Both the position numbers and the translations under genes were made by a program. This document shows, in pieces, positions 1-64,000 of a stretch of DNA of 64,000 nucleotides. The notes under the pieces were generated by a model, which was not told where the DNA came from, made no database searches, and saw only the letters and a program-made list of their open reading frames with translations. Within the stretch, counting starts at the first letter, position 1; the number at the start of each line of letters is the position of its first letter. Origin of the DNA: Streptomyces mobaraensis (GTDB lineage Bacteria; Actinomycetota; Actinomycetes; Streptomycetales; Streptomycetaceae). The stretch covers positions 4,712,001 through 4,776,000 of the forward strand of contig NZ_CP083590.1 in assembly GCF_020099395.1 (NCBI RefSeq), in the 5' to 3' direction.

Positions 1-387
1 CCGGCCGCCGATGTCGCAGCCGCCCAGGCCCGGGATGAAGGCGTGGCCGAGGCGGTGCAGCAGGGGGCCGCAGAAGAGGATCGGGATGCGCGAGGAGCCG
101 GCGTGCGCGTCGATGTCGGCGACGTTCGCGCTCTCCACGTGCGAGGGGTCGAGAACCAGCTCGCCCGGCTCGTCGCCGGGGCGCACGGTCACGCCGTGCA
201 GCTGCAGCAGACCGCGGACGACCCGTACGTCACGGATGTCGGGGACGTTGCGCAGGCGGCTGGGACCGCTGCCGAGCAGGGCGGCGACCATGGCCTTCGG
301 CACAAGGTTCTTCGCACCGCGGACACGGATCTCGCCCTCGAGCGGGGTACCGCCGTGGACAAGCAGGACATCGTCAGGGCCGGTCAT
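1..387 (-). CDS. murA: UDP-GlcNAc 1-carboxyvinyltransferase (MurA), 5' part only
   Basis: This is the N-terminal 129 codons of MurA, cut by the window edge. The enzyme transfers enolpyruvate from PEP to UDP-GlcNAc in the cytoplasm, the first committed step of peptidoglycan synthesis. The start ATG is at 387-385. The conserved GAKN substrate-binding stretch (Lys about 26, Asn 27) is present, followed by the LRNVPDIRDV strand typical of the EPSP-synthase fold. The last codons read GGCDIGG, which aligns with the active-site loop PGGCxIG, so the catalytic position is Cys here (about residue 124). Some actinobacterial MurA proteins have Asp at this position. The gene is divergent from yqgE. Confidence 0.93.
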   Translation of the reverse strand, partial: MTGPDDVLLVHGGTPLEGEIRVRGAKNLVPKAMVAALLGSGPSRLRNVPDIRDVRVVRGLLQLHGVTVRPGDEPGELVLDPSHVESANVADIDAHAGSSRIPILFCGPLLHRLGHAFIPGLGGCDIGGR

Positions 388-659
388 GGATCTCGCGTTC
401 CTGGAGTTGGGCAGGGGGCAAGAAGAAAGGGTAATGCGACCGGAGGGGCCCGATGCCGCCCTGAGGGGGGCCTTGGCACGTCATGGGTTTGTCACAACAC
501 GCTGCGTTAACGGAGTGGTCGCTACCGGTTATCGCCGGACGCCTGTAAGGAGCGCCTTCCGGCGCGCCCCCTCCGTCGTGCTCCGGAACGCTTCGTACCG
601 GCCGGTTTTTCGTCCCTTTCGGGGGCTCCCGCGGGCCCGGAATGCGGGATCATGTCGCC

Positions 660-1286
660 ATGACGGAGGTGTCCTCGCTCACAGGGCGGCTGCTGGTCGC
701 GACCCCGGCGCTGGCGGACCCCAACTTCGACCGCGCGGTCGTGCTGCTGCTCGACCACGACGAGGAGGGCTCGCTCGGCGTGGTCCTCAACCGGCCCACA
801 CCGGTCGGCGTGGGCGACATCCTCGCGTCCTGGGCCGCGCTGGCCGGCGAGCCGGGCGTGGTGTTCCAGGGCGGACCCGTCTCGCTGGACTCGGCGCTCG
901 GCGTGGCCGTCGTCCCCGGCGACGAGCCCGGCAAGGACGCCCCCGCCGGCGGCCCGCCCGGCCCCGGCCCCGCGCGCCGCCCGGGCCGGGGCGACCCCGC
1001 CGGCTGGCGGCGGGTGCACGGCGCCATCGGCCTCGTAGACCTGGAGGCCCCGCCCGAGCTGCTGGGCTCCGCCGTCGGCTCGCTGCGCATCTTCGCCGGG
1101 TACTCGGGCTGGGGGCCCGGGCAGCTGGAGGAGGAGCTGGTGGAGGGCGCCTGGTACGTGGTGGAGTCCGAGCCGGGTGACGTCTCGTCCCCCGACCCAT
1201 CCCGGCTGTGGCGGTCGGTGCTCCGGCGGCAGCGGAACGAGCTGGCCATGGTCGCGACCTATCCGGACGATCCCAGTCTGAACTGA
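660..1286 (+). CDS. YqgE/AlgH family protein (UPF0301)
   Basis: A 208-residue cytoplasmic protein of the YqgE/AlgH family, whose biochemical role is not settled. The family opening is clear: SLTGRLLVATPALADPNF, then a VVLLLDHDEEGSLGVVLNRP strand-turn. The later IFAGYSGWGPGQLEEEL stretch is the family's most conserved block. An in-frame ATG at 642 would add six residues (MRDHVA); 660 is preferred because MTEVSSLTGRLL is the usual N-terminus. A Gly/Pro/Arg-rich insert near residues 90-115 looks like a local expansion. The gene is divergent from murA across about 270 bp. Confidence 0.9.
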   Translation: MTEVSSLTGRLLVATPALADPNFDRAVVLLLDHDEEGSLGVVLNRPTPVGVGDILASWAALAGEPGVVFQGGPVSLDSALGVAVVPGDEPGKDAPAGGPPGPGPARRPGRGDPAGWRRVHGAIGLVDLEAPPELLGSAVGSLRIFAGYSGWGPGQLEEELVEGAWYVVESEPGDVSSPDPSRLWRSVLRRQRNELAMVATYPDDPSLN

Positions 1287-1395
1287 GGCGCGGGGCGAGC
1301 GCCGACCAGGTGCGGACCGGGCGCGCGGCGGCGGCCGGACGCCGCGCGCCCCGAGCCTCGGCCGACCGTGCCGCTCCCCAGTACCCTTGGGGACC

Positions 1396-1686
1396 ATGAG
1401 CACTCTCGAGCCCGAGCGCGGGGCAGGTACAGGCACCCTCGTAGAGCCGACACCGCAGGTGTCGCACGGCGACGGCGACCACGAGCGCTACGCCCATTAC
1501 GTCCAGAAGGACAAGATCATGGAGAGCGCGCTCTCCGGCTCCCCGGTCGTCGCCCTCTGCGGCAAGGTCTGGGTGCCCGGGCGCGACCCCAAGAAGTACC
1601 CGGTCTGCCCCATGTGCAAGGAGATCTTCGAGGGCATGGGCGCCGGCGGGGACGACAAGGGCGGTAAGGGCGGCGACAAGAAGTAG
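1396..1686 (+). CDS. DUF3039 domain protein (small zinc-binding-like)
   Basis: A 96-residue protein. The core HYVQKDKIMESALSGSPVVALCGKVWVP followed by CPMCKEIFEGM matches the actinobacterial DUF3039 family. The CPMC pair plus the earlier single Cys in ALCGK could bind zinc. The C-terminus is a Gly/Lys/Asp tail (GGDDKGGKGGDKK). ATG 1396 (MSTLEPERG) is chosen over TTG 1387. It lies 110 bp after yqgE in the same direction and may be cotranscribed. No function is established for the family as far as I know. Confidence 0.85.
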   Translation: MSTLEPERGAGTGTLVEPTPQVSHGDGDHERYAHYVQKDKIMESALSGSPVVALCGKVWVPGRDPKKYPVCPMCKEIFEGMGAGGDDKGGKGGDKK

Positions 1687-1993
1687 CCCCCCGGGCGGGC
1701 GGTGCGTGGCGGGCGGTGGTCCGCCGTACGCGCCGCCCCCGTCCACCCGTTCCCGGCCCCCCTTCCCACCTCGCCCCGACCCCCGAGCCGCCGGCCCGTC
1801 CGGCGGGCGGGTTCGCGTCTCGCTCCACGGCTCCCCGCCGCGTCACCGTCCGCGGCCGGGGAGCTGTTGCGCGTTCGCGGCGGTGCGGGGTGGGGTGCGG
1901 GGTTCCTTACCAGCCGGGGTCTGGTCCAGACCACCCGTTCCGGGGGAGGATCCGTTCCGGAACCGGGCCAGGATCCCCTGCCGAAGGGCTGCC
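1687..1993 (+). other. Intergenic region holding the hexosaminidase promoter
   Basis: 307 bp between the DUF3039 gene and the hexosaminidase gene, with no supported ORF. The only clear element is the dre-like site at 1920-1935. Downstream of it are GC-rich short repeats (GTTCCGG / CCGGAAC) that may form a small hairpin near 1937-1965. Confidence 0.5.
1920..1935. promoter_or_regulatory. dre-like operator (DasR) upstream of hexosaminidase
   Basis: TCTGGTCCAGACCACC matches the Streptomyces DasR-responsive element core TGGTCyAgACCA. It lies about 60 bp before the GH20 start codon, as expected for repression that GlcN-6-P relieves. It is imperfect at the outer positions. Three further dre sites stand at the nag genes in this same window. 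Confidence 0.7.
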
Positions 1994-3640
1994 ATGAGCG
2001 ACACCGAGACCGGACTCGTCCCCGCACCGCGCCGCTTCACCTGGGTCCCGCCCGGCAGGGGACTGGAGGTGCTGGACGAGGAGACGGGGATCAACGCCGG
2101 TCCGGGCACCGAGGGCACCGCCCGCTGGCTGCGCGCCACGGTCGGGGCCGCCACCGGACTGCCGCTGCCCGACGGCGACGACCACCACAACCACCTCGTC
2201 CTGCGCATCGACCCCCGGGTGGCGGACGACCTCGGCCCCGAGGGCTACCGGATCGTCACCGACGGGTACGGCATCTTCCTCGACGGTGCCGATCCGGCCG
2301 GGCTCTTCTGGGCCGCCCAGACCTTCCGTCAGATGCTGGGCCCCGACGCCTTCCGGCGGGCGCCTGTCACCGCGCGGCGGGAGTGGCACGTCCCGTGCGT
2401 CAGTGTCCAGGACGCGCCGCGCTTCGGCTGGCGCGGCACCCTCCTCGACGTGGCCCGCCACTTCGTCCCCAAGGACGGCGTCCTCCGCTTCCTCGACCTG
2501 CTCGCCGCGCACAAACTCAACGTCCTGCACCTGCATCTGACCGACGACCAGGGCTGGCGCGTCGAGATCGAGCGCTACCCGCGGCTGACCGAGGTCGGCG
2601 CCTGGCGATCCCGGACGAAGCTCGGGCACCGGGCGTCGCCGCTCTGGGACGAGCGGCCGCACGGCGGCTACTACACCAAGGACGACCTCCGCGAGATCGT
2701 CGCGTACGCCGCCGAGCGGCACATCACCGTCGTCCCCGAGATCGACCTGCCCGGCCACTCGCAGGCCGCCATCGCCGCGTACCCCGAACTCGGCAACGCC
2801 GACGTCGTCGACACCGCCGCCCTCGGCGTCTGGGACACCTGGGGCATCAGCCCGAACGTGCTCGCCCCGGCCGACACCACCCTCGCCTTCTACGAGAACG
2901 TGCTGACGGAGGTCCTCGACGTCTTCCCCTCGCGCTTCGTGCACATCGGCGGCGACGAGTGCCCCAAGGGCCAGTGGAAGGCGTCCCCGGCGGCGCGGGC
3001 CCGGATGGCGGCCGAGGGGCTGGCCGACGAGAAGGAGCTCCAGAGCTGGTTCATCCGGCACTTCGACCGCTGGCTCGCCGCGCGCGGGCGGCGGCTGATC
3101 GGCTGGGACGAGATCCTGGAGGGCGGACTGGCCGAGGGCGCCGCCGTGGCGTCCTGGCGCGGCTACGCGGGCGGCGTCGCGGCGGCCCGGGCCGGGCACG
3201 ACGTCGTCATGTGCCCCCAACAGCAGGTCTACCTCGACCACCGGCAGGCCCCGGGCCCGGACGAGCCCGTGCCCATCGGCTGGGTCCGCACCCTGGAGGA
3301 CGTCTACCGCTTCGAGCCGGTGCCGCCGGGACTCACCGCGGAGGAGGCCGGGCACGTCCTCGGGGCCCAGGCCAACCTCTGGACGGAGGTGATGGAGGAC
3401 CAGGGACGGCTGGACTACCAGGCGTTCCCCCGGCTGGCCGCCTTCGCCGAGGCGGTGTGGTCGGCCCTCCCGCCGCCCGCCGAACGGGACTTCGCCCACT
3501 TCGAACAGCGCATGGCCGTCCACTACCGGCGGCTGGACGCGTTGGGCGTGGCCTACCGGCCGCCCGGCGGCCCCCGTCCCTGGCAGCGCCGGCCCGGGCT
3601 GCTCGGACGCCCGATCGAGGGGGCGCCCCCGATCGTGTGA
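1994..3640 (+). CDS. Beta-N-acetylhexosaminidase, GH20
   Basis: A 548-residue glycoside hydrolase family 20 enzyme that cleaves terminal GlcNAc from chitobiose and related glycans by substrate-assisted catalysis. Domain order: an N-terminal GH20b-like alpha/beta region (residues about 20-140, ending FWAAQTFRQMLG), then the TIM barrel starting RFGWRGTLLDVARHF. The catalytic pair is in HIGGDECPKG (Asp321-Glu322), and GWDEILEGG follows, as usual. No signal peptide is visible, so the protein is probably intracellular and works on imported chito-oligosaccharides. ATG 1994 is chosen because MSDTETGLVPAP directly precedes the fold; upstream in-frame sequence is non-coding in character. A dre-like site precedes it. 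Confidence 0.93.
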   Translation: MSDTETGLVPAPRRFTWVPPGRGLEVLDEETGINAGPGTEGTARWLRATVGAATGLPLPDGDDHHNHLVLRIDPRVADDLGPEGYRIVTDGYGIFLDGADPAGLFWAAQTFRQMLGPDAFRRAPVTARREWHVPCVSVQDAPRFGWRGTLLDVARHFVPKDGVLRFLDLLAAHKLNVLHLHLTDDQGWRVEIERYPRLTEVGAWRSRTKLGHRASPLWDERPHGGYYTKDDLREIVAYAAERHITVVPEIDLPGHSQAAIAAYPELGNADVVDTAALGVWDTWGISPNVLAPADTTLAFYENVLTEVLDVFPSRFVHIGGDECPKGQWKASPAARARMAAEGLADEKELQSWFIRHFDRWLAARGRRLIGWDEILEGGLAEGAAVASWRGYAGGVAAARAGHDVVMCPQQQVYLDHRQAPGPDEPVPIGWVRTLEDVYRFEPVPPGLTAEEAGHVLGAQANLWTEVMEDQGRLDYQAFPRLAAFAEAVWSALPPPAERDFAHFEQRMAVHYRRLDALGVAYRPPGGPRPWQRRPGLLGRPIEGAPPIV

Positions 3641-3737
3641 CGTGGAGCGGAAGGTCCCGGTCCGGCCGGTGCGGCCCTGGCACGGTGGACCTCCGCACAC
3701 CGCCGTAAGTCGTACAAGGCCCGGCCAAATGCGGTCA

Positions 3738-3743
3738 TATGCT
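3738..3743 (+). promoter_or_regulatory. Possible -10 element of the molybdo-hydroxylase operon
   Basis: TATGCT fits an actinobacterial -10 box in the otherwise GC-rich gap after the hexosaminidase. No convincing -35 is visible. If used, the transcript would begin near 3750 and carry either a 770-nt leader or the Gly-X-Y repeat ORF before the FAD subunit. Confidence 0.3.
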
Positions 3744-3797
3744 GCCATGGTGGCGAGTGGGGAGGGGCGGGGCGTGGTGTGGGGTGGCGTGGCGGGG

Positions 3798-4521
3798 CAT
3801 GGGAGACGAAGGCCGGAGCGGCAGCCGAGACGATGACGAGACGATGACCGGGGCGACGACCGGGGTGACCGGGTCGGCCGGGCCGAGCGGGACTGCCGGG
3901 ACCGCCGGGCCGACCGGAACCGCCGGGGCCGCCGGGCTGACCGGGCCTGCTGGGGCTGCCGGGCCGACCGGAACCGCCGGGGCCGCCGGACTGACCGGAA
4001 CTGCCGGGGCCGCCGGGCTGAACGGGACTGCCGGGCCGAACGGAACCGCCAGGACTGCCGGGACCGCCGGACTGACCGGAACCGCCGGGACCCCACGCGC
4101 CGCGAGGCGCCCGCACGCCGCCTCGGCGGCGGCCGGAACGCCCTCGTCCGCCGGGGGCGGAACGCCTCCGGTCGGCGGGCGCCTTCCGCTGCCGGGTCCC
4201 GTCCCCGGCGCGTGCCGTGCCACGCCCGGGCGGGTGCCGCGGCGCCTCCGGCCGCGACGCGCCCGGGCGTTCGTCCCCCGGACCGTGACACCGCCGCGGC
4301 CCGGGCGCGTTCGGGCGGCGTGCCCGGTGGTCCCCGCCCCCGCCGCTCCGGGGCGGCCGGGACGGGCGGGGAGGGGCGGCGGTTCGCGGACCCTCGCGAC
4401 GGCGGGCTCGGAAGATGTGCCAGAGTTGCCACGTCCGGACCGTGAGCACGTACCGTACGGCGGAATGCCGGCGCGACGGCCGGAACAGCCGGGACCACCG
4501 GGGAAGGGGCAGCTGGGTTGA
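3798..4521 (+). CDS. Putative collagen-like (Gly-X-Y) ORF, uncertain
   Basis: An open frame of 240 codons from ATG 3798 (MGDEGRSGSRDDDET). Residues about 20-100 have Gly at nearly every third position (TAGAAGLTG units). The rest is Arg/Pro/Ala-rich with no recognisable fold. The stop TGA (4519-4521) overlaps the TTG start of the next gene, in the same 4-bp style as the two following junctions. That overlap is weak evidence, because any TTG-ACC start creates it. The opposite strand is also open and Gly/Pro-rich over the same stretch, as expected of a GC-rich satellite. It may be a real unstructured protein or just a repeat-bearing leader. Confidence 0.3.
3862..4094 (+). repeat. 27-bp tandem repeat encoding Gly-X-Y triplets
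   Basis: Degenerate tandem units of 27 bp (nine codons, GAAG-L/P-TG-T/P-A), themselves built of 9-bp GCCGGGnnn steps. The variation is mostly substitutions in phase, so the Gly periodicity is kept across the array, with one break (Gly to Arg near 4050). Confidence 0.75.
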
Positions 4522-5444
4522 CCACGCACGCACCGCAGGCGGCGCACACGGTGACGTTGCCGGGCTCGCTCGACGAGGCCGTGGCGGCGCTGGCCGCCAT
4601 GCCCGCCGCCGTGCCCGTCGCGGGCGGCACCGATCTCATGGCAGCGGTCAACTCGGGCCTGCTGCGCCCCGCCGCGCTCGTCGGCCTCGGGCGCATCAGC
4701 GAGATCCGCGGCTGGCAGTACCAGGACGGCCACGCCCTGCTCGGCGCCGGACTGACCCACGCCCGCATGGGCCGGCCGGACTTCGCCGCCCTCATCCCCG
4801 CGCTCGCCGCCGCCGCCCGCGCCGCCGGACCCCCGCAGATCCGCAACGCGGGCACCCTCGGCGGCAACATCGCCTCCGCCGCGCCGACCGGCGACGCGCT
4901 GCCCGTCCTCGCGGCCCTGGAGGCGTCCCTCGTCATCGCGGGCCCCGGCGGGCGGCGCGAGATCCCGGTCGGCAGGCTGCTCGCCGGGATCGAACTGCTG
5001 CACCCGGGCGAGCTCATCGGCTACGTCCGCGTCCCGCTGCTGCACGCCCCGCAGACCTTCCTCAAAGCCACCGGCCGGACCGGCCCCGGCCGTGCCACCG
5101 CGTCCGTCGCGGTGGTCCTGGACCCGGCCCGGCGGATGGTCCGGTGCGCGGTCGGCGCGGTCGCGCCGATGCCGCTGCGCCCGTACGACGCCGAGCACTG
5201 GGTCGCCTCGCTCATCGACTGGGACGGCGAACGGACCCTGGCCCCCGAGGCGCTGACCGCCTTCGGCGACTACGTGGCCGCCGCCTGCATCCCCGACCCG
5301 CCGCCGGCCCCGCAGGGTGCGGACAACGGCACCGGCCTCGCCGTCCAGGCGCCGGGAGAAGGTACCCTGCCGCCGGCCGTGCTGCATCTGCGGCGTACCG
5401 TGGCGACTCTGGCCCGCCGAGCACTGGGGAGGGCACTCGCGTGA
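4518..5444 (+). CDS. Molybdo-hydroxylase FAD-binding subunit (CoxM/XdhB type)
   Basis: A 308-residue FAD subunit of a xanthine dehydrogenase-family enzyme. It passes electrons from the Fe-S subunit to the acceptor in a cytoplasmic three-subunit complex. The FAD pyrophosphate motifs are AGGTDLMAAVNSG (residues about 36-48) and RNAGTLGGNIASAAPTGD (about 110-127), both canonical, and the CO-dehydrogenase flavoprotein C-terminal domain follows. The start is TTG 4518, with AAGGGG about 8 nt upstream. It opens an operon: the 3' end overlaps the Fe-S gene by 4 bp (GTGA). The substrate cannot be read from this subunit. Confidence 0.9.
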   Translation: MTTHAPQAAHTVTLPGSLDEAVAALAAMPAAVPVAGGTDLMAAVNSGLLRPAALVGLGRISEIRGWQYQDGHALLGAGLTHARMGRPDFAALIPALAAAARAAGPPQIRNAGTLGGNIASAAPTGDALPVLAALEASLVIAGPGGRREIPVGRLLAGIELLHPGELIGYVRVPLLHAPQTFLKATGRTGPGRATASVAVVLDPARRMVRCAVGAVAPMPLRPYDAEHWVASLIDWDGERTLAPEALTAFGDYVAAACIPDPPPAPQGADNGTGLAVQAPGEGTLPPAVLHLRRTVATLARRALGRALA

Positions 5445-8188
5445 GTGACGATCAGCAGCGACACGCCCGGACGCCCGTCGAGGGCGGCTGGCAGCCCATG
5501 CCGCGCGGGGCGGAGATCGACGCGGAGGGCACGGCGTTCGTCCAGCTGCCACCCGAACTGCTGGCGCACCCGGGCACCGGCGCCGACACCGGCTGGGCGC
5601 CGCTGGCCGCGCCCGGGACGGGGTACGCGCCGCCCGCGGCGGCGTCCTCCTGGGACGCGGTGCCGCAGTATCCGGCGGGCGGTCAGGAGCACCCGGGCGG
5701 CGCCGGCGGAGGTTACGGCCAGGGCGGTCAGCAGGCCGGGGCGCAGCATCAGCCGGGTGTCCAGCAGCCGGGCGTCCACCAGCCCGGTGTGCAGCAGCAG
5801 TCCGGCGTTCAGCAGTCCGGTGTCCAGCATTCGGTGCCCCACCAGTCCGTGGCGCACCATCAGCAGCATCAGCAGGCGGGTCCGCAGCCGCACCAGGGCG
5901 CGTCCGTGCCGCAGCAGGCCGGCGCGCGCCCCGGGGACGCCGGGCGCGCGGCGCAGCCCGAGCACGACGACTGGCCGGCCGGCCCGTACGTTTCCGGCAT
6001 GGTCGACGGGCCGGCGGAGTGGACCGAGCCCGAGGACGCGTACGGTCCCGGTCCCGGCGCCACCGACACGTACGGCTCCGGCGTGCCCGGCGCCGACGCG
6101 CGGGGCGGCGGCGTCCATGGTGCCGACGTCCACGGCGGCGGCGTCCATGGTGCCGACGTCCACGGCGGCGGCGTCCATGGTGCCGACGTCCACGGCGGCG
6201 GCGTCCATGGTGCCGACGTCCACGGCGGTGACGTCCATAGTGCCGACGTCCATGGCGGTGAGGCGTACGGCGCCGAGTCGTACGCGGCGGACGCGTACGG
6301 GCCCGGCGGCACGTACGGCTCCGGCGTACCCGCGGCCGGCGGCCCCGGCGGCTTCCAGGCCCCCGCCGCGCCGGGCGCGGCCGGTGGTCCCGACGGTTCC
6401 GGCGGGCTGCAGGACACCGCGCAGTGGCCGCTGCCGTACCCGCCCGGCGTGGAGCCGGACGCCGCCGCGCAGAGCGGTTCCACCGGGCAGTGGTCGGTCC
6501 CGGCGGCCGGGGACGACCCGGTCGACGAGTCCGGCGAGTACGCGCTGCACGCCGCCCCGCGCGGGGCGGGCGCCGCGCCCGCCACCGCACGGCCGGCGGT
6601 GGAGTGGCCCGCGCCGGCGCCCGGTTCCGCCGACACCGGCGCCTGGCACCAGCCCCTGGGCGGCGGTGCGGAGGGGACGGCCGGGGCCGGTGTGCCCGTG
6701 TCCCCGGCGCAGTCCGCCGACGCGGCCGACCACGCCGGGCCGTCCGGGCAGTGGTCGGTGCCGGCCGCCCCGGCGACGGCGGGCGACACGCCCGACGCGT
6801 CGGGGGAGTACCGGGTGAACGCGTACCCGGGCGACGGGTTGACGCCGCGGCCCGGTACGGACGCCACGAACGTCACCGATACGGGCGAACAGGCGGTCAG
6901 TGGCGCGTGGGAGGTGGCGACCGACGTTCCGGGCGCCCCTGCCGCCGCTCCGCACGCGAACGGGCACCAGGGCCAGGACGCCCGCGATGCGCACAACGCT
7001 CACGACACTCACGACGCGCACAACACGCAGGACGCGTACGGCGGGTACCCGCGGCACGGGCTCGCCGCGCCACATGACGTCTCCGGTGCCGCCTCCGGCG
7101 CGGCCCCCGAGGCCGTCCCGCACGCCGACCCCCTCGCGCACGGCGCCGAGTCCGTACCGGCACACGGCGTGGAACAGCCGCACGCGTCCGCCGAGCACGG
7201 TGAGCATGGGGAGCACGGGGAGCGTGCGGCCGACGCCGCCGGCGACCCGGCGGAGGCGGGGCACGAGCCGCCCGCCGGGCGGGAGCCCGCCCCGGGACCG
7301 GACGCCGCCGCGTCCGTACCGCACGACGCGCCCGCCCCGCACGCCGCACCCGCACCCGTCGAGCACCTGCCTGAGGAAGGCGCCCCCGGCGCGCCTCACG
7401 AGCAGTTCGAACAGCCGGAGCAGCCCGGCCCGTTCGACGCGCCCGCCTCCCCGGACCCGTCCGACGCCTCCTCCGCCCCCCCGGAAGGCACCGACCCGGG
7501 CGTCCCCGCGGACCCGACGGACCCCGCCGACCTGCCCGCCCCCGCCGTGCCCTCTACGCCTTCCGCGCTCGACGAGCCGCAGGCGCCCGCCACCGAGCAC
7601 CCCTGCGCCTCGTACGTGCTGCGCGTCAACGGCACCGACCGGCCGGTCACCGACGCGTGGATCGGCGAGTCCCTGCTCTACGTCCTGCGCGAGCGCCTCG
7701 GCCTGGCCGGCGCCAAGGACGGCTGCTCGCAGGGCGAGTGCGGCGCGTGCTCGGTGCAGGTGGACGGCCGGCTGGTGGCCTCCTGCCTGGTGCCCGCCGC
7801 GCTGACGGCCGGTTCGGAGGTGCGGACGGTCGAGGGGCTGGCCCAGGACGGGCGGCCGTCCGACGTGCAGCGCGCGCTCGCCGACTGCGGCGCCGTGCAG
7901 TGTGGCTTCTGCGTGCCCGGTCTGGCGATGACGGTCCACGACCTCCTGGAGGGCAACCACGCCCCCACCGAACTGGAGACCCGCCAGGCCATCTGCGGCA
8001 ACCTCTGCCGCTGCTCGGGCTACCGGGGGGTTCTGGAGGCCGTCCGCCAGGTCGCCGACGAGCGCGCCGAGGCGGCCGCGGCGCTCGAAGAGGCCCAGCA
8101 GGCGCCCGGGGAACAGGACTCGGCGACGGGACGCATCCCGCACCAGACGGGGCCGCACGACGGCGGCAGTGGAAAGGCGACGGCATGA
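5441..8188 (+). CDS. Molybdo-hydroxylase 2Fe-2S subunit with giant His-rich extension
   Basis: A 915-residue protein whose last about 190 residues are a normal CoxS/XdhC-type Fe-S subunit. The plant-ferredoxin cluster uses Cys762, 767, 770 and 782. The [2Fe-2S]-binding helical domain uses Cys821/824 and 856/858 (CGFC, CRC). Typical family members are 150-210 residues long. Residues 1 to about 715 are low-complexity: Gln/His/Gly tracts (residues about 105-160), an exact 10-residue repeat (GVHGADVHGG, about 222-273), Asp/His tracts (AHDTHDAH, about 510-530) and EHGEHGEHGE (about 585-595). GTG 5441 overlaps the previous stop and the 3' end overlaps the next gene by ATGA, so the unit is tightly coupled. 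The fusion is in frame with no break. Confidence 0.9.
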   Translation: MSDDQQRHARTPVEGGWQPMPRGAEIDAEGTAFVQLPPELLAHPGTGADTGWAPLAAPGTGYAPPAAASSWDAVPQYPAGGQEHPGGAGGGYGQGGQQAGAQHQPGVQQPGVHQPGVQQQSGVQQSGVQHSVPHQSVAHHQQHQQAGPQPHQGASVPQQAGARPGDAGRAAQPEHDDWPAGPYVSGMVDGPAEWTEPEDAYGPGPGATDTYGSGVPGADARGGGVHGADVHGGGVHGADVHGGGVHGADVHGGGVHGADVHGGDVHSADVHGGEAYGAESYAADAYGPGGTYGSGVPAAGGPGGFQAPAAPGAAGGPDGSGGLQDTAQWPLPYPPGVEPDAAAQSGSTGQWSVPAAGDDPVDESGEYALHAAPRGAGAAPATARPAVEWPAPAPGSADTGAWHQPLGGGAEGTAGAGVPVSPAQSADAADHAGPSGQWSVPAAPATAGDTPDASGEYRVNAYPGDGLTPRPGTDATNVTDTGEQAVSGAWEVATDVPGAPAAAPHANGHQGQDARDAHNAHDTHDAHNTQDAYGGYPRHGLAAPHDVSGAASGAAPEAVPHADPLAHGAESVPAHGVEQPHASAEHGEHGEHGERAADAAGDPAEAGHEPPAGREPAPGPDAAASVPHDAPAPHAAPAPVEHLPEEGAPGAPHEQFEQPEQPGPFDAPASPDPSDASSAPPEGTDPGVPADPTDPADLPAPAVPSTPSALDEPQAPATEHPCASYVLRVNGTDRPVTDAWIGESLLYVLRERLGLAGAKDGCSQGECGACSVQVDGRLVASCLVPAALTAGSEVRTVEGLAQDGRPSDVQRALADCGAVQCGFCVPGLAMTVHDLLEGNHAPTELETRQAICGNLCRCSGYRGVLEAVRQVADERAEAAAALEEAQQAPGEQDSATGRIPHQTGPHDGGSGKATA
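6105..6260 (+). repeat. 30-bp tandem repeat within Fe-S subunit gene
   Basis: Three identical 30-bp units (6121-6150, 6151-6180, 6181-6210) are flanked by a partial unit at 6105-6120 and two degenerate ones (6211-6260). Each unit encodes GADVHGGGVH. Unit length is a multiple of three, so copy-number change would keep the frame. Confidence 0.95.
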
Positions 8189-10560
8189 CGGGGATGGGCG
8201 GCAGCGCCGGAGCGGGCGGCTCGGGAGGGCCGGACGACGTGACGGGCGTGCTCGGCGCCCTGGTCACCTCCTCCGTGACCGCGCCCGCGCCGGTCCCCGA
8301 CGGACCCCCGCAGGGCATCGGCGTGTCCGTCCCGGCCGCCGACGCCGCGGCCAAGACGCAGGGCACCTTCCCGTACGCCGCCGACCTGTGGGCGGAGGGC
8401 CTGCTGTGGGCGGCGGTGCTGCGGTCCCCGCACCCGCACGCCCGGATCGTCTCCATCGACACCGCGACGGCCGCCGCCATGCCGGGCGTGCACGCCGTCG
8501 TCACCCACGCCGACGTGCCGGGCGACGCCGCGCACGGGCGGCGGGTCGCGGACCGCCCGGTGTTCGCGTCGGACGTGGTGCGCCACCACGGCGAGCCGAT
8601 CGCCGCGGTCGCCGCCGATCACCCGGACACCGCGCGGCTCGCCGCCGCCGCCATCGCCGTCGAGTACGAGGTGCTGGAGCCGGTCACCGACCCCGAACTG
8701 GCCTTCTCCGCCGAGCCGCTGCACCCGGACGGCAACCTCATCCGCCACATCCCGCTGCGCTTCGGCGACCCCGAGATCACCGGCGAGGTGGTGGTCGAGG
8801 GGCTGTACCGGATCGGCCGGCAGGACCCGGCGCCCATCGGCGCGGAGGCCGGCCTCGCCGTGCCACGGCCGGACGGCGGCGTCGAGATCTACTGCGCCTC
8901 CACCGACCCGCACGCCGACCGCGACCTGGCCGCCGCCTGCTTCGCCCTCGAACCGGAACGCGTCAAGATCGTCGTCACCGGCGTGCCCGGCGCGATGGGC
9001 GACCGCGAGGACTCCGGCGTCCAGCTGCCGCTCGGCCTGCTCGCGCTGCGCACCGGCCACCCGGTGAAGCTCGCGGCGACCCGCGAGGAGTCGTTCCTCA
9101 GCCACGCCCACCGCCACCCGACGCTGCTGCGCTACCGCCACCACGCGGACGCGGAGGGCAAGCTGGTCAAGGTCGAGGCGCAGATCCTGATGGACGCCGG
9201 CGCCTACGCCGACTCCTCCGGCGACGCGCTCGCCGCCGCCGTCGCCTTCGCCTGCGGCCCGTACGTCGTCCCGCACGCCTTCGTCGAGGGCTGGGCCGTC
9301 CGCACCAACAACCCGCCGTCCGGGCATGTGCGCGGCGAGGGCGCGATGCAGGTCTGCGCCGCCTACGAGGGCCAGATGGACAAGCTGGCGGCGCGGCTCG
9401 GCATCGACCCCGCCGAGCTGCGCATGCGCAACATCATGGCGACGGGCGACATCCTGCCCACCGGCCAGACGGTCACCTGCCCGGCCCCCGTCGCCGAACT
9501 CCTCGCCGCCGTCCGAGACTTCCCCCTCCCCGCCCTGCCCAAGGACGATCCGGAGGAGGAGTGGCTGCTCCCCGGCGGCCTGGAGGGCGCCGGCGAACCG
9601 GGCGCCGTCCGGCGCGGCGTCGGCTACGGCGTCGGCATGGTCCACATGCTCGGCGCGGAGGGCGCGGACGAGGTGTCCACGGCGACGGTGAAGGTCAGCG
9701 GTTCCGTCGCGACCGTCATCTGCGCCGCCGTCGAGACCGGCCAGGGCTTCTCCACCCTCGCCCGGCAGATCGTCCAGGAGGTCCTGGGCATCACGGACGT
9801 GTACGTGGCCCCCGTCGACACCGACCAGCCGCCGTGCGGCCCGGCCGCCCACGGCCGCCACACCTGGGTCTCGGGCGGCGCGGTCGAGCGGGCCGCGCGC
9901 ATGGTGCGCACCCAGCTCCTCCAGCCGCTGGCCGCCCAGTTCGGCATGTCCACCGAGCTGCTGACGATCGCCGACGGCAAGATCACCTCGTACGACGGCG
10001 TGCTCAGCACCACCGTCGCCGAGGCCCTCGACGGCAAGGAGCTCTGGGCCACCGCCCAGTGCCGCCCCCACCCCACCGAGCCGCTGGACGAGACCGGCCA
10101 GGGCGACGCCTTCGTCGGCATCGCCTTCTGCGCGGTACGGGCCGTGGTGGACGTCGACGTCGAACTCGGCTCCGTCCGCGTCGTCGAGATGGCCGTCGCC
10201 CAGGACGTCGGCCGCGTCCTCAACCCCGCCCAGGCACACGCCCGCATCGAGGCCGGCGTCACCCAGGGCCTCGGCGCGGCCCTCACCGAGAACCTCCGCA
10301 CCTCGGCAGGCCAGGTCCGCCGCCCGGACTTCAGCGGCTACGCCCTGCCGACGTCCCTGGACGCCCCGGACATCCGCATCGTCAAGCTCGTCGAGGAACG
10401 CGACGTGGTCGCCCCCTTCGGCGCCAAGGCCATCAGCGCCGCCCCGGTCGTCACCTCCCCCGCCGCCATCGCCTCGGCCGTCCGCGCCGCCACCGGCCGC
10501 CCGGTCAACCGCCTCCCGATCCGGCCGCAGGCGGCGGTGGCGGTACCGACGGGGGCGTGA
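8185..10560 (+). CDS. Molybdo-hydroxylase molybdopterin-binding subunit, active-site variant
   Basis: A 791-residue large subunit of the xanthine dehydrogenase/aldehyde oxidase family, which would hold the Mo-pterin cofactor. The N-terminal domain is recognisable (WAEGLLWAAVLRSPHPHARI), as are GQGFSTLARQIVQEVLG and the C-terminal PAAIASAVRAATGRPVNRLP. Two family hallmarks are changed. The Gly-rich FGGK-type motif reads GAMGDRED (about residues 269-276). The GExP motif carrying the catalytic Glu reads KAISAAP, with Ala at about residue 752 where Glu is expected. ATG 8185 overlaps the previous stop (ATGA). It may be a diverged or non-catalytic paralogue; its substrate is unknown. Confidence 0.88.
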   Translation: MTGMGGSAGAGGSGGPDDVTGVLGALVTSSVTAPAPVPDGPPQGIGVSVPAADAAAKTQGTFPYAADLWAEGLLWAAVLRSPHPHARIVSIDTATAAAMPGVHAVVTHADVPGDAAHGRRVADRPVFASDVVRHHGEPIAAVAADHPDTARLAAAAIAVEYEVLEPVTDPELAFSAEPLHPDGNLIRHIPLRFGDPEITGEVVVEGLYRIGRQDPAPIGAEAGLAVPRPDGGVEIYCASTDPHADRDLAAACFALEPERVKIVVTGVPGAMGDREDSGVQLPLGLLALRTGHPVKLAATREESFLSHAHRHPTLLRYRHHADAEGKLVKVEAQILMDAGAYADSSGDALAAAVAFACGPYVVPHAFVEGWAVRTNNPPSGHVRGEGAMQVCAAYEGQMDKLAARLGIDPAELRMRNIMATGDILPTGQTVTCPAPVAELLAAVRDFPLPALPKDDPEEEWLLPGGLEGAGEPGAVRRGVGYGVGMVHMLGAEGADEVSTATVKVSGSVATVICAAVETGQGFSTLARQIVQEVLGITDVYVAPVDTDQPPCGPAAHGRHTWVSGGAVERAARMVRTQLLQPLAAQFGMSTELLTIADGKITSYDGVLSTTVAEALDGKELWATAQCRPHPTEPLDETGQGDAFVGIAFCAVRAVVDVDVELGSVRVVEMAVAQDVGRVLNPAQAHARIEAGVTQGLGAALTENLRTSAGQVRRPDFSGYALPTSLDAPDIRIVKLVEERDVVAPFGAKAISAAPVVTSPAAIASAVRAATGRPVNRLPIRPQAAVAVPTGA

Positions 10561-10596
10561 CGGCGGGACGGGCGGAAGAGAGCCCGTCGGCACGGT

Positions 10597-11001
10597 TCAC
10601 CGCCGCCGCTTTCGGACTTCCTTCCAGCGGCGGTACCGGCGTTCGTTCTTCTCGCTGTTGAGCAGCTCCTTCAGCCGTGGCGACAACTCGGGCAGCACGG
10701 CGCCCTGTTCTTGGGCGTCCAGCAGCCCCCGGACGTACGCGCGCGCCTGCTCCTCCAGCGGCCCCAGGCGATTCGACCGCCGGACCGCGAGCACCCACAG
10801 CCAGATCACGAGGGGCACGAGCAGCAGCGCCGCGTAGGCGGCGGGCACCCCTTCTGTGGACGCGTCCAGCGCTCCCAGGGCGGCGACAATGGCAAGCAGG
10901 CACCCTCCCTCGTCGTACCACTCGCCCTTGCCCGCGATCCGTTCGTAGTGAGCGACGGCTTCCGGCTTCGGCGGGATGAGATCGTCAAACGGCTCGGGCA
11001 T
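10597..11001 (-). CDS. Small two-helix membrane protein A (134 aa)
   Basis: Unrecognised 134-residue protein. The N-terminus is MPEPFDDLIPP, then the motif HYERIAGKGEWYDEGGC, then two hydrophobic segments (LLAIVAALGALDA, about residues 35-48, and AAYAALLLVPLVIWLWVLAV, about 54-73), then a charged C-terminal half ending KEVRKRRR. It is a clear paralogue of the next gene upstream (11055-11453), sharing YERIAGKGxWYDExGC and the membrane pair. It is last in a leftward cluster that starts at the WXG-like gene at 14191. Two tandem copies of a small membrane protein beside a putative secreted effector would suit immunity proteins, but that is inference. Confidence 0.7.
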   Translation of the reverse strand: MPEPFDDLIPPKPEAVAHYERIAGKGEWYDEGGCLLAIVAALGALDASTEGVPAAYAALLLVPLVIWLWVLAVRRSNRLGPLEEQARAYVRGLLDAQEQGAVLPELSPRLKELLNSEKNERRYRRWKEVRKRRR

Positions 11002-11054
11002 GACTGCCTTTCGGCCACCGATGGTGGGCGGGGCGCGAGCGGGTGGTGCCGGTG

Positions 11055-11453
11055 TCAGCGCTGCTTCTTGCGGGTCTTTCTCGCAAGGTGTTCACGAACC
11101 TCTTTCTCTGCCCGATACATCTGCTGCAAAGCGGGGGACGGCTGCGGGATCCTTGCGCCTCTCTCCTCGGCGTCCACCAGGCGCCGCACGTAGTCGCGGG
11201 TCTCGCCGTACAAGGGCCGCAGACGAAAGGCGCGCCGGATGGCGAGGGCCCACAGCCACATGACGGCAGGGACGAGCAGGAGGGCCGCATAACCTGCCCG
11301 GAAGTCGCTGCTGAAGCCGACCAGGGCTCCTACGAGGGGGAAAATGGCGAGAGTACAACCTGCTTCGTCGTACCATCCGCCCTTGCCGGCGATCCGCTCA
11401 TAGTCAACGACGGTTTTTGATTTACGCGGGGCCTGGTCGAATTGCTCTGGCAT
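11055..11453 (-). CDS. Small two-helix membrane protein B, paralogue of A
   Basis: 132 residues, starting MPEQFDQAPRK. It has the shared block VVDYERIAGKGGWYDEAGC, two hydrophobic stretches (LAIFPLVGALVGF and YAALLLVPAVMWLWALAI) and a basic tail ending ARKTRKKQR. ATG 11453 is chosen over GTG 11459 because GAGAGG lies 5 nt before the ATG and it aligns with the paralogue's MPEPF. The start is 9 nt after the stop of the 369-residue gene, so translation is likely coupled. Function unknown. Confidence 0.7.
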   Translation of the reverse strand: MPEQFDQAPRKSKTVVDYERIAGKGGWYDEAGCTLAIFPLVGALVGFSSDFRAGYAALLLVPAVMWLWALAIRRAFRLRPLYGETRDYVRRLVDAEERGARIPQPSPALQQMYRAEKEVREHLARKTRKKQR

Positions 11454-11462
11454 GGGCACCTC

Positions 11463-12572
11463 TCAAGCCTTCTTGACCGACCGACGGTAACCCGCGGGCG
11501 CCCCCGCCGGTCTCCGGCAAGGGCCGAGCACCTTGACGAGAAGTCGCTGATCGGCAGGGAATGGGGTCAGGCCAAGGCGGTAGCCCGCAGCGTGCACCGC
11601 TGAGAAAGAAGGGTCTGCCGTCGTCAATGAGGGAGTCCGGTTCCATCCGTGAGCCAGTAGAGCGGTCTCGGCGCGCCGCATTGCCTCGGTGGGGCTGTCG
11701 GAGATTGTCGCACTGCGCACGGACCACTCGTGCAGGAGAGAACATGGAGCAGCGTTCCCTACCGCTCGGCAGTCGGGGCAGACAACCTGGCTCAATCGGT
11801 TCTCAGGGCTGACCGATCCATGCATCGCCAAGGCGTCCAAAACATTGCTGGAATGCTCGTATATCTCTTGTGTGGAAGCGGTGGGACTACCCCCGCCAGG
11901 GCGGAACGCCTGGGACGGTGTCGTGAGGAATAGTAGGTCGTCCTCGCTTGACCAGTTCATGGTTTGAACAACACTGGCGAACAGTTCGGAATAGAAATCC
12001 CAGTCGTCCATGGCCGGAGTCGTGAGTTCCAGTACTATCACCTCTGAGCCCTCGGGTGAGGGGGTGTAGACCTGGATCACTCCCTTGACCATTTCGACCG
12101 GGAAGCCGGTGCCCGAAAACTCCGAAGGGACCAGGAACGGTTCATCTCCTATGCGTACGACGACTCTGCCGCAGGGGAGGTCGGTGCACCGTATGTCATC
12201 CTGCGGATAGGCTTCCCTGAGGGCGGACGCCGTCTGACCGAGGAGATCTGTGGCCGTGTAGCCCTCAAGCGAGAGTCGGTACATCGCCAAGGAAGCGGTG
12301 CTCTGCCTCTCTCCGTCCATATCGAGTGCGCAGAAGGCCGCGTACTCGGCTCCTGCCTCAATGAAGTCCTCAAGAAGGCACCCGTAGGCCACGCACAACC
12401 GGAGTCTCTCCTCATCGGTGCCGGATGGCAGAAGTCTCTCGGCCATGTAGTAGAGCCGGTCGGCTGCTTCTTCGGCATCCACGGAGTCCAGCGGAAGAGG
12501 GTGGAAGAAGGCGGGGGGAAGCCAGGTAATGTAGAGGTCGCTGCGAGCAGTGGTGTCTGCGGAGGTTTTCAT
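11463..12572 (-). CDS. Hypothetical protein, 369 aa, in WXG cluster
   Basis: No family recognised. The predicted protein is soluble and acidic: an N-terminal helical region (EEAADRLYYMAERLLPSGTDEERLRL), a central beta-rich part (VEMVKGVIQVYTPSPEGSEVIVLELTTPAMDDW, residues about 175-210) and a C-terminal part with two CxxC-like Cys in VCPDCRAVGNAAPCS. Several segments recall ESX-associated cytoplasmic proteins that handle secreted partners, but only in general character. It starts 8 nt after the stop of the 421-residue effector-like gene and sits 9 nt before the small membrane protein, so it is mid-operon. A chaperone or immunity role is inferred only from position. Confidence 0.65.
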   Translation of the reverse strand: MKTSADTTARSDLYITWLPPAFFHPLPLDSVDAEEAADRLYYMAERLLPSGTDEERLRLCVAYGCLLEDFIEAGAEYAAFCALDMDGERQSTASLAMYRLSLEGYTATDLLGQTASALREAYPQDDIRCTDLPCGRVVVRIGDEPFLVPSEFSGTGFPVEMVKGVIQVYTPSPEGSEVIVLELTTPAMDDWDFYSELFASVVQTMNWSSEDDLLFLTTPSQAFRPGGGSPTASTQEIYEHSSNVLDALAMHGSVSPENRLSQVVCPDCRAVGNAAPCSLLHEWSVRSATISDSPTEAMRRAETALLAHGWNRTPSLTTADPSFSAVHAAGYRLGLTPFPADQRLLVKVLGPCRRPAGAPAGYRRSVKKA

Positions 12573-12580
12573 CTGCTTAA

Positions 12581-13846
12581 TCAGCTGGCCAGGGCCTGAT
12601 GGAATGCGGTGGGCGTACCTCTTCTGCCGGTGTAAGGAGCAGGTGCTTGGGTTAGGGGTTCTCTTTCGTGGTGGCTGGAACTTTCACCATGGGTGATCAA
12701 TTTCTCCAGGCCGTGTACGGTGGTCAGGGCCTTTATCGGGCCGGTGACCATTTCAGGGGAGATCCGGGCTTCCCCGGGCTTCCCGATTATTTGTTTCCCG
12801 GACTTTCCGCTGAATCGATTCACGACATTGCTGATCCCCTTCGTGCTGATGGGGTTAGTAAAACCTTCCAGGAACCCTGTTCGTGCCTCCTTCGCTCCGT
12901 TCAGCAACTTGCCGCCCTTGGCGCCTGCTTTTATTCCTTGAACGAGTCCCTTGCCTGCACCGAAGGAGGGAAAGAGTCCCAAGCTGTCCATTCCCATTTT
13001 GGTGAAAGCTGTCTTTTTGTCGATGAGTCCGCGCTGCCAGGCCATGTAATGCCCTGCCGCTGCCGCGCTTGCGCAGGCGACGGACAAGCCGCCCAGGACG
13101 GCGCCTGCGGGTGGGAACACGCTGGCCACGATGGCCGCCAAGGCCAATGCGCTTGACAGCGTGGAAAACAGATCCGCGTGCTTGACGAGGAAGTTCTTGA
13201 ACCCCTTCCACGCCTTGTTGAGGCCGCCCGATATCCGCTCCCACACACTGATGTCCGGCGGGTGGTTCTTGGCGGCCTCGCGTATCGCCTTGGCCGCTTC
13301 TTCCGAGTGCCGTTCCCACTTCTCCCGCAGGCGCTCGGCCTCGGCGATGATCAGGTCGAGTGCGTGCACGGCTTTGGCGGCGTCTGAGGCTGCCTTGCTG
13401 CTGTCGCTGGTCAGCTTGTCGGCCTCGGCCTTGGAGATCTGCACATGATTGTGGTTGATGTCATCGATCTTCTGATTGATGAGTTTGCTGGCCTCGACCG
13501 TCTCTTTGACTTTTGACCTCGCGGCTACCGCGTCGCTTTCGAGTCTCTTCGCTGTCTCCTGGTGGGCGTGGAGGTTCTCACGCCACTGCTTCAGCGCACG
13601 GGAGCAGTCATGCATGGACTTGCTGCCCTGTTGCAAATAGGTGGGCAGTTTGCCGAGTTGGCCTCTGAAGGCCGTGGCCGCCTCCCCCTTCCAGACTTTG
13701 TCCGACTTGCCGATTTGTTCTACCAGGCCATGGAGCTCTTCGAGTTCGTCTGCGACTCGGCCGACGTCGTGTGCGAGCCACTCGGTTGTCTTTACGCTGC
13801 CTTTTGCGGGATTGAACCCAAGGCCAGGCCATGCTGAGTCGGACAT
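12581..13846 (-). CDS. Putative type VII secreted protein with WXG100-like N-terminus
   Basis: 421 residues. Residues about 15-110 form a helical hairpin with the WxG turn (VWKGEAATAF, near residue 52). A long coiled-coil-like stretch rich in Ala/Glu/Lys runs to about 200. Two hydrophobic segments follow (LSSALALAAIVASVFPPAGAVLGG and VACASAAAAGHYMAW, about 230-275). The C-terminal 140 residues are Gly/Lys-rich without a recognised toxin domain. This architecture fits streptomycete T7SS-secreted proteins whose C-terminus varies. Codon use is visibly less GC-rich than in the flanking operons. It is second in the leftward operon. Confidence 0.75.
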   Translation of the reverse strand: MSDSAWPGLGFNPAKGSVKTTEWLAHDVGRVADELEELHGLVEQIGKSDKVWKGEAATAFRGQLGKLPTYLQQGSKSMHDCSRALKQWRENLHAHQETAKRLESDAVAARSKVKETVEASKLINQKIDDINHNHVQISKAEADKLTSDSSKAASDAAKAVHALDLIIAEAERLREKWERHSEEAAKAIREAAKNHPPDISVWERISGGLNKAWKGFKNFLVKHADLFSTLSSALALAAIVASVFPPAGAVLGGLSVACASAAAAGHYMAWQRGLIDKKTAFTKMGMDSLGLFPSFGAGKGLVQGIKAGAKGGKLLNGAKEARTGFLEGFTNPISTKGISNVVNRFSGKSGKQIIGKPGEARISPEMVTGPIKALTTVHGLEKLITHGESSSHHEREPLTQAPAPYTGRRGTPTAFHQALAS

Positions 13847-13897
13847 GTTTCTCCCACGGGTGAGTCCGGTGGTCGTATTCGGGGCGCTGTCGGCGGC

Positions 13898-14191
13898 TTA
13901 CCGTTCGCGGGCGCTGAACCCCTGGCGTAGGACGTGTTCGTATTCCGTGAACTCCTTCGAGACCTCCTTCAGAGCGCTGTGGATGTGCTTGGACCCCTTG
14001 GCTATGCGCTTGATGCCGTCGTGCCAGTTGTCCTGGAAGTGGTAGCAAGCTGCGTCGAGGCCCTGAGTGCCCAGGCCTTTCGGCCCGACCTTTTTCAACG
14101 AGGCGCAGGCGTCGTGCATCCGTTCCGTCACCTCGTTCAGCCTTCGCAGCAAGTCCGCCATGCCGTCATCAGCGTGGCCGAAATCAGACAT
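13898..14191 (-). CDS. WXG100/ESAT-6-like small protein
   Basis: A 97-residue all-helical protein of WXG100 size (MSDFGHADDGMADLLRR...). Two long helices flank a central turn, CYHFQDNWHDGIKRI, where W-x-x-G stands in for WxG. ATG 14191 is chosen over TTG 14194; AAGGAGGG lies just upstream. It heads the leftward operon and precedes the larger WXG-bearing gene by 51 bp, the common pairing of a small partner with a larger T7SS substrate. Confidence 0.72.
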   Translation of the reverse strand: MSDFGHADDGMADLLRRLNEVTERMHDACASLKKVGPKGLGTQGLDAACYHFQDNWHDGIKRIAKGSKHIHSALKEVSKEFTEYEHVLRQGFSARER

Positions 14192-14556
14192 CAACCCTCC
14201 TTGATTTGTTGGCCTCTTGGGCGCGGATGGAGGTGCGTCTTGTGCACCAGGGCGCGCCTCGGTGACTGTAAGTCAAGTCTCATGGCTGAGCAAGATTTTG
14301 ACAGAGACTGTCATGTCGGTGAGTGTGGGGGGTGTTGTGCCGGGCGTTCACCTCGCCCGGCGCGGCGGTCGTGGCCATGGGCGGTGGTCGCTGACGGTGA
14401 GGCTGGGCATGAGCCTGGTCGTTTGCTTCTACATTCAACTGCTCAGGGAGGGTGAGGAGTTGGGATCGTTCGTGGTGTGCGCGCACCTACCTGTCGGTAG
14501 TCTTGCACGGCTTGATGTAGGGACCATGGAGTGGGTGGACGAGGGATGGGGCGGAA
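14192..14556. promoter_or_regulatory. Divergent promoter region of the WXG island
   Basis: 365 bp between the two divergently read arms, with no supported ORF. It holds a perfect inverted repeat TGACAG-AGA-CTGTCA at 14299-14313, whose left end overlaps a TTGACA -35-like hexamer (14298-14303), and a short GC hairpin (GCCGGGCG...CGCCCGGC, about 14339-14360). These could control both arms at once. Confidence 0.45.
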
Positions 14557-14994
14557 GTGGGGGCACAGTCCGCGAGCGACAGGCTGAAGGTGGAGCTCGG
14601 CACGCTCAAGACCTTCAAAGGGCGTATCGACGAAGCGCTAAGCAGGCTGGGTGGTTCGGAAGCGGACCCGTCACACGTGGAGCAAGCGACCTTCGATCAG
14701 GGGCATCTGGGCAAGGGCTTCGACGCGGTAGGGGCGCTGTACGGCGCCTACCGGGCCGTGCATCAGGACCTGGCCGCTCTGTCGAAGCTGCTCGCCGACC
14801 AGATCGAGGCCCTGAGCCTGGCCGTGCAAGGGGCGCACAACGGCTACCAGGAGACGGACCGGGAGCACCAGCGCCGCATATGGGCGGTCCAGCAGGAGGT
14901 CGCGAAGCACTACGACCCGAAGCTGGATCCGCACGGGTCCAAGGGCGGCGATCCGGGTCACACGGGCGGGGACCACGACAAGGGGGGCATGTGA
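14557..14994 (+). CDS. WXG100-like protein, 145 aa
   Basis: Helical protein of about 110 residues plus a disordered Gly/His/Asp tail (SKGGDPGHTGGDHDKGGM). The helices pair in the ESX style (LKTFKGRIDEALSRL and VHQDLAALSKLLADQIEALSLAVQ), but there is no tryptophan turn; the central segment reads FDQGHLGKGFDAV. GTG 14557 is the only plausible start in frame. The stop is 1 nt before the next ATG, so the two are cotranslated. Function is inferred from its neighbour, a larger WXG protein. Confidence 0.7.
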   Translation: MGAQSASDRLKVELGTLKTFKGRIDEALSRLGGSEADPSHVEQATFDQGHLGKGFDAVGALYGAYRAVHQDLAALSKLLADQIEALSLAVQGAHNGYQETDREHQRRIWAVQQEVAKHYDPKLDPHGSKGGDPGHTGGDHDKGGM

Positions 14995-14995
14995 C

Positions 14996-16642
14996 ATGAA
15001 GGGTCAGGAGAACGGTGCGAACCCCGGCTCGGCCAGGCCCACGTTCACGCCGGCCGTGGTTCCCGACTTCGGCACGTACTCCCACGAGCAGCTGCTCGCC
15101 ATGGTCGAGCACGCCGACGAGCACAAGATCAGGGCCATCGGGCTCAGGCTCCAGGAGGCGGCTCAGACGATCGGTGAGGTGGGGCAAGGGCTCAAGGAGC
15201 ACATGGGCCGCCTGGAGTGGGACGGCGAGGGCGCCCGGGCCTTCCAAGCCTGGGGTGCCGACATGTCCAACGCCACCCTGTACTTGAGCGGTTACAGCGA
15301 GAAGGTCGGCATGTGGATCTGTGCCGCCGCCAACGCCCTCAGCGCGGCCCAGAAGATGCCGCCCGTCCCGGCCGACGCCAAGGCGAAGGTGGACAAGTTC
15401 GACCGGCTCAACCCCGGGCTGCGTGCCGACCCCGGCAGGTTCCACGACACGCGGACTCTCTATGCCAAGGACGGCCCCAGCCCCGCGGAGGTGACGACCG
15501 CGCTCACCAAACTCCGCCAGGAGCACGACCACGCGGCCGAGGCGATGACGCGGCTCGCCCAGGCGTACAACGACTCCGGCGACGAGATCACCAAGGGGGT
15601 GCGGCCGAACTTTCCGCCGATGCCGGCGACGATGTTGCCTCCGTCGTTCATCAACGATGCTGAGCACATCAGTCTGGACGGGGCAGGTGGTGGCGGTGGC
15701 GGCGGGGACGGCACCGCTGGCCACGTCGACAAGGGCGGGCCCGCAGCCGGGGACGGTACGACGGGTACTGCCGAGGCCGGTGGGGCTGCCGCAAGTGGCG
15801 GGAGGACCGTTCCGCCGGTGAGCCGTGCGGATTCCTCGACGAGAGTGGACGGAGGCGTGCCCGTTCCTACGGTGCCGGCGACTCCTGACGTACCGGCGAC
15901 TCCCACCGTGCCGGACGGCGGGCAGCCGGTGCCCACCACACCGACCGGCCCGACACCCACGGGACCGGCGTCCCCACCGCACCGGCCCAACAGGTCCGTT
16001 CCCGGCGTTCCAGGCCTGCCCCCCACGTGGCCCGGCCGCGTGCCGTCGGCGCCGAAGCAGGGCGGTGACCCGGGCCCGGCAGGTTCCCGGCGCGGAACGG
16101 TACCGCCGGTGGAGGGAGCTCCGGGCGGTCGCGTGGGCGCGCCGGCCGCCAGGATGCCTGCCGTGGCGCTCCCGCCCACAGGTGGCGAGGCAACTCCAGT
16201 GGCCCCCCGAAAGCCGTTCGACGGTGTGCTGGGTGGTCGCCCCGCCCCTAGGGCATCCGAAGCAGGGCTTCCCGCAGGGCCTCGCGGAACGGTCGTCGGT
16301 GCGGAGTCCGGGGCAGCCGGTGCGGTGGGTCAGGGCCGTCCCAGTATGGGAGTCGGCCCTGGCCCCGGCGGGACACCGGGTGCGGGAGGCGCCGGTCGGG
16401 GCGCGAACCGGACGGGCGGCCGACGTCTCGCCTCCGAAAGTGGGGGAGAGGTCGGTGGCCGGACGGTCCAGGGAGCCGTCTCGGAAGGCCGCCCCTTCAC
16501 CCGGGGCGGATCGGGTCTCGTGCGTGGTCACCGGGACAAGGGACGCGGCCATGACGATGGCGGTAGCGCCAGCCGCCGGTCCGGCCACTTCGTCGAGGAG
16601 GAGCAGGGAGCGGGAGAGGAACGCAGGCCGTTTTCCCTGTGA
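14996..16642 (+). CDS. WXG/PPE-like protein with long Pro/Gly-rich C-terminus
   Basis: 548 residues. The N-terminal about 210 residues are helical, with the WxG turn in RLEWDGEGARAF (near residue 75), and resemble ESX substrates of the PPE/WXG type in size. From about residue 220 the sequence is low-complexity: a Gly7 run, then Pro/Val/Thr repeats (VPATPDVPATPTVPDGG), then Arg/Gly/Pro-rich sequence to the end. No transmembrane segment or catalytic motif is seen. It is cotranslated with the preceding gene and followed after 32 nt by the mycosin, so it may be the protease's substrate or a scaffold. Confidence 0.78.
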   Translation: MKGQENGANPGSARPTFTPAVVPDFGTYSHEQLLAMVEHADEHKIRAIGLRLQEAAQTIGEVGQGLKEHMGRLEWDGEGARAFQAWGADMSNATLYLSGYSEKVGMWICAAANALSAAQKMPPVPADAKAKVDKFDRLNPGLRADPGRFHDTRTLYAKDGPSPAEVTTALTKLRQEHDHAAEAMTRLAQAYNDSGDEITKGVRPNFPPMPATMLPPSFINDAEHISLDGAGGGGGGGDGTAGHVDKGGPAAGDGTTGTAEAGGAAASGGRTVPPVSRADSSTRVDGGVPVPTVPATPDVPATPTVPDGGQPVPTTPTGPTPTGPASPPHRPNRSVPGVPGLPPTWPGRVPSAPKQGGDPGPAGSRRGTVPPVEGAPGGRVGAPAARMPAVALPPTGGEATPVAPRKPFDGVLGGRPAPRASEAGLPAGPRGTVVGAESGAAGAVGQGRPSMGVGPGPGGTPGAGGAGRGANRTGGRRLASESGGEVGGRTVQGAVSEGRPFTRGGSGLVRGHRDKGRGHDDGGSASRRSGHFVEEEQGAGEERRPFSL

Positions 16643-16674
16643 TCGACTGAACCTGCCGCAGGAAGAGGGCACTT

Positions 16675-17889
16675 GTGAGCATGGCTGATACCGGAAACCG
16701 CAGTCGATGGACGGGCGTGGTGGGGGGTCTCACGGCCTTCACTCTTGTGGTATTCACTGCCGGAACGGCCCGGGCGGACACTGTCAGGGATCTTCAGTGG
16801 TATCTCGACGGCATGCACGCCGAGGAGATGTGGGAAACCAGTAAGGGAGCTGGGGTGACGGTGGCCGTCATCGACACCGGCGTCGACGACAGCCTTCCCG
16901 ACCTACGGGGACAGGTGCTGCCCGGCAAGGATTTTCTGCCCACTGGGGCGGGCGCTCATACGGACACCTTTGGCCACGGCACGGCCATGGCTGTACTCAT
17001 CGCCGGCACGGGCAAGGGATTCGGCGGGACGGGGGCCAAGGGGCTGGCCCCGGATGCCAAAATCCTGCCTTTCCGCGTCATGAGTTCTTCGGACGGCTGG
17101 GCCTCCGAGAACACCGCCTTGGTCAAGGCTGTCCGCTACGCGGCGGATTCACCGGCGAAAGTCATCAACATCTCGCTCGCCGGCATAGCCCGGGACTCCG
17201 AACTGGATGACGCCGTCCGGTACGCGGTCTCCAAGGGAAAACTGATCTTCGCCGGATCGGGCAATGAAGCGCAGCGGGGCAACCCTGTCGTCTACCCGGC
17301 GGCGTCCCCTGGCGTGGTCGCGGTCGGTGCGGTTGACAGGCACGTACGCGTGACGGCGGAGTCATCACGTGGCCCTTACGTGACGTTGGCGGCCCCGGGC
17401 GACGACATGGTCCACAGTTGCCCCGGAAGCACCGGCATCTGTCGCAGCCACGGCACCAGCGACGCCAGCGCCCTGGCCTCCGCCTCCGCCGCCCTCCTCT
17501 GGTCCGCTCACCCGGACTGGACGGCCAACCAGGTCCTCCGTGTCCTCATCAACACCGCTGGCGGCCCGAAGAGCGGCGAGAAGCGGAGCGACACGCTTGG
17601 TTACGGCGTGGTCCGGCCGCGGGTCGCCCTCAAGGATCCTGGCGACCCCGGGCCGGCGGACGTCAATCCGCTGACAGGAGCGCAGGGCGCGTCTCCGACT
17701 ACCTCCTCGCCCCCGCCCGCCCGAGGCGCGGGCGCTTCCATCCGCTCCCATCCCGGGAGGGCAGAGGCGGGTGATGCAGGAGGAGACACCGGGCTGTGGC
17801 TTGGAGTTGGAGTCGGAGCGGCGGTGGTGGTCAGCGCGGCGGTGGCCGCGCTCGGCCTGATCACACGCAGACGGAGGCGACATGCGTAG
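16675..17889 (+). CDS. Subtilisin-like serine protease, mycosin (T7SS-associated)
   Basis: A 404-residue S8 peptidase with signal peptide (TGVVGGLTAFTLVVFTAGTARA) and a C-terminal membrane anchor (LGVGVGAAVVVSAAVAALGLI, then RRRRRHA). This is the topology of type VII mycosins, with an extracellular catalytic domain tethered to the membrane. The catalytic triad is Asp67 (VAVIDTG), His101 (FGHGTA) and Ser262 (HGTSDAS). The residues after the Ser (DASALASASA) differ from the usual SFAAP. GTG 16675 fits GGAAGAGGG 5 nt upstream; ATG 16681 is the alternative. No ecc genes are nearby, so the secretion apparatus must be elsewhere. Confidence 0.88.
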   Translation: MSMADTGNRSRWTGVVGGLTAFTLVVFTAGTARADTVRDLQWYLDGMHAEEMWETSKGAGVTVAVIDTGVDDSLPDLRGQVLPGKDFLPTGAGAHTDTFGHGTAMAVLIAGTGKGFGGTGAKGLAPDAKILPFRVMSSSDGWASENTALVKAVRYAADSPAKVINISLAGIARDSELDDAVRYAVSKGKLIFAGSGNEAQRGNPVVYPAASPGVVAVGAVDRHVRVTAESSRGPYVTLAAPGDDMVHSCPGSTGICRSHGTSDASALASASAALLWSAHPDWTANQVLRVLINTAGGPKSGEKRSDTLGYGVVRPRVALKDPGDPGPADVNPLTGAQGASPTTSSPPPARGAGASIRSHPGRAEAGDAGGDTGLWLGVGVGAAVVVSAAVAALGLITRRRRRHA

Positions 17890-18114
17890 GAACCGCCTCG
17901 TCCTATGCGTGCGCCCCGACAGAACACGTGCTCTCTGACGACAAGCCCATCTGCCCGGTCTTCCTTCTTCGACGGGGATGACACCACTCACCAAGCCGTA
18001 CATGAGTACGTGTACCCATGCGGTACCAGGGCGTTGCGCGATAGCAATAGGGACAGTCGGGGAGTGAGTGATCCCCGACGTCAATGTGAAAAGTCCGTGG
18101 ACAAGGAGGCCTGG

Positions 18115-18441
18115 GTGCCGCCCCAGTCTTTGGGAAAAGATTTCGAAATTCAGCCGGAGGATGTCGCCAAAGCAGGCGAGGCTGCGCATCGCGTGGCCAA
18201 GGCCATGCCAGAGGGTGTCAAGGGATTATACAAACCGTGCGATAGCGCGGCCGCTGGACTGCAGGGCACGCTGACAGGGAAGGCCGTGCACGAGTGTCTG
18301 GAAGCTTGGGCGAAAGCTCTCCGTGCGTTGACGGGGCGTGTGGAAACCGCCGGAGACAAAATCATAGCTTCGGCGAAGGAGTCGAAGGGTGTGGATGAGA
18401 AGCACGCCTTTGACTTCATCAGGCCTTCAGGGGGGCGGTAG
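18115..18441 (+). CDS. WXG100-like small protein, 108 aa
   Basis: Helical protein of ESX size (MPPQSLGKDFEIQPEDVAKAG...) with a Gly turn near the middle (GLQGTLTGKAVHECLEAW). GTG 18115 is chosen because AAGGAGG stands 5 nt upstream; the open frame further 5' lacks coding character. It ends 2 nt before the DUF1023 hydrolase gene, suggesting the two products act or are exported together. Confidence 0.72.
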   Translation: MPPQSLGKDFEIQPEDVAKAGEAAHRVAKAMPEGVKGLYKPCDSAAAGLQGTLTGKAVHECLEAWAKALRALTGRVETAGDKIIASAKESKGVDEKHAFDFIRPSGGR

Positions 18442-18443
18442 AA

Positions 18444-20180
18444 ATGCATCTTTCGGATTTGAAGGCCGCCAAGCCGATGGCCGTGGTCGATGCCGGAAAC
18501 GCATGGGACAAGCTGTCGGGAAAATATGCGGCATACAGCAGAGACTGCAGCCGGTATGTTCACGTGCCATTGGTGGAAAATTGGAGGAGCGGTCTAGGGG
18601 CCGAGTCTGCTGCCTCCTACCTGGGGAAGGTGAGTCAAGACCTGAAGGTGGCGCAGCAGGAACTGGATGCCATAGGTGCTGTGCTGCGCGCGGCGGGCGA
18701 GGCCTTCCTGGCTCACCAAGGGCGATTGAAAAATCTACTTGCGGAGGCCTCGGAAAGCGGATTTACCGTTCATTCCAACGGCTCGCTGTCTGCCCCCGAT
18801 ATCTCTGCCAAAGGTCTCCCTCCGGCTGCTGCAGGTGCCGCGCAAAAGGCGCAGGCTGAACGCATGAAGAATATCGCTGACGGGATCGCTCAAGTAATGC
18901 GCGATGCGGATCACGCGGACAAAGAGTATGCGGATGCGATAAAAAAATTTGTGGACACCGCTCACCGATGTGCCGGTGGGAACTGGCAGACCGGCCTGTT
19001 CGATCTCGACACCGCAAAAAACATCGATCAGAATTTGCTGACCGAAATAGGGATGCCGGATAAGAAGGCCACTCCCGAGGCTGTGAACGCATGGTGGAAG
19101 GGATTGCCTCCGGAGCTCAGGAGGAGTCTCCTGGATGATCACCCCTACATTCTGGGGAATCGAGACGGCATCCCTGCGGAGGATCGGGACGAAGGTAACA
19201 GGGCGTACCTGCCCATACTCCTGAGGGAGCTCGAGCGTAAGTATGATGCCGCCTCCGGGGATGCAAGAAGTGATCTTAAAGACAAGATCGAGGGCCTTGA
19301 AGGGCTCCGAGACAAGTTGTCGAGTAATGGCAGTAGTGGACTGAGGCCTTACCTATTGGGAATCGACGACGAAGGGAATGGAAGGGCGATTGTCTCGTAT
19401 GGCAATCCCGATACCGCGAAGAACGTGTCGGCCTATGTTCCCGGCCTGAACACGAAGCTCAGTGGCCACTTCGCCGACTCTGACGTCCAGCGCGCCGACG
19501 ATGTAGCCCGAATGGCGGGCCGTGTGGATCCGAAAAGTTCAACGGCTTCCATCGTCTGGCTTGGCTATGATGCCCCTCAATTGAAACCTGGTTCACAGAT
19601 GCTCGATGTTACTTGGGAGGATCGAGCCAAGGCGGGCGCGGCCTCCTACAATGGATTCCTCCAAGGAATCCATGCCACTCATGAAGGCGGTGCCCCCCAT
19701 GTCACGGCGCTCGGTCACTCCTACGGTTCACTTGCTGTTGGAAAAGCCAGTCAGCAAGGTGAGGGCTTGCCAGCTGACGATGTCATCCTTGTGGGGAGCC
19801 CAGGAACGGGGGTGGACCGGGCCTCCGATCTGGGCGTAGGAGCTGATCATGTCTACGTGGGAGCTGCGGAGAACGATCAGGTGACGAATTTCCCCCCCTC
19901 GTTCGAACAGGCGGACCATTGGTTCGATTACATCGCCCCGGGAAGCGAGTTCGGCACCAAACACGCGGCATTCGGTGTGGATCCGGCCAGTAAAAACTTC
20001 GGAGGGCATCGATTTTCTGTCGCCGCCGGAGAGGATACAGGGCTTTCCGGCTTGCTGACGGGCGATCTGCCGGCTCACTCCGTCTATTTCAAAGAGAACG
20101 AGGGTGGTGACTCCCTGCGCAATATCGCGCTGGTGGTCACCGGCCATGGTGATCACATCAGCGTGGCGGCACCCCGATGA
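18444..20180 (+). CDS. DUF1023 alpha/beta hydrolase with ESX-like N-terminal domain
   Basis: 578 residues. Residues 1 to about 110 form a helical hairpin with a W-x-x-G turn (NWRSGLGAESAASYL), a WXG-like export module. A linker follows, then an alpha/beta hydrolase of the DUF1023 family (about residues 310-560): nucleophile elbow GHSYG (Ser426), then VGSPGTGVDRASDLG. It is likely a T7SS-exported lipase or esterase; the substrate is unknown. Codons are less GC-biased than in flanking housekeeping genes. The stop overlaps the lipoprotein start (ATGA). Confidence 0.82.
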   Translation: MHLSDLKAAKPMAVVDAGNAWDKLSGKYAAYSRDCSRYVHVPLVENWRSGLGAESAASYLGKVSQDLKVAQQELDAIGAVLRAAGEAFLAHQGRLKNLLAEASESGFTVHSNGSLSAPDISAKGLPPAAAGAAQKAQAERMKNIADGIAQVMRDADHADKEYADAIKKFVDTAHRCAGGNWQTGLFDLDTAKNIDQNLLTEIGMPDKKATPEAVNAWWKGLPPELRRSLLDDHPYILGNRDGIPAEDRDEGNRAYLPILLRELERKYDAASGDARSDLKDKIEGLEGLRDKLSSNGSSGLRPYLLGIDDEGNGRAIVSYGNPDTAKNVSAYVPGLNTKLSGHFADSDVQRADDVARMAGRVDPKSSTASIVWLGYDAPQLKPGSQMLDVTWEDRAKAGAASYNGFLQGIHATHEGGAPHVTALGHSYGSLAVGKASQQGEGLPADDVILVGSPGTGVDRASDLGVGADHVYVGAAENDQVTNFPPSFEQADHWFDYIAPGSEFGTKHAAFGVDPASKNFGGHRFSVAAGEDTGLSGLLTGDLPAHSVYFKENEGGDSLRNIALVVTGHGDHISVAAPR

Positions 20181-20794
20181 AGCGTTCGGGGGCTCTGTGG
20201 CAGGCGGCCGGTGCATTGGCGGTGTCAGTCGCCTTGGTCTCCTGTGGGGTGGACGGCTCCTCCGGTCAGGAGCGGGAGAAGAAAGTGGCGCGGGCAGAGA
20301 TGAACATGCAGCAAGCAGGTGAGCGTTCGGAGGCGATTTTGGACAAGACCTTCCAGGCAATCAAGCCTCCGGTGAAGTGGGGCTATGACGCTCCTTCGGA
20401 AATCGCCTGTAGCACAGGAATAAACCGTCCGGCAGGCACGACGCAGGTCCGGCGTGGCAGAGTGGTGACCACAGTGATTTCCGAGCGTCGGCGAGGTGGC
20501 TTCCTCGGAGTTGTACAGCGGTCGTGGGAGAAGCTGGGGTACGAGATCACGAGTGTCAATGCGGACAAGAAAATGCCCGGCATCACCGCCCGGACCCCGG
20601 ACGGGTTTGCGGTGTCCGTGGGGGTGGGGACGATCGGGAACGTATTTTTCAGTGTCAGCTCGCCGTGTGCTGAACCATCGCCCGTCACTTACCCCAAGGG
20701 CACCCCAGGCAAGCCGGGACGCCCCGACACCCACGTCGACCTGATTCCTCGGCACCACTCCGACTTCTGGTCGTCCAGCGAACCCTTGGGTTAG
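20177..20794 (+). CDS. Putative lipoprotein coupled to DUF1023 hydrolase
   Basis: 205 residues with a signal peptide and lipobox (ALVSCGVDG, Cys about 23), so it is probably anchored outside the membrane. The mature part has no recognised domain; it contains a short basic stretch (SERRRGGF) and a Pro-rich C-terminus. ATG 20177 overlaps the hydrolase stop by 4 bp, so it is last in the rightward operon. Such a protein could receive or restrain the exported hydrolase, but nothing in the sequence proves it. Confidence 0.72.
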   Translation: MKRSGALWQAAGALAVSVALVSCGVDGSSGQEREKKVARAEMNMQQAGERSEAILDKTFQAIKPPVKWGYDAPSEIACSTGINRPAGTTQVRRGRVVTTVISERRRGGFLGVVQRSWEKLGYEITSVNADKKMPGITARTPDGFAVSVGVGTIGNVFFSVSSPCAEPSPVTYPKGTPGKPGRPDTHVDLIPRHHSDFWSSSEPLG

Positions 20795-20906
20795 GGCAAG
20801 TCGGTATGCGGTCCGTGCCGTTGGTGGCGGGCTGCCCCCCCCAGCCCGCGTCGGGCAGAACGTGGGCACCGGGCGGGCCGTTGAGTGCCGGTTCCAGCGG
20901 CGCGCC

Positions 20907-23039
20907 TCACACCACCGGCATCGCCGTCAGTGATCCGTCCGCGGACAGGAACACGCGGTTGCCCGAGCCGGCCAGCCAGGGGGAGACGCTGCCGCGCCAG
21001 GGGTAGGACCAGAGGGGTTCGCCCGTCTGTTTGTCGAGGGTCAGGGCGGCGGAGGCGGTGCCGCCGGTGGGGGTCCAGAGGGTTCGGGCCTGGACGGCGG
21101 GGGGTGTGAGGGGTGGGTAGGCGCGGTCGTCCAGGCGGTGGGTCCAGATGGTTCTGCCGGTGCGGCGGTCGAGGCAGTGGACGGTCGGGGTGTCCACGGC
21201 ATAGAGGAAGGAGCCGTCGACGGCCGGGCCCGACCAGCCCTGGTACGAGCTGGTGCCGCCGCTCATGGTGGGGCTGGTCCGGAAGGAGGCGGAGGGGAGG
21301 GACCAGAGCTTTCCGCCGTCGTCCAGGCGGTGGGCGGCCAGGGTCTTGCCGCCGAGGTACACGATGCCGTCGCGGACCGCCGGCATCACCGCGTCCTGGG
21401 CGTCGGGTCGTTGGGTGAGTTTCCACGCGGTGCGGCCGGTGGCGGTGTCGAGGGCGTGGACGTCGCCGTTCTTGCCGTAGACGACGAGGCGGTTCCGGGC
21501 GGGGACCGCCAGCGCGGTCTCGGAGTGGGTCGGCTCCCGGTCCGGGTGGGGGACGGCCCAGCGGACCGTGCGGGTGCGGATGTCGAGGGCGCTGATCCTG
21601 TTGGGGCGCATGGCCGCCGCGCCGTCGACGAAGTACACCGTCTCGTCGTCCATCGCGAGGACGTGGTCGGCGTCGACGGACGCGCTCCAGCGCTCGGCGC
21701 CCGTGGCGGCGTCCAGGCCGACGAGCCGGCCGTCGGCGAACGGGGTCGCGACGATGCCGGCGCGGCCCGCGAAGCGGCCGTACTGCTCGCTCTTCACCCG
21801 CCACTTGGGTGTGCCGTCGCGTACGGAGAAGGCGGCCAGGCCGTCGCTCGTCATGGTAAGGACCAGGTCGCGCACGGGCAGCGGGGCGGGGGCGAAGGGG
21901 AACGTGCCGACCGGGCCCCAGAGTTCCGCGGGCGGGCGGCCCTCCTCGTACCGGCCGGCCGTCAGCGGCTTGGCGTCCCAGGGGTGAGGCGGGGGCGGCG
22001 GGTCGGCCTTGAGGGTCTCCCCGTCCGAGGTGCCGCCGCGGAGGAACCACCACGCCCCGGTGCCGCCCGCCGCGGCCACCGTGGCGCCGCCCGCCACGAG
22101 GGCGGTGACGAGGCGGCGGCGGGAGGGGCCGGACGCGGTGGCGGGGGCGTCGGTGAGGGTGGTCAGTTCGCGGGCGGCGGTCTCGCGGCGGGTGATGTCG
22201 GCGGCGAGGGGGCCGCGGCGCCAGACGCGGTCGGCGCCCTTGGGCGGGGCCATCGCGGTGGCGATCAGCGCGGGCCGCGGGCGGTGCTCGGGTTCACGGG
22301 CCAGGCAGGGCGCGATCAGGGCGTGCAGCGGGGCGGGGAGGCCCGCCAGGTCCGGTTCCTCGTGGACGACCTTGTACTGGACGGACGCCACGTCCGTACC
22401 GTCGTAGGCGCGGCGGCCGGTGGCCGCGAAGGCGAGTACGGCGCCGAGCGAGAACACGTCACCGGGCGGGCCGACGCGCCGGCCGAGCACCTGCTCGGGG
22501 GCGCCGTAGCCGGGGGTGACCGGGTTGGTGCCGGTGGTGGTGAGGGTGAGGCCGTGCTCGGGGCGGGCGATGCCGAAGTCGATGACGCGCGGGCCCGAGG
22601 AGGTCAGGACGATGTTGGACGGCTTGATGTCGCGGTGCACCAGGCCGGCGGCGTGGACGTCCGCGAGGGTCCGCGCCAGCGCGGCGCCCAGGGCCCTGAC
22701 CCCCGCCTCGTCGAACGGCCCGCGCTCCTCGACCGCCTCGGTCAGCGTCGGCCCGGCCAGGAACTCGGTGGCGATCCACGGCCGTCCGCCCTCCGTCCAC
22801 GCCCCCAGCACCCGCGCGACCCCCGGGCTCGTCACCGCCCGCGCGGCCTGCGCCTCGCGGACGAAGCGCTGCGCCATGTGCGGGTCGTGGGCCATCTCCG
22901 GGTGCAGCACCTTGACGGCGGCCGCGGCCCCGTCGGCGTCCCGGCCGAGGTACACCTTGCCCATGCCGCCCGCGCCGAGCACGCCGACGAGACGGTAGGG
23001 GCCGAGGCGGAGGGGGTCACCGGTGGTGAGGGGGTGCAT
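20907..23039 (-). CDS. Membrane Ser/Thr protein kinase with PQQ-like beta-propeller sensor
   Basis: 710 residues. The kinase domain (about 10-270) has the G-loop GVLGAGGMGKVYLG, the VKVL lysine strand, HRDIKPSNI and DFGIARPEHG. A juxtamembrane linker and one transmembrane helix (VTALVAGGATVAAAGGTGAWWFL, about 350-372) follow. The outside part carries PQQ-type WD-like repeats (for example TGAERW, TGRTAW, TGRTIW, TGEPLW), a likely ligand-binding propeller. ATG 23039 starts MHPLTTGDPLRLGPYRL, the usual N-terminus for this family. It is convergent with the type VII island and probably not part of it. Confidence 0.9.
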   Translation of the reverse strand: MHPLTTGDPLRLGPYRLVGVLGAGGMGKVYLGRDADGAAAAVKVLHPEMAHDPHMAQRFVREAQAARAVTSPGVARVLGAWTEGGRPWIATEFLAGPTLTEAVEERGPFDEAGVRALGAALARTLADVHAAGLVHRDIKPSNIVLTSSGPRVIDFGIARPEHGLTLTTTGTNPVTPGYGAPEQVLGRRVGPPGDVFSLGAVLAFAATGRRAYDGTDVASVQYKVVHEEPDLAGLPAPLHALIAPCLAREPEHRPRPALIATAMAPPKGADRVWRRGPLAADITRRETAARELTTLTDAPATASGPSRRRLVTALVAGGATVAAAGGTGAWWFLRGGTSDGETLKADPPPPPHPWDAKPLTAGRYEEGRPPAELWGPVGTFPFAPAPLPVRDLVLTMTSDGLAAFSVRDGTPKWRVKSEQYGRFAGRAGIVATPFADGRLVGLDAATGAERWSASVDADHVLAMDDETVYFVDGAAAMRPNRISALDIRTRTVRWAVPHPDREPTHSETALAVPARNRLVVYGKNGDVHALDTATGRTAWKLTQRPDAQDAVMPAVRDGIVYLGGKTLAAHRLDDGGKLWSLPSASFRTSPTMSGGTSSYQGWSGPAVDGSFLYAVDTPTVHCLDRRTGRTIWTHRLDDRAYPPLTPPAVQARTLWTPTGGTASAALTLDKQTGEPLWSYPWRGSVSPWLAGSGNRVFLSADGSLTAMPVV

Positions 23040-23306
23040 GGGATGACGGGCCTGTCCGGGGAGGGGCGGGTGGCTGACGTGTAGTCGGCGGTCGACCGGC
23101 CGATTCTCCCGTCGTGACGGCGGGGGGTTACAGGTGGGGGTGGTGTGGCCGTTGGGCTGGCTGGGGCCCGGTGGCCGACGGCTCGTCACGGGCGCTTGAC
23201 CGGTCGGGGAGATCGGTCGTTCGCGGAGGTCGCGGCCGTTCACCGGTGGCGCGGGCAAGCCATGCCGTGCGCGCCGCCCGTTCTCCGGACGCGCCGCCCG
23301 GCACCC

Positions 23307-23682
23307 TCAGCCCGCGATGCCGTTCACCACCACCCACGCCCCCATCAGCATCGTCACCGCCACCCCCCCACGCGACCGGCGCTCCCTCCCGGCGCGAGAC
23401 CAGGCCCCAGGTGCCCAGCAGGGTGGCGGTGGGGGCGGTGAGCAAGGGGATTCAGCCGACGGCCTGTTGGCCGGCCGTGGTGCAGATGGTGCGGGTGTCG
23501 CCCTGGTCGCAACCGTCGCTGGCCATGACCGAGAGCGGGAGGATGAGGAAGGTGAGGCCGGCGAAGACCCACAGTGCCACGATGCCCAGGACCCTCAGGG
23601 CGGTGTCCGCCGGGGAGCCCGCGGACCCGGTGGAATCGGTGGCCGGGGCGTGCGTCAGGTCGGCTGGAGTCATGCCCGTCAC
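23307..23682 (-). pseudogene. Small membrane protein gene broken by a stop and a frameshift
   Basis: From ATG 23682 the frame encodes one membrane helix (LRVLGIVALWVFAGLTFLIL) and then a TGA at 23454-23452 after QQAVG. Reading through continues naturally (IPLLTAPTATLLGTWGLVSRREGAPVAWG) up to a run of seven G (23369-23363 on this strand). Removing one G from that run gives VAVTMLMGAWVVVNGIAG and a stop at 23307. The intact form would be a protein of about 125 residues with three helices. Two lesions in 100 bp point to decay, unless they are sequencing errors. Confidence 0.65.
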
Positions 23683-23789
23683 GCTAGGCGCGCCGGCCCG
23701 GCCCGGACATCCGTACGGATACCCGACGCGACGCGCGGGGCGGCTGAGTACCGCTTCTCAGCCGCCCCGCGCACCTCGCGCCCCGGCGG

Positions 23790-23861
23790 AGGCCGTGACC
23801 GGATTCGAACCGGCGTAACTCGCTTTGCAGGCGAGCCCCTGAACCACTCGGGCACACGGCC
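23790..23861 (-). tRNA. tRNA-Cys (anticodon GCA)
   Basis: A complete cloverleaf on the minus strand: acceptor GGCCGTG paired with CACGGCC, T-arm with GGTTCGAATCC, and anticodon loop CTGCAAA with GCA. The discriminator is U, as expected for tRNA-Cys. CCA is not encoded. It is a single-copy locus here, between the pseudogene and the hydrolase gene. Confidence 0.95.
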
Positions 23862-23964
23862 GTGTCGTGCTCCGTCCCCGACGATAGGGAGGGGGTCCGG
23901 CGGGCCACAACGGCCCGGGCACGGAAGCCACATGAGTGTCATGCCGCGTTCACAGCGGCGGCCG

Positions 23965-24870
23965 TCAGCGGGCCAGGAAGTCCTCGACCAGGGGGCGGAA
24001 CATCTCCGGTTCGTCGACCCACGGGTAGTGCCCCACCCCGTACAGCGTCCGCACCTCGGTGCGGGTCGCGGCGGGGAAGGAGGCTGCGACCGTCTCGCCG
24101 GCGCGGACGCCGGTGATGGCGTCGCGGTCGCCGGTGACGACGAGGAGCGGGAAGGCGGCCGAGCGGAGGTGGTCGAGGAGGGCGCGGCGGGCGGGTTCGT
24201 CCACGCCCTGCCAGAAGGCGATGCGGGGGACGGGGTGGAGCTGGCCGTCCTCCGTGGCCGCGTGGGCCTGCTGCGGGGCGTCCCAGCGGCCGTAGCCCAT
24301 GGGGGCGGCGCGCCGGAGGAGGGCGCGGGCCTCGGTGAAGTCGCGGGTGTCGGCGAGGGAGTGGACGGCGACGTAGGCGTCCACCCACCAGTCCTCCTCG
24401 GCGCGCGACTCGAAGATCTCCTCGGCGTCCGTGGGCAGTTCGCCCTGGAGGCGGGAGCCGGGCGCGACGAGGACGAGGTGGCTGACCCGGTGCGGGTAGA
24501 GGGCGGCGTACGCCTGGGCGGTGGCGCAGCCGGCGTCGTGGGCGAGGAGGGCGAAGCGGTCGAGGCCGAGGTGGCCGCGGAGCGCCTCGACGTCCTCGGC
24601 GAGGGCCGGGAAGGCGTAGCCGCGGGGGTCGTCGGCGGGCGGCGAGTCGCCGGTGCCCCGGCTGTCGGGGATGACGAGGGTGTGCCGGGCGTCGAGGCCG
24701 CCGAGGTCGCCCAGGTAGGCGGCGTCCCGGCCGGGGCCGCCGGCGAGGCAGACGATCGGCGGCCCGGGAGCGCCGGGGGCGTCGGTGGTGCGAGCCTCCA
24801 GTACCCGGTAGGCCAGTTCCGCCGCGTCGTACGAGACGTAGCGTGATGTGTGAGCTGCGTGAGGCTCCAT
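23965..24870 (-). CDS. Alpha/beta hydrolase with Asp in the nucleophile position
   Basis: 301 residues, with the proline-iminopeptidase/epoxide-hydrolase fold: oxyanion-loop region CLAGGPGRDAAYLGDL, GTGDSPP, nucleophile elbow LLAHDAGCATA and late catalytic His in GVGHYPW. The residue at the elbow is Asp (HDAG), as in haloalkane dehalogenases and epoxide hydrolases, not Ser. ATG 24870 (MEPHAAHTSRYV) is chosen; upstream in-frame sequence runs into the divergent LysR promoter. Control by that LysR is plausible from the divergent layout. Confidence 0.82.
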   Translation of the reverse strand: MEPHAAHTSRYVSYDAAELAYRVLEARTTDAPGAPGPPIVCLAGGPGRDAAYLGDLGGLDARHTLVIPDSRGTGDSPPADDPRGYAFPALAEDVEALRGHLGLDRFALLAHDAGCATAQAYAALYPHRVSHLVLVAPGSRLQGELPTDAEEIFESRAEEDWWVDAYVAVHSLADTRDFTEARALLRRAAPMGYGRWDAPQQAHAATEDGQLHPVPRIAFWQGVDEPARRALLDHLRSAAFPLLVVTGDRDAITGVRAGETVAASFPAATRTEVRTLYGVGHYPWVDEPEMFRPLVEDFLAR

Positions 24871-24939
24871 ATGTCCACCATGCGCCAAAGGTCCGTTGAT
24901 CCAGAAGTCATTCAAGCCGGATCTGCCCGCTACCCCAAA

Positions 24940-24950
24940 TTCCGCTTATG
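24940..24950. promoter_or_regulatory. Shared 11-bp motif copy 1 (LysR promoter)
   Basis: TTCCGCTTATG, 9 bp before the LysR start. The exact reverse complement is at 26110-26120 before the dioxygenase gene. It is AT-richer than its surroundings. It is a candidate LysR operator half or an autoregulatory site. Confidence 0.5.
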
Positions 24951-24958
24951 ATTCCGGC

Positions 24959-25864
24959 GTGTTCGACTCCCGGCACATCAAGACGTTCCACGCGGTGGTC
25001 GCGGCCGGTTCGTACTCCGCCGCCGCGCGGGCCCTCGGCTACACCCAGCCCGCGATCACCCAGCAGATGAAGGCCCTGGAGCGGTCGGTCGGCACCCCGC
25101 TGTTCACCCGCGTCGGCCGCCGGATGCGGCTCACGGAGGCGGGGGAGGCGCTGGCGCGGCACGCCGAGACGATCCTGGACACCCTCACCGTCGCCCAGCA
25201 GCAGATGAGTTCGCTGACCCGGCTGCGGGCGGGACGGGTACGGGTCTGCGCCTTCCCCAGCGCCGGCGCCACCCTCGTCCCGGAGGCACTGGCCCGGCTC
25301 GCCGCCGACCACCCCGGCGTCCGCGTCGAGCTGCTGGAGGGCGAGCCGCCCGACTCGCTCCGCCGGCTGGTGCGCGGCGAGTGCGACATCACCCTCGCCT
25401 TCACCTACCCCGGGCTGCACGACGAGGTCCCGGACGAGCTCGCGGAGATACCGCTGCTGGAGGACCAGCTGACCGTGCTGCTCCCCGCCGGGCACCCGCT
25501 GGCCCGCCGCCGCGCCGTGGGCCTGGCCGACCTCGCCGACGAGCGGTGGATCGCCGGCTGCCTGCGCTGCCGCACCAACTTCCTGCACGAGTGCGCCGAG
25601 GTCGGCTTCGCCCCCGACATAGCCTTCACCACCGACGACAACCTGGTCGTGCAGTCCCTCGTCGCCGAGGGGCTGGGGGTGGCCATGATGCCGGGGCTCG
25701 TGCTGTCGTTCCTGCGCCACGACCGGATCACCGGCCGGGCGCTCGACCCCGCCTCCCGCCGCCGGGTCTCCGCGTACGTCCTCCGCGACCACCTGCGCGT
25801 CCCCGCCACCGCCCTGGTCCTCGACGAGCTCAAGGCCGCGGCGGCGCGGCGGGTGGGGTGCTGA
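24959..25864 (+). CDS. LysR-family transcriptional regulator
   Basis: 301 residues. The N-terminal winged helix (DSRHIKTFHAVVAAGSYSAAARALGYTQPAI, residues 3-33) is canonical, followed by the linker helix and a type 2 periplasmic-binding-like effector domain (RVRVCAFPSAGATLVPEAL... to the end). Start GTG 24959 is chosen since VFDSRHIKTFH is the standard opening; an ATG-led frame from 24896 would add 21 residues with no domain. It is divergent from the hydrolase and 319 bp upstream of a cysteine-dioxygenase-like gene with a shared motif. The likely targets are those neighbours; the effector is unknown, possibly a sulfur compound. Confidence 0.9.
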   Translation: MFDSRHIKTFHAVVAAGSYSAAARALGYTQPAITQQMKALERSVGTPLFTRVGRRMRLTEAGEALARHAETILDTLTVAQQQMSSLTRLRAGRVRVCAFPSAGATLVPEALARLAADHPGVRVELLEGEPPDSLRRLVRGECDITLAFTYPGLHDEVPDELAEIPLLEDQLTVLLPAGHPLARRRAVGLADLADERWIAGCLRCRTNFLHECAEVGFAPDIAFTTDDNLVVQSLVAEGLGVAMMPGLVLSFLRHDRITGRALDPASRRRVSAYVLRDHLRVPATALVLDELKAAAARRVGC

Positions 25865-26109
25865 GCGGGCTGCCGGCCGTTCCTTGAAGGCTCGCGCTCG
25901 CCCCTTCGGAGGCTTGCGCTCGTCCCTCCGGAGGCCCGTGCGTGCGCCTCCGGCAGGCCCGCACCCGCGGGGAGGGGGGGGCTCCGCGCCCGCCTCCCCC
26001 CCCCGGCGCCCTGCGTCCGCACCGACGCGGGCCCCCGGAGCCTCGCGCCCGCGCGCCCAGAACCTCACGCCCGCCGCCCCGCGCCCCCTCCCGGGCGCAT
26101 CCCCCAATC

Positions 26110-26137
26110 CATAAGCGGAAGTTGGCCCCCGGCCAAC
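26110..26137. promoter_or_regulatory. Shared 11-bp motif copy 2 plus adjacent inverted repeat
   Basis: CATAAGCGGAA (26110-26120) is the exact reverse complement of the motif at 24940. It is followed at once by the perfect inverted repeat GTTGGCC-CCC-GGCCAAC (26121-26137). Both lie 46-73 bp before the dioxygenase ATG, where an operator would be expected. Confidence 0.5.
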
Positions 26138-26182
26138 AAACTGTCGTTGGACGTGATGGATCACGCCCCCGACCCTGCCCGT

Positions 26183-26737
26183 ATGACCACTCCTACCGCA
26201 GCCCCGACGACCGCCCGCCTCCGCGGGCTCATCGACGACGTCCGGGAGGCAGTGGGCCGCGGCCTGCCGCCGGACACGACGGCCTACCTCGTCGGCGAGC
26301 GGCTCGCGGGCCACCTCGGCTCCGACGACCTGCTCACCCCCGAGCAGTGCGAGGGCGACCCCGAGCGCTACCGCCAGCACATCCTGCACGCGGAACCGGA
26401 CGGCAGCTTCTCGCTCGTCGCCCTGGTCTGGCTGCCGGGGCAGCAGACCTCCGTCCACGACCACGTCTCGTGGTGCGTCACCGGCGTCCATCAGGGCGCC
26501 GAGAGCGAGCGCCGGTACCGGCTCGTCCCGGACGGCACGAGCTGCCGGCTGGTCGCCACCGAGGACGTCGTCAACGCGCAGGGCGACGTCTGCGGTTTCG
26601 CGCCCCCCGGGGACATCCACCGGGTGCGCAACGCCTGTTCGTCCACCGCGATCTCGATCCACGTCTACGGCGCGGACATCGCGCGGCTGGGCTCCAGCGT
26701 GCGGCGCGTCTACCACCTGCCCGCCGACGAGCTGTGA
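26183..26737 (+). CDS. Cysteine dioxygenase family cupin
   Basis: 184 residues, cupin fold. The iron ligands of type I cysteine dioxygenases are in place: His92 and His94 (SVHDHVSW) and His146 (GDIHRVRN). The enzyme would oxidise cysteine or a related thiol to the sulfinate. ATG 26183 (MTTPTAAPTTARLRGLIDDV) is chosen; the frame opens from a TTG at 26147 but the extra residues have no support. The YeiH exporter follows 130 bp later, which fits removal of the sulfite formed from sulfinates. Confidence 0.87.
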   Translation: MTTPTAAPTTARLRGLIDDVREAVGRGLPPDTTAYLVGERLAGHLGSDDLLTPEQCEGDPERYRQHILHAEPDGSFSLVALVWLPGQQTSVHDHVSWCVTGVHQGAESERRYRLVPDGTSCRLVATEDVVNAQGDVCGFAPPGDIHRVRNACSSTAISIHVYGADIARLGSSVRRVYHLPADEL

Positions 26738-26867
26738 TGCGGGACCGGCGGGATCGGCAGGACCGGCGGGACCGGCGGAGAGCGAGCCGGATATACCAGA
26801 TCATCCGGTCATATAGGGTTTACCGGCCGTACGAGCCGGAACAGGAACACCAGGGGGAACAGCCGTC

Positions 26868-27938
26868 ATGGCGCTGATCAACGCGCGGCCGGGCGGTGCC
26901 CGTACCGGAACGGCCGCCGCGCCCCCCGGCAAGCTCCCCGGACTGGCCATGGCCGTCCTCGGCGTCGCCCTGGCCTGGGCGGTCCACCGGCTCGTCCCCG
27001 CCGTCCCCATGCTCACCGCGGCCGTGGTGCTCGGCATCGCCTTCGCCCACCTGCCGGGCGTCAAGGCCCGGGTGCGGGGGGTCGGACGGCCGGGGCTGAC
27101 GCTCGCCGGGAAGCGGCTGATGCGCGTCGGCGTCGTCCTCCTCGGGCTGAAGCTGAGCATCGGCGACGTGCTCGGGGTCGGCTGGGCGACGGTGGCGATG
27201 GTGCTCGTCGTCGTCACGGCCACCTTCTTCGGCACGCTCTGGCTCGGCCGCCGGCTGGGGCTGCGCGGTGATCAGCCGCTGCTGATCGCGACCGGCTACT
27301 CGATCTGCGGCGCCTCCGCGATCGGCGCGGTCAGCGAGGTCTCCGGCAGCGACGAGGAGGACGTCGCCACGTCCGTCGCCCTCGTCACGCTGTGCGGGAC
27401 GCTCGCGATCGCCGTGCTGCCGCTGCTGCACCACCCGCTCGGGCTCGACGACTCGCAGTTCGGGCGCTGGGTCGGCGCGGGCGTGCACGACGTCGGCCAG
27501 GTGGTGGCGACCGCGCAGACGGCCGGTCCGACGGCGCTCGGCGAGGCCGTCCTGGTGAAGCTGATGCGCGTGGCACTGCTGGCACCCCTGGTGGCGGCCG
27601 TCGCCATGTCCGTGAGCCGCCGCCGGGCCCACGCCCGGGCGGCACTCGCCGATGAGGGGCCGGCCGACCAGCAGAAGCGGCCCCCGCTCGTCCCCCTCTT
27701 CGTCCTCGGCTTCCTCGCCATGGTCGCCGTGCGCAGCACCGGACTCGTGCCGGGCGGTGTGCTGGACGGCGCCCAGCACGTCCAGGAACTGCTGCTCGCC
27801 GCCGCTCTGTTCGGGCTCGGCAGCGCGGTCCATCTGCCCTCACTGGTACGGACCGGGGGGCGGGTCGCGGCGCTGGGGCTGTGCTCGTGGGTGGTCATCG
27901 CGGGGGTGTCCTACGCGGGTGTGCTGCTGACGGCGTGA
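26868..27938 (+). CDS. YeiH-type putative sulfate/sulfite exporter
   Basis: 356 residues, about ten hydrophobic helices, with the UPF0324/YeiH signatures KRLMRVGVVLLGLKLSIGDVLGVG and ATGYSICGASAIGAVSEV. It is a cytoplasmic membrane protein. ATG 26868 has a good AGGGGGAA site 9 nt upstream. Members are thought to export sulfur oxyanions and in other bacteria answer to a LysR-type regulator. Its position after a cysteine dioxygenase and a LysR gene supports that role here. Confidence 0.88.
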   Translation: MALINARPGGARTGTAAAPPGKLPGLAMAVLGVALAWAVHRLVPAVPMLTAAVVLGIAFAHLPGVKARVRGVGRPGLTLAGKRLMRVGVVLLGLKLSIGDVLGVGWATVAMVLVVVTATFFGTLWLGRRLGLRGDQPLLIATGYSICGASAIGAVSEVSGSDEEDVATSVALVTLCGTLAIAVLPLLHHPLGLDDSQFGRWVGAGVHDVGQVVATAQTAGPTALGEAVLVKLMRVALLAPLVAAVAMSVSRRRAHARAALADEGPADQQKRPPLVPLFVLGFLAMVAVRSTGLVPGGVLDGAQHVQELLLAAALFGLGSAVHLPSLVRTGGRVAALGLCSWVVIAGVSYAGVLLTA

Positions 27939-28095
27939 CCATCCTCGGATGACGGCGTGACGACGTTTTCGGGACGGCGTGACGATGCGCGGATCCGCGG
28001 GGCTCGTGTGACTCCGGAGGTAGGGCGAAGGGATGAGGCCGAAACGGTTCCGGAGCCAGAGGCGGTCCGCACGGCCCCTCCCTACGCTGCCTCGC

Positions 28096-29673
28096 ATGAG
28101 CACCGCCGACTCCATACCCCCGCCGCCGGACCCCGCCTCCGTCACCCCCTCGTCCGCCGCCCCGTCCCCGGTCGCGTCCGTCACCGCGTCCCCGGTCGCG
28201 TCCGCCACCGCGCCCCCGCCGGACGACGAAGGCGGTGTGCTCGGCCGCCGCTACCGCGGGCTCACCTTCGGCATCATCTCCGTGATCTCGCTCATCGCCT
28301 TCGAGGCCAGCGCGGTCAGCACGGCCATGCCGATCGCCGCCCGCGCGCTCGACGGCATCGGCCTCTACGCCTTCGCGTTCTCCGCCTACTTCACGGCGAG
28401 CCTGTTCTCCATGGCGCTCTCGGGGGAGTGGAGCGACCGCTCCGGCCCGCTCGGGCCGCTGTTCACCGGCATCGCCGCGTTCGGCGCCGGCTTGGTCCTC
28501 GCGGGCTGCTCGCAGGACATGTGGATGTTCGTGGGCTCCCGCTTCGTCCAGGGGCTGGGCGGCGGCATGGTGGTCGTCTCGCTGTACGTGGTCGTGGGCC
28601 GCGCCTACCCCGAGCGGCTGCGGGCGAAGATCCTCGCCGCGTTCTCGGCGGCCTGGGTGGTCCCGGTCCTGGTCGGCCCGGTGGTCGCGGGGTCGGTCGC
28701 CGAACGGCTGAGCTGGCGCTGGGTCTTCCTGGCGATCCCGGTCCTCGTCCTGCTGCCCTTGCTGATCATGCTGCCGGCCCTGCGGAAGCTGCCGCGCACC
28801 GACCGCGGCGGCAGCGTGGACCGGCGGCGCGTGCTGCTCGCGCTGGCCGTCGCCGGCGGCGCCGGGCTGCTCCAGTACGCCGGGCAGGACCGCACCTGGC
28901 TCTCCCTGGTCCCGGCCGCCGCCGGGCTCGCGCTGCTCGCGCCGTCCATCGTCCGGCTGGTGCCGAAGGGCACGTTCCGGGCCGCGCGCGGGCTGCCGTC
29001 CGTGGTGCTGCTGCGCGGCGTCGCGGCCGGTGCCTTCCTCGGCGCGGAGAGTTTCATCCCGCTGATGCTGGTCAGCGAGCGCGGCCTGTCCGCCACCGCC
29101 GCCGGCCTCTCCCTGACCGGCGGCGGCCTCGCCTGGGCCCTCGGCTCGTTCACCCAGAGCCGCTCCGGCCTGGAGCGGCACCGGAACCGGCTGATGGGCC
29201 TGGGCATGGTGCTCGTCGCCGCGTCCGTCGCGCTGGTGCCGCTGGTGCTGGTCGACGGGGTGCCGGTCTGGCTGGTGGCCGTCGCGTGGATCATCGGCGG
29301 CTACGGCATCGGCCTGACGATCTCCAGCAGCGGCATCCTCGTCCTCTCCCTGTCCCGCCCCGGCGAGGAGGGGATCAACTCGGCCGCCCTCCAGCTCTCC
29401 GACGCGCTCGGCAACATCGTCCTCGTCGGCGCGGGCGGCGTCCTCTTCGGCGCCTTCGGCGGCGCGACCGTGGCCGCGGACGGCGACGCGGCCGACACGG
29501 CGGCCCCGCCGGCCGCCTTCGTCTCCGTCTACGTGACGCTGGCGGCGGTGGCCCTGGCCGGCGCCTGGATCACGACCCGGCTGCGGCCGGCGGCGGAGGG
29601 GTCTCCCGTCCGGGAGGACGGCGGGCCGGTGAGCGGCGCCGAGGCGAAAACCGGTACCGCCCCCGCCCGTTGA
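28096..29673 (+). CDS. MFS transporter, drug-efflux type
   Basis: 525 residues with 14 predicted helices, EmrB/QacA-like. A Pro/Ala/Ser-rich leader (to about residue 48) precedes the first helix, and the motif-A-like loop GEWSDRSGPLGP follows helix 2. The motif-C-like stretch VVPVLVGPVVAGSVAE is in helix 5. ATG 28096 is chosen over the in-frame ATG 28033. TACGCT at about 28083 could be a -10 for a nearly leaderless transcript. The substrate cannot be told from sequence. No regulator is adjacent. Confidence 0.88.
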   Translation: MSTADSIPPPPDPASVTPSSAAPSPVASVTASPVASATAPPPDDEGGVLGRRYRGLTFGIISVISLIAFEASAVSTAMPIAARALDGIGLYAFAFSAYFTASLFSMALSGEWSDRSGPLGPLFTGIAAFGAGLVLAGCSQDMWMFVGSRFVQGLGGGMVVVSLYVVVGRAYPERLRAKILAAFSAAWVVPVLVGPVVAGSVAERLSWRWVFLAIPVLVLLPLLIMLPALRKLPRTDRGGSVDRRRVLLALAVAGGAGLLQYAGQDRTWLSLVPAAAGLALLAPSIVRLVPKGTFRAARGLPSVVLLRGVAAGAFLGAESFIPLMLVSERGLSATAAGLSLTGGGLAWALGSFTQSRSGLERHRNRLMGLGMVLVAASVALVPLVLVDGVPVWLVAVAWIIGGYGIGLTISSSGILVLSLSRPGEEGINSAALQLSDALGNIVLVGAGGVLFGAFGGATVAADGDAADTAAPPAAFVSVYVTLAAVALAGAWITTRLRPAAEGSPVREDGGPVSGAEAKTGTAPAR

Positions 29674-29690
29674 CGCCCTAACGTGCGCAC

Positions 29691-29891
29691 ATGTCCCTGA
29701 ACCTCCGCCTCGACGACGACCGTATGGCGGCGCTGCGCGAGCGCGCCCGCCGGGAAGGCATCACCCCGCGGGCCGCCGCCCTGCGCGCGGTGGACGAGTA
29801 CCTGTCCGCGACCGACCGCCGGACCCGCGTCCGGCGGACGGCCGGGCGACAGGCGGAGGTCTGGCGCGAGCTCCTGGACCGGCTCAAATGA
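29691..29891 (+). CDS. Antitoxin-like ribbon-helix-helix protein
   Basis: 66 residues: beta strand LNLRLDDDRMAALRERAR, then helix-turn-helix EGITPRAAALRAVDEYL, consistent with a CopG/Arc-type DNA-binding antitoxin, followed by a basic tail that would wrap the toxin. The stop overlaps the Doc-type gene start (ATGA), as expected for a toxin-antitoxin pair with the antitoxin first. Confidence 0.8.
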   Translation: MSLNLRLDDDRMAALRERARREGITPRAAALRAVDEYLSATDRRTRVRRTAGRQAEVWRELLDRLK

Positions 29892-30298
29892 CGACCACGA
29901 CGACGGGCTACCTGACCCCGGACTACCTGACCCCGGACGACGCCCTCGTCGTGGCCGGCTGCGCCTGCGCCGGCGACACCGAGGTCGTCGTCCGCGACGC
30001 CGGCGGGCTGGCGTCCGCCCTGCACCGCCCGGCGGCGGAGATGTACGGGCAGGAGGTGCACCCGGAGCTGATCGGCAAGGCCGCGTCGCTGCTCCAGGGC
30101 CTGGCGGTCAACCACCCGCTGGTCGACGGGAACAAGCGCACCGCCTGGCTGGCCTGCGTCACGTTCCTGGCCCTGCACGGCGTGGAGCTCCGGCGGGACG
30201 TCGACGCCGCCGAGCGGCTCGTCCTCGACGTCACGACGGGCCGGGTGCGGGACGTGGCGGAAGTCTCACGGCGGCTCGCGGAGCTGCTCGCGGACTGA
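29888..30298 (+). CDS. Doc-type Fic-fold toxin
   Basis: 136 residues. The Fic/Doc signature is NHPLVDGNKRTAWLAC (catalytic His76, then DGNKR), in the shorter Doc form. Doc proteins phosphorylate elongation factor Tu and stop translation. The substrate here is assumed from family. The N-terminus carries a repeat, TPDYLTPDD. It is coupled to the RHH antitoxin by a 4-bp overlap and followed by 180 bp before the helicase. Confidence 0.85.
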   Translation: MTTTTTGYLTPDYLTPDDALVVAGCACAGDTEVVVRDAGGLASALHRPAAEMYGQEVHPELIGKAASLLQGLAVNHPLVDGNKRTAWLACVTFLALHGVELRRDVDAAERLVLDVTTGRVRDVAEVSRRLAELLAD

Positions 30299-30477
30299 CG
30301 GAAGGGGCCTGCCGCCCGCGCCCGCCAGGGCTTGTCCGAAATGATCCGGAACCGGCCGGAACCGGTCGGGACCGTTTGCGTGCCCGCGCACGCGGACGGT
30401 CCCGGCCCGGCCCCCGGTAGGCTGACGCGGTTGTCGTTTACCGATTTCTCAAGGCCCCGATCCAGCCGACGGAGACC

Positions 30478-32265
30478 GTGACTACCACCACAGCCAACCA
30501 CCATCTCTCGCCCGCCTTCCCCGGCCGGGCCCCCTGGGGTACCGCGAACAAGCTGCGCGCCTGGCAGGAGGGCGCGATGGGGAAGTACATCCAGGAGCAG
30601 CCGCGCGACTTCCTCGCCGTCGCCACCCCCGGCGCCGGCAAGACCACCTTCGCGCTCACCCTCGCGTCCTGGCTGCTGCACCACCACGTCGTCCAGCAGG
30701 TGACCGTCGTCGCCCCGACCGAGCACCTGAAGAAGCAGTGGGCGGAGGCCGCCGCCCGCATAGGCATCAAGCTCGACCCGGAGTACAGCGCGGGCCCGCT
30801 GGGCCGCGAGTACCACGGCGTCGCCGTGACGTATGCGGGTGTCGGCGTACGTCCGATGCTGCACCGCAACCGCTGCGAACAGCGCAAGACGCTCGTCATC
30901 CTCGACGAGATCCACCACGCCGGCGACTCAAAGTCCTGGGGCGAGGCGTGCCTGGAGGCGTTCGAGCCGGCCACCCGCCGGCTCGCCCTCACCGGCACGC
31001 CGTTCCGCTCCGACACCAACCCGATCCCGTTCGTCACCTACGAGGAGGGCAACGACGGAATCCGGCGGTCCGCCGCCGACTACACCTACGGCTACGGCAA
31101 CGCCCTCAACGACGGCGTCGTCCGCCCGGTGATCTTCCTCTCCTACAGCGGCAACATGCGCTGGCGTACCAAGGCCGGCGACGAGCTGGAGGCCCGGCTC
31201 GGCGAGCCGATGACCAAGGACGCGATCAGCCAGGCGTGGCGTACCGCGCTCGACCCGCGCGGCGACTGGATGCCCAACGTGCTGCGCGCGGCCGACCGCC
31301 GGCTCACCGAGGTCCGCAAGAGCATCCCGGACGCGGGCGCCCTCGTCATCGCCTCCGACCAGGACTCGGCCCGCGCCTACGCCAAACTCCTCCGCGAGAT
31401 CACCGGCGAGGGCCCGACGGTCGTCCTCTCCGACGACTCGGGGGCGTCGCAGCGCATCGACGACTTCTCGGCGGGCGACTCCCGCTGGATGGTCGCCGTC
31501 CGCATGGTGTCCGAGGGCGTGGACGTGCCCCGGCTCGCGGTCGGCGTCTACGCGACGACGATCTCGACGCCGCTGTTCTTCGCGCAGGCGGTCGGCCGCT
31601 TCGTGCGGTCGCGGCGGCGCGGCGAGACGGCGTCGGTCTTCCTGCCGACCATCCCCATGCTGCTCGGCTTCGCCAACGAGATGGAGGTGGAGCGCGACCA
31701 CGTCCTCGACAAGCCCAAGAAGGAGGGCGAGGAGGACCCCTACGCCGAGTCCGAGAAGGAGCTCGCCGAGGCGGAGAAGCAGCAGGACGAGGACACGGGC
31801 GAGCAGGACATGCTGCCGTTCGAGGCCCTGGAGTCGGACGCGGTCTTCGACCGGGTGCTGTACAACAGCGCCGAATTCGGCATGCAGGCCCACCCCGGCA
31901 GCGAGGAGGAGCAGGACTACCTCGGCATCCCCGGGCTGCTGGAGCCGGAGCAGGTGCAGCTGCTGCTGCAGAAGCGGCAGGCGCGGCAGATCGCGCACAG
32001 CAGGCGGAAGCCCGACGAGGAGGCCGACCTGCTGGAGATGCCGGCCGAGCGCCGGCCCGTGGTCACGCACAAGGAGCTGCTGGAGCTCCGCAAGCAGCTG
32101 AACTCCCTGGTCGGCGCCTACGCGCACCAGAGCGGCAAGCCGCACGGCGTGATCCACACCGAGCTGCGCCGCACCTGCGGCGGCCCGCCGAGCGCGGAGG
32201 CCACGGCCGGCCAGCTCAACGAGCGCATCAAGAAGGTGCGCGAGTGGGCGACGCGCATGAAGTGA
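30478..32265 (+). CDS. DEAD/DEAH-box helicase
   Basis: 595 residues, superfamily 2. The Walker A motif is TPGAGKTTFAL (about residues 44-54), motif II DEIHHAG (about 142-148) and motif III LTGTPFRS. The C-terminal RecA domain has MVSEGVDVPRLAVGVYATT and the arginine-finger motif QAVGRFVRSRRRGE. An acidic Glu/Asp/Lys insert follows at about 410-445. GTG 30478 starts MTTTTANHHLSPAFPG. The protein is cytoplasmic; it is a conserved streptomycete gene whose cellular role is not clear to me. TAGGCT at about 30418 may be its -10. Confidence 0.9.
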   Translation: MTTTTANHHLSPAFPGRAPWGTANKLRAWQEGAMGKYIQEQPRDFLAVATPGAGKTTFALTLASWLLHHHVVQQVTVVAPTEHLKKQWAEAAARIGIKLDPEYSAGPLGREYHGVAVTYAGVGVRPMLHRNRCEQRKTLVILDEIHHAGDSKSWGEACLEAFEPATRRLALTGTPFRSDTNPIPFVTYEEGNDGIRRSAADYTYGYGNALNDGVVRPVIFLSYSGNMRWRTKAGDELEARLGEPMTKDAISQAWRTALDPRGDWMPNVLRAADRRLTEVRKSIPDAGALVIASDQDSARAYAKLLREITGEGPTVVLSDDSGASQRIDDFSAGDSRWMVAVRMVSEGVDVPRLAVGVYATTISTPLFFAQAVGRFVRSRRRGETASVFLPTIPMLLGFANEMEVERDHVLDKPKKEGEEDPYAESEKELAEAEKQQDEDTGEQDMLPFEALESDAVFDRVLYNSAEFGMQAHPGSEEEQDYLGIPGLLEPEQVQLLLQKRQARQIAHSRRKPDEEADLLEMPAERRPVVTHKELLELRKQLNSLVGAYAHQSGKPHGVIHTELRRTCGGPPSAEATAGQLNERIKKVREWATRMK

Positions 32266-32594
32266 CGTGACGGTCATGAAGTGACGTGACGGTGCGAGAC
32301 GAGCTCGCGGTCCGGGCGCCCGTGGGGAAACGGTTCGGTGATCGTCCGTTCCTCAAATACTCTGCGCGGCGCCCGGATTGTGGGCAGACTCTTCCGGAGA
32401 GCGGACCGGCTCGCTACCGTGCCGGTCACGTACACGCCCCGTGGCAGCGCCGCCGCGGAGCGCGGCCGGTGGTATGCGTCAAGGAACGTATGCGTCAAGC
32501 GACCCGGCGGCCTCTCCTCGCGCGCTGCCGGACGGGACCGGAAGCGCAACCCCACCGCGATGGGAGCCCGCCTTTCATCGGAGGAGGGGGCGTC
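32266..32594 (+). promoter_or_regulatory. IclR upstream region with 12-bp direct repeats
   Basis: 329 bp without a supported gene. It contains GTATGCGTCAAG twice (32472-32483 and 32488-32499), 16 bp apart start to start, which puts the copies on nearly the same DNA face about 100 bp before the IclR start. It ends in a strong GGAGGAGG ribosome site. Confidence 0.5.
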
Positions 32595-33236
32595 GTGACC
32601 GCGGAGACTTCGCAGACGCTCGACAGAGGACTGCGTGTCCTGAAACTGCTCGCCGAGACCGATCACGGGCTGACCGTCACCGAGCTGGCCAGCCGGCTCG
32701 GCGTCAACCGCACGGTCGTCTACCGGCTGCTCGCCACGCTGGAGCAGCACGAACTCGTCCGCCGGGACATCGGTGGCCGGGCCCGCGTCGGGCTCGGCGT
32801 CCTACGGCTCGGACGCCAGGTCCACCCACTGGTCAGGGAAGCCGCGCTGCCCGCGCTGCGGGCACTCGCCGAGGACGTCGGGGCGACGGCCCATCTCACG
32901 CTCGTCGACGGCGCGGAGGCGCTGGCCGTCGCCGTCGTCGAGCCGACCTGGACCGACTACCACGTCGCCTACCGCGCCGGGTTCCGCCACCCCCTGGACC
33001 GCGGCGCGGCCGGCCGGGCGATACTCGCCGCCCGCGCGGGCGAGGTCGACAACCCCGGGTACGCGCTCACCCACGGCGAACTGGAGACGGGCGCCAGCGG
33101 CGCCGCCGCCCCCCTGCTCGGGGTGAGCGGCATCGAGGGCAGCGTCGGCGTCGTCATGCTCACCGACGCCGTACCGCACCGGGTCGGGCCGCGGGTGATG
33201 GAGGCGGCGAAGGAGGTGGCCGACGCGCTCCGGTGA
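32595..33236 (+). CDS. IclR-family transcriptional regulator
   Basis: 213 residues. The winged helix is TLDRGLRVLKLLAETDHGLTVTELASRLGVNRTVVYRLLATL (residues about 7-50). The IclR effector domain follows (about 75-210: GATAHLTLVDGAEALAVAVVEP). The effector part is slightly short for the family (usual total about 250). GTG 32595 has GGAGGAGGGG 5-8 nt upstream. It is followed 57 bp later by the YlbL-type gene, with no obvious metabolic operon beside it. Confidence 0.87.
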   Translation: MTAETSQTLDRGLRVLKLLAETDHGLTVTELASRLGVNRTVVYRLLATLEQHELVRRDIGGRARVGLGVLRLGRQVHPLVREAALPALRALAEDVGATAHLTLVDGAEALAVAVVEPTWTDYHVAYRAGFRHPLDRGAAGRAILAARAGEVDNPGYALTHGELETGASGAAAPLLGVSGIEGSVGVVMLTDAVPHRVGPRVMEAAKEVADALR

Positions 33237-33293
33237 GGGCGCTCCGGTGAGGGCGCGGCTGTCCGTGGTGCGGCGGTGAACTAGATTCGCGGT

Positions 33294-34112
33294 ATGCCAC
33301 TTTCGTCTCCGTCCGCGTGGTCTCCGTCCGCGTGGTCCCGCCGCACCCGGACCCTCGCCGTCTGCGCCGTACCGGTCCTGGCGCTGCTCGTGACCGCCGC
33401 GTTCGCGCCGCTGCCGTTCACGATCGCGAGACCCGGCTGGACGGTGAACGTCCTCGGCGACCACCAGGGCAAGCCGGTGATCACGGTCAGCGGCGCCGAG
33501 GCCCGGCACACCAGCGGCCAGCTCCGCATGGTCTCGATCATCGCGACCGGGCCGGACGCGGAGGTCACGCTGCCCGAGGTCGCGTCGGACTGGTTCCGGA
33601 CGGACCGGACGGTGATGCCGCACGACTCCGTGTTCCCGCCCGGCAAGTCGGACAAGGAGACGGAGGAGCGGAACGTCGAGGAGATGAAGAAGTCGCAGGA
33701 CTCGGCGGTGCGGGCCGCTCTGCGGCATCTTCACCGGTCGCCTTCCGATGTGAAGGTCAGTCTGAGTCTGGGGGACATCGGGGGGCCCAGTGCGGGGCTG
33801 ATGTTCACTCTCGGGATCATCGACAAGCTTGACGGGGACGGGCGGGGGGGTGACCTCACCGGGGGGCGGACGATCGCCGGGACCGGGACGATCGATCCTG
33901 ATGGGTCGGTTGGGCCGGTGGGGGGTGTGGGGCTGAAGGTGCAGGCCGCCGGGCGGGACGGGGCCGGGGTGTTCCTGGTGCCGAAGGCGCAGTGTGCGGA
34001 GGCTTCGGCGGGGGCGCCTTCCGGCTTGCGCCTCGTTCCGGTTACTGACGTGCAGGGTGCGGTCGAGGCTTTGCGTGGGCTGGCGTCGGGAGGTTCGGTG
34101 CCGCGTTGCTGA
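33294..34112 (+). CDS. YlbL-type membrane-anchored Lon-like protease
   Basis: 272 residues. One N-terminal membrane helix (TLAVCAVPVLALLVTAAFA), a mid region in the place of a PDZ domain, and a C-terminal S16 Lon proteolytic domain. The catalytic dyad is Ser166 (GGPSAGLMF) and Lys215 (GVGLKVQAA). The Cys-rich tail ends VPRC. The active site would face outside the membrane. The gene is conserved in actinobacteria, and related proteins of other Gram-positives are quality-control proteases. A palindromic intergenic element follows 10 bp after the stop. Confidence 0.85.
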   Translation: MPLSSPSAWSPSAWSRRTRTLAVCAVPVLALLVTAAFAPLPFTIARPGWTVNVLGDHQGKPVITVSGAEARHTSGQLRMVSIIATGPDAEVTLPEVASDWFRTDRTVMPHDSVFPPGKSDKETEERNVEEMKKSQDSAVRAALRHLHRSPSDVKVSLSLGDIGGPSAGLMFTLGIIDKLDGDGRGGDLTGGRTIAGTGTIDPDGSVGPVGGVGLKVQAAGRDGAGVFLVPKAQCAEASAGAPSGLRLVPVTDVQGAVEALRGLASGGSVPRC

Positions 34113-34122
34113 CGCGGTGGGA

Positions 34123-34358
34123 TGTGCCCCGGTCCCTCCCCCAGAGGGGGTACCCCCACTTTCACCGTTTCTTGCGGGGGCGCTGCCCCCGCACCCCCGA
34201 AGCACCCTGCGGGCGCTGTCCTCAAACGCCGGACGGGCTGAAATCAGCCCGTGCGGCGCTTGAGCACGAGCGGCGAAGCCGCGATAAGGGGGTCCGGGGG
34301 CTTGCCCGGGAATCGGCGAAGGTGGGGGTACCCCCTCTGGGGGAGGGACCGGGGCACA
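34123..34358. repeat. Palindromic intergenic element, copy 1 (236 bp)
   Basis: Perfect 37-bp terminal inverted repeats (34123-34159 and 34322-34358) frame an interior with imperfect inner stems, including CGCCGGACGGGCTGA paired with a near-matching TCAGCCCGTGCGGCG. It sits exactly between convergent genes. The same outer arm and inner core recur at 50421-50635. Likely a mobile-origin or terminator-like repeat family of streptomycetes. Confidence 0.85.
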
Positions 34359-34360
34359 CC

Positions 34361-36095
<1,735 letters not shown>

Positions 36096-36127
36096 GCCCG
36101 GTTCCGCTCCGAGCCCACCCCCCACCC

Positions 36128-36161
36128 GGCGCGGTCCCGCCCTTCCCGGCGGGGCCGCGCC
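36128..36161 (+). terminator. Terminator after hppD
   Basis: GGCGCGGTCCCGCC and GGCGGGGCCGCGCC form a 14-bp stem (one G-T pair) with a 6-nt loop, 32 bp after the hppD stop. No U-tract follows, as is common in this GC-rich group. Confidence 0.65.
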
Positions 36162-36214
36162 GCGCCGCGTCACGCGATCTTCTCCGGGCCGCCGGGGGGT
36201 GGGAAGGTGAACAC

Positions 36215-37582
36215 ATGGGCGATCTGATCAGTCTCCTGCGCGAAGGACTCCCCGGGCACGCGGTCCTCACCGACCCCGACGTCACCGCCGCCTACGCCAA
36301 CGACATGGCGGGCTTCTGCCCGGCCGGCGCCCCCGCCGCCGTCGTCCTGCCGCGGACCGTGGAACAGGTGCGGCACGTGATGCGCACGGCGACCGCGCTC
36401 CGCGTCCCCGTCGTGCCGCAGGGCGCCCGCACCGGCCTGTCGGGCGCGGCGAACGCCGTCGACGGCTGCGTGGTGCTGTCGCTGGTCAAGATGGACCGGA
36501 TCCTGGAGATCGACCCGGTCGAGCGCATCGCCGTCGTCGAACCGGGCGTCGTCAACGCCGTGCTCTCCCGCGCCGTCCTGGAGCACGGGCTGTACTACCC
36601 GCCGGATCCGTCCAGCTGGGAGCAGTGCACCATCGGCGGCAACATCGGCACCGCGTCCGGCGGCCTGTGCTGCGTCAAGTACGGCGTCACCGCCGAGTAC
36701 GTGCTCGGCCTGGACGTCGTCCTCGCCGACGGCCGGCTGCTCACCACCGGCCGCCGCACCGCCAAGGGCGTGGCCGGCTACGACCTGACCCGGCTGTTCG
36801 TCGGCTCCGAGGGCAGCCTCGGCATCGTCGTCCGGGCCGTGCTCGCGCTCCGCCCGGCCCCGCCCGCGCAGCTCGCGCTGGCCGCCGAGTTCCCGTCCAC
36901 CGCCACGGCCTGCGAGGCCGTCCGCCGGATCATGGCGCGCGGGCACGCGCCGTCGCTGCTGGAGCTGATGGACCGCACCACCGTCCGGGCCGTCAACTCG
37001 CTGACCGGCATGGACCTTCCGGAGTCCACGGAGGCCCTGCTCCTCGCCGCCTTCGACACCCCCGACCCCCGCCCCGACCTCGCGGCCGTCGCGAAGGTGT
37101 GCACCGCCGCGGGGGCCACCGAGGTCGTCCCCGCCGACGATCCGGCCGAGTCCGAACTCCTGCTCCATGCCCGGCGCGTGGCGCTCCCCGCCCTGGAGGC
37201 GCTGAGCCCGGCCACCATGATCGACGACGTGTGCGTACCGCGCGGGCGCCTCGCCGCGTTCGTCGACGCCACCAGCGTCATCGCCGAGCGGCACGGCCTC
37301 ACCATCGGCGTCTGCGCCCACGCCGGCGACGGCAACACCCACCCCGTCGTCTGCTTCGACCCCGCCGATGAGGACCAGACGCGCCGCGCCCGGGAGTCGT
37401 TCGACGAGATCATGGCGCTCGGGCTGGCGCTCGGCGGCACGATCACCGGGGAGCACGGGGTGGGGCTGCTGAAGAAGGAGTGGCTGGCGCGGGAGGCCGG
37501 GCCGGTGGCGATGGAGATGCAGCGGGGGATCAAGGCGGTGTTCGATCCGCTGGGGATCCTCAATCCGGGCAAGGTGTTCTGA
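36215..37582 (+). CDS. FAD-binding oxidoreductase, GlcD/D-lactate dehydrogenase type
   Basis: 455 residues. The FAD_binding_4 domain (residues about 35-215) has PQGARTGLSGAANAVDGCVVLSL and EQCTIGGNIGTASGGLCCVKYG. The C-terminal FAD-linked oxidase domain ends GGTITGEHGVGLLKKEWLAREAG, the diagnostic GEHGxG block. It oxidises a 2-hydroxy acid such as glycolate or D-lactate; which one is not clear. ATG 36215 follows a GGGAAGGTG site. It stands between the hppD terminator and a palindromic terminator, so it is transcribed alone. Confidence 0.9.
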   Translation: MGDLISLLREGLPGHAVLTDPDVTAAYANDMAGFCPAGAPAAVVLPRTVEQVRHVMRTATALRVPVVPQGARTGLSGAANAVDGCVVLSLVKMDRILEIDPVERIAVVEPGVVNAVLSRAVLEHGLYYPPDPSSWEQCTIGGNIGTASGGLCCVKYGVTAEYVLGLDVVLADGRLLTTGRRTAKGVAGYDLTRLFVGSEGSLGIVVRAVLALRPAPPAQLALAAEFPSTATACEAVRRIMARGHAPSLLELMDRTTVRAVNSLTGMDLPESTEALLLAAFDTPDPRPDLAAVAKVCTAAGATEVVPADDPAESELLLHARRVALPALEALSPATMIDDVCVPRGRLAAFVDATSVIAERHGLTIGVCAHAGDGNTHPVVCFDPADEDQTRRARESFDEIMALGLALGGTITGEHGVGLLKKEWLAREAGPVAMEMQRGIKAVFDPLGILNPGKVF

Positions 37583-37602
37583 GGGGTACCACGGCGTTCC
37601 GG

Positions 37603-37638
37603 GGGGGTACGGGGGCCGGGCCCGGCCCCCGTACCCCC
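37603..37638. terminator. Bidirectional terminator (36-bp perfect palindrome)
   Basis: GGGGGTACGGGGGCCGGG followed directly by its exact reverse complement. It lies between the convergent FAD oxidoreductase and ssgG genes and would serve both. Confidence 0.75.
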
Positions 37639-37645
37639 GCTCCTC

Positions 37646-38062
37646 TCAGGCCCCCTGCGCCAGCAACTCCCGTAGCCCCTCGTCCAGTCCGAGCCGCTCC
37701 CGTTCCGCCCCCAGCGGCACCAGCCGCAGGGTGCCGGCCAGCCAGCCCGCCACCTCCTCGGCCGGCGCCTGGAGCAGCGCCTCCCCGTCCGGCGAGGTCA
37801 GCCCCACGCACACCACCGACCGCCCCCCGCTCCGCGCCGGCCACACACGGACGTCCCCCGTACCGCTGGCCCGCCGCAGCCCCTCCGTCAATAGCTCGCG
37901 CCCGAACGTCCAGTTGACGGGCTCGTCCGACGTCACATGGAAGGAGATCCGCACGGCGTACGGATCCTCCGCCCGGTAGTGCAGCCGCGCCGGTACCGGA
38001 ACGCGGTACTCCGGCGACAGCACCAGGTCGATCTCCAGGTCTCGCTCCACCACGGAATACAT
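37646..38062 (-). CDS. ssgG: SsgA-like sporulation/cell division protein
   Basis: 138 residues, the usual length of SsgA-like proteins, which occur in sporulating actinomycetes and steer septum placement and spore wall maturation. Family blocks: DPYAVRISFHVTSDEPVNWTFGRELLTEGL and GTGDVRVWPARSG, then SPDGEALLQAPAEEV. ATG 38062 (MYSVVERDLEIDLVL) follows a GGAGCGAGAGGG stretch. The symbol rests on location near hppD, where I recall ssgG in S. coelicolor; the family itself is certain but the paralogue is less so. Confidence 0.85.
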   Translation of the reverse strand: MYSVVERDLEIDLVLSPEYRVPVPARLHYRAEDPYAVRISFHVTSDEPVNWTFGRELLTEGLRRASGTGDVRVWPARSGGRSVVCVGLTSPDGEALLQAPAEEVAGWLAGTLRLVPLGAERERLGLDEGLRELLAQGA

Positions 38063-38460
38063 GAAGTGCGCCCTCTCGCTCCGTTCCAGTGCCCGGTGCG
38101 CGGTCTCTCGCGAACCGGGTCCGCACAGAACAGAGCGGACCGGCCCCGGGTCATGACGCGACTTCGCACCGCCTCCTCGCCTGCTCGCGCGTCTCACCCT
38201 CCACACCACCCGCGTGCGGCATCGCGTGGTGTTCCCGGTCGCACGTGTGAGTGGTTCCGTCGGCAACGCATCCCACGGAGGAATGCCGTCTGGTAGACCT
38301 GTTGGCCGCGCCCCGGGTTGTCTTTTGCGCATAGATGTCACAGGGAAACGCGTCCGCGGTCGCGGGCACGGGCACCGGAGCGGTACACAGGACACCACGC
38401 CAGTGCGGCAGACTTCCTGACATCCCAGCACGGCCGAACAGATACGGGACACCGGAGACC
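38063..38460. other. Intergenic region between ssgG and RDD gene
   Basis: 398 bp, divergent promoters. No ORF with coding character. There is an AT-richer patch (TTGTCTTTTGCGCATAGAT, about 38318-38336) that could hold a rightward promoter, and GGAGACC just before the RDD start. Confidence 0.4.
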
Positions 38461-40212
38461 ATGAGCGCACCCATCCCGGGATCCGCCGGCAGCAGCCCCG
38501 GCGCCGGCTTCTACCCGGACCCGTCCATCCCCGGCTACATCCGCTACTGGAGCGGCACCGCCTGGGTCCCCGGGACGAGCCGGCCCGCGCCCGCCGACGG
38601 CGAGCCGCTGCCGGCGCCGCCGCCCGGTCTGCCCGTGCCGCCGCCGGCCGTTCCGCAGGGCCCCACGCCGCCCGCGCGGCAGGGCCCGGGCCCGTCCACG
38701 CCGCGGCGGACCGGCGCCGCCTCGTCGAACGAGACGGGGCCGGTGTTCCTGGACGAGGAGCCGGTGGCGGGAGCCGTCGACGGTGTCCGTGAGGAGCGCG
38801 ACCCTTGGGACGCCGGGAGCGGCCGGGCGGCCGGGCGCGCCGGCGGGAACGGCTATGGGGACGGGTACGGGGACGGGTACGAGCGGGGGTACGGCGGTGG
38901 GGCCGTCTCGGGGGCTCCGGCGGCCTCGCCGTCCGGAGTGTCCGGAGTGTCTGGGGCTCCCGGAGCGTCCGGGGTGCCCGGCGGCTGGGGCGGGGACGGG
39001 CCCGTGGCGGAGCGATCCGTTCCGGGCGGCCGTGACCCGCGGCTGCCGGATGCCGCGGGGCCGCGGGGCGGCCAGGGGACCGTCGACCTCGGCGGACGGT
39101 CCGCCCCGGCGACGCCGCAGGGCGGCGGGGAGGCGTGGCACCGGGAGCCGGACGCGACGCCCCGGCCGGTGACGGCGCGGCCGCTCCCGCAGCAGGCCCA
39201 GGACCCCGTGCGGGGCCGGCCTCCGGCTGCGGCCGGACAGCAGGGGCAGGCGCAGGCGCAGGCACACGGGCAGGCGCAGGGCGTTCCGGGCCAGTCGCCC
39301 TACGGCGGCTGGACTCCGCAGCCGCAGCATTCGCAGCAGCCTCAACAGTCCCAGCAGCCTCTGCATCAGCCGCAGCCCCAGCCCGCCCCCCAGCGCCAAT
39401 CGCAACCGCAGCAGCCGCACCAGCCCCAGCAGGCCGCCCACCAGGCGCCCCCGCAGCGACAGCCGCATCCGCAATCACCACCGCAAGCGCAGCCGCAGGC
39501 CCAGTCCCTGCCCGTGCAGCAGTCGGCCGCCGCCGCCCCGCACCCGGCGTCCGCGCGGCAGGCGGCTCCCGCTACCCCGCAGCCCGCGCCCGCCCCCCAG
39601 CCGGCCTCCGCCGCGCAGCCCCTCCCCGCTCAGCAGCAGGCCGCGGCCGCCCCGCAGGCGGCGGCCCCCGCGCCGTGGAAGCCGCCGACGGAGAACCCGT
39701 TCCTGCTGGCCGCCCGGCAGGAGGGCCGTCCGGCGGGGCTCGGGCGGCGCCTCGCGGCCCGGCTGATCGACACGGTCGTGCTCGGCGGAGCCGTCGCCGC
39801 CGTCGCGGTGCCGCTCTGGGCCAGGGCCGTGAGCCACATCGACGAGAAGGTGGACCGGGCCAAGCGCTCCGGCGAGACCGTCACCGTCTGGCTGCTCGAC
39901 GGCACCACCGGCACGTACCTCGCGATCGTCCTCGCCGCCCTGCTGCTCGGCGGCGTGCTCTACGAGGTCCTGCCGACCGCCACCTGGGGGCGCACACCGG
40001 GCAAGAAGCTCTGCGGGGTGCGGGTCCTGGACATCGAGTCGCACGACACCCCGTCGTTCGCCGCCGCGCTGCGCCGCTGGCTGGTGTACAGCCTGCTGGG
40101 GGTGGTGGCCGTCGGGGTGCTCAACGCGGTGTGGTGCCTGTTCGACCGCCCCTGGCGGCAGTGCTGGCACGACAAGGCGGCCCGCACCTTCGTCGCGTCG
40201 GGCCGCGGCTGA
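38461..40212 (+). CDS. RDD-family membrane protein with long Pro/Gln-rich N-terminus
   Basis: 583 residues. Residues about 18-45 form a small Trp-rich domain of DUF2510 type (FYPDPSIPGYIRYWSGTAWV). Then about 380 residues are low-complexity: Pro/Gly-rich first, then Gln/Pro/Ala-rich (QQPQQSQQPLHQPQPQP, about 285-370). The RDD domain (about 420-575, three hydrophobic helices) begins GLGRRLAARLIDTVVLGGAVAA and includes TPGKKLCGVRVLD. It is a membrane protein of unknown transport or scaffold role. A second RDD gene follows 73 bp downstream. Confidence 0.87.
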   Translation: MSAPIPGSAGSSPGAGFYPDPSIPGYIRYWSGTAWVPGTSRPAPADGEPLPAPPPGLPVPPPAVPQGPTPPARQGPGPSTPRRTGAASSNETGPVFLDEEPVAGAVDGVREERDPWDAGSGRAAGRAGGNGYGDGYGDGYERGYGGGAVSGAPAASPSGVSGVSGAPGASGVPGGWGGDGPVAERSVPGGRDPRLPDAAGPRGGQGTVDLGGRSAPATPQGGGEAWHREPDATPRPVTARPLPQQAQDPVRGRPPAAAGQQGQAQAQAHGQAQGVPGQSPYGGWTPQPQHSQQPQQSQQPLHQPQPQPAPQRQSQPQQPHQPQQAAHQAPPQRQPHPQSPPQAQPQAQSLPVQQSAAAAPHPASARQAAPATPQPAPAPQPASAAQPLPAQQQAAAAPQAAAPAPWKPPTENPFLLAARQEGRPAGLGRRLAARLIDTVVLGGAVAAVAVPLWARAVSHIDEKVDRAKRSGETVTVWLLDGTTGTYLAIVLAALLLGGVLYEVLPTATWGRTPGKKLCGVRVLDIESHDTPSFAAALRRWLVYSLLGVVAVGVLNAVWCLFDRPWRQCWHDKAARTFVASGRG

Positions 40213-40285
40213 CCGCCGGGCCGGGGGCAACTCGAACGGCATACGGTCGGATGCGGCGGCCCGTGCTCCGGGGTGTACTCGGGCC

Positions 40286-40972
40286 ATGAGCACGGACCAG
40301 CCGCAGGACGACGACCCGTTCGGCAAGAAGCCGCCGGAGGACCTTCCGCCGTACGGCGGAGCACCCGGCGGCGGCCCGCCCGCCGGCGGCCCCTACGGGG
40401 GCGGCCAGTACGGACCCGGGCCCGGCCCCGGCCCCGGCGGCCCCTACGGCGCCGGGGGACCGCCCCCGCACGGCGGTCCGGGCAACCCCTACGGGGACGG
40501 GTTCGGCGCGGCGGACCCGCTGGCGGGCATGCCGCCGCTCGCGAGCCGCTTCAAACGGCTGCTGGCCCGGATCATCGACTTCCTGATCGTCTTCGTCCCG
40601 GTCAGCCTGGTCTACTCGGCGTTCGTCTGGGACCACTGGGACCCGTCCCAGGACAACACCAAGAACACAGGCCTCAGCGTCCTCGTCGCGATCGTCTACT
40701 TCCTCTACGAGGGCCTGATGCTGACGGCCCGTGGACAGACGGTCGGCAAGATGGCGATGGGCATCCGCGTGGCGATGCTGGAGAACGGCGCCGTGCCCCG
40801 GAACGCGCCGGGCTGGATCCGCGCCGCCGTCTACTGCCTGCCGTGGGTCGTGCCCTGCTGCGGACCGCTGTTCTGGCTGGTCAACGTCGTCTGGTGTGCC
40901 TGGGACAAGCCGTATCAGCAGTGCATCCACGACAAGGCGGCCAAGACCGTGGTGGTCTCAGCCGTGCAGTGA
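40286..40972 (+). CDS. RDD-family membrane protein
   Basis: 228 residues. A Gly/Pro-rich cytoplasmic N-terminus (residues 1-70, PYGGGQYGPGPGPGPG) and an RDD domain with three or four helices (ASRFKRLLARIIDFLIVFVPVSLVYS, then GQTVGKMAMGIRVAMLENG). The final segment, WCAWDKPYQQCIHDKAAKTVVV, closely follows the end of the upstream RDD protein, so the two are paralogues in tandem. Its 3' end overlaps the convergent small gene by 15 bp. Confidence 0.9.
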   Translation: MSTDQPQDDDPFGKKPPEDLPPYGGAPGGGPPAGGPYGGGQYGPGPGPGPGGPYGAGGPPPHGGPGNPYGDGFGAADPLAGMPPLASRFKRLLARIIDFLIVFVPVSLVYSAFVWDHWDPSQDNTKNTGLSVLVAIVYFLYEGLMLTARGQTVGKMAMGIRVAMLENGAVPRNAPGWIRAAVYCLPWVVPCCGPLFWLVNVVWCAWDKPYQQCIHDKAAKTVVVSAVQ

Positions 40973-41263
40973 GTGCTCGCTCACCCGGTCGCCGAGTCGG
41001 CCACCCAGCCGCTCGCCCCCGCGCGCGCCCGCCGGCCGCGCCCGGGCGGGCCGGCGCACGGGGGGCTCCACCGCCCCCGCCCGTGGGCTCCGGCGCGCGC
41101 CGGGCACCAGCGCGGCCACGAGCAGGCCGAGTGCCAGCGCGCCCAGGGCGACGACGGCGATCCCGACGCCCGAACTCGTCCGTGACAGCAGCAGCATGAG
41201 GAGGGTCGAGAGAACAACGGTGGCCGAGCCGTAAACGATCTGTGCTGACGTCGGACGCGGCAT
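40958..41263 (-). CDS. Small two-helix membrane protein
   Basis: 101 residues: MPRPTSAQIVYGSATVVLSTLLMLLLSRT (first helix) and GIAVVALGALALGLLVAALVP (second helix), then an Arg/Pro/Gly-rich cytoplasmic tail. Unrecognised function; the membrane part looks well kept. It is tail-to-tail with the RDD gene, overlapping it by 15 bp. Start ATG 41263; a GA-rich region precedes it in its own direction. Confidence 0.65.
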   Translation of the reverse strand: MPRPTSAQIVYGSATVVLSTLLMLLLSRTSSGVGIAVVALGALALGLLVAALVPGARRSPRAGAVEPPVRRPARARPAGARGGERLGGRLGDRVSEHSLHG

Positions 41264-41689
41264 GACGGAATCCGTCCTCGGGGGGGGGATGGTGGGGTGC
41301 AGAGCCGACAGGTACGTACCGCAAAAAGACTCTACGGTCCTGTCTGCCCTAGGGGAACGGCCGGTAAGCACGCCCTTGCCCACCGTCCCGAGGCGTGAGA
41401 GGCGCGGGGCGTGGCCGATCCGCCCGGGTGGTGGGCCGAACGCGCCCGCGTACCCGCCCTCGGCAGGCGCCCCCACTACTGACAGCCGCCCCCCCGGCCG
41501 GCCGGAGGAGGCGCCGGGCGGTGGTCTCCCTGGAGCCGCAAGATCATCCGTGCTGCGGGTGAACCCCCAGGTCAGAGTCGTTTTTCCGGATTTCCCTGGC
41601 GGGTCGCGGCCGATGGGGGTTGGATGCGGTGGTGACGGTCCCTTGTTGACACGGGGGCCGACCCGGAGGCTCCACGGAGGGTGATGCGG
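41264..41689. other. Intergenic region with no supported gene
   Basis: 426 bp, divergent. It has an AT-richer stretch (GCAAAAAGACTCTAC, about 41320-41334) that may belong to the leftward promoter of the small membrane gene. The right part ends in CGGAGG, the ribosome site of the gene at 41690. Confidence 0.4.
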
Positions 41690-42019
41690 ATGGCCGGCGG
41701 CGGATTCGTCAAGCTCCCGGACGGCAGTGTGGTCGTCGCCCTGTCCCTGCCCAGCCCGCCCGGCGGCGAGGCGCGGCCGGGGTCGCGGGTACGGGTCCTG
41801 GTGCACGCCGCGAACCGTCAGCGGGCGCTGACCCGGGTACGGAATCTCGGCCTCCGGGCGGTCTTCCTCCGCGGGAACAGCGAACCGCCGAGCCCGGACG
41901 AGGTGAGCGCCGCGCTGCACCACCCGGACGGGCTGGTGTGGCGGTCGGCGCCGGAGGACGAGACGGAGTGGTGGCATCCGATAGCGCGGCTGCTCCGCCG
42001 CCCGGCGGGAGCAGCCTGA
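41690..42019 (+). CDS. Conserved small protein, 109 aa, unknown
   Basis: MAGGGFVKLPDGSVVVALSLPSPPGG opens a compact, soluble protein with a beta strand-helix pattern (VRVLVHAANRQRALTRVRNLGLRAVFLRG) and an aromatic end (WWHPIARLLRR). ATG 41690 is chosen over ATG 41684 and GTG 41681 because CGGAGG then lies 9 nt upstream. Family not recognised. It is convergent with pncA, 25 bp apart. Confidence 0.7.
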   Translation: MAGGGFVKLPDGSVVVALSLPSPPGGEARPGSRVRVLVHAANRQRALTRVRNLGLRAVFLRGNSEPPSPDEVSAALHHPDGLVWRSAPEDETEWWHPIARLLRRPAGAA

Positions 42020-42044
42020 GGCCCCGGGAGGGGGCTCGGCGCGG

Positions 42045-42632
42045 TCAGCCCACCACGGGCTTGCCCATCAGCTCCACGCCCGCCCCGCGCAGCTCCTCCA
42101 GGGCGGTGTCGACGGTCTCCCGGGCCACGCCCGCCGTCAGGTCCAGCAGGACGGTCGTGGCGAACCCCTGCCGGCGGGCGTCCAGCGCGGTCGCCCGGAC
42201 GCAGTGGTCGGTGGCGATGCCGACCACGTCGACCTCCGCCACGTCCCGGGCGTGCAGCCAGTCGGCGAGGCCGGTCCCGTTCTCGTCCGCGCCCTGGAAG
42301 GCGCTGTAGCCGGCCGCGTAGGCGCCCTTGTCGAACACCGCGCCGATCGCGCCCGAGGCGATGGCGGGCGCCAGGTTGGGGTGGAAGCCGCTGCCCTCGG
42401 TGCCGGCCACGCAGTGGACGGGCCACGAGTCGACGTAGTCCGGGTGCTCCGAGAAGTGGTCTCCGGGGTCGATGTGCATGTCGCGGGAGGCGACGATGTG
42501 GGCGTAACCGGCGGTGGCCTCGCCCACCAGGTCGGTTATCGCCGCCGCCACGTCGGCGCCGCCGGCCACCGCGAGGGCGCCGCCCTCGCAGAAGTCGTTC
42601 TGCACGTCGACGATGATCAGTGCACGGTTCAT
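42045..42632 (-). CDS. pncA: Nicotinamidase / isochorismatase-fold hydrolase
   Basis: 195 residues. It hydrolyses nicotinamide to nicotinic acid. Active-site pieces: Asp9 (LIIVDVQNDF), the metal-site region SRDMHIDPGDHFSEH, the Lys in FDKGAY, and the nucleophile Cys in GIATDHCVRATALDA with the preceding cis-peptide. Start ATG 42632 has AAAGGATC upstream. pncB lies 244 bp upstream in the same direction, so the two encode consecutive steps of NAD salvage. Confidence 0.92.
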   Translation of the reverse strand: MNRALIIVDVQNDFCEGGALAVAGGADVAAAITDLVGEATAGYAHIVASRDMHIDPGDHFSEHPDYVDSWPVHCVAGTEGSGFHPNLAPAIASGAIGAVFDKGAYAAGYSAFQGADENGTGLADWLHARDVAEVDVVGIATDHCVRATALDARRQGFATTVLLDLTAGVARETVDTALEELRGAGVELMGKPVVG

Positions 42633-42876
42633 GGCGCTTGATCCTTTACGGAAGGGCCCTCGGCCGACGGTGCGGAAGACGCTACGGATTCGACTGCTTC
42701 GCTCCGGCCGCGACCCGGGACCGCGGCGGCCGCGACGCTGTTCGACTCTCTGTGACCGAGGGTAGTGAGTCCCCTGGGACGGGGGGAGGGGCACAGGGGG
42801 CGGTCGGAGGTACGCCGACGGTGCGTCGGTGAACGGCCCGGCCCCGGAGAAGGCGGCCTTGCCCCCGAGGAGCGGT

Positions 42877-44205
42877 TCAGAGGTACTCCGTGGGCAGCAC
42901 CGGCTCGCCCTTCGACAGCTGCGTGGCGGAGAGCGGCAGTCCGCCGCGGGCGGCGGTGTGCCGGTCCCGGGCCGCGTCCAGCGGCTCCCGGGCGACGACC
43001 TCGCCGCCCCGGACGAGCTCGACGAGCAGCTGCCGCTCCGCCAGCTCCTCCGGCACCGGCCCGGTGCCGACGACCTCGGCCTCCGCGACGCCGTCCGCGT
43101 CGGTGCGCCGGGCGGCCCACTTGCGTCCGCCCAGGGACATCTTGCCGCCCATCGACTTCTTGGCGACCGGCCGCAGCGGGGCGTCCGGCTCCGCCGTGTC
43201 CGCGCGGGCGACCAGCTTGTAGACCATCGAGCAGGTGGGGTGGCCGCTCCCGGTCACCAGCTGGGTGCCGACGCCGTAGGCGTCCACGGGGGCGGCGGCC
43301 AGCGAGGCGATGGCGTACTCGTCCAGGTCGCTGGTCACGACGATCTTCGTCTTGTGGGCGCCCAGGTCGTCGAGCTGCTGGCGCACCCGGTGGGCGAGCA
43401 GCAGCAGGTCGCCGGAGTCGATGCGGACGGCGCCGAGCTCGGGGCCGGCGATCTCGACGGCCATCCGGACCGCCTCCGTCACGTCGTAGGTGTCGACGAG
43501 CAGCGTGGTGCCGCCGCCCAGCGAGTCGACCTGGGCGCGGAACGCGTCGCGCTCGCTGTCGTGCAGCAGGGTGAACGCGTGCGCGCTGGTGCCGACGGTC
43601 GGGATGTTGTAGCGGAAGCCGGCGGCGAGGTCGGAGGTGGTGGCGAAGCCGCCCACGTAGGCCGCGCGGGCCGCGGCGACGGCGGCCAGTTCGTGGGTGC
43701 GCCGGGCGCCCATCTCGATCAGCGGCCGGCCGCCGGCCGCGACGGCCATCCGGGAGGCCGCGGCGGCCACCGCGGAGTCGTGGTTGAGGATGGAGAGGAT
43801 CACCGTCTCCAGCAGCACGCACTCGGCGAAGGTGCCCTCCACCCGCATGACCGGCGAGCCGGGGAAGTAGACCTCGCCCTCGGGGTAGCCCCAGATGTCG
43901 CCGCGGAAGCGGTAGCCGGACAGCCAGTCCAGGGTCGGGGCGTCCACGATGCCGCGGTCGGCGAGGAACTCCAGAACGCCGGGGTCGAAGCGGAAGTTCT
44001 CGACGGCGTCCAGGACCCGGCCGGTGCCCGCGACCACGCCGTACCGGCGGCCCTCGGGCAGCCGCCGGGTGAAGACCTCGAACACCGAGCGCCGGCCGGC
44101 CGTCCCGGCGCGCAGCGCGGCCTGCACCATCGTGAGTTCGTACCGGTCGGTGAAGAGCGCCGTCGACGGCACAGCCACCGGCAGCCCCAGGTCCGCAGCG
44201 TTCAC
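42877..44205 (-). CDS. pncB: Nicotinate phosphoribosyltransferase
   Basis: 442 residues. It joins nicotinic acid to PRPP, giving nicotinate mononucleotide. Signatures: [14 protein letters not shown] near the N-terminus, [18 protein letters not shown], the phosphohistidine-region-like [12 protein letters not shown], and the PRPP/phosphate site [17 protein letters not shown]. The protein is cytoplasmic. ATG 44205 gives [20 protein letters not shown]. It is divergent from clpS across 170 bp, where an inverted repeat (44260-44274) could be an operator. Confidence 0.95.
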
Positions 44206-44259
44206 TTGGCCCTACCTCGCATTCCCGTTCTGGCGTCGACCGGATGCTACCGCGAATAC

Positions 44260-44274
44260 TCGTCAGAGTGACGA
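44260..44274. promoter_or_regulatory. Inverted repeat between pncB and clpS
   Basis: TCGTCA-GAG-TGACGA, perfect 6-bp arms and a 3-bp centre, 55 bp before pncB in an AT-richer patch. Candidate operator for NAD-salvage control; the regulator is unknown. Confidence 0.4.
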
Positions 44275-44374
44275 TTTCGGGGGGCCGTTTGTGCGCCTGG
44301 GGCCGCGAAGTGGCAGCATGGGAGGTGCGTATGGACCGCCGTGTCCCGACGGAGAAGCGAGGCGTGGAGCGGGC

Positions 44375-44677
44375 GTGAGTGTGGCACCTGTCGAGATCGA
44401 ACGTCCGGAGACGGGCGAATCCCCCTTCGCCGTGGCCGAACCCGACGTTCCGTGGGTCACCCTCGTCCATAACGACCCCGTGAACCTCATGAGCTACGTG
44501 ACCTACGTCTTCCAGGCGTACTTCGGCTACTCCAAGGACAAGGCCCGCAAACTGATGCTCGACGTCCATCACAAGGGCCGTGCCACGGTCTCCAGCGGAT
44601 CGCGCGAGGAGATGGAGCGCGACGTGCAGGCGATGCACGGCTACGGCCTGTGGGCGACCCTCTCGCAGGACCGCTGA
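44375..44677 (+). CDS. clpS: ATP-dependent Clp protease adaptor ClpS
   Basis: 100 residues. ClpS delivers N-degron substrates to ClpC/ClpA. Signature: [21 protein letters not shown] (the NDP motif that binds the N-terminal residue), then [20 protein letters not shown] 44375 has GGAG 5 nt upstream; GTG 44381 is the alternative. The stop overlaps the DUF2017 ATG by one base (TGATG), the usual actinobacterial pairing. Confidence 0.95.
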
Positions 44678-45285
44678 TGGCCGGGCACTTCGAGCCGCTG
44701 CCCGGCGGCGGGGCGGCCATCGCCCTGGACGAGATCGAGGTCTCCATCCTCCGCAACCTCACCGTGCAGCTCCTGGAGCTGATCGGCCCCGACGACGGGC
44801 CCGCGGACGGCGCGGACGAGGACCCGCTGGCCCGCCTCTTCGCCGAGGGCCCCAGCGAGCCGCCCGCCGATCCGGCGCTGGCCCGCCTCTTCCCGGACGC
44901 CTACGGCACCCCCGGCGCCGAGCAGGACGAGCAGGCCCGCGCGTACGCCGCCGAGTTCCGCCGCTACACCGAGAACGACCTGCGCGCCCGCAAGCGCGAC
45001 GACGGCCTGGCGGTCGTCCGCTCCCTGGACGGGCTGTCCACGGCGGACGGTCCCGGGGGCGGCGCGGCCGTGCTCCGGCTCTCCCCGGAAGGCTCCCGGC
45101 AGTGGCTGGGCACCCTCAACGACCTCCGGCTGACGATCGCCGCCCGGCTGGAGATCGCCGACGAGGACGAGAGCGACGCCCTCTTCCGGCTGCCGGACGA
45201 CGATCCCCGCAAGCCGATGGTGATGGCCTACCTGTGGCTGGGCGGGCTCCAGGAGACGCTGGTCGAGACGCTGGGCCCGCGCTAG
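44677..45285 (+). CDS. DUF2017 protein
   Basis: 202 residues, soluble, mostly helical. Family blocks: ALDEIEVSILRNLTVQLLELIG and the C-terminal LEIADEDESDALFRLPDDDPRKPMVMAYLWLGGLQETLVE. It is translationally coupled to clpS, so a role in the ClpS/N-degron path is suspected; its activity is not known. Start ATG 44677. Confidence 0.9.
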   Translation: MAGHFEPLPGGGAAIALDEIEVSILRNLTVQLLELIGPDDGPADGADEDPLARLFAEGPSEPPADPALARLFPDAYGTPGAEQDEQARAYAAEFRRYTENDLRARKRDDGLAVVRSLDGLSTADGPGGGAAVLRLSPEGSRQWLGTLNDLRLTIAARLEIADEDESDALFRLPDDDPRKPMVMAYLWLGGLQETLVETLGPR

Positions 45286-45623
45286 CCACCTGGCTGTCGC
45301 CGGTCCTCATGGACGATCTTTACGGACGATCTCCGTCCGCTTTTCGGGTAATGGTGTCCGCATAACGATCGCATTACCGCAGTGCGGTACACGCCCGTGT
45401 TTACGGGGTATGCCCCGCTTCGCCTGTGGCCTGCGGCACATTCGAACTGGCGATCTACGTATTACCCGTGATAAATCTTCACGACCTGCATCCATCGACG
45501 CCACCCATGTCGTGGAGCGGGAGCGCTATGGCCGACCGACCGTCGGCTCGTGCAGGACTCCATCCGGGGGGATCGGAACCCGATCCGGACGATCCGGATC
45601 GGTATGGAGAAAGGCGTTCCACC
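45286..45623 (+). promoter_or_regulatory. Upstream region and leader of amino-acid permease
   Basis: 338 bp without a gene. GGTAATG (45347-45353) and its reverse complement CATTACC (45372-45378) are 18 bp apart, and a third ATTACCC is at about 45460-45466. A GC hairpin (CCGATCCGGA-CGA-TCCGGATCGG, 45580-45602) lies 21 bp before the start codon, next to the GGAGAAAGG ribosome site, so it could occlude translation or bind a repressor. Confidence 0.5.
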
Positions 45624-47099
45624 ATGACCTCTGAGCAGGTCGCGGACCGCGTCGCAGGCGAGGCCGGCGAGCGGGACGGAAGCGGTGAGGCTTCCGAGGG
45701 TTACCAGCGGGGGCTGGGCAACCGACAGATCCAGATGATCGCCATTGGTGGCGCCATCGGCACCGGACTTTTCCTCGGCGCCGGCACGGCCATATCCAAG
45801 GCCGGACCGAGTCTCATCCTCGCGTACGCGATAGCGGGACTCGTTATTTTCTTCATCATGCGGGCGCTCGGCGAGCTCCTCATGTACCGCCCGGTCTCGG
45901 GCTCCTTCTCGGACTACGCCCGTGAGTTCCTCGGGCCGTTCTGGGGCTATGTGACCGGCTGGACCTACTGGCTGTTCTGGGTCGTCACCGGCATCACCGA
46001 GGTGACCGCGGCGGCCAAGTACGTCCAGTACTGGGACAAGTCGATCCCGCAATGGGCCTCGGCCCTGGTCTTCACGGCCGTTCTCTACCTGGCCAACCTG
46101 ATCTCCGTGAAGCTCTTCGGCGAGCTGGAGTTCTGGTTCTCCATGGTCAAGGTCACCGCCATCATCGGCATGATCCTGATCGGCGTCGGCGTCATCACCC
46201 TCGGGTTCTCCGACGCCGGTGACACCGCGTCCTTCTCGCAGCTCTGGTCCCACGGCGGGTTCTTCCCCAAGGGCATCGGCGGCACGCTGATGACGCTGCA
46301 GATCGTCATGTTCGCCTTCCTCGCCGTCGAGCTCGTCGGCGTCACGGCGGGCGAGGCGGCCGACCCCAAGAAGACGCTGCCCAAGGCCATCAACACCGTG
46401 CCGTGGCGGATCGCCGTCTTCTACCTGGGCGCGCTGATCATCATCCTGTCCGTGGTCAGCTGGACCGTCTTCGAGCCGGGCGTCAGCCCGTTCGTCGAGG
46501 CGTTCGCCAAGATCGGCCTGCCGGCCGGCGCCGGAATCGTCAACTTCGTGGTCCTCACCGCGGCGCTGTCCTCCTGCAACTCCGGCATGTACTCCACCGG
46601 CCGCATGCTGCGCGACCTGTCGCTCAACGGCCAGGGCCCGAAGTTCTTCGCCGCCCTGACCAAGCGCGGCCTGCCGCTGCGCGGCACCACGGTCTCCGCC
46701 GCGTGCATGCTCGTCGGCGTGTGGATCAACTACCAGTGGCCGGGCAAGGCGTTCGAGTACGTCGTCTCCTTCGCCACCATCTCCGGTATGTGGGCCTGGA
46801 TCATGATCCTGGTGGCCCAGCTCCGCTACCGCCGCAAGGCCGACCGCGGCGAGCTGCCGCAGTCGGAGTTCAAGGCCCCCGGAGCGCCCTGGACCAGCCT
46901 CTTCGCCCTCGCCTTCATCGGCATGGTGATCGTGCTGATGGGCATCGACAAGGACGCGCGGATCTCGCTGTACTGCGCGCCCGTCTGGGCCGGGATCATG
47001 GTCGTGTCGTACTTCGTGCTGAAGGCCCGCAACCCGCAGGCGTTCGAGCGCAAGGACTACTCGGCCGCCGCCCGGGAAAGCGTCGACCAGGCCGCCTGA
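45624..47099 (+). CDS. Amino-acid permease (APC superfamily, AAT family)
   Basis: 491 residues, 12 helices. It begins with the signature GLGNRQIQMIAIGGAIGTGLFLGAG in helix 1 and has the conserved GELLMYRPVSGSFSDYA and LVGVTAGEAADPKKTLPKAI. It imports an amino acid with protons. The sequence resembles the GabP/AnsP/CycA group, but the substrate is not decidable. ATG 45624 has GGAGAAAGG upstream; the in-frame extension to 45426 is not coding in character. A strong terminator follows. Confidence 0.93.
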   Translation: MTSEQVADRVAGEAGERDGSGEASEGYQRGLGNRQIQMIAIGGAIGTGLFLGAGTAISKAGPSLILAYAIAGLVIFFIMRALGELLMYRPVSGSFSDYAREFLGPFWGYVTGWTYWLFWVVTGITEVTAAAKYVQYWDKSIPQWASALVFTAVLYLANLISVKLFGELEFWFSMVKVTAIIGMILIGVGVITLGFSDAGDTASFSQLWSHGGFFPKGIGGTLMTLQIVMFAFLAVELVGVTAGEAADPKKTLPKAINTVPWRIAVFYLGALIIILSVVSWTVFEPGVSPFVEAFAKIGLPAGAGIVNFVVLTAALSSCNSGMYSTGRMLRDLSLNGQGPKFFAALTKRGLPLRGTTVSAACMLVGVWINYQWPGKAFEYVVSFATISGMWAWIMILVAQLRYRRKADRGELPQSEFKAPGAPWTSLFALAFIGMVIVLMGIDKDARISLYCAPVWAGIMVVSYFVLKARNPQAFERKDYSAAARESVDQAA

Positions 47100-47121
47100 C
47101 GCCGGCACCACGCCGGGCCAT

Positions 47122-47164
47122 CGGGCCCGCCCGCACCCTCCCCCCCCGGTGCGCGGCGGGCCCG
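47122..47164 (+). terminator. Terminator after amino-acid permease
   Basis: CGGGCCCGCCCGCACC pairs with GGTGCGCGGCGGGCCCG (one bulged base) around a C-rich loop, 22 bp after the stop. Confidence 0.6.
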
Positions 47165-47246
47165 TCGCGTATCCGGAAACGGCCGGCGCGTGGCGTCCGT
47201 CACGGCCCCGGCGGGGCCCCGCGCACCCCGACCTATGCTGGCCCGC

Positions 47247-47669
47247 ATGCTGACCATCACCCAGGCCCTGCACGACCGGATCGTCGAGCACGCCCGCGCC
47301 GACCACCCCGACGAGGCGTGCGGCGTGGTCGCCGGCCCGGCCGGCAGCGACCGCCCCGAGCGGTTCGTCCCCATGCTCAACGCCGCCCGCTCGCCCACGT
47401 TCTACGAGTTCGACTCCACCGATCTCCTCAAGCTCTACCGCGAGATGGACGACCGCGACGAGGAGCCGGTGGTCATCTACCACTCGCACACCGCCACCGA
47501 GGCGTACCCGTCCCGCACGGACGTCTCGTACGCCAACGAACCCGGCGCCCACTACGTGCTGGTCTCCACCGCGGACACGGACGGCTCGGGCCCCTTCCAG
47601 TTCCGCTCCTTCCGCATCGTGGACGGCGAGATCACCGAGGAAGAGGTCCGGATCGTGGCGGCCTACTGA
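47247..47669 (+). CDS. mec: JAMM metalloprotease Mec (CysO peptidase)
   Basis: 140 residues. It is the Mec+ homologue that cuts the new cysteine (or other residue) from the C-terminus of CysO. The zinc motif is complete: Glu in PDEACGVV, His79-Ser-His81, then Ser89 and Asp92 (HxHx7SxxD). Start ATG 47247 (MLTITQALHDRIVEHA). TATGCT at 47234-47239 suggests an almost leaderless transcript; ATG 47235 is an alternative. cysO and cysM follow in the same direction, the M. tuberculosis order. Confidence 0.93.
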   Translation: MLTITQALHDRIVEHARADHPDEACGVVAGPAGSDRPERFVPMLNAARSPTFYEFDSTDLLKLYREMDDRDEEPVVIYHSHTATEAYPSRTDVSYANEPGAHYVLVSTADTDGSGPFQFRSFRIVDGEITEEEVRIVAAY

Positions 47670-47754
47670 GCGGCGGCCCGGCCGTCCCAGCAGGCGGGAC
47701 CTCGCGTCCCGCCCACCGGGACGGCCGTGGGGGAGCGGGGCGGGGAATCGATAG

Positions 47755-49107
<1,353 letters not shown>

Positions 49108-49196
49108 GCACCCGCCCGGGAGCGGGCCGGGGCCGCCGGAGAGACTGCCCCTACCGATGTTGGCGACCGGCTGACATCATCCCGTAGGAGACGCAC

Positions 49197-49316
49197 ATGA
49201 ACTGTCCCGCATGTGGATCTTCGGACATGAGGCAACTCAACAATGGAAACTGGCAGTGCGGAAACTGCGGCGCAGTCACGGCTGGATCGGGCGGCCTGGG
49301 AAGCGCTCGCCCCTGA
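49197..49316 (+). CDS. Tiny zinc-ribbon protein, 39 aa
   Basis: MNCPACGSSDMRQLNNGN... with two CxxC pairs (CPAC and CGNC), a one-domain zinc ribbon. AGGAG stands 6 nt before the ATG at 49197. The first half uses AT-richer codons (Asn AAC/AAT, Gln CAA), unlike its surroundings. Its 3' part overlaps, in another frame, the start of the 68-residue ORF at 49243. It is short but has both a start signal and a coherent motif. Confidence 0.6.
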   Translation: MNCPACGSSDMRQLNNGNWQCGNCGAVTAGSGGLGSARP

Positions 49317-49449
49317 GACGCGTGAACGGCTGGCGGCCGTGATGTCGCCGGAGGAGTTCACGGTGACGGCCGGCAGCGAGGAGTCCGCCGAGCGCTTCCG
49401 GCGCTTCATGGACACCCTCGACCGGGCGGAGCGGGTCCGGCCGCTCTAG
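49243..49449 (+). CDS. Hypothetical helical protein, 68 aa
   Basis: Unrecognised. It begins METGSAETAAQSRLDRAAWEAL and continues as a charged helical protein (PETRERLAAVMSPEEFTV, ESAERFRRFMDTLDRAERVRPL). The first 25 codons overlap the zinc-ribbon gene in a different frame, so its true start may be later. Coding-like amphipathic helices favour a real gene; no ribosome site is evident. Confidence 0.4.
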   Translation: METGSAETAAQSRLDRAAWEALAPETRERLAAVMSPEEFTVTAGSEESAERFRRFMDTLDRAERVRPL

Positions 49450-49667
49450 CGGCCCGCCGCCGCCTCCACCGCACTGCGGACCCGTCCGCCGCCCCCAGGG
49501 GGCGCGGGCGGGTTTTCGCGCGCTCCGGCGCCCGGCGCCGTCCGTCCTGGTGATTCCAGCCACAGACCCGGCCCGCGATGGAGCGGCCGCCCGGTTCCCG
49601 CCTTACCCTCGGACGCACCGCACGGTCACCGGCCCCCCGTCACCGGCCCACGGAGGTTCAGGCCCGC

Positions 49668-50420
49668 ATGAAGCTCACCGTCGTCGGATGCGCGGGCTCG
49701 TTCCCGTCCACGGAATCCGCCTGTTCTAGCTATCTGGTGGAAGCCGACGGCTACCGGCTGCTCCTCGACATGGGCAACGGCGCCCTGGGCGAGCTCCAGC
49801 GCCACATCGGCCTCTACGACCTCGACGCGGTACTGCTGTCCCACCTCCACCCCGACCACTGCATCGACATGTGCGGCTACTTCGTCGCCCGCTACTACCG
49901 GCACGACGGCGGCCGGGCCGGCGCCATCCCCGTGTACGGACCGGAGGGCACCGAACAGCGGCTGCTCGCCGCCTACGGCGACGTACCGGACCCCGCCTGC
50001 ATGCGCGAGGTCTTCGACTTCCGCACCCTCGAACCCGGCAGCTTCTCCGTCGGCCCCTTCACCGTCTTCACCGACCGCGTCAACCACCCCGTCGAGGCGT
50101 TCGCCTTCCGGGTGGAACACGGCGGCTCCGCCCTCGTCTACTCCGGCGACACCGGCCCCTGCGAGGCCCTCAACTCCCTCGCCAAGGACGCCGACCTGCT
50201 GCTCTGCGAAGCCTCCTTCACCCACGGCAAGGAGGACATCCCCGACCTCCACCTCAACGGCCTGGAGGCCGGCCACCTCGCCGCCTCCGCCCGCGCCGGG
50301 CGCCTCGTCCTCACCCACATCCCGCCGTGGACGGACCCACTGCGCAACCTGCGCGACGCGCGGTCGCTGTACGACGGGCCCGCGGAGCTGGCCCACGCGG
50401 GGGCGGTGTACGAGGTTTAG
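49668..50420 (+). CDS. Metallo-beta-lactamase-fold hydrolase
   Basis: 250 residues, RNase Z/phosphodiesterase-like MBL fold. The metal motif SHLHPDHCIDM (HxHxDH) is intact, followed by the Asp in YSGDTGPCEAL and His in LVLTHIPPW. It is short, without CPSF-type additions. ATG 49668 (MKLTVVGCAGSFPST) is the usual opening; GGAGG lies 13 bp upstream. It sits before a palindromic intergenic repeat, and its substrate is unknown. Confidence 0.9.
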   Translation: MKLTVVGCAGSFPSTESACSSYLVEADGYRLLLDMGNGALGELQRHIGLYDLDAVLLSHLHPDHCIDMCGYFVARYYRHDGGRAGAIPVYGPEGTEQRLLAAYGDVPDPACMREVFDFRTLEPGSFSVGPFTVFTDRVNHPVEAFAFRVEHGGSALVYSGDTGPCEALNSLAKDADLLLCEASFTHGKEDIPDLHLNGLEAGHLAASARAGRLVLTHIPPWTDPLRNLRDARSLYDGPAELAHAGAVYEV

Positions 50421-50635
50421 GGTGCCCCGGACCCTCCCCCAGAGGGGGGTACCCCCACCTTCGCCGCTTCCTGGGGCTGCGCCCCAGACCCCCTTGTCGC
50501 GGCTCCGCCGCTCGTCCTCAAACGCCGGACGGGCTGACCAATCAGCCCGTCCGGCGTTTGAGGACAACCGCGCGCAGCGCGGTTTCGGGGGCGCGGGGGT
50601 TCACCCCCGCAGGAAACGGTGAAAGGGCGGGACAG
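50421..50635. repeat. Palindromic intergenic element, copy 2
   Basis: Starts with the same outer arm as the element at 34123 (GTGCCCCGGACCCTCCCCCA). Its core is a perfect 24-bp stem with a 4-nt CCAA loop (50514-50537 and 50542-50565), and a CAACCGCGCGCAGCGCGG hairpin follows. The right outer arm is not kept. It is between convergent genes, as is copy 1, and may serve as their terminator. Confidence 0.8.
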
Positions 50636-50699
50636 GGGCAAAGCGAAACCCCCGGGACCGACCACGGTCCCGGGGGGCTCGGCAGAGCTCAAGTAGAGA

Positions 50700-52136
<1,437 letters not shown>

Positions 52137-52215
52137 CGGATTCCTCCAGGTGAGGCGGGCGCTCGGAGATCGGGGCGACGGCCCTCTGGATGTGCCCGCT
52201 GAAAAACGCTGAATT

Positions 52216-52231
52216 TCTGGTCTACACCACT
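52216..52231. promoter_or_regulatory. dre site 1 upstream of nagE2
   Basis: TCTGGTCTACACCACT matches the DasR consensus ACTGGTCTACACCATT closely. It is 80 bp upstream of the nagE2 start and followed one base later by a second site. Confidence 0.8.
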
Positions 52232-52232
52232 C

Positions 52233-52248
52233 AGTGGTTTAGACCTGT
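52233..52248. promoter_or_regulatory. dre site 2 upstream of nagE2
   Basis: AGTGGTTTAGACCTGT, the other orientation of the DasR element (reverse complement ACAGGTCTAAACCACT). It is in tandem with site 1, giving closely packed dimers before nagE2. Confidence 0.8.
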
Positions 52249-52352
52249 TGTAGCACGTGAAGCGGGCATAAAGGAATCCGTCAACGGCCGTGGGGTGCGA
52301 CACACGGGGCCTGTGGGGCGAATCACGCTTCGAGTGGTGCCGTTCGGCCCTT

Positions 52353-53663
52353 TTACTCCGTCTTCTCCCGTTCCATCTCCCGGGAGACCTCCTCCGGCTC
52401 CCGCCCCGGCGTGGGCAGGTCGAACCGGGTGATCGCGAAGCGGAACACCGCGTAATAGACGACGGCGAACCCGAAGCCGATCGGGATGATCAGCCACGGC
52501 CTGGTCGCCAGCCCCCAGTTGATCACGTAGTCGATCAGCCCGGCCGAGAAGCTGAAGCCGTCGTGCACGCCGAACGCCCACGACACGGCCATCGAGACGC
52601 CCGTGAGCAGCGCATGTACCGCGTACAGCAGGGGCGCGATGAAGAGGAACGAGTACTCGATGGGCTCCGTCACGCCCGTCACGAACGACGTCAGGGCCAC
52701 CGACAGCATCATGCCGCCGACCATCTTCCGGTTCTCCGGCCGGGCCGTGTGGGTGATCGCCAGGGCCGCCGCCGGCAGGGCGAACATCATGATGGGGAAG
52801 AAGCCGGTGGTGAACTGGCCGGCCGACGGGTCGCCGGCCAGGAAGCGGTTGATGTCGCCGTGCACCACCGTCCCGTCCGGCTTGGTGAAGTCGCCGAACT
52901 GGAACCACATGAAGGTGTTCAGGAACTGGTGCAGCCCCACCACCAGCAGCGCCCGGTTCGCCACCCCGAAGACGCCCGAGCCCGTCTCGCCCAGGTCCGA
53001 CAGCCACTGGCTGAAGCTCGTCAGGGCGTGGCCGACCGGCGGCCAGACCCACAGGCAGACCACGGCGAAGAGCAGCGCGACGAAGGACATCATGATCGGG
53101 ACCAGCCGCCGCCCGTTGAAGAAGCCCAGCCAGTCCACCAGCCGCACCCGGTGGAAGCGGACCCAGAACCAGGCGCTCAGCAGGCCGATCACGATGCCGC
53201 CGAAGACCCCGGGGTTCTGGTAGCCGGCGAGGGTCGCCGCCCCCGACCCCGAGACGCAGACGCCGCTCCACAGCCCCGCCCCCGCGAACTTCGCCGTCTG
53301 CGGGCAGTCCTCGGGGAACTGGTGCAGGACGGAGAAGTAGACGAGGAAGGCCACGACCGCCGCCAGCGCCGTCGAGCCGTCCGCCTTCTTCGCCATGCCG
53401 ATGGCGACGCCGACGCAGAACAGCAGCGGGAGTCCGAGCGCCGAGTCGAGCAGCGCGCCGCCCGCCCCGGCGAAGACCTTGGCGACGTCCGTCCAGCCCA
53501 GGCCGTCGGCGCCGAAGACGTCGGGCTGGCCCAGCCGGTTGAGGATGCCGGCGGCCGGGAGCACCGCGATCGGCAGCTGGAGGCTGCGGCCCATCTTCTG
53601 CAGTCCGCCCAGCAGGCCCTGCCACCGCTTGCGCCGGGGCGGGCTCGCGGCCTCCGCACTCAT
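52353..53663 (-). CDS. nagE1: PTS GlcNAc permease EIIC (NagE1-like)
   Basis: 436 residues, EIIC of the GlcNAc PTS with the same stretches as NagE2 (GVFGVANRALLVVGLHQFLN, GVTEPIEYSFLFIAPLLYAVH). No Lys/Ala tail; the end is EEVSREMEREKTE. ATG 53663 (MSAEAASPPRRKRWQGLLGGLQ) is chosen; the frame runs on upstream into nagF territory and is not coding there. A dre site is 24 bp ahead, shared with nagF on the other strand. nagE2 follows after 216 bp. Confidence 0.93.
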   Translation of the reverse strand: MSAEAASPPRRKRWQGLLGGLQKMGRSLQLPIAVLPAAGILNRLGQPDVFGADGLGWTDVAKVFAGAGGALLDSALGLPLLFCVGVAIGMAKKADGSTALAAVVAFLVYFSVLHQFPEDCPQTAKFAGAGLWSGVCVSGSGAATLAGYQNPGVFGGIVIGLLSAWFWVRFHRVRLVDWLGFFNGRRLVPIMMSFVALLFAVVCLWVWPPVGHALTSFSQWLSDLGETGSGVFGVANRALLVVGLHQFLNTFMWFQFGDFTKPDGTVVHGDINRFLAGDPSAGQFTTGFFPIMMFALPAAALAITHTARPENRKMVGGMMLSVALTSFVTGVTEPIEYSFLFIAPLLYAVHALLTGVSMAVSWAFGVHDGFSFSAGLIDYVINWGLATRPWLIIPIGFGFAVVYYAVFRFAITRFDLPTPGREPEEVSREMEREKTE

Positions 53664-53686
53664 CTGCGTCCTCCCGGGGCTGGCAT

Positions 53687-53702
53687 ACTGGTGTAGACCA
53701 CT
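53687..53702. promoter_or_regulatory. dre site between nagE1 and nagF
   Basis: ACTGGTGTAGACCACT, a near-perfect DasR site in the divergent region, 24 bp from nagE1 and 155 bp from nagF. It would let DasR repress both. Confidence 0.85.
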
Positions 53703-53856
53703 TGGGGTACGTTTTCGGTCCTCCGGAACGCGGGGCCCGGTGGCCGCCATCCTTCGCCAGATGACGGACATACGCCCGCATAGTTGCTCTGAACGTGGTT
53801 TACCGTGGGAAAGCCGGTCGGCGGTACCGCCGAGGGCCGAGACAACAGGAGTGCAC

Positions 53857-54090
53857 ATGGCCAGCAAGGCAGAGAAGATCGTCGCCGGTCTCGGCGGGCT
53901 CGACAACATCGAGGAGATCGAGGGCTGCATCACCCGTCTCCGCACCGAGGTCAACGACCCCGAGCTGGTCGACGAGGCCGCCCTCAAGGCCGCCGGCGCG
54001 CACGGCGTCGTGAAGATGGGCACCGCCATCCAGGTCGTCATCGGCACCGACGCGGACCCGATCGCCGCGGAGATCGAAGACATGATGTGA
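53857..54090 (+). CDS. nagF: PTS GlcNAc-specific EIIB (NagF)
   Basis: 77 residues, EIIB of the glucose/GlcNAc type. The phosphorylated Cys is in IEGCITRLR (about residue 24), followed by the usual VVKMGTAIQVVIGTDADPIA. It passes phosphate to the sugar entering through NagE2/NagE1. ATG 53857 has ACAGGAG 6 nt before it. A 19-bp terminator follows. Confidence 0.95.
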   Translation: MASKAEKIVAGLGGLDNIEEIEGCITRLRTEVNDPELVDEAALKAAGAHGVVKMGTAIQVVIGTDADPIAAEIEDMM

Positions 54091-54105
54091 GCCGCTGAGC
54101 TCCCG

Positions 54106-54166
54106 CGAAGGGCCCTGTTCCGGTCAGTGACGCGCGATCGCGCACGAACCGGAACAGGGCCCTTCG
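54106..54166 (+). terminator. Terminator after nagF
   Basis: Perfect 19-bp stem: CGAAGGGCCCTGTTCCGGT (54106-54124) and ACCGGAACAGGGCCCTTCG (54148-54166), with an inner GCGCGATCGCGC hairpin in the loop. Confidence 0.8.
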
Positions 54167-54188
54167 TGATCCCGATAGGCTCATCACC

Positions 54189-54920
<732 letters not shown>

Positions 54921-55000
54921 CTACCATGCTGGGGGGTGCGGCGAGGGGTCCGTGCCCCCGTGACCACCGGGCTGCACGCCCACCGGAGGGGAACCGTCGC

Positions 55001-55423
55001 ATGGCCTCGCGCCACCACCGTCCGCGCCGCACCACCGCCGTCGCGGCCCTCGCCGCGGCCGCCCTCGCGCTGCCCGCCGTGACCGCCTGCTCCCAGGCGC
55101 GGGCGGCGGCGGACTGCGGCGCCCTCGCCAAGGACGTCCAGCGCGACGTCCAGGACCTGCGGCGGACCATCGCCGACGACTCCAAGGACCCGCAGAGCGG
55201 CCAGGAGTTCATCGACAAGATCAACCGGGATCTCGGCGAACTGACCCGCAGGACCGGGGCCGACACCGACAGCGACGGCGCGTCCCCGGTCAAGGACGCC
55301 ATCGGCGAGGTCACCGCGGCCGTGGACGACATCCAGGACAGCGTCGGCGACGGCGAGCGCCCCGACGTCAGCGCCCTCACCAAGGCGGCCGGTTCGCTGA
55401 CCACGGCGTGCACCAAGGGCTGA
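55001..55423 (+). CDS. Putative lipoprotein, 140 aa
   Basis: A basic start (MASRHHRPRRTTA), hydrophobic stretch and lipobox LPAVTAC (Cys30) place it outside the membrane. The mature part is short, helical and charged (DVQRDVQDLRRTIADDS), with two further Cys (about residue 38 and near the C-terminus, TTACTKG) that may form a disulfide. Family unknown. ATG 55001 has GGAGGGG upstream. It is flanked by rph and rdgB. Confidence 0.78.
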   Translation: MASRHHRPRRTTAVAALAAAALALPAVTACSQARAAADCGALAKDVQRDVQDLRRTIADDSKDPQSGQEFIDKINRDLGELTRRTGADTDSDGASPVKDAIGEVTAAVDDIQDSVGDGERPDVSALTKAAGSLTTACTKG

Positions 55424-55513
55424 CGCCGCCCCCGGTGCGCGGCGGGGCCGACGCCGCCCGGCGGCCGAGGGCGGAACGGGACGTACCGCGTCCGGCGTGA
55501 ATAATCGGGCCCC

Positions 55514-56116
55514 ATGAAGCGCCTGATCCTCGCCACCCGCAACGCCCACAAGGTCACCGAACTGCGCTCGATCCTCACCGGTTCCGGCCTCGACGTCGAA
55601 CTCGTGGGCGCCGACGCCTACCCCGAGATCCCCGACGTCAAGGAGACCGGCGTCACCTTCGCCGAGAACGCCCTCCTCAAGGCGCACGCCCTGGCCCGGG
55701 CCACCGGACTGCCCGCCGTGGCCGACGACTCCGGCCTCTGCGTGGACGTCCTGAACGGCGCCCCCGGCATCTTCTCGGCCCGCTGGGCGGGCCGGCACGG
55801 CGACGACAAGGCCAACCTGGACCTCCTCCTCGCCCAGCTCTCCGACATCGCCGCCCCGCACCGCGCCGCGCACTTCGCCTGCGCCGCCGCGCTGGCCCTG
55901 CCGGATGGCACCGAGCGGGTGGTCGAGGGACGGCTGCGCGGCACGCTCCGCACCGAGCCCGCCGGCAGCGGCGGCTTCGGCTACGACCCGATCCTCCAGC
56001 CCGACGGCGAGACCCGCACCTGTGCCGAGCTGACCGCCGAGGAGAAGAACGCCATCAGCCACCGCGGCCAGGCCTTCCGCGCGCTGGTGCCGGTGGTGCG
56101 GGAGCTGCTGGGCTGA
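55514..56116 (+). CDS. rdgB: Non-canonical purine NTP pyrophosphatase (RdgB/HAM1)
   Basis: 200 residues. It removes dITP, XTP and similar nucleotides so they do not enter DNA. Signatures: LATRNAHKVTELRSIL at the N-terminus, VADDSGLCVDVLNGAPGIFSARWAGRHG, and SGGFGYDPILQPDG. ATG 55514. It is followed by a large palindrome and, on the opposite strand, a tRNA. Confidence 0.96.
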   Translation: MKRLILATRNAHKVTELRSILTGSGLDVELVGADAYPEIPDVKETGVTFAENALLKAHALARATGLPAVADDSGLCVDVLNGAPGIFSARWAGRHGDDKANLDLLLAQLSDIAAPHRAAHFACAAALALPDGTERVVEGRLRGTLRTEPAGSGGFGYDPILQPDGETRTCAELTAEEKNAISHRGQAFRALVPVVRELLG

Positions 56117-56153
56117 CGCCCGTAACTCACCCGCCCGTAACCCTCCCGGACGT

Positions 56154-56197
56154 GCCGACGGCCCGGCCCGCAGTCGACTGCGGGCCGGGCCGTCGGC
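56154..56197. terminator. 44-bp perfect palindrome between rdgB and tRNA
   Basis: Perfect 22-bp arms meet with no loop (GCCGACGGCCCGGCCCGCAG... centred on GTCGAC). It stands 37 bp after rdgB and 5 bp past the tRNA 3' end, so it can end both convergent transcripts. Confidence 0.8.
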
Positions 56198-56202
56198 CTG
56201 GG

Positions 56203-56275
56203 TGCGCCCGGTCGGATTCGAACCGACAAACACGACCACCTAAAGATCGCCGCTCAGCCCTTGGCGTACGGGCGC
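56203..56275 (-). tRNA. tRNA with anticodon UAG, class I shape (unusual Leu-type)
   Basis: 73-nt cloverleaf on the minus strand: acceptor GCGCCCG/CGGGCGC, discriminator A; anticodon stem CGATC/GGTCG around TTTAGGT (anticodon TAG at 56242-56240, reading codon CUA); T-stem GTCGG/CCGAC with TTCGAAT loop. The variable loop is only 5 nt (TGTTT), though leucine tRNAs are normally class II with a long variable arm. The D-stem has one C-A mismatch. Anticodon UAG would mean Leu. CCA is not encoded. The call as a true decoding tRNA is moderately sure; its aminoacylation is not known. Confidence 0.65.
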
Positions 56276-56660
56276 CGGTGCCGTGCCTACTGTACTGGGC
56301 CCGGCCGCGCGCGGGAGAGGAGAGTCCGGCCACGTCCGGGAACCGTCCGGGGCCCGTCTCGGGGCCCGGTGACGGAGCGTCGGCGGCGCCCGGTCCCGCG
56401 TGTGCCGCGGAACGTTTCGCCTCCGACGCGTCGTACGCGCGTGCGGCGCGTCACACGCCCACGTCCCCGCGTGAACCGGTCGCCCCGGAAAGGGAACGCG
56501 GCCCCCGATTTACCCGTCCCTCACACCGGGGGAGAGACGGGCCCGCCGCGCCGCGGACCGGCCGCCCGCCACCCGGCCGCTCCCGCCGTTTCCGGCTGTT
56601 CCGGCGCGGCCGCCTCCGACCCCCCGACCGCCCGACCGCCCGACCGAGGAAGAGAGTCCG
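56276..56660 (+). other. Intergenic region upstream of secreted-protein gene
   Basis: 385 bp with no supported ORF. The first part is the upstream side of the tRNA (a CCTACTGTACTGGG patch may hold its promoter). The end has GAGGAAGAGAG, the ribosome site of the gene at 56661. Confidence 0.45.
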
Positions 56661-57197
56661 ATGACCGACCGTGCCGTGCCCCGTCGGCGGGTCCGCGCGC
56701 GCACCCTCCTGGGGATATCCGGCGCGGTGGCGGTACTGGCCCTTGGCGGCGTCTGGCTGGGGCAGGGGGCGGACCGGGCGAACGCCGTGTCCGACGCGCC
56801 GCAGACGGCGCGGGCCAAGAAGGAGCAGCAGGATCAGCGGGACCGGGCGTCGGCCTCGGCCCAGTTCGGCGCCGCCCAGGAGCTGCCGGGCGTCCGCGAC
56901 TGTGGGTACGGCGAGCTGCTGCTGGAGCCGAAGATCATCACCCTGAGCTGCGCCAACGGCGGCGCGGTGGCGAGCGACATCGAGTGGGACACGTACGCCA
57001 CGGACAAGGCCGAGGGCGACGGCGTGGTGCTGGTCTCCAGCGGCGCGAACGGCTCGGCACGCACCTCGTTCCCGGCGCGGCTGACGCTGTCCCGGCCGCG
57101 GAAGGTCGACGGGATGCTGGCGTTCACCTCGGTGGAGGTCGTCTACACGGGTCTCACCCCGGCCGGGAAGACGACCGAGACGTACTCGATCACGTGA
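56661..57197 (+). CDS. Exported or membrane-anchored protein coupled to sensor kinase
   Basis: 178 residues. One N-terminal helix (TLLGISGAVAVLALGGVWLG) after an Arg-rich start, then an extracytoplasmic domain with two Cys (RDCGYG and LSCANG) likely to form a disulfide, and a beta-rich pattern. No family recognised. The stop overlaps the kinase ATG by one base (TGATG), so translation is coupled. It may be the sensor partner of that kinase. Confidence 0.75.
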   Translation: MTDRAVPRRRVRARTLLGISGAVAVLALGGVWLGQGADRANAVSDAPQTARAKKEQQDQRDRASASAQFGAAQELPGVRDCGYGELLLEPKIITLSCANGGAVASDIEWDTYATDKAEGDGVVLVSSGANGSARTSFPARLTLSRPRKVDGMLAFTSVEVVYTGLTPAGKTTETYSIT

Positions 57198-58471
57198 TGG
57201 GCATCCGTGGCCGGATCGCGCTGGCGATCTCCTCCGTCACCGCGCTGGCGGTCGTCCTGCTCGGCGTGGCCGTGCACCACGTCTCCGGGCTGGAGCGGGA
57301 CCGCCAGGCGCGGGCCCAGCAGGACCGGCTGCTGAGCTCCGCCCTCCAGCTCTACCAGCGGGAGGGCCAGGTGACGCTGAACGCCCAGCTCGACGACGCC
57401 GCGCTGCCGGCGCCGCTGGCCAAGGCGGTGGCGAAGGGGCGCTCGGGGACGTACATCAGCGGCGGCGAGGATCCCCGGGTGTGGGCGGCGACGGGCGTGG
57501 GCTCCGGCAAGGTGCTGTCGGTCTCGGCGTCCTTCCCGAAGCGGGACGCGTTCCAGCGCGCCCTGGACTGGGCGCTGTTGCTGGCGGGCGCGGTGACCGT
57601 GGTGCTGATGGCGGTGGTGGGCTGGTTCGTGGCGCAGGGGCTGTCCCGGCGGCTGCGGACGAGCGCGGCCGAGGCGCGCCGGATCGCGGCGGGTGAGGCA
57701 CCCGTGACGGGCGGGACCGGGCCCGCGGGCCGGGACGAGGTGGCGGAGCTGGAGCGCTCGGTGCGGGCGATGGCGACGGCGCTGGCGGCCCGGGTGGAGG
57801 CGGAGCGCGAGTTCACGGCCGACGTGGCGCACGAGCTGCGCACGCCGGTCGCCGGCCTGGTGGCGTCGGCCGAGCTGCTGCCGCACCCGCGTGCCGTGGA
57901 GATGGTGCAGGAGCGGGCGCAGACGCTGCGGGCGCTGGTGGAGGACCTGCTGGAGGTCTCCCGGCTGGACGCGGGGGTGGAGAGCGCCCAACTGGACGCG
58001 GTGGAGCTGCCGTCGCTGGTCCGCGGTGTGGTGAAGCGGGCGCGGGGCCAGCGCGGGGTGGACGACGTGGCGGTCGAGGTGGTCGGTGAGGGCCGCATCG
58101 TGGCGACGGACGCCCGCCGGGTGGAGCGGATCCTGGTGAACATCCTGGCCAACGCGGCCAAGCACGGGAAGCCGCCGATCGAGGTGCGGGTGGAGGGCAC
58201 CCGGATCGTGGTCCGGGACCACGGCGGCGGCTACCCGCCGGAGCTGGTCAGCCAGGGGCCGCGGCGGTTCCGTACGGCCGCCCCGGAGCGGGGCACCGGG
58301 CACGGGCTGGGCCTGACGATCGCCGTGGGCCAGGCGGCGGTGCTGGGCGCCCGGCTGGAGTTCGGCTCGGCGGAGGGCGGCGGCGCCCAGGCCGTCCTCG
58401 ACCTGCCGGAGGCCGAGGACGAGCCGGAGGACCGTCCCGTGCTGCGCGGGGAGGGGGCGTACGGGCGGTGA
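57197..58471 (+). CDS. Sensor histidine kinase, no adjacent response regulator
   Basis: 424 residues. Two membrane helices (about residues 7-29 and 122-146) with an extracytoplasmic loop between, HAMP (about 147-200) and a HisKA domain with phospho-His212 (FTADVAHELRTPVAGL). HATPase motifs follow: N-box NILANAAKHGKPP, DHGGGYPPEL and GTGHGLGLTIA. No response regulator is in the vicinity, so it is an orphan kinase. The preceding secreted protein is translated with it and may modulate signalling. Confidence 0.9.
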   Translation: MGIRGRIALAISSVTALAVVLLGVAVHHVSGLERDRQARAQQDRLLSSALQLYQREGQVTLNAQLDDAALPAPLAKAVAKGRSGTYISGGEDPRVWAATGVGSGKVLSVSASFPKRDAFQRALDWALLLAGAVTVVLMAVVGWFVAQGLSRRLRTSAAEARRIAAGEAPVTGGTGPAGRDEVAELERSVRAMATALAARVEAEREFTADVAHELRTPVAGLVASAELLPHPRAVEMVQERAQTLRALVEDLLEVSRLDAGVESAQLDAVELPSLVRGVVKRARGQRGVDDVAVEVVGEGRIVATDARRVERILVNILANAAKHGKPPIEVRVEGTRIVVRDHGGGYPPELVSQGPRRFRTAAPERGTGHGLGLTIAVGQAAVLGARLEFGSAEGGGAQAVLDLPEAEDEPEDRPVLRGEGAYGR

Positions 58472-58507
58472 GCGCCTCAGGGGCCGGCCCTCAGAGCCCC
58501 GGGACCC

Positions 58508-58975
58508 TCAGAGCCCCAGGTCCTTGATGATCTTCGCGACGTGGCCGGTGGCCTTGACGTTGTACAGCGCGCGCTCGACCTTCCCCTCCTCGTCGACGAT
58601 CACGGTGGAGCGGATCACGCCGGTCAGGGTCTTGCCGTAGAGCTTCTTCTCGCCGAAGGCGCCGTACGCCTCCAGCACCTCCTTGTCGGGGTCGCCGACG
58701 AGGGTGACCCGCAGCTCCTCCTTCTCGCGGAACTTCGCGAGCTTCTCCGGCTTGTCGGGCGAGACGCCGATGACGTCGTAGCCGTGGCCCGCGAGGAACT
58801 CCAGGTTGTCCGTGAAGTCGCACGCCTGCTTGGTGCAGCCGGGGGTCAGGGCGGCGGGGTAGAAGTAGACGATGACCTTGCGGCCCTTGTGGTCGGCGAG
58901 GGAGACGGGCCGGCCGTCGGCGTCGGGCAGGGTGAAGGCGGGGGCGGTGTCGCCGGGCTGGAGTCGCTCGCTCAT
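58508..58975 (-). CDS. bcp: Thiol peroxidase, BCP/PrxQ type
   Basis: 155 residues. It reduces peroxides with thioredoxin. The peroxidatic Cys47 and resolving Cys52 are in LTPGCTKQACDFTDN (CxxxxC, PrxQ style), after VIVYFYPAA. The C-terminal motif is VDEEGKVERALYNVKATGHVAKI. ATG 58975. It is convergent with the kinase gene, 37 bp away. Confidence 0.95.
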   Translation of the reverse strand: MSERLQPGDTAPAFTLPDADGRPVSLADHKGRKVIVYFYPAALTPGCTKQACDFTDNLEFLAGHGYDVIGVSPDKPEKLAKFREKEELRVTLVGDPDKEVLEAYGAFGEKKLYGKTLTGVIRSTVIVDEEGKVERALYNVKATGHVAKIIKDLGL

Positions 58976-59145
58976 GGTTCTCCTGTGCTTCGGGGCGGTG
59001 GGCGGGTCTGCCGGGGACCGAGCCTACGACCCCTGACGACCACGGAGCGGGCCCACCGGGGGTGCCATGGGGCGGGGCGCCGAGCGAACTGACAGACTGT
59101 TGTCATCACTCGTCATCACTCTTATGAGACTACGGAGGCAGCGCG

Positions 59146-59472
59146 GTGCCGGAAGCCAGGACCCCTGCGCAGATCGAGGCGGACATCGCCCGCAGGCGCG
59201 GTGAGCTCGCCGTGACGCTCGACGAGATCGGTGTGCGGATGCACCCCAGCACGATCATCGGCGACGCGAAGGCGAAGGCGGCCTCGAAGGTGGACCACAC
59301 CCTCGGGCGGGCCTGTGCGATCGCGAACCGGGTGGTCTCGGACGTGCGGGCGCAGTTCGTGACGGACGAGGGCGTGCCGCGTCTGGAGCGGATCGTTCCG
59401 GCGGCCATGCTGGCCGTCGGCGTGCTCGGACTGCTGACGGCGTCGTCGCGCCGCGGCAAGGACAAGAAGTAG
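59146..59472 (+). CDS. DUF3618 membrane protein
   Basis: 108 residues. The N-terminal DUF3618 block is RTPAQIEADIARRRGELAVTLDEIGVRMHPSTI (residues 5-37). One C-terminal helix (IVPAAMLAVGVLGLLTAS) ends in RRGKDKK. GTG 59146 is the start. Related proteins occur widely in actinobacteria with no clear role; they are often next to other small membrane proteins. Confidence 0.88.
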   Translation: MPEARTPAQIEADIARRRGELAVTLDEIGVRMHPSTIIGDAKAKAASKVDHTLGRACAIANRVVSDVRAQFVTDEGVPRLERIVPAAMLAVGVLGLLTASSRRGKDKK

Positions 59473-59682
59473 CGTTCCCCGCCCGTCACAGGCGGCGACC
59501 AACGGGTCCGTACGGCGGCCGTCCGCGCGCGGTCCCGTACGGCGCCCGCCGGTCGCGGCGCGTGACGGGCGGGACGCGGCGCGTGGCGGACCGGCCGTCC
59601 GGCCCGGAACCCGGGTCCCGGCCTCTCCCGTTGTGGTCCCGCTCCGGTCTCACGGGCCCGCCCGGCCGGGTACCGTCATGGC

Positions 59683-60024
59683 GTGCGTACGAACACGACC
59701 CACGACAAGCTGCCCATCCGGATGCTCCACGACCGCGTGCTGGTCCGGACCGACATCCCCGAGGGCGAGCGCCGCTCCAGCGGCGGCATCGTCATCCCCG
59801 CGACGGCGGCGGTGGGCCGCCGGCTGGCCTGGGCGGAGGTCGTGGCCGTCGGGCAGAGCGTGCGCACGGTGGAGCCCGGCGACCGGGTGCTCTACGACCC
59901 CGAGGACCGCGCCGAGGTCGAGGTCCGCGGCGTGGCCTACGTCCTGATGCGCGAGCGCGACCTGCACGCGGTGGCGGCGGAGCGGCTGGAGGGGGCAGAG
60001 GACTCCACCGGGCTGTACCTGTAG
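59683..60024 (+). CDS. GroES-like (Cpn10) co-chaperonin paralogue
   Basis: 113 residues, Cpn10 fold: IRMLHDRVLVRTDIPEGERRSSGGIVIPATA, with the mobile loop GERRSSGGIVIP, then VEPGDRVLYDPEDRAEVEVRGVAYVLMRERDLHAV. It is not next to groEL; canonical GroES is about 100 residues. GTG 59683 with TACCGT at 59671 suggests a leaderless transcript. It may work with a second GroEL or have a separate role. Confidence 0.85.
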   Translation: MRTNTTHDKLPIRMLHDRVLVRTDIPEGERRSSGGIVIPATAAVGRRLAWAEVVAVGQSVRTVEPGDRVLYDPEDRAEVEVRGVAYVLMRERDLHAVAAERLEGAEDSTGLYL

Positions 60025-60091
60025 CGGGACCGTCAGCGGGACCTGTAGCGGGACTTCCTGCGGGCCGGCCGTTTGCTACCGTCGGAAGGAC

Positions 60092-60132
60092 CCCGACGAG
60101 ACGCGCCGTACCGGGCCAGGACAAGACGACGC
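60092..60132 (+). ncRNA. Guanidine-III riboswitch (ykkC-III)
   Basis: The 41 nt follow the ykkC-III consensus: CCCGACGAG, then GCGCCGTACCGGG, then CAGGACAAGACGACGC. The pseudoknot stem CCCG (60092-60095) with CGGG (60112-60115) covaries from the reference CCGG/CCGG pair. The second stem GCGCCGT/ACGACGC holds one C-A mismatch where the reference has C-G. It is 35 nt before the sugE start, with the ribosome site (GGAGG) just beyond, so translation control is likely. Confidence 0.85.
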
Positions 60133-60166
60133 ACCCCTGGAGAAGCGATTCCACGGAGGTGCCGTC

Positions 60167-60487
60167 ATGGCATGGATCCTGCTCGTCGTCGCCGGCCTGC
60201 TGGAGGTCGGCTGGTCCGTCGGCATGAAGTACACCGACGGCTTCACCCGGCTCTGGCCGAGCGTCTTCACCGTCGCGGGGATCGTGGCCAGCATGCTGCT
60301 GCTGTCGCGGGCCGCCCGGACGCTGCCCATCGGCACGGCCTACGGCGTTTGGGTCGGCATCGGCGCGGCGGGCGCCGCCGTGCTCGGCATGACGGTGCTG
60401 GGCGAGCCGGCCGGCGCGGCCCGGATCTCCTTCGTCGCCCTGCTGCTGGTGGCCGTGATCGGCCTCAAGATGACGTCGGGACACTGA
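60167..60487 (+). CDS. sugE: SMR-family guanidinium exporter (SugE/Gdx)
   Basis: 106 residues, four helices. The membrane-embedded Glu is in LLVVAGLLEVGWSVGMKYTDGF (Glu about 13), and GIGAAGAAVLGMTVLGEP is typical. A dimer exports guanidinium with proton exchange. GCC GTC ATG has GGAGG upstream. The guanidine-III riboswitch in its leader supports the substrate: guanidine bound, translation on. Confidence 0.93.
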   Translation: MAWILLVVAGLLEVGWSVGMKYTDGFTRLWPSVFTVAGIVASMLLLSRAARTLPIGTAYGVWVGIGAAGAAVLGMTVLGEPAGAARISFVALLLVAVIGLKMTSGH

Positions 60488-60503
60488 GCTCCCCCGCGAA
60501 CGG

Positions 60504-60538
60504 GCGATGCCCCGGCCCTCCCGGGACCGGGGCATCGC
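60504..60538. terminator. Bidirectional terminator between sugE and PBP
   Basis: GCGATGCCCCGG (60504-60515) and CCGGGGCATCGC (60527-60538) form a perfect 12-bp stem with an 11-nt loop between convergent genes. Confidence 0.75.
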
Positions 60539-60564
60539 GGCACCGCGACGGCTCAGTAGGCGTA

Positions 60565-62841
60565 TCAGTAGTCGTACCCCAGCAGATCGTGGTCGCCCGT
60601 CCGCGCCTCGCGTCCCGGGTTGGGCCCAAGCGTGATGATCGGCAGCGAGGGCGGCCCGGTCGGCTCCGGCGGCTGCGTGGGGAACGAGGGGCGTACCGGC
60701 CGTGACGGGGGCGCGGTCGTCGTGGGCCTGCGCGGGGGTGCGGAGGTGGGCGGAGGCGGACTGGAGGACGGCGGGGGCGCGGAGGTGGCGGGCGGCTCCG
60801 GGGGCGGGCTCTCGGCGCCCTGCTGGATCTCCAGGTCGAAGTCCCGGGCGGGGGTGCCCTCCAGCGCGTCGGCGGTGTACGCGGCCCAGATCTGCGCCGG
60901 GTAGCCGCCGCCGTTGATGCGGGGCAGCCCGGTGGCGCCGTACAGCGGCTTCTGCTCGCCGCTCTCGGAGTCCTGGCCCATGACGGCGACGACGGTGGCC
61001 AGGTCGGGGGTGTACCCCGCGAACCAGGCGGCCTTGTCCTCCTCCGCGGTGCCCGTCTTTCCGGCCGCCGGCCGCCCGGAGGCGCGCGCGGCGGCGCCCG
61101 TCCCGCCCGGGCTCTCGACCACGCTCCGCAGGACGGAGGTGGTGGTGTCGGCGGCCTCCCGGGGGACGGTCTGCTTCCGTTCCTGCCGGTCGGGCAGGTG
61201 GAGGCTCTCGCCGCCCTTGGTGGCCTTCTCCACCAGCGTGTACGGGCCGTGCCGCCCGTGGTTGGCGAGGGTGGCGTACGCCTGCGCCATGTCCAGGACG
61301 CTGGCGGTGGCCGGGCCGAGCGCGATGGAGGGGGAGGCGGTCAGGTCGGGCGTCTTCTCGGGGACGCCGAGGGAGACGGCGGTCGCCTTCACCTTCGACG
61401 GGCCGACGTCCTCGGCCATCTGCGCGTAGACGGCGTTCACCGACAGGTCGGTGGCCTTGGTGACGGTGATCGGGCCGTAGCTGCGGTCGTCCTCGTTGGC
61501 GGGGGCGTAGCCGACGGGCCCGTCGGGCCCCTGCACCGGCCGCTTGTTGGTGCCGTCGTACACCGTGTACGGGGTGATGGGCCGGCCCTGCTGTGTGCTG
61601 GAGCCGTTCTGCACGGCCGAGGTGAAGACGAACGGCTTGAAGGTGGAGCCGACCTGGTAGTCGCGGCGGGTGGCGTTGTTGACGTACTGCCGGGTGTAGT
61701 CGATGCCGCCGTAGAGGGCGACGATCCGGCCCGTGCGCGGGTCGATGGAGGCGCCGCCCGCGCGGACGTAGGAGTCGGTCTTGCGGGAGTCGCTGAGCTC
61801 GTCCATCAGCTCGGACTGCACCGCGTCGGCGAACGCCTTCTGCTTCTTGCGGTCGATGGTGGTGGTGATGCGGTAGCCGCCGGCGGCCAGCGTCTGCTCG
61901 TCGACGATCTTGTTGCCGGTGAGGTAGTCCTTGACCGCCTCCACGAGGTAGCCGCGCTGGCCGGACATGCCGAGCCGCGGCTTGCTCTTGCCCGGCGCCG
62001 GGAACTTCACCGCGGCCCGCTGCTCGCGGGTCAGCCACTTCTTCTTGACCATGCCGTCGAGGACGTAGTTCCAGCGGGCCACGGCCCTAGGCTTGTTCTC
62101 GGGGTGGGCGCCGACGTCGTAGGCGCTGGGCGCGTTGAGCAGGGTGGCGAGGTAGGCGCCCTGGGCGACGTCCAGCTTGTCGGAGTCCTTGCCGTAGTAC
62201 GCCTGGGCGGCGGCCTGGATGCCGTAGGCGTTGCGCCCGAAGTAGCTGGTGTTGAGGTAGCCCTCCAGGATGTCGTCCTTGCCGGACTCGCGGTCCAGCT
62301 TGATGGCGATGAAGAACTCCTTCACCTTGCGGCTGATGGTCTGCTCCTGGCCCAGGTAGTAGTTCTTCACGTACTGCTGGGTGATCGTGGAGCCCGACTG
62401 CTTGCCCTTGCCGGTGACCGTGTTCCACGCCGCGCGGACCATCGCCTCGGGGTTGACCGCGGACTCCCCGTAGAAGTCGCGGTCCTCGGCGGCGAGCACC
62501 GCGTGCTGGACGGCCTTGGGGATGCGGCTGAGCGGGACGCTCTCCCGGTTGACCTCCCCGTCGCGGGCGAGCTGGCTGCCGTCCGCGTAGAGGAAGACGT
62601 TGCTCTCCGCGGTCGCCGCCTTGTTGGCGGCCGGGATGTCGACCAGCGTGTACCCGGCGATCAGACCGCCCGCGAGGAGGAGGACGACCAGCAGGAACCC
62701 GCCGAGCACCATGCGCCACGTGGGCAACAGCCGTCGCCAGCCGGTGCGCTTGCGGGGGCGGGCGGCGTCGCCTCTCGGCGCCCAGCCCGGCGGGTCGTCA
62801 CCCCTGGCACGGGTGCGGTGCTGTGACTGCTCGTCGCTCAT
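60565..62841 (-). CDS. Class A penicillin-binding protein (transglycosylase-transpeptidase)
   Basis: 758 residues. One membrane helix (about 47-72) follows a basic cytoplasmic N-terminus. Glycosyltransferase GT51: AAEDRDFYGESAVNP (catalytic Glu) and GSTITQQYVKN. Transpeptidase: the SxxK Ser in VGSTFKPFVF, SVN in DLSVNAVYAQ and KTGT in AAGKTGTAEEDKAAW. The C-terminal 100 residues are Pro/Thr/Ser-rich, a likely wall-spanning or disordered tail. ATG 62841 (MSDEQSQHRTRARGDD) is chosen over a 14-codon longer frame. It synthesises and cross-links peptidoglycan outside the membrane. Confidence 0.95.
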   Translation of the reverse strand: MSDEQSQHRTRARGDDPPGWAPRGDAARPRKRTGWRRLLPTWRMVLGGFLLVVLLLAGGLIAGYTLVDIPAANKAATAESNVFLYADGSQLARDGEVNRESVPLSRIPKAVQHAVLAAEDRDFYGESAVNPEAMVRAAWNTVTGKGKQSGSTITQQYVKNYYLGQEQTISRKVKEFFIAIKLDRESGKDDILEGYLNTSYFGRNAYGIQAAAQAYYGKDSDKLDVAQGAYLATLLNAPSAYDVGAHPENKPRAVARWNYVLDGMVKKKWLTREQRAAVKFPAPGKSKPRLGMSGQRGYLVEAVKDYLTGNKIVDEQTLAAGGYRITTTIDRKKQKAFADAVQSELMDELSDSRKTDSYVRAGGASIDPRTGRIVALYGGIDYTRQYVNNATRRDYQVGSTFKPFVFTSAVQNGSSTQQGRPITPYTVYDGTNKRPVQGPDGPVGYAPANEDDRSYGPITVTKATDLSVNAVYAQMAEDVGPSKVKATAVSLGVPEKTPDLTASPSIALGPATASVLDMAQAYATLANHGRHGPYTLVEKATKGGESLHLPDRQERKQTVPREAADTTTSVLRSVVESPGGTGAAARASGRPAAGKTGTAEEDKAAWFAGYTPDLATVVAVMGQDSESGEQKPLYGATGLPRINGGGYPAQIWAAYTADALEGTPARDFDLEIQQGAESPPPEPPATSAPPPSSSPPPPTSAPPRRPTTTAPPSRPVRPSFPTQPPEPTGPPSLPIITLGPNPGREARTGDHDLLGYDY

Positions 62842-63146
62842 CTTTCCCGGAACTCCTCGGCCCGCCGCCGGGGTTGCGGCCACGGCGGACGGTGTCGGTC
62901 AGGCGGTGCCGCACGACCCGGCAGCGCTGCCGTGCTTCCCGGAAGCACTGTCGCACCACCGGTCCCGGCCGGGGGGATCCAGCGCCCCCGTACGGCGCGG
63001 TCAGGTCCGTTCGGCGGCGGGCGACCACTCCGAGGGGTGAATAATCCCTGGCACGGGACTGAGGGGTACGGCTACGCTCCTGCGCTTCGGGTTCGGCCCT
63101 GCCGGTCGGCGGACTGACAAGGTTCAACGAGACGAGGGGACGTGGG
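62842..63146. promoter_or_regulatory. Divergent promoter region PBP / ABC exporter
   Basis: 305 bp with no ORF. It contains an AT-richer GGGTGAATAATCCC patch (about 63036-63049) with short inverted ends, a TACGCT box about 63072-63077 that could be a rightward -10, and GAGGGGACGTGGG before the permease start. Confidence 0.4.
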
Positions 63147-63947
63147 ATGCGGCTGTACGCCGCCGTCGCGGTGAGCGGCTTCCGGCGCCACGCCACGTAC
63201 CGGATGGCCACCGCGGCCGGGGTGTTCACCAATACGGTCTTCGGATTCATCCTCGCCTACACCTTCATCGCCCTCTGGGACGAGCGCCCGCACCTGGGCG
63301 GCTACGACCGGGGGCAGGCCCTCACCTTCGTCTGGGTCGGCCAGGCCCTGCTGGCGGCCGTCTCACTGCTCGGCGGCGGATTCGAGCAGGAGTTGCAGGC
63401 GCGCATCCGCAACGGCGACATCGCGATCGACCTCTACCGGCCCGCCGACCTCCAGCTGTGGTGGCTCGCCGCCGACCTGGGCCGGGCCGCCTTCCAGCTG
63501 CTGGGCCGCGGAGTGGTGCCCCTGACGGCGGGCGCCCTCTGCTTCGAACTCACGCTCCCCCGGGACCCATTGCGCTGGCTGCTGTTCCTGTGCGCCGTCA
63601 CCCTGGCCGTCGTCATCGGCTTCGCGCTGCGCTTCCTGCTGGCGCTGTGCGCCTTCTGGCTGCTCGACGGCGACGGCGTCATCATGATCGGCCAACTGCT
63701 GTGCGTCTTCTTCTCGGGCTCGCTGCTGCCGCTCACCGTCTTCCCCGGCGCCTTCGCCGACGTGGCCCAGGCCCTGCCGTGGTCGGCCGTCCTCCAGGTG
63801 CCGGTGGACGTGCTGATCGGCCGGTACGCCGGGGCGGGCCTGGCGGGCGCGCTCGGCTTCCAGGCCGGCTGGGCCGCGGTGCTGCTGGCCCTCGGCCGGC
63901 TGACCCAGGGGCGGGCCACCCGGAAGGCCGTGGTCCAGGGTGGCTGA
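63147..63947 (+). CDS. ABC-2 family transporter permease (DUF990-like)
   Basis: 266 residues, six helices. The opening, MRLYAAVAVSGFRRHATYRMATAAGVFTNTVFG, and the middle GDIAIDLYRPADLQLWWLAADLGRAAF match ABC-2 type permeases of the DUF990 group, which pair with a second permease and an ATPase. ATG 63147 follows GAGGGGACGTGGG. The next gene overlaps it by 8 bp. The substrate is unknown. Confidence 0.88.
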   Translation: MRLYAAVAVSGFRRHATYRMATAAGVFTNTVFGFILAYTFIALWDERPHLGGYDRGQALTFVWVGQALLAAVSLLGGGFEQELQARIRNGDIAIDLYRPADLQLWWLAADLGRAAFQLLGRGVVPLTAGALCFELTLPRDPLRWLLFLCAVTLAVVIGFALRFLLALCAFWLLDGDGVIMIGQLLCVFFSGSLLPLTVFPGAFADVAQALPWSAVLQVPVDVLIGRYAGAGLAGALGFQAGWAAVLLALGRLTQGRATRKAVVQGG

Positions 63948-64000
63948 GCGCATGGCCCTCTGGGCGCACGCCGTCCGCGCGTACCTGCTGATCGCCGGGA
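63940..64000 (+). CDS. Second ABC-2 permease, 5' fragment
   Basis: GTG 63940 opens MAERMALWAHAVRAYLLIAG and runs off the window. The 8-bp overlap with the preceding permease and the amphipathic N-terminus fit the partner permease of the same exporter. ATG 63952 is an alternative start. An ATPase gene is expected further on or elsewhere. Confidence 0.6.
   Translation, partial: MAERMALWAHAVRAYLLIAG

What the first reader, a model, noticed from the sequence alone, without database searches (positions are those of the whole stretch)
10597..20794. Orphan type VII secretion-like island without ecc core genes
Ten kilobases of WXG100-like proteins, a Pro/Gly-rich WXG protein, a mycosin, an exported-type hydrolase and a lipoprotein are arranged as two divergent operons. 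No EccB, EccC, EccD or EccE gene is present. Codon use in the middle of the island is less GC-rich than in neighbours. It reads as a substrate-plus-processing module that must use a secretion machine elsewhere.
Basis: partly seen in the sequence, partly recalled or inferred. Interest (0 to 1): 0.75.

Follow-up and report, generated by a model that had tools for sequence, protein, structure and literature searches.

The report
Modular satellite type VII effector locus
A Streptomyces-type chromosome carries, far from its type VII protein-secretion machine, three separable gene sets that look like a substrate-and-protease set plus two toxin-like effectors each with its own guard genes, a layout better known from toxin weapons of other Gram-positive bacteria.

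Summary
Window 10597-20794 carries an eleven-gene type VII-like locus with a mycosin over its curated cut-off; no Ecc relative was found in the 64 kb. The ESX core lies 2.7 Mb away. The locus is three modules. B (g6-g7-g8: WXG-like, Pro-rich, mycosin) is an old paralogue of three consecutive core genes and sits beside the same Mo-hydroxylase gene in 13 of 20 fetched loci. A (g5-g4-g3-g2/g1) has homologues within a few kb of EccC in 10 of 12 other genomes. C (g9-g10-g11: partner, hydrolase, lipoprotein) recurs as an operon: 39 of 39 fetched hydrolase loci have a lipoprotein downstream. In 246 genomes, close C- and B-type genes occur only with canonical EccC (104/225 versus 0/21; 77/225 versus 0/21; thresholds chosen afterwards). 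Relatives show deletions with remnants. Best reading: ESX substrate modules exported in trans; A and C are probable effector-immunity sets, like EsxX/ExiAB/ExiCD and TslA/TilA. Most novel is g3: its N-terminal domain, predicted with the fold of LpqN, the type VI immunity protein Tsi3 and chaperone SciW, accompanies g4-like effectors in 25 of 25 loci and none of 53 control loci. Secretion and toxicity are inferred.

The parts
10597..11001 (-). g1, 134 aa, small membrane protein; candidate membrane immunity protein of module A
   Evidence: one predicted TM at the threshold used; 52% identical to g2; homologue beside g3/g4 in 14 of 18 named loci; larger forms with 3-4 TM in the four core-linked loci looked at
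11055..11459 (-). g2, 134 aa, 2-TM paralogue of g1
   Evidence: G051 keeps one copy, 79% to g2
11463..12572 (-). g3, 369 aa, no TM found; N-terminal domain with a predicted LpqN/PsbP/Mog1-like fold, C-terminal domain related to lipoproteins found beside hydrolases; candidate chaperone/guard of g4
   Evidence: AlphaFold pLDDT 80.4, pTM 0.62; Foldseek MTC28, LpqN, Tsi3, PsbP, Mog1, SciW; hhalign of C-terminal domain 97.4% against ten decoys at most 0.4%; N-domain in 25 of 25 g4-like loci and 0 of 53 control loci
12581..13846 (-). g4, 421 aa, WXG/LXG-like helical rod plus hydrophobic segment (peak at 233) and glycine-rich stretch at 296; candidate membrane-active effector
   Evidence: PF21725 over cut-off; helices in 18-193, then mostly low confidence; hydrophobic peak in 20 of 20 family members; five-glycine GxxxG chain, shuffle p 0.0015, same place in only 4 of 18 homologues
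13898..14194 (-). g5, 98 aa, WXG100-like partner of g4
   Evidence: weak WXG100 match, E 0.1; homologue beside g4 in 18 of 18 named loci
14195..14556 (.). divergent intergenic region between modules A and B
   Evidence: 14493-14554, directly upstream of g6, is kept (77% over 62 bp) in G051, which lacks g6-g11
14557..14994 (+). g6, 145 aa, WXG-like protein with a YxxxD motif (YQETD)
   Evidence: 37% to the core-locus paralogue over 16-137; motif read, its meaning recalled; no Pfam match to WXG100
14996..16642 (+). g7, 548 aa, WXG-like N-terminus and Pro/Gly-rich tail
   Evidence: weak T7SS_signal (E 0.047) and WXG100 (E 0.088) matches; 26% to the core paralogue over 27-213; match near g8 in 19 of 20 loci
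16675..17889 (+). g8, 404 aa, mycosin (S8 protease) with N-terminal signal/TM and C-terminal TM
   Evidence: TIGR03921 308.2 bits; hydrophobic segments 14-32 and 378-396; groups with 27 other non-core mycosins, sister pair holds the genome's own second core mycosin
18097..18441 (+). g9, WXG-like partner of g10; start at GTG 18097 inferred, the longest frame begins at 17905
   Evidence: homologues in three loci align only from residue 78-80 of the long frame; small ORF directly upstream in 39 of 39 g10 loci, two of them doubtful frames; no family match
18444..20180 (+). g10, 578 aa, helical N-terminus plus PF06259 alpha/beta hydrolase; candidate enzymatic effector
   Evidence: PF06259 E 4.4e-40, WXG100 only E 0.091; GHSYG, with S426, D478 and H545 kept in at least 95% of 40 sequences
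20177..20794 (+). g11, 205 aa, lipoprotein (lipobox LVSC); candidate extracellular immunity protein
   Evidence: invariant Cys23 in 31 aligned homologues; lipoprotein directly downstream of 39 of 39 hydrolases; three tandem copies in L081
20907..23258 (-). g12, Ser/Thr kinase with PQQ/BamB propeller, right flank; a 56% paralogue lies beside EccE in the core locus; membership in the system doubtful
   Evidence: found near module B in only 3 of 20 loci

Best explanation
The locus is a satellite of the chromosomal ESX (T7SSa) system: three modules whose products are exported in trans by the Ecc machine 2.7 Mb away. Module B is an old duplicate of the core's WXG-like / Pro-rich / second-mycosin block and most likely supplies an EspB-like secreted pair and its membrane-anchored protease. 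Module A is an effector set: g5 pairs with the rod of g4 to form the export signal, g3 holds the hydrophobic or glycine-rich part of g4 in the cytosol, and g1/g2 protect the membrane. Module C is an effector set: g9 pairs with the helical N-terminus of g10, the hydrolase acts outside the cell, probably on lipids or envelope esters, and lipoprotein g11 guards the producer's own surface. Shown here: genes, paralogy, linkage, co-occurrence with EccC, deletions with remnants, predicted folds. Inferred: secretion, partner binding, toxicity, immunity, substrate.
For: Core present far away. B paralogous to three consecutive core genes; mycosin tree. A homologues within a few kb of EccC in 10 of 12 loci. 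Close C- and B-type genes only with canonical EccC: 104/225 versus 0/21 (Fisher 7e-6) and 77/225 versus 0/21 (3e-4) (lists typed by hand). C is a partner-hydrolase-lipoprotein operon, lipoprotein in 39 of 39 loci, of another sequence type in the five most distant hydrolase loci, tandem lipoproteins in L081, and a fusion of both lipoprotein types in L113. The g3 N-domain accompanies g4-like genes in 25 of 25 loci against 0 of 53 control loci; the g3 C-domain occurs in 8 of 53 control loci, six of them lipoproteins beside hydrolases. Published parallels: EsxX/ExiAB/ExiCD and TslA/TilA, passages read.
Against: WXG100 scores of all WXG-like proteins here are below the curated cut-off or absent. 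The glycine chain of g4 (four or more) is at the same place in 4 of 18 homologues, elsewhere in 8 and missing in 6, and the g4 model is poor after about residue 193. Module C has no Ecc match in any of 39 fetched loci, so its ESX link rests on co-occurrence and WXG-like partners. Co-occurrence was not corrected for phylogeny and thresholds were chosen after seeing the tables: at E 1e-10, 243 of 246 genomes have some g10 match, including 18 of the 21 without canonical EccC (best 1.5e-21), and those 21 mostly have weaker EccC-like matches (17 at E 1e-100 or better). The module A test is uninformative (14/225 versus 0/21, p 0.62). Published Streptomyces work ties ESX to development, not antagonism (PMC8401907, passages).
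Confidence: 0.6

Rival explanations
1. Developmental role: the modules supply extra ESX substrates and a processing protease for growth, sporulation or envelope remodelling of the producer, with no toxicity; g11 and g3 are activity modulators or chaperones.
For: Streptomyces ESX is reported to act in sporulation and development (PMC8401907, passages). Module B recurs at one chromosomal site (13 of 20 fetched loci), more like a housekeeping set than a weapon.
Against: A and C are patchy, C occurs on plasmids, and both B+C and C alone were lost by deletion; partner lipoproteins change type with the hydrolase.
Confidence: 0.22
2. WXG-like proteins and hydrolase are not ESX substrates; only the mycosin and the lipoprotein are exported, by Sec, and the rest acts inside the cell.
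For: Sub-threshold WXG scores; no Ecc match near module C in 39 loci.
Against: Absence of close B/C-type genes from 21 genomes lacking canonical EccC; A homologues inside ESX core loci; a lipoprotein paired with every fetched hydrolase.
Confidence: 0.1
3. A decaying remnant of a former second ESX cluster that lost its ecc genes.
For: B is a core-like block without ecc genes; deletions occur in relatives.
Against: All frames are open with conserved hydrolase residues; the B arrangement without ecc matches recurs in 20 of 20 fetched loci and its mycosins group together.
Confidence: 0.05

Closest known systems
Streptomyces core ESX (T7SSa) locus
   Same: WXG-like / Pro-rich / mycosin block g6-g7-g8; a kinase-PQQ neighbour; module A homologues in that locus in other species
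   Different: no EccB/C/D/E or EsxA/B at this site; extra hydrolase-lipoprotein operon
EsxX-LapX-ExiAB-ExiCD of Staphylococcus aureus (T7SSb); TelE-TipE of Streptococcus gallolyticus
   Same: helical rod effector with hydrophobic/glycine-rich C-terminus, small helical partner, soluble guard, membrane protein genes
   Different: guard has a LpqN/Mog1-type predicted fold plus a second domain, not the GyrI-like DUF5085 fold; T7SSa host; toxicity untested; glycine zipper not conserved
TslA-TlaA-TilA of S. aureus
   Same: hydrolase effector candidate with small helical partner and a lipoprotein gene
   Different: helical part first and hydrolase last (TslA is reversed); hydrolase family PF06259; one partner; sequence relation to TilA not tested
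Eag chaperone SciW and immunity protein Tsi3 of type VI secretion
   Same: predicted fold of the g3 N-terminal domain
   Different: Foldseek E 0.0016-0.037, TM 0.34-0.51 by target length; no DUF1795 match; two-domain protein in a type VII setting
ESX-1 EspB-MycP1 pair of mycobacteria (largely recalled; EspB described in passages)
   Same: WXG-type protein with long tail beside a mycosin
   Different: no sequence match tested; cleavage unknown

Membership tests
T7SSa (ESX) secretion system | EccB, EccC, EccD, EccE membrane machine encoded at the locus | tested here: not met
   no relative in the 64 kb window; machine at C1:2.0 Mb
T7SS mycosin (TIGR03921) | score over curated cut-off; S8 domain; N-terminal signal and C-terminal TM | tested here: met
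   308.2 versus 278.75 bits; PF00082 E 1.4e-43; hydrophobic ends
WXG100 family (PF06013) | score over gathering cut-off | tested here: not met
   g4 22.6 bits, g5, g7 and g10 13.3-13.5, g6 and g9 no match, cut-off 27.3; in the g4 family 19 of 20 members match at E<=0.01
Putative T7SS substrate, g4 (PF21725) | T7SS_signal domain over cut-off | tested here: met
   30 versus 27 bits; 20 of 20 family members match at E<=0.01
T7SS-secreted substrate | EccC-dependent export | not testable with these tools
   only co-occurrence with EccC was tested
TslA-type lipase effector | reverse domain order, lipase first | tested here: not met
   hydrolase at 308-486 of 578 aa, weak WXG100 match at 43-90
TslA-type lipase effector | linked lipoprotein immunity gene | tested here: inconclusive
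   lipoprotein adjacent in 39 of 39 loci; neutralisation not testable
EsxX/TelE glycine-zipper effector | conserved C-terminal glycine zipper | tested here: inconclusive
   chain of five in the window protein, p 0.0015; same place in 4 of 18, elsewhere in 8, none in 6
EsxX/TelE glycine-zipper effector | LXG domain | tested here: inconclusive
   PF04740 E 0.0071, 16.7 bits below cut-off 26.5; rod-like helices predicted
Eag (DUF1795) chaperone | Mog1/PsbP-like fold binding an effector TM region | tested here: inconclusive
   SciW among Foldseek matches, prob 0.95-0.99, E 0.016-0.037; no DUF1795 match among 18 members; binding untested
Integrated mobile island | integrase or attachment-site repeats | not tested
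   no search for an integrase was made; module C homologues occur on plasmids

The most novel reading that the evidence does not exclude
g3 founds a class of effector guards in actinobacterial type VII secretion: a two-domain cytosolic protein whose LpqN/Mog1-fold domain cradles the membrane segment of a WXG/LXG-like effector as Eag proteins do in type VI secretion, and whose second domain is the same module that, in surface lipoproteins, accompanies PF06259 hydrolase effectors. Types VI and VII would then share a chaperone/immunity fold, and Streptomyces ESX would be an antibacterial weapon fed by satellite effector cassettes.
Probability: 0.3. Interest if true: 0.78.

Novelty: new variant of a known kind. 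Interest (0 to 1): 0.56.

Why it matters
The substrates and purpose of Streptomyces ESX are largely open; the published work I saw points to development. Cassettes with effector-immunity layout that track EccC, occur on plasmids and are lost by deletion would make antagonism by T7SSa directly testable in laboratory Streptomyces. The g3 fold gives a concrete idea of how membrane-inserting substrates could be kept soluble before export.

Tried and rejected
Single recent island: rejected. G051 has A alone between the same two flanking genes and keeps sequence from directly upstream of g6; Streptomyces sp. I05A-00742 has A and B and an 88-bp remnant of the g11 end. Both speak for deletion from a fuller state.

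EspG-like chaperone or DUF5085/GyrI-like guard for g3: neither is among the 50 listed of 1557 Foldseek matches. No Pfam family over cut-off for g3, no PDB sequence match of note for g3 or g11.

g11 related to g3 or to the type-2 lipoproteins: an apparent link (82%) vanished when signal peptides were removed (1.8%), and direct comparison gave 0.4-0.8%. The link of type-2 lipoproteins to the g3 C-terminal domain survived. L113 carries both domain types in one lipoprotein.

Conserved operator palindromes in the divergent promoter: not conserved. Fold match for g4: only coiled-coil BAR-type rods, best E 0.01, uninformative. First scan of genome contigs, with g10 alone, found nothing. Kinase as a fixed part of module B: matches in only 3 of 20 loci. 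All non-core mycosins as one clade: not so; 28 of 35 group together, 7 fall elsewhere.
Full report
Setting. The window is 4712001-4776000 of contig 1 of a 7.67 Mb two-contig genome; all 18 named loci found with g3 are Streptomyces. I number them g1-g11; flanks are gm1 (7657-10560, molybdopterin-binding hydroxylase subunit) and g12 (20907-23258, kinase with PQQ propeller). No Ecc or EsxA/B relative was found in the window.

The machine. The genome has one match over the EccC cut-off, 2.7 Mb away. That core holds EccC and EccB over cut-off and two mycosins, one over and one slightly under its cut-off, EsxA and EsxB by WXG100 match, and EccD- and EccE-like proteins that I recognised by position, membrane segments and recalled sequence character, not by a family match.

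Module B. g6-g7-g8 match three consecutive genes of the core (37%, 26% and 50% identity over parts). From a search of 246 genus genomes with g8 I fetched 20 high-scoring loci, one a genome; they are not strictly the top 20, since G148, G097, G219, G198, G028, G029 and others were passed over and G018 had been fetched before. g6 matches in 20 of 20, g7 in 19, gm1 in 13, any Ecc gene in 0. In a tree of 46 mycosin rows (11 labelled core because an Ecc or Esx match lay in the same stretch, 35 not), 28 non-core rows including g8 group together (93/85, an open fork); the sister pair holds the genome's own second core mycosin and one further non-core row; the other six non-core rows fall elsewhere. 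B thus looks like an old duplicate at a recurrent site, not a recent acquisition.

Module A. In G051 the same two flanks enclose only g5-g4-g3-g2, 77-92% identical. Among the 12 further genomes with g4 matches at 37-51%, 10 carry A within a few kb of EccC, some with another effector-like gene between; the others are G233, at the gm1 site, and G085, no Ecc match in 20 kb. In a separate scan, 13 of 18 named loci have an EccC match in the locus, some being the same genomes. Streptomyces sp. I05A-00742 (L159) has gm1-A-B-g12.

Module C. g10 has a PF06259 hydrolase domain with a conserved GHSYG and candidate triad. In 39 fetched loci with a long g10 match a small ORF lies directly upstream in 39 (two, L096 and L139, are doubtful frames) and a g11 homologue directly downstream in 34, all 34 with a lipobox. 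In the other five, the hydrolases most distant from g10, a different lipoprotein lies there. L081 has three tandem g11 copies. In L113 one 316-aa lipoprotein holds a g11-like part and a part like the other type. The operon also sits on plasmids: 24 plasmid records have a g10 match, 15 over most of its length, and two were inspected, Mycolicibacterium and Streptomyces goshikiensis. No Ecc match lies in any of the 39 stretches.

Loss events. G051 retains 62 bp 77% identical to the sequence directly upstream of g6 but no g6-g11. L159 retains 88 bp, 77% identical, matching the end of g11 (20706-20793) and nothing else of C by the same searches. Both suggest deletion from a fuller ancestor.

Co-occurrence. 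EccC over cut-off: 225 of 246 genomes. g10 at E 1e-30 or better: 104 of 225 against 0 of 21. g8-type at E 2e-98 or better: 77 of 225 against 0 of 21. g4 at E 1e-60 or better: 14 of 225 against 0 of 21, not significant. Tables were read by hand, thresholds were set afterwards, and relatedness was not corrected. At E 1e-10 nearly every genome (243 of 246) has some g10 match, 18 of the 21 included, so the result concerns close relatives of g10 only. Of the 21, 17 have a weaker EccC-like match at E 1e-100 or better and 4 none.

g3 and g4. g4 is predicted as a long helical hairpin (18-193) followed by a poorly predicted part; 20 of 20 aligned family members have their strongest hydrophobic segment at 217-251. 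The five-glycine GxxxG chain at 296 is unlikely by chance in the window protein (p 0.0015), but of 18 homologues only 4 have one at that place, 8 have one elsewhere and 6 none. A g3 profile finds its N-terminal domain in 25 of 25 g4-like loci, including 9 of 9 that gave no sequence to the profile (two of those nearly copies of ones that did), and in 0 of 53 control loci; the C-terminal domain is in 10 of the 25 and 8 of the 53. Six of those eight are lipoproteins beside hydrolases: L102, L106, L111, L112, L113, L154. The g3 model (pLDDT 80.4, pTM 0.62) has one Foldseek match below E 0.001, an uncharacterised Jonesia protein; MTC28, LpqN, Tsi3, PsbP, Mog1 and SciW follow at E 0.0015-0.037, with TM-scores of 0.34-0.55 by target length and 0.18-0.29 by query, so the fold call concerns one domain and is moderate. 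That these names form one fold superfamily is recalled. The g3 C-terminal domain is related to the type-2 lipoproteins (97.4%, ten decoys at most 0.4%); g11 itself is not shown to be (0.8%).

Comparison with print. EsxX has a soluble guard pair, a membrane pair and Lap partners (PMC12744356, passages); TelE has a glycine zipper and TipE (PMC10434224, passages); TslA has the lipoprotein TilA and two partners (PMC10730906, passages). A review of T7SS variants has no occurrence of Streptomyces in its text (PMC11217815, word search and passages). A search for DUF1023 with type VII secretion gave no paper; DUF1795, Mog1, and Eag with chaperone, each with type VII secretion, gave 4, 2 and 13 papers, seen as listings for these terms and by title not about such a link. 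Other listings searched. S. [quoted passage not shown] scabies (PMC8401907, passages). Orphan pieces as such are therefore not new; the modular effector-guard reading and the g3 fold are what these searches did not show in print.

Verdict. Real and recurrent, and a new variant of a known kind: satellite ESX substrate and probable effector cassettes. Export, toxicity and immunity remain to be shown.

Noticed in passing
L078:16766-18931 (own genome C1:2026765-2028930) and window 20907-23258: A kinase-PQQ protein 56% identical to g12 sits beside EccE in the own ESX core, so both sites carry this kinase.
   Followed up: partly
L007:4765-10908 (own genome C1:4684764-4690907): A 2047-aa frame with FHA and FtsK/SpoIIIE domains, about 32-38 kb before the island and outside the window; could be an unusual secretion-type ATPase.
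   Followed up: partly
L113:13391-14341: A 316-aa lipoprotein beside a hydrolase joins a g11-like part and a part like the g3 C-terminal domain.
   Followed up: partly
L089, L147, L148, L155: A second hydrolase copy with a different, longer N-terminus and its own lipoprotein lies in tandem with the standard one.
   Followed up: no
L157 (Mycolicibacterium sp. TY66 plasmid pTY66_01): A type VII target, alpha/beta hydrolase and lipoprotein operon among toxin-antitoxin genes on a mycobacterial plasmid.
   Followed up: partly
L078:4696-6477 and a partial match at L006:13829: A 593-aa protein between the second mycosin and EccC in the own core, with a second ORF 37% similar to its C-terminal part; looks like another effector place near where module A lies in other species.
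   Followed up: no
own genome C1:5859427-5860566: A mycosin-like stretch with one TGA and one TAG inside, a possible pseudogene.
   Followed up: no
window 23788-23861: A tRNA-Cys gene just beyond g12; no integrase search was made.
   Followed up: no
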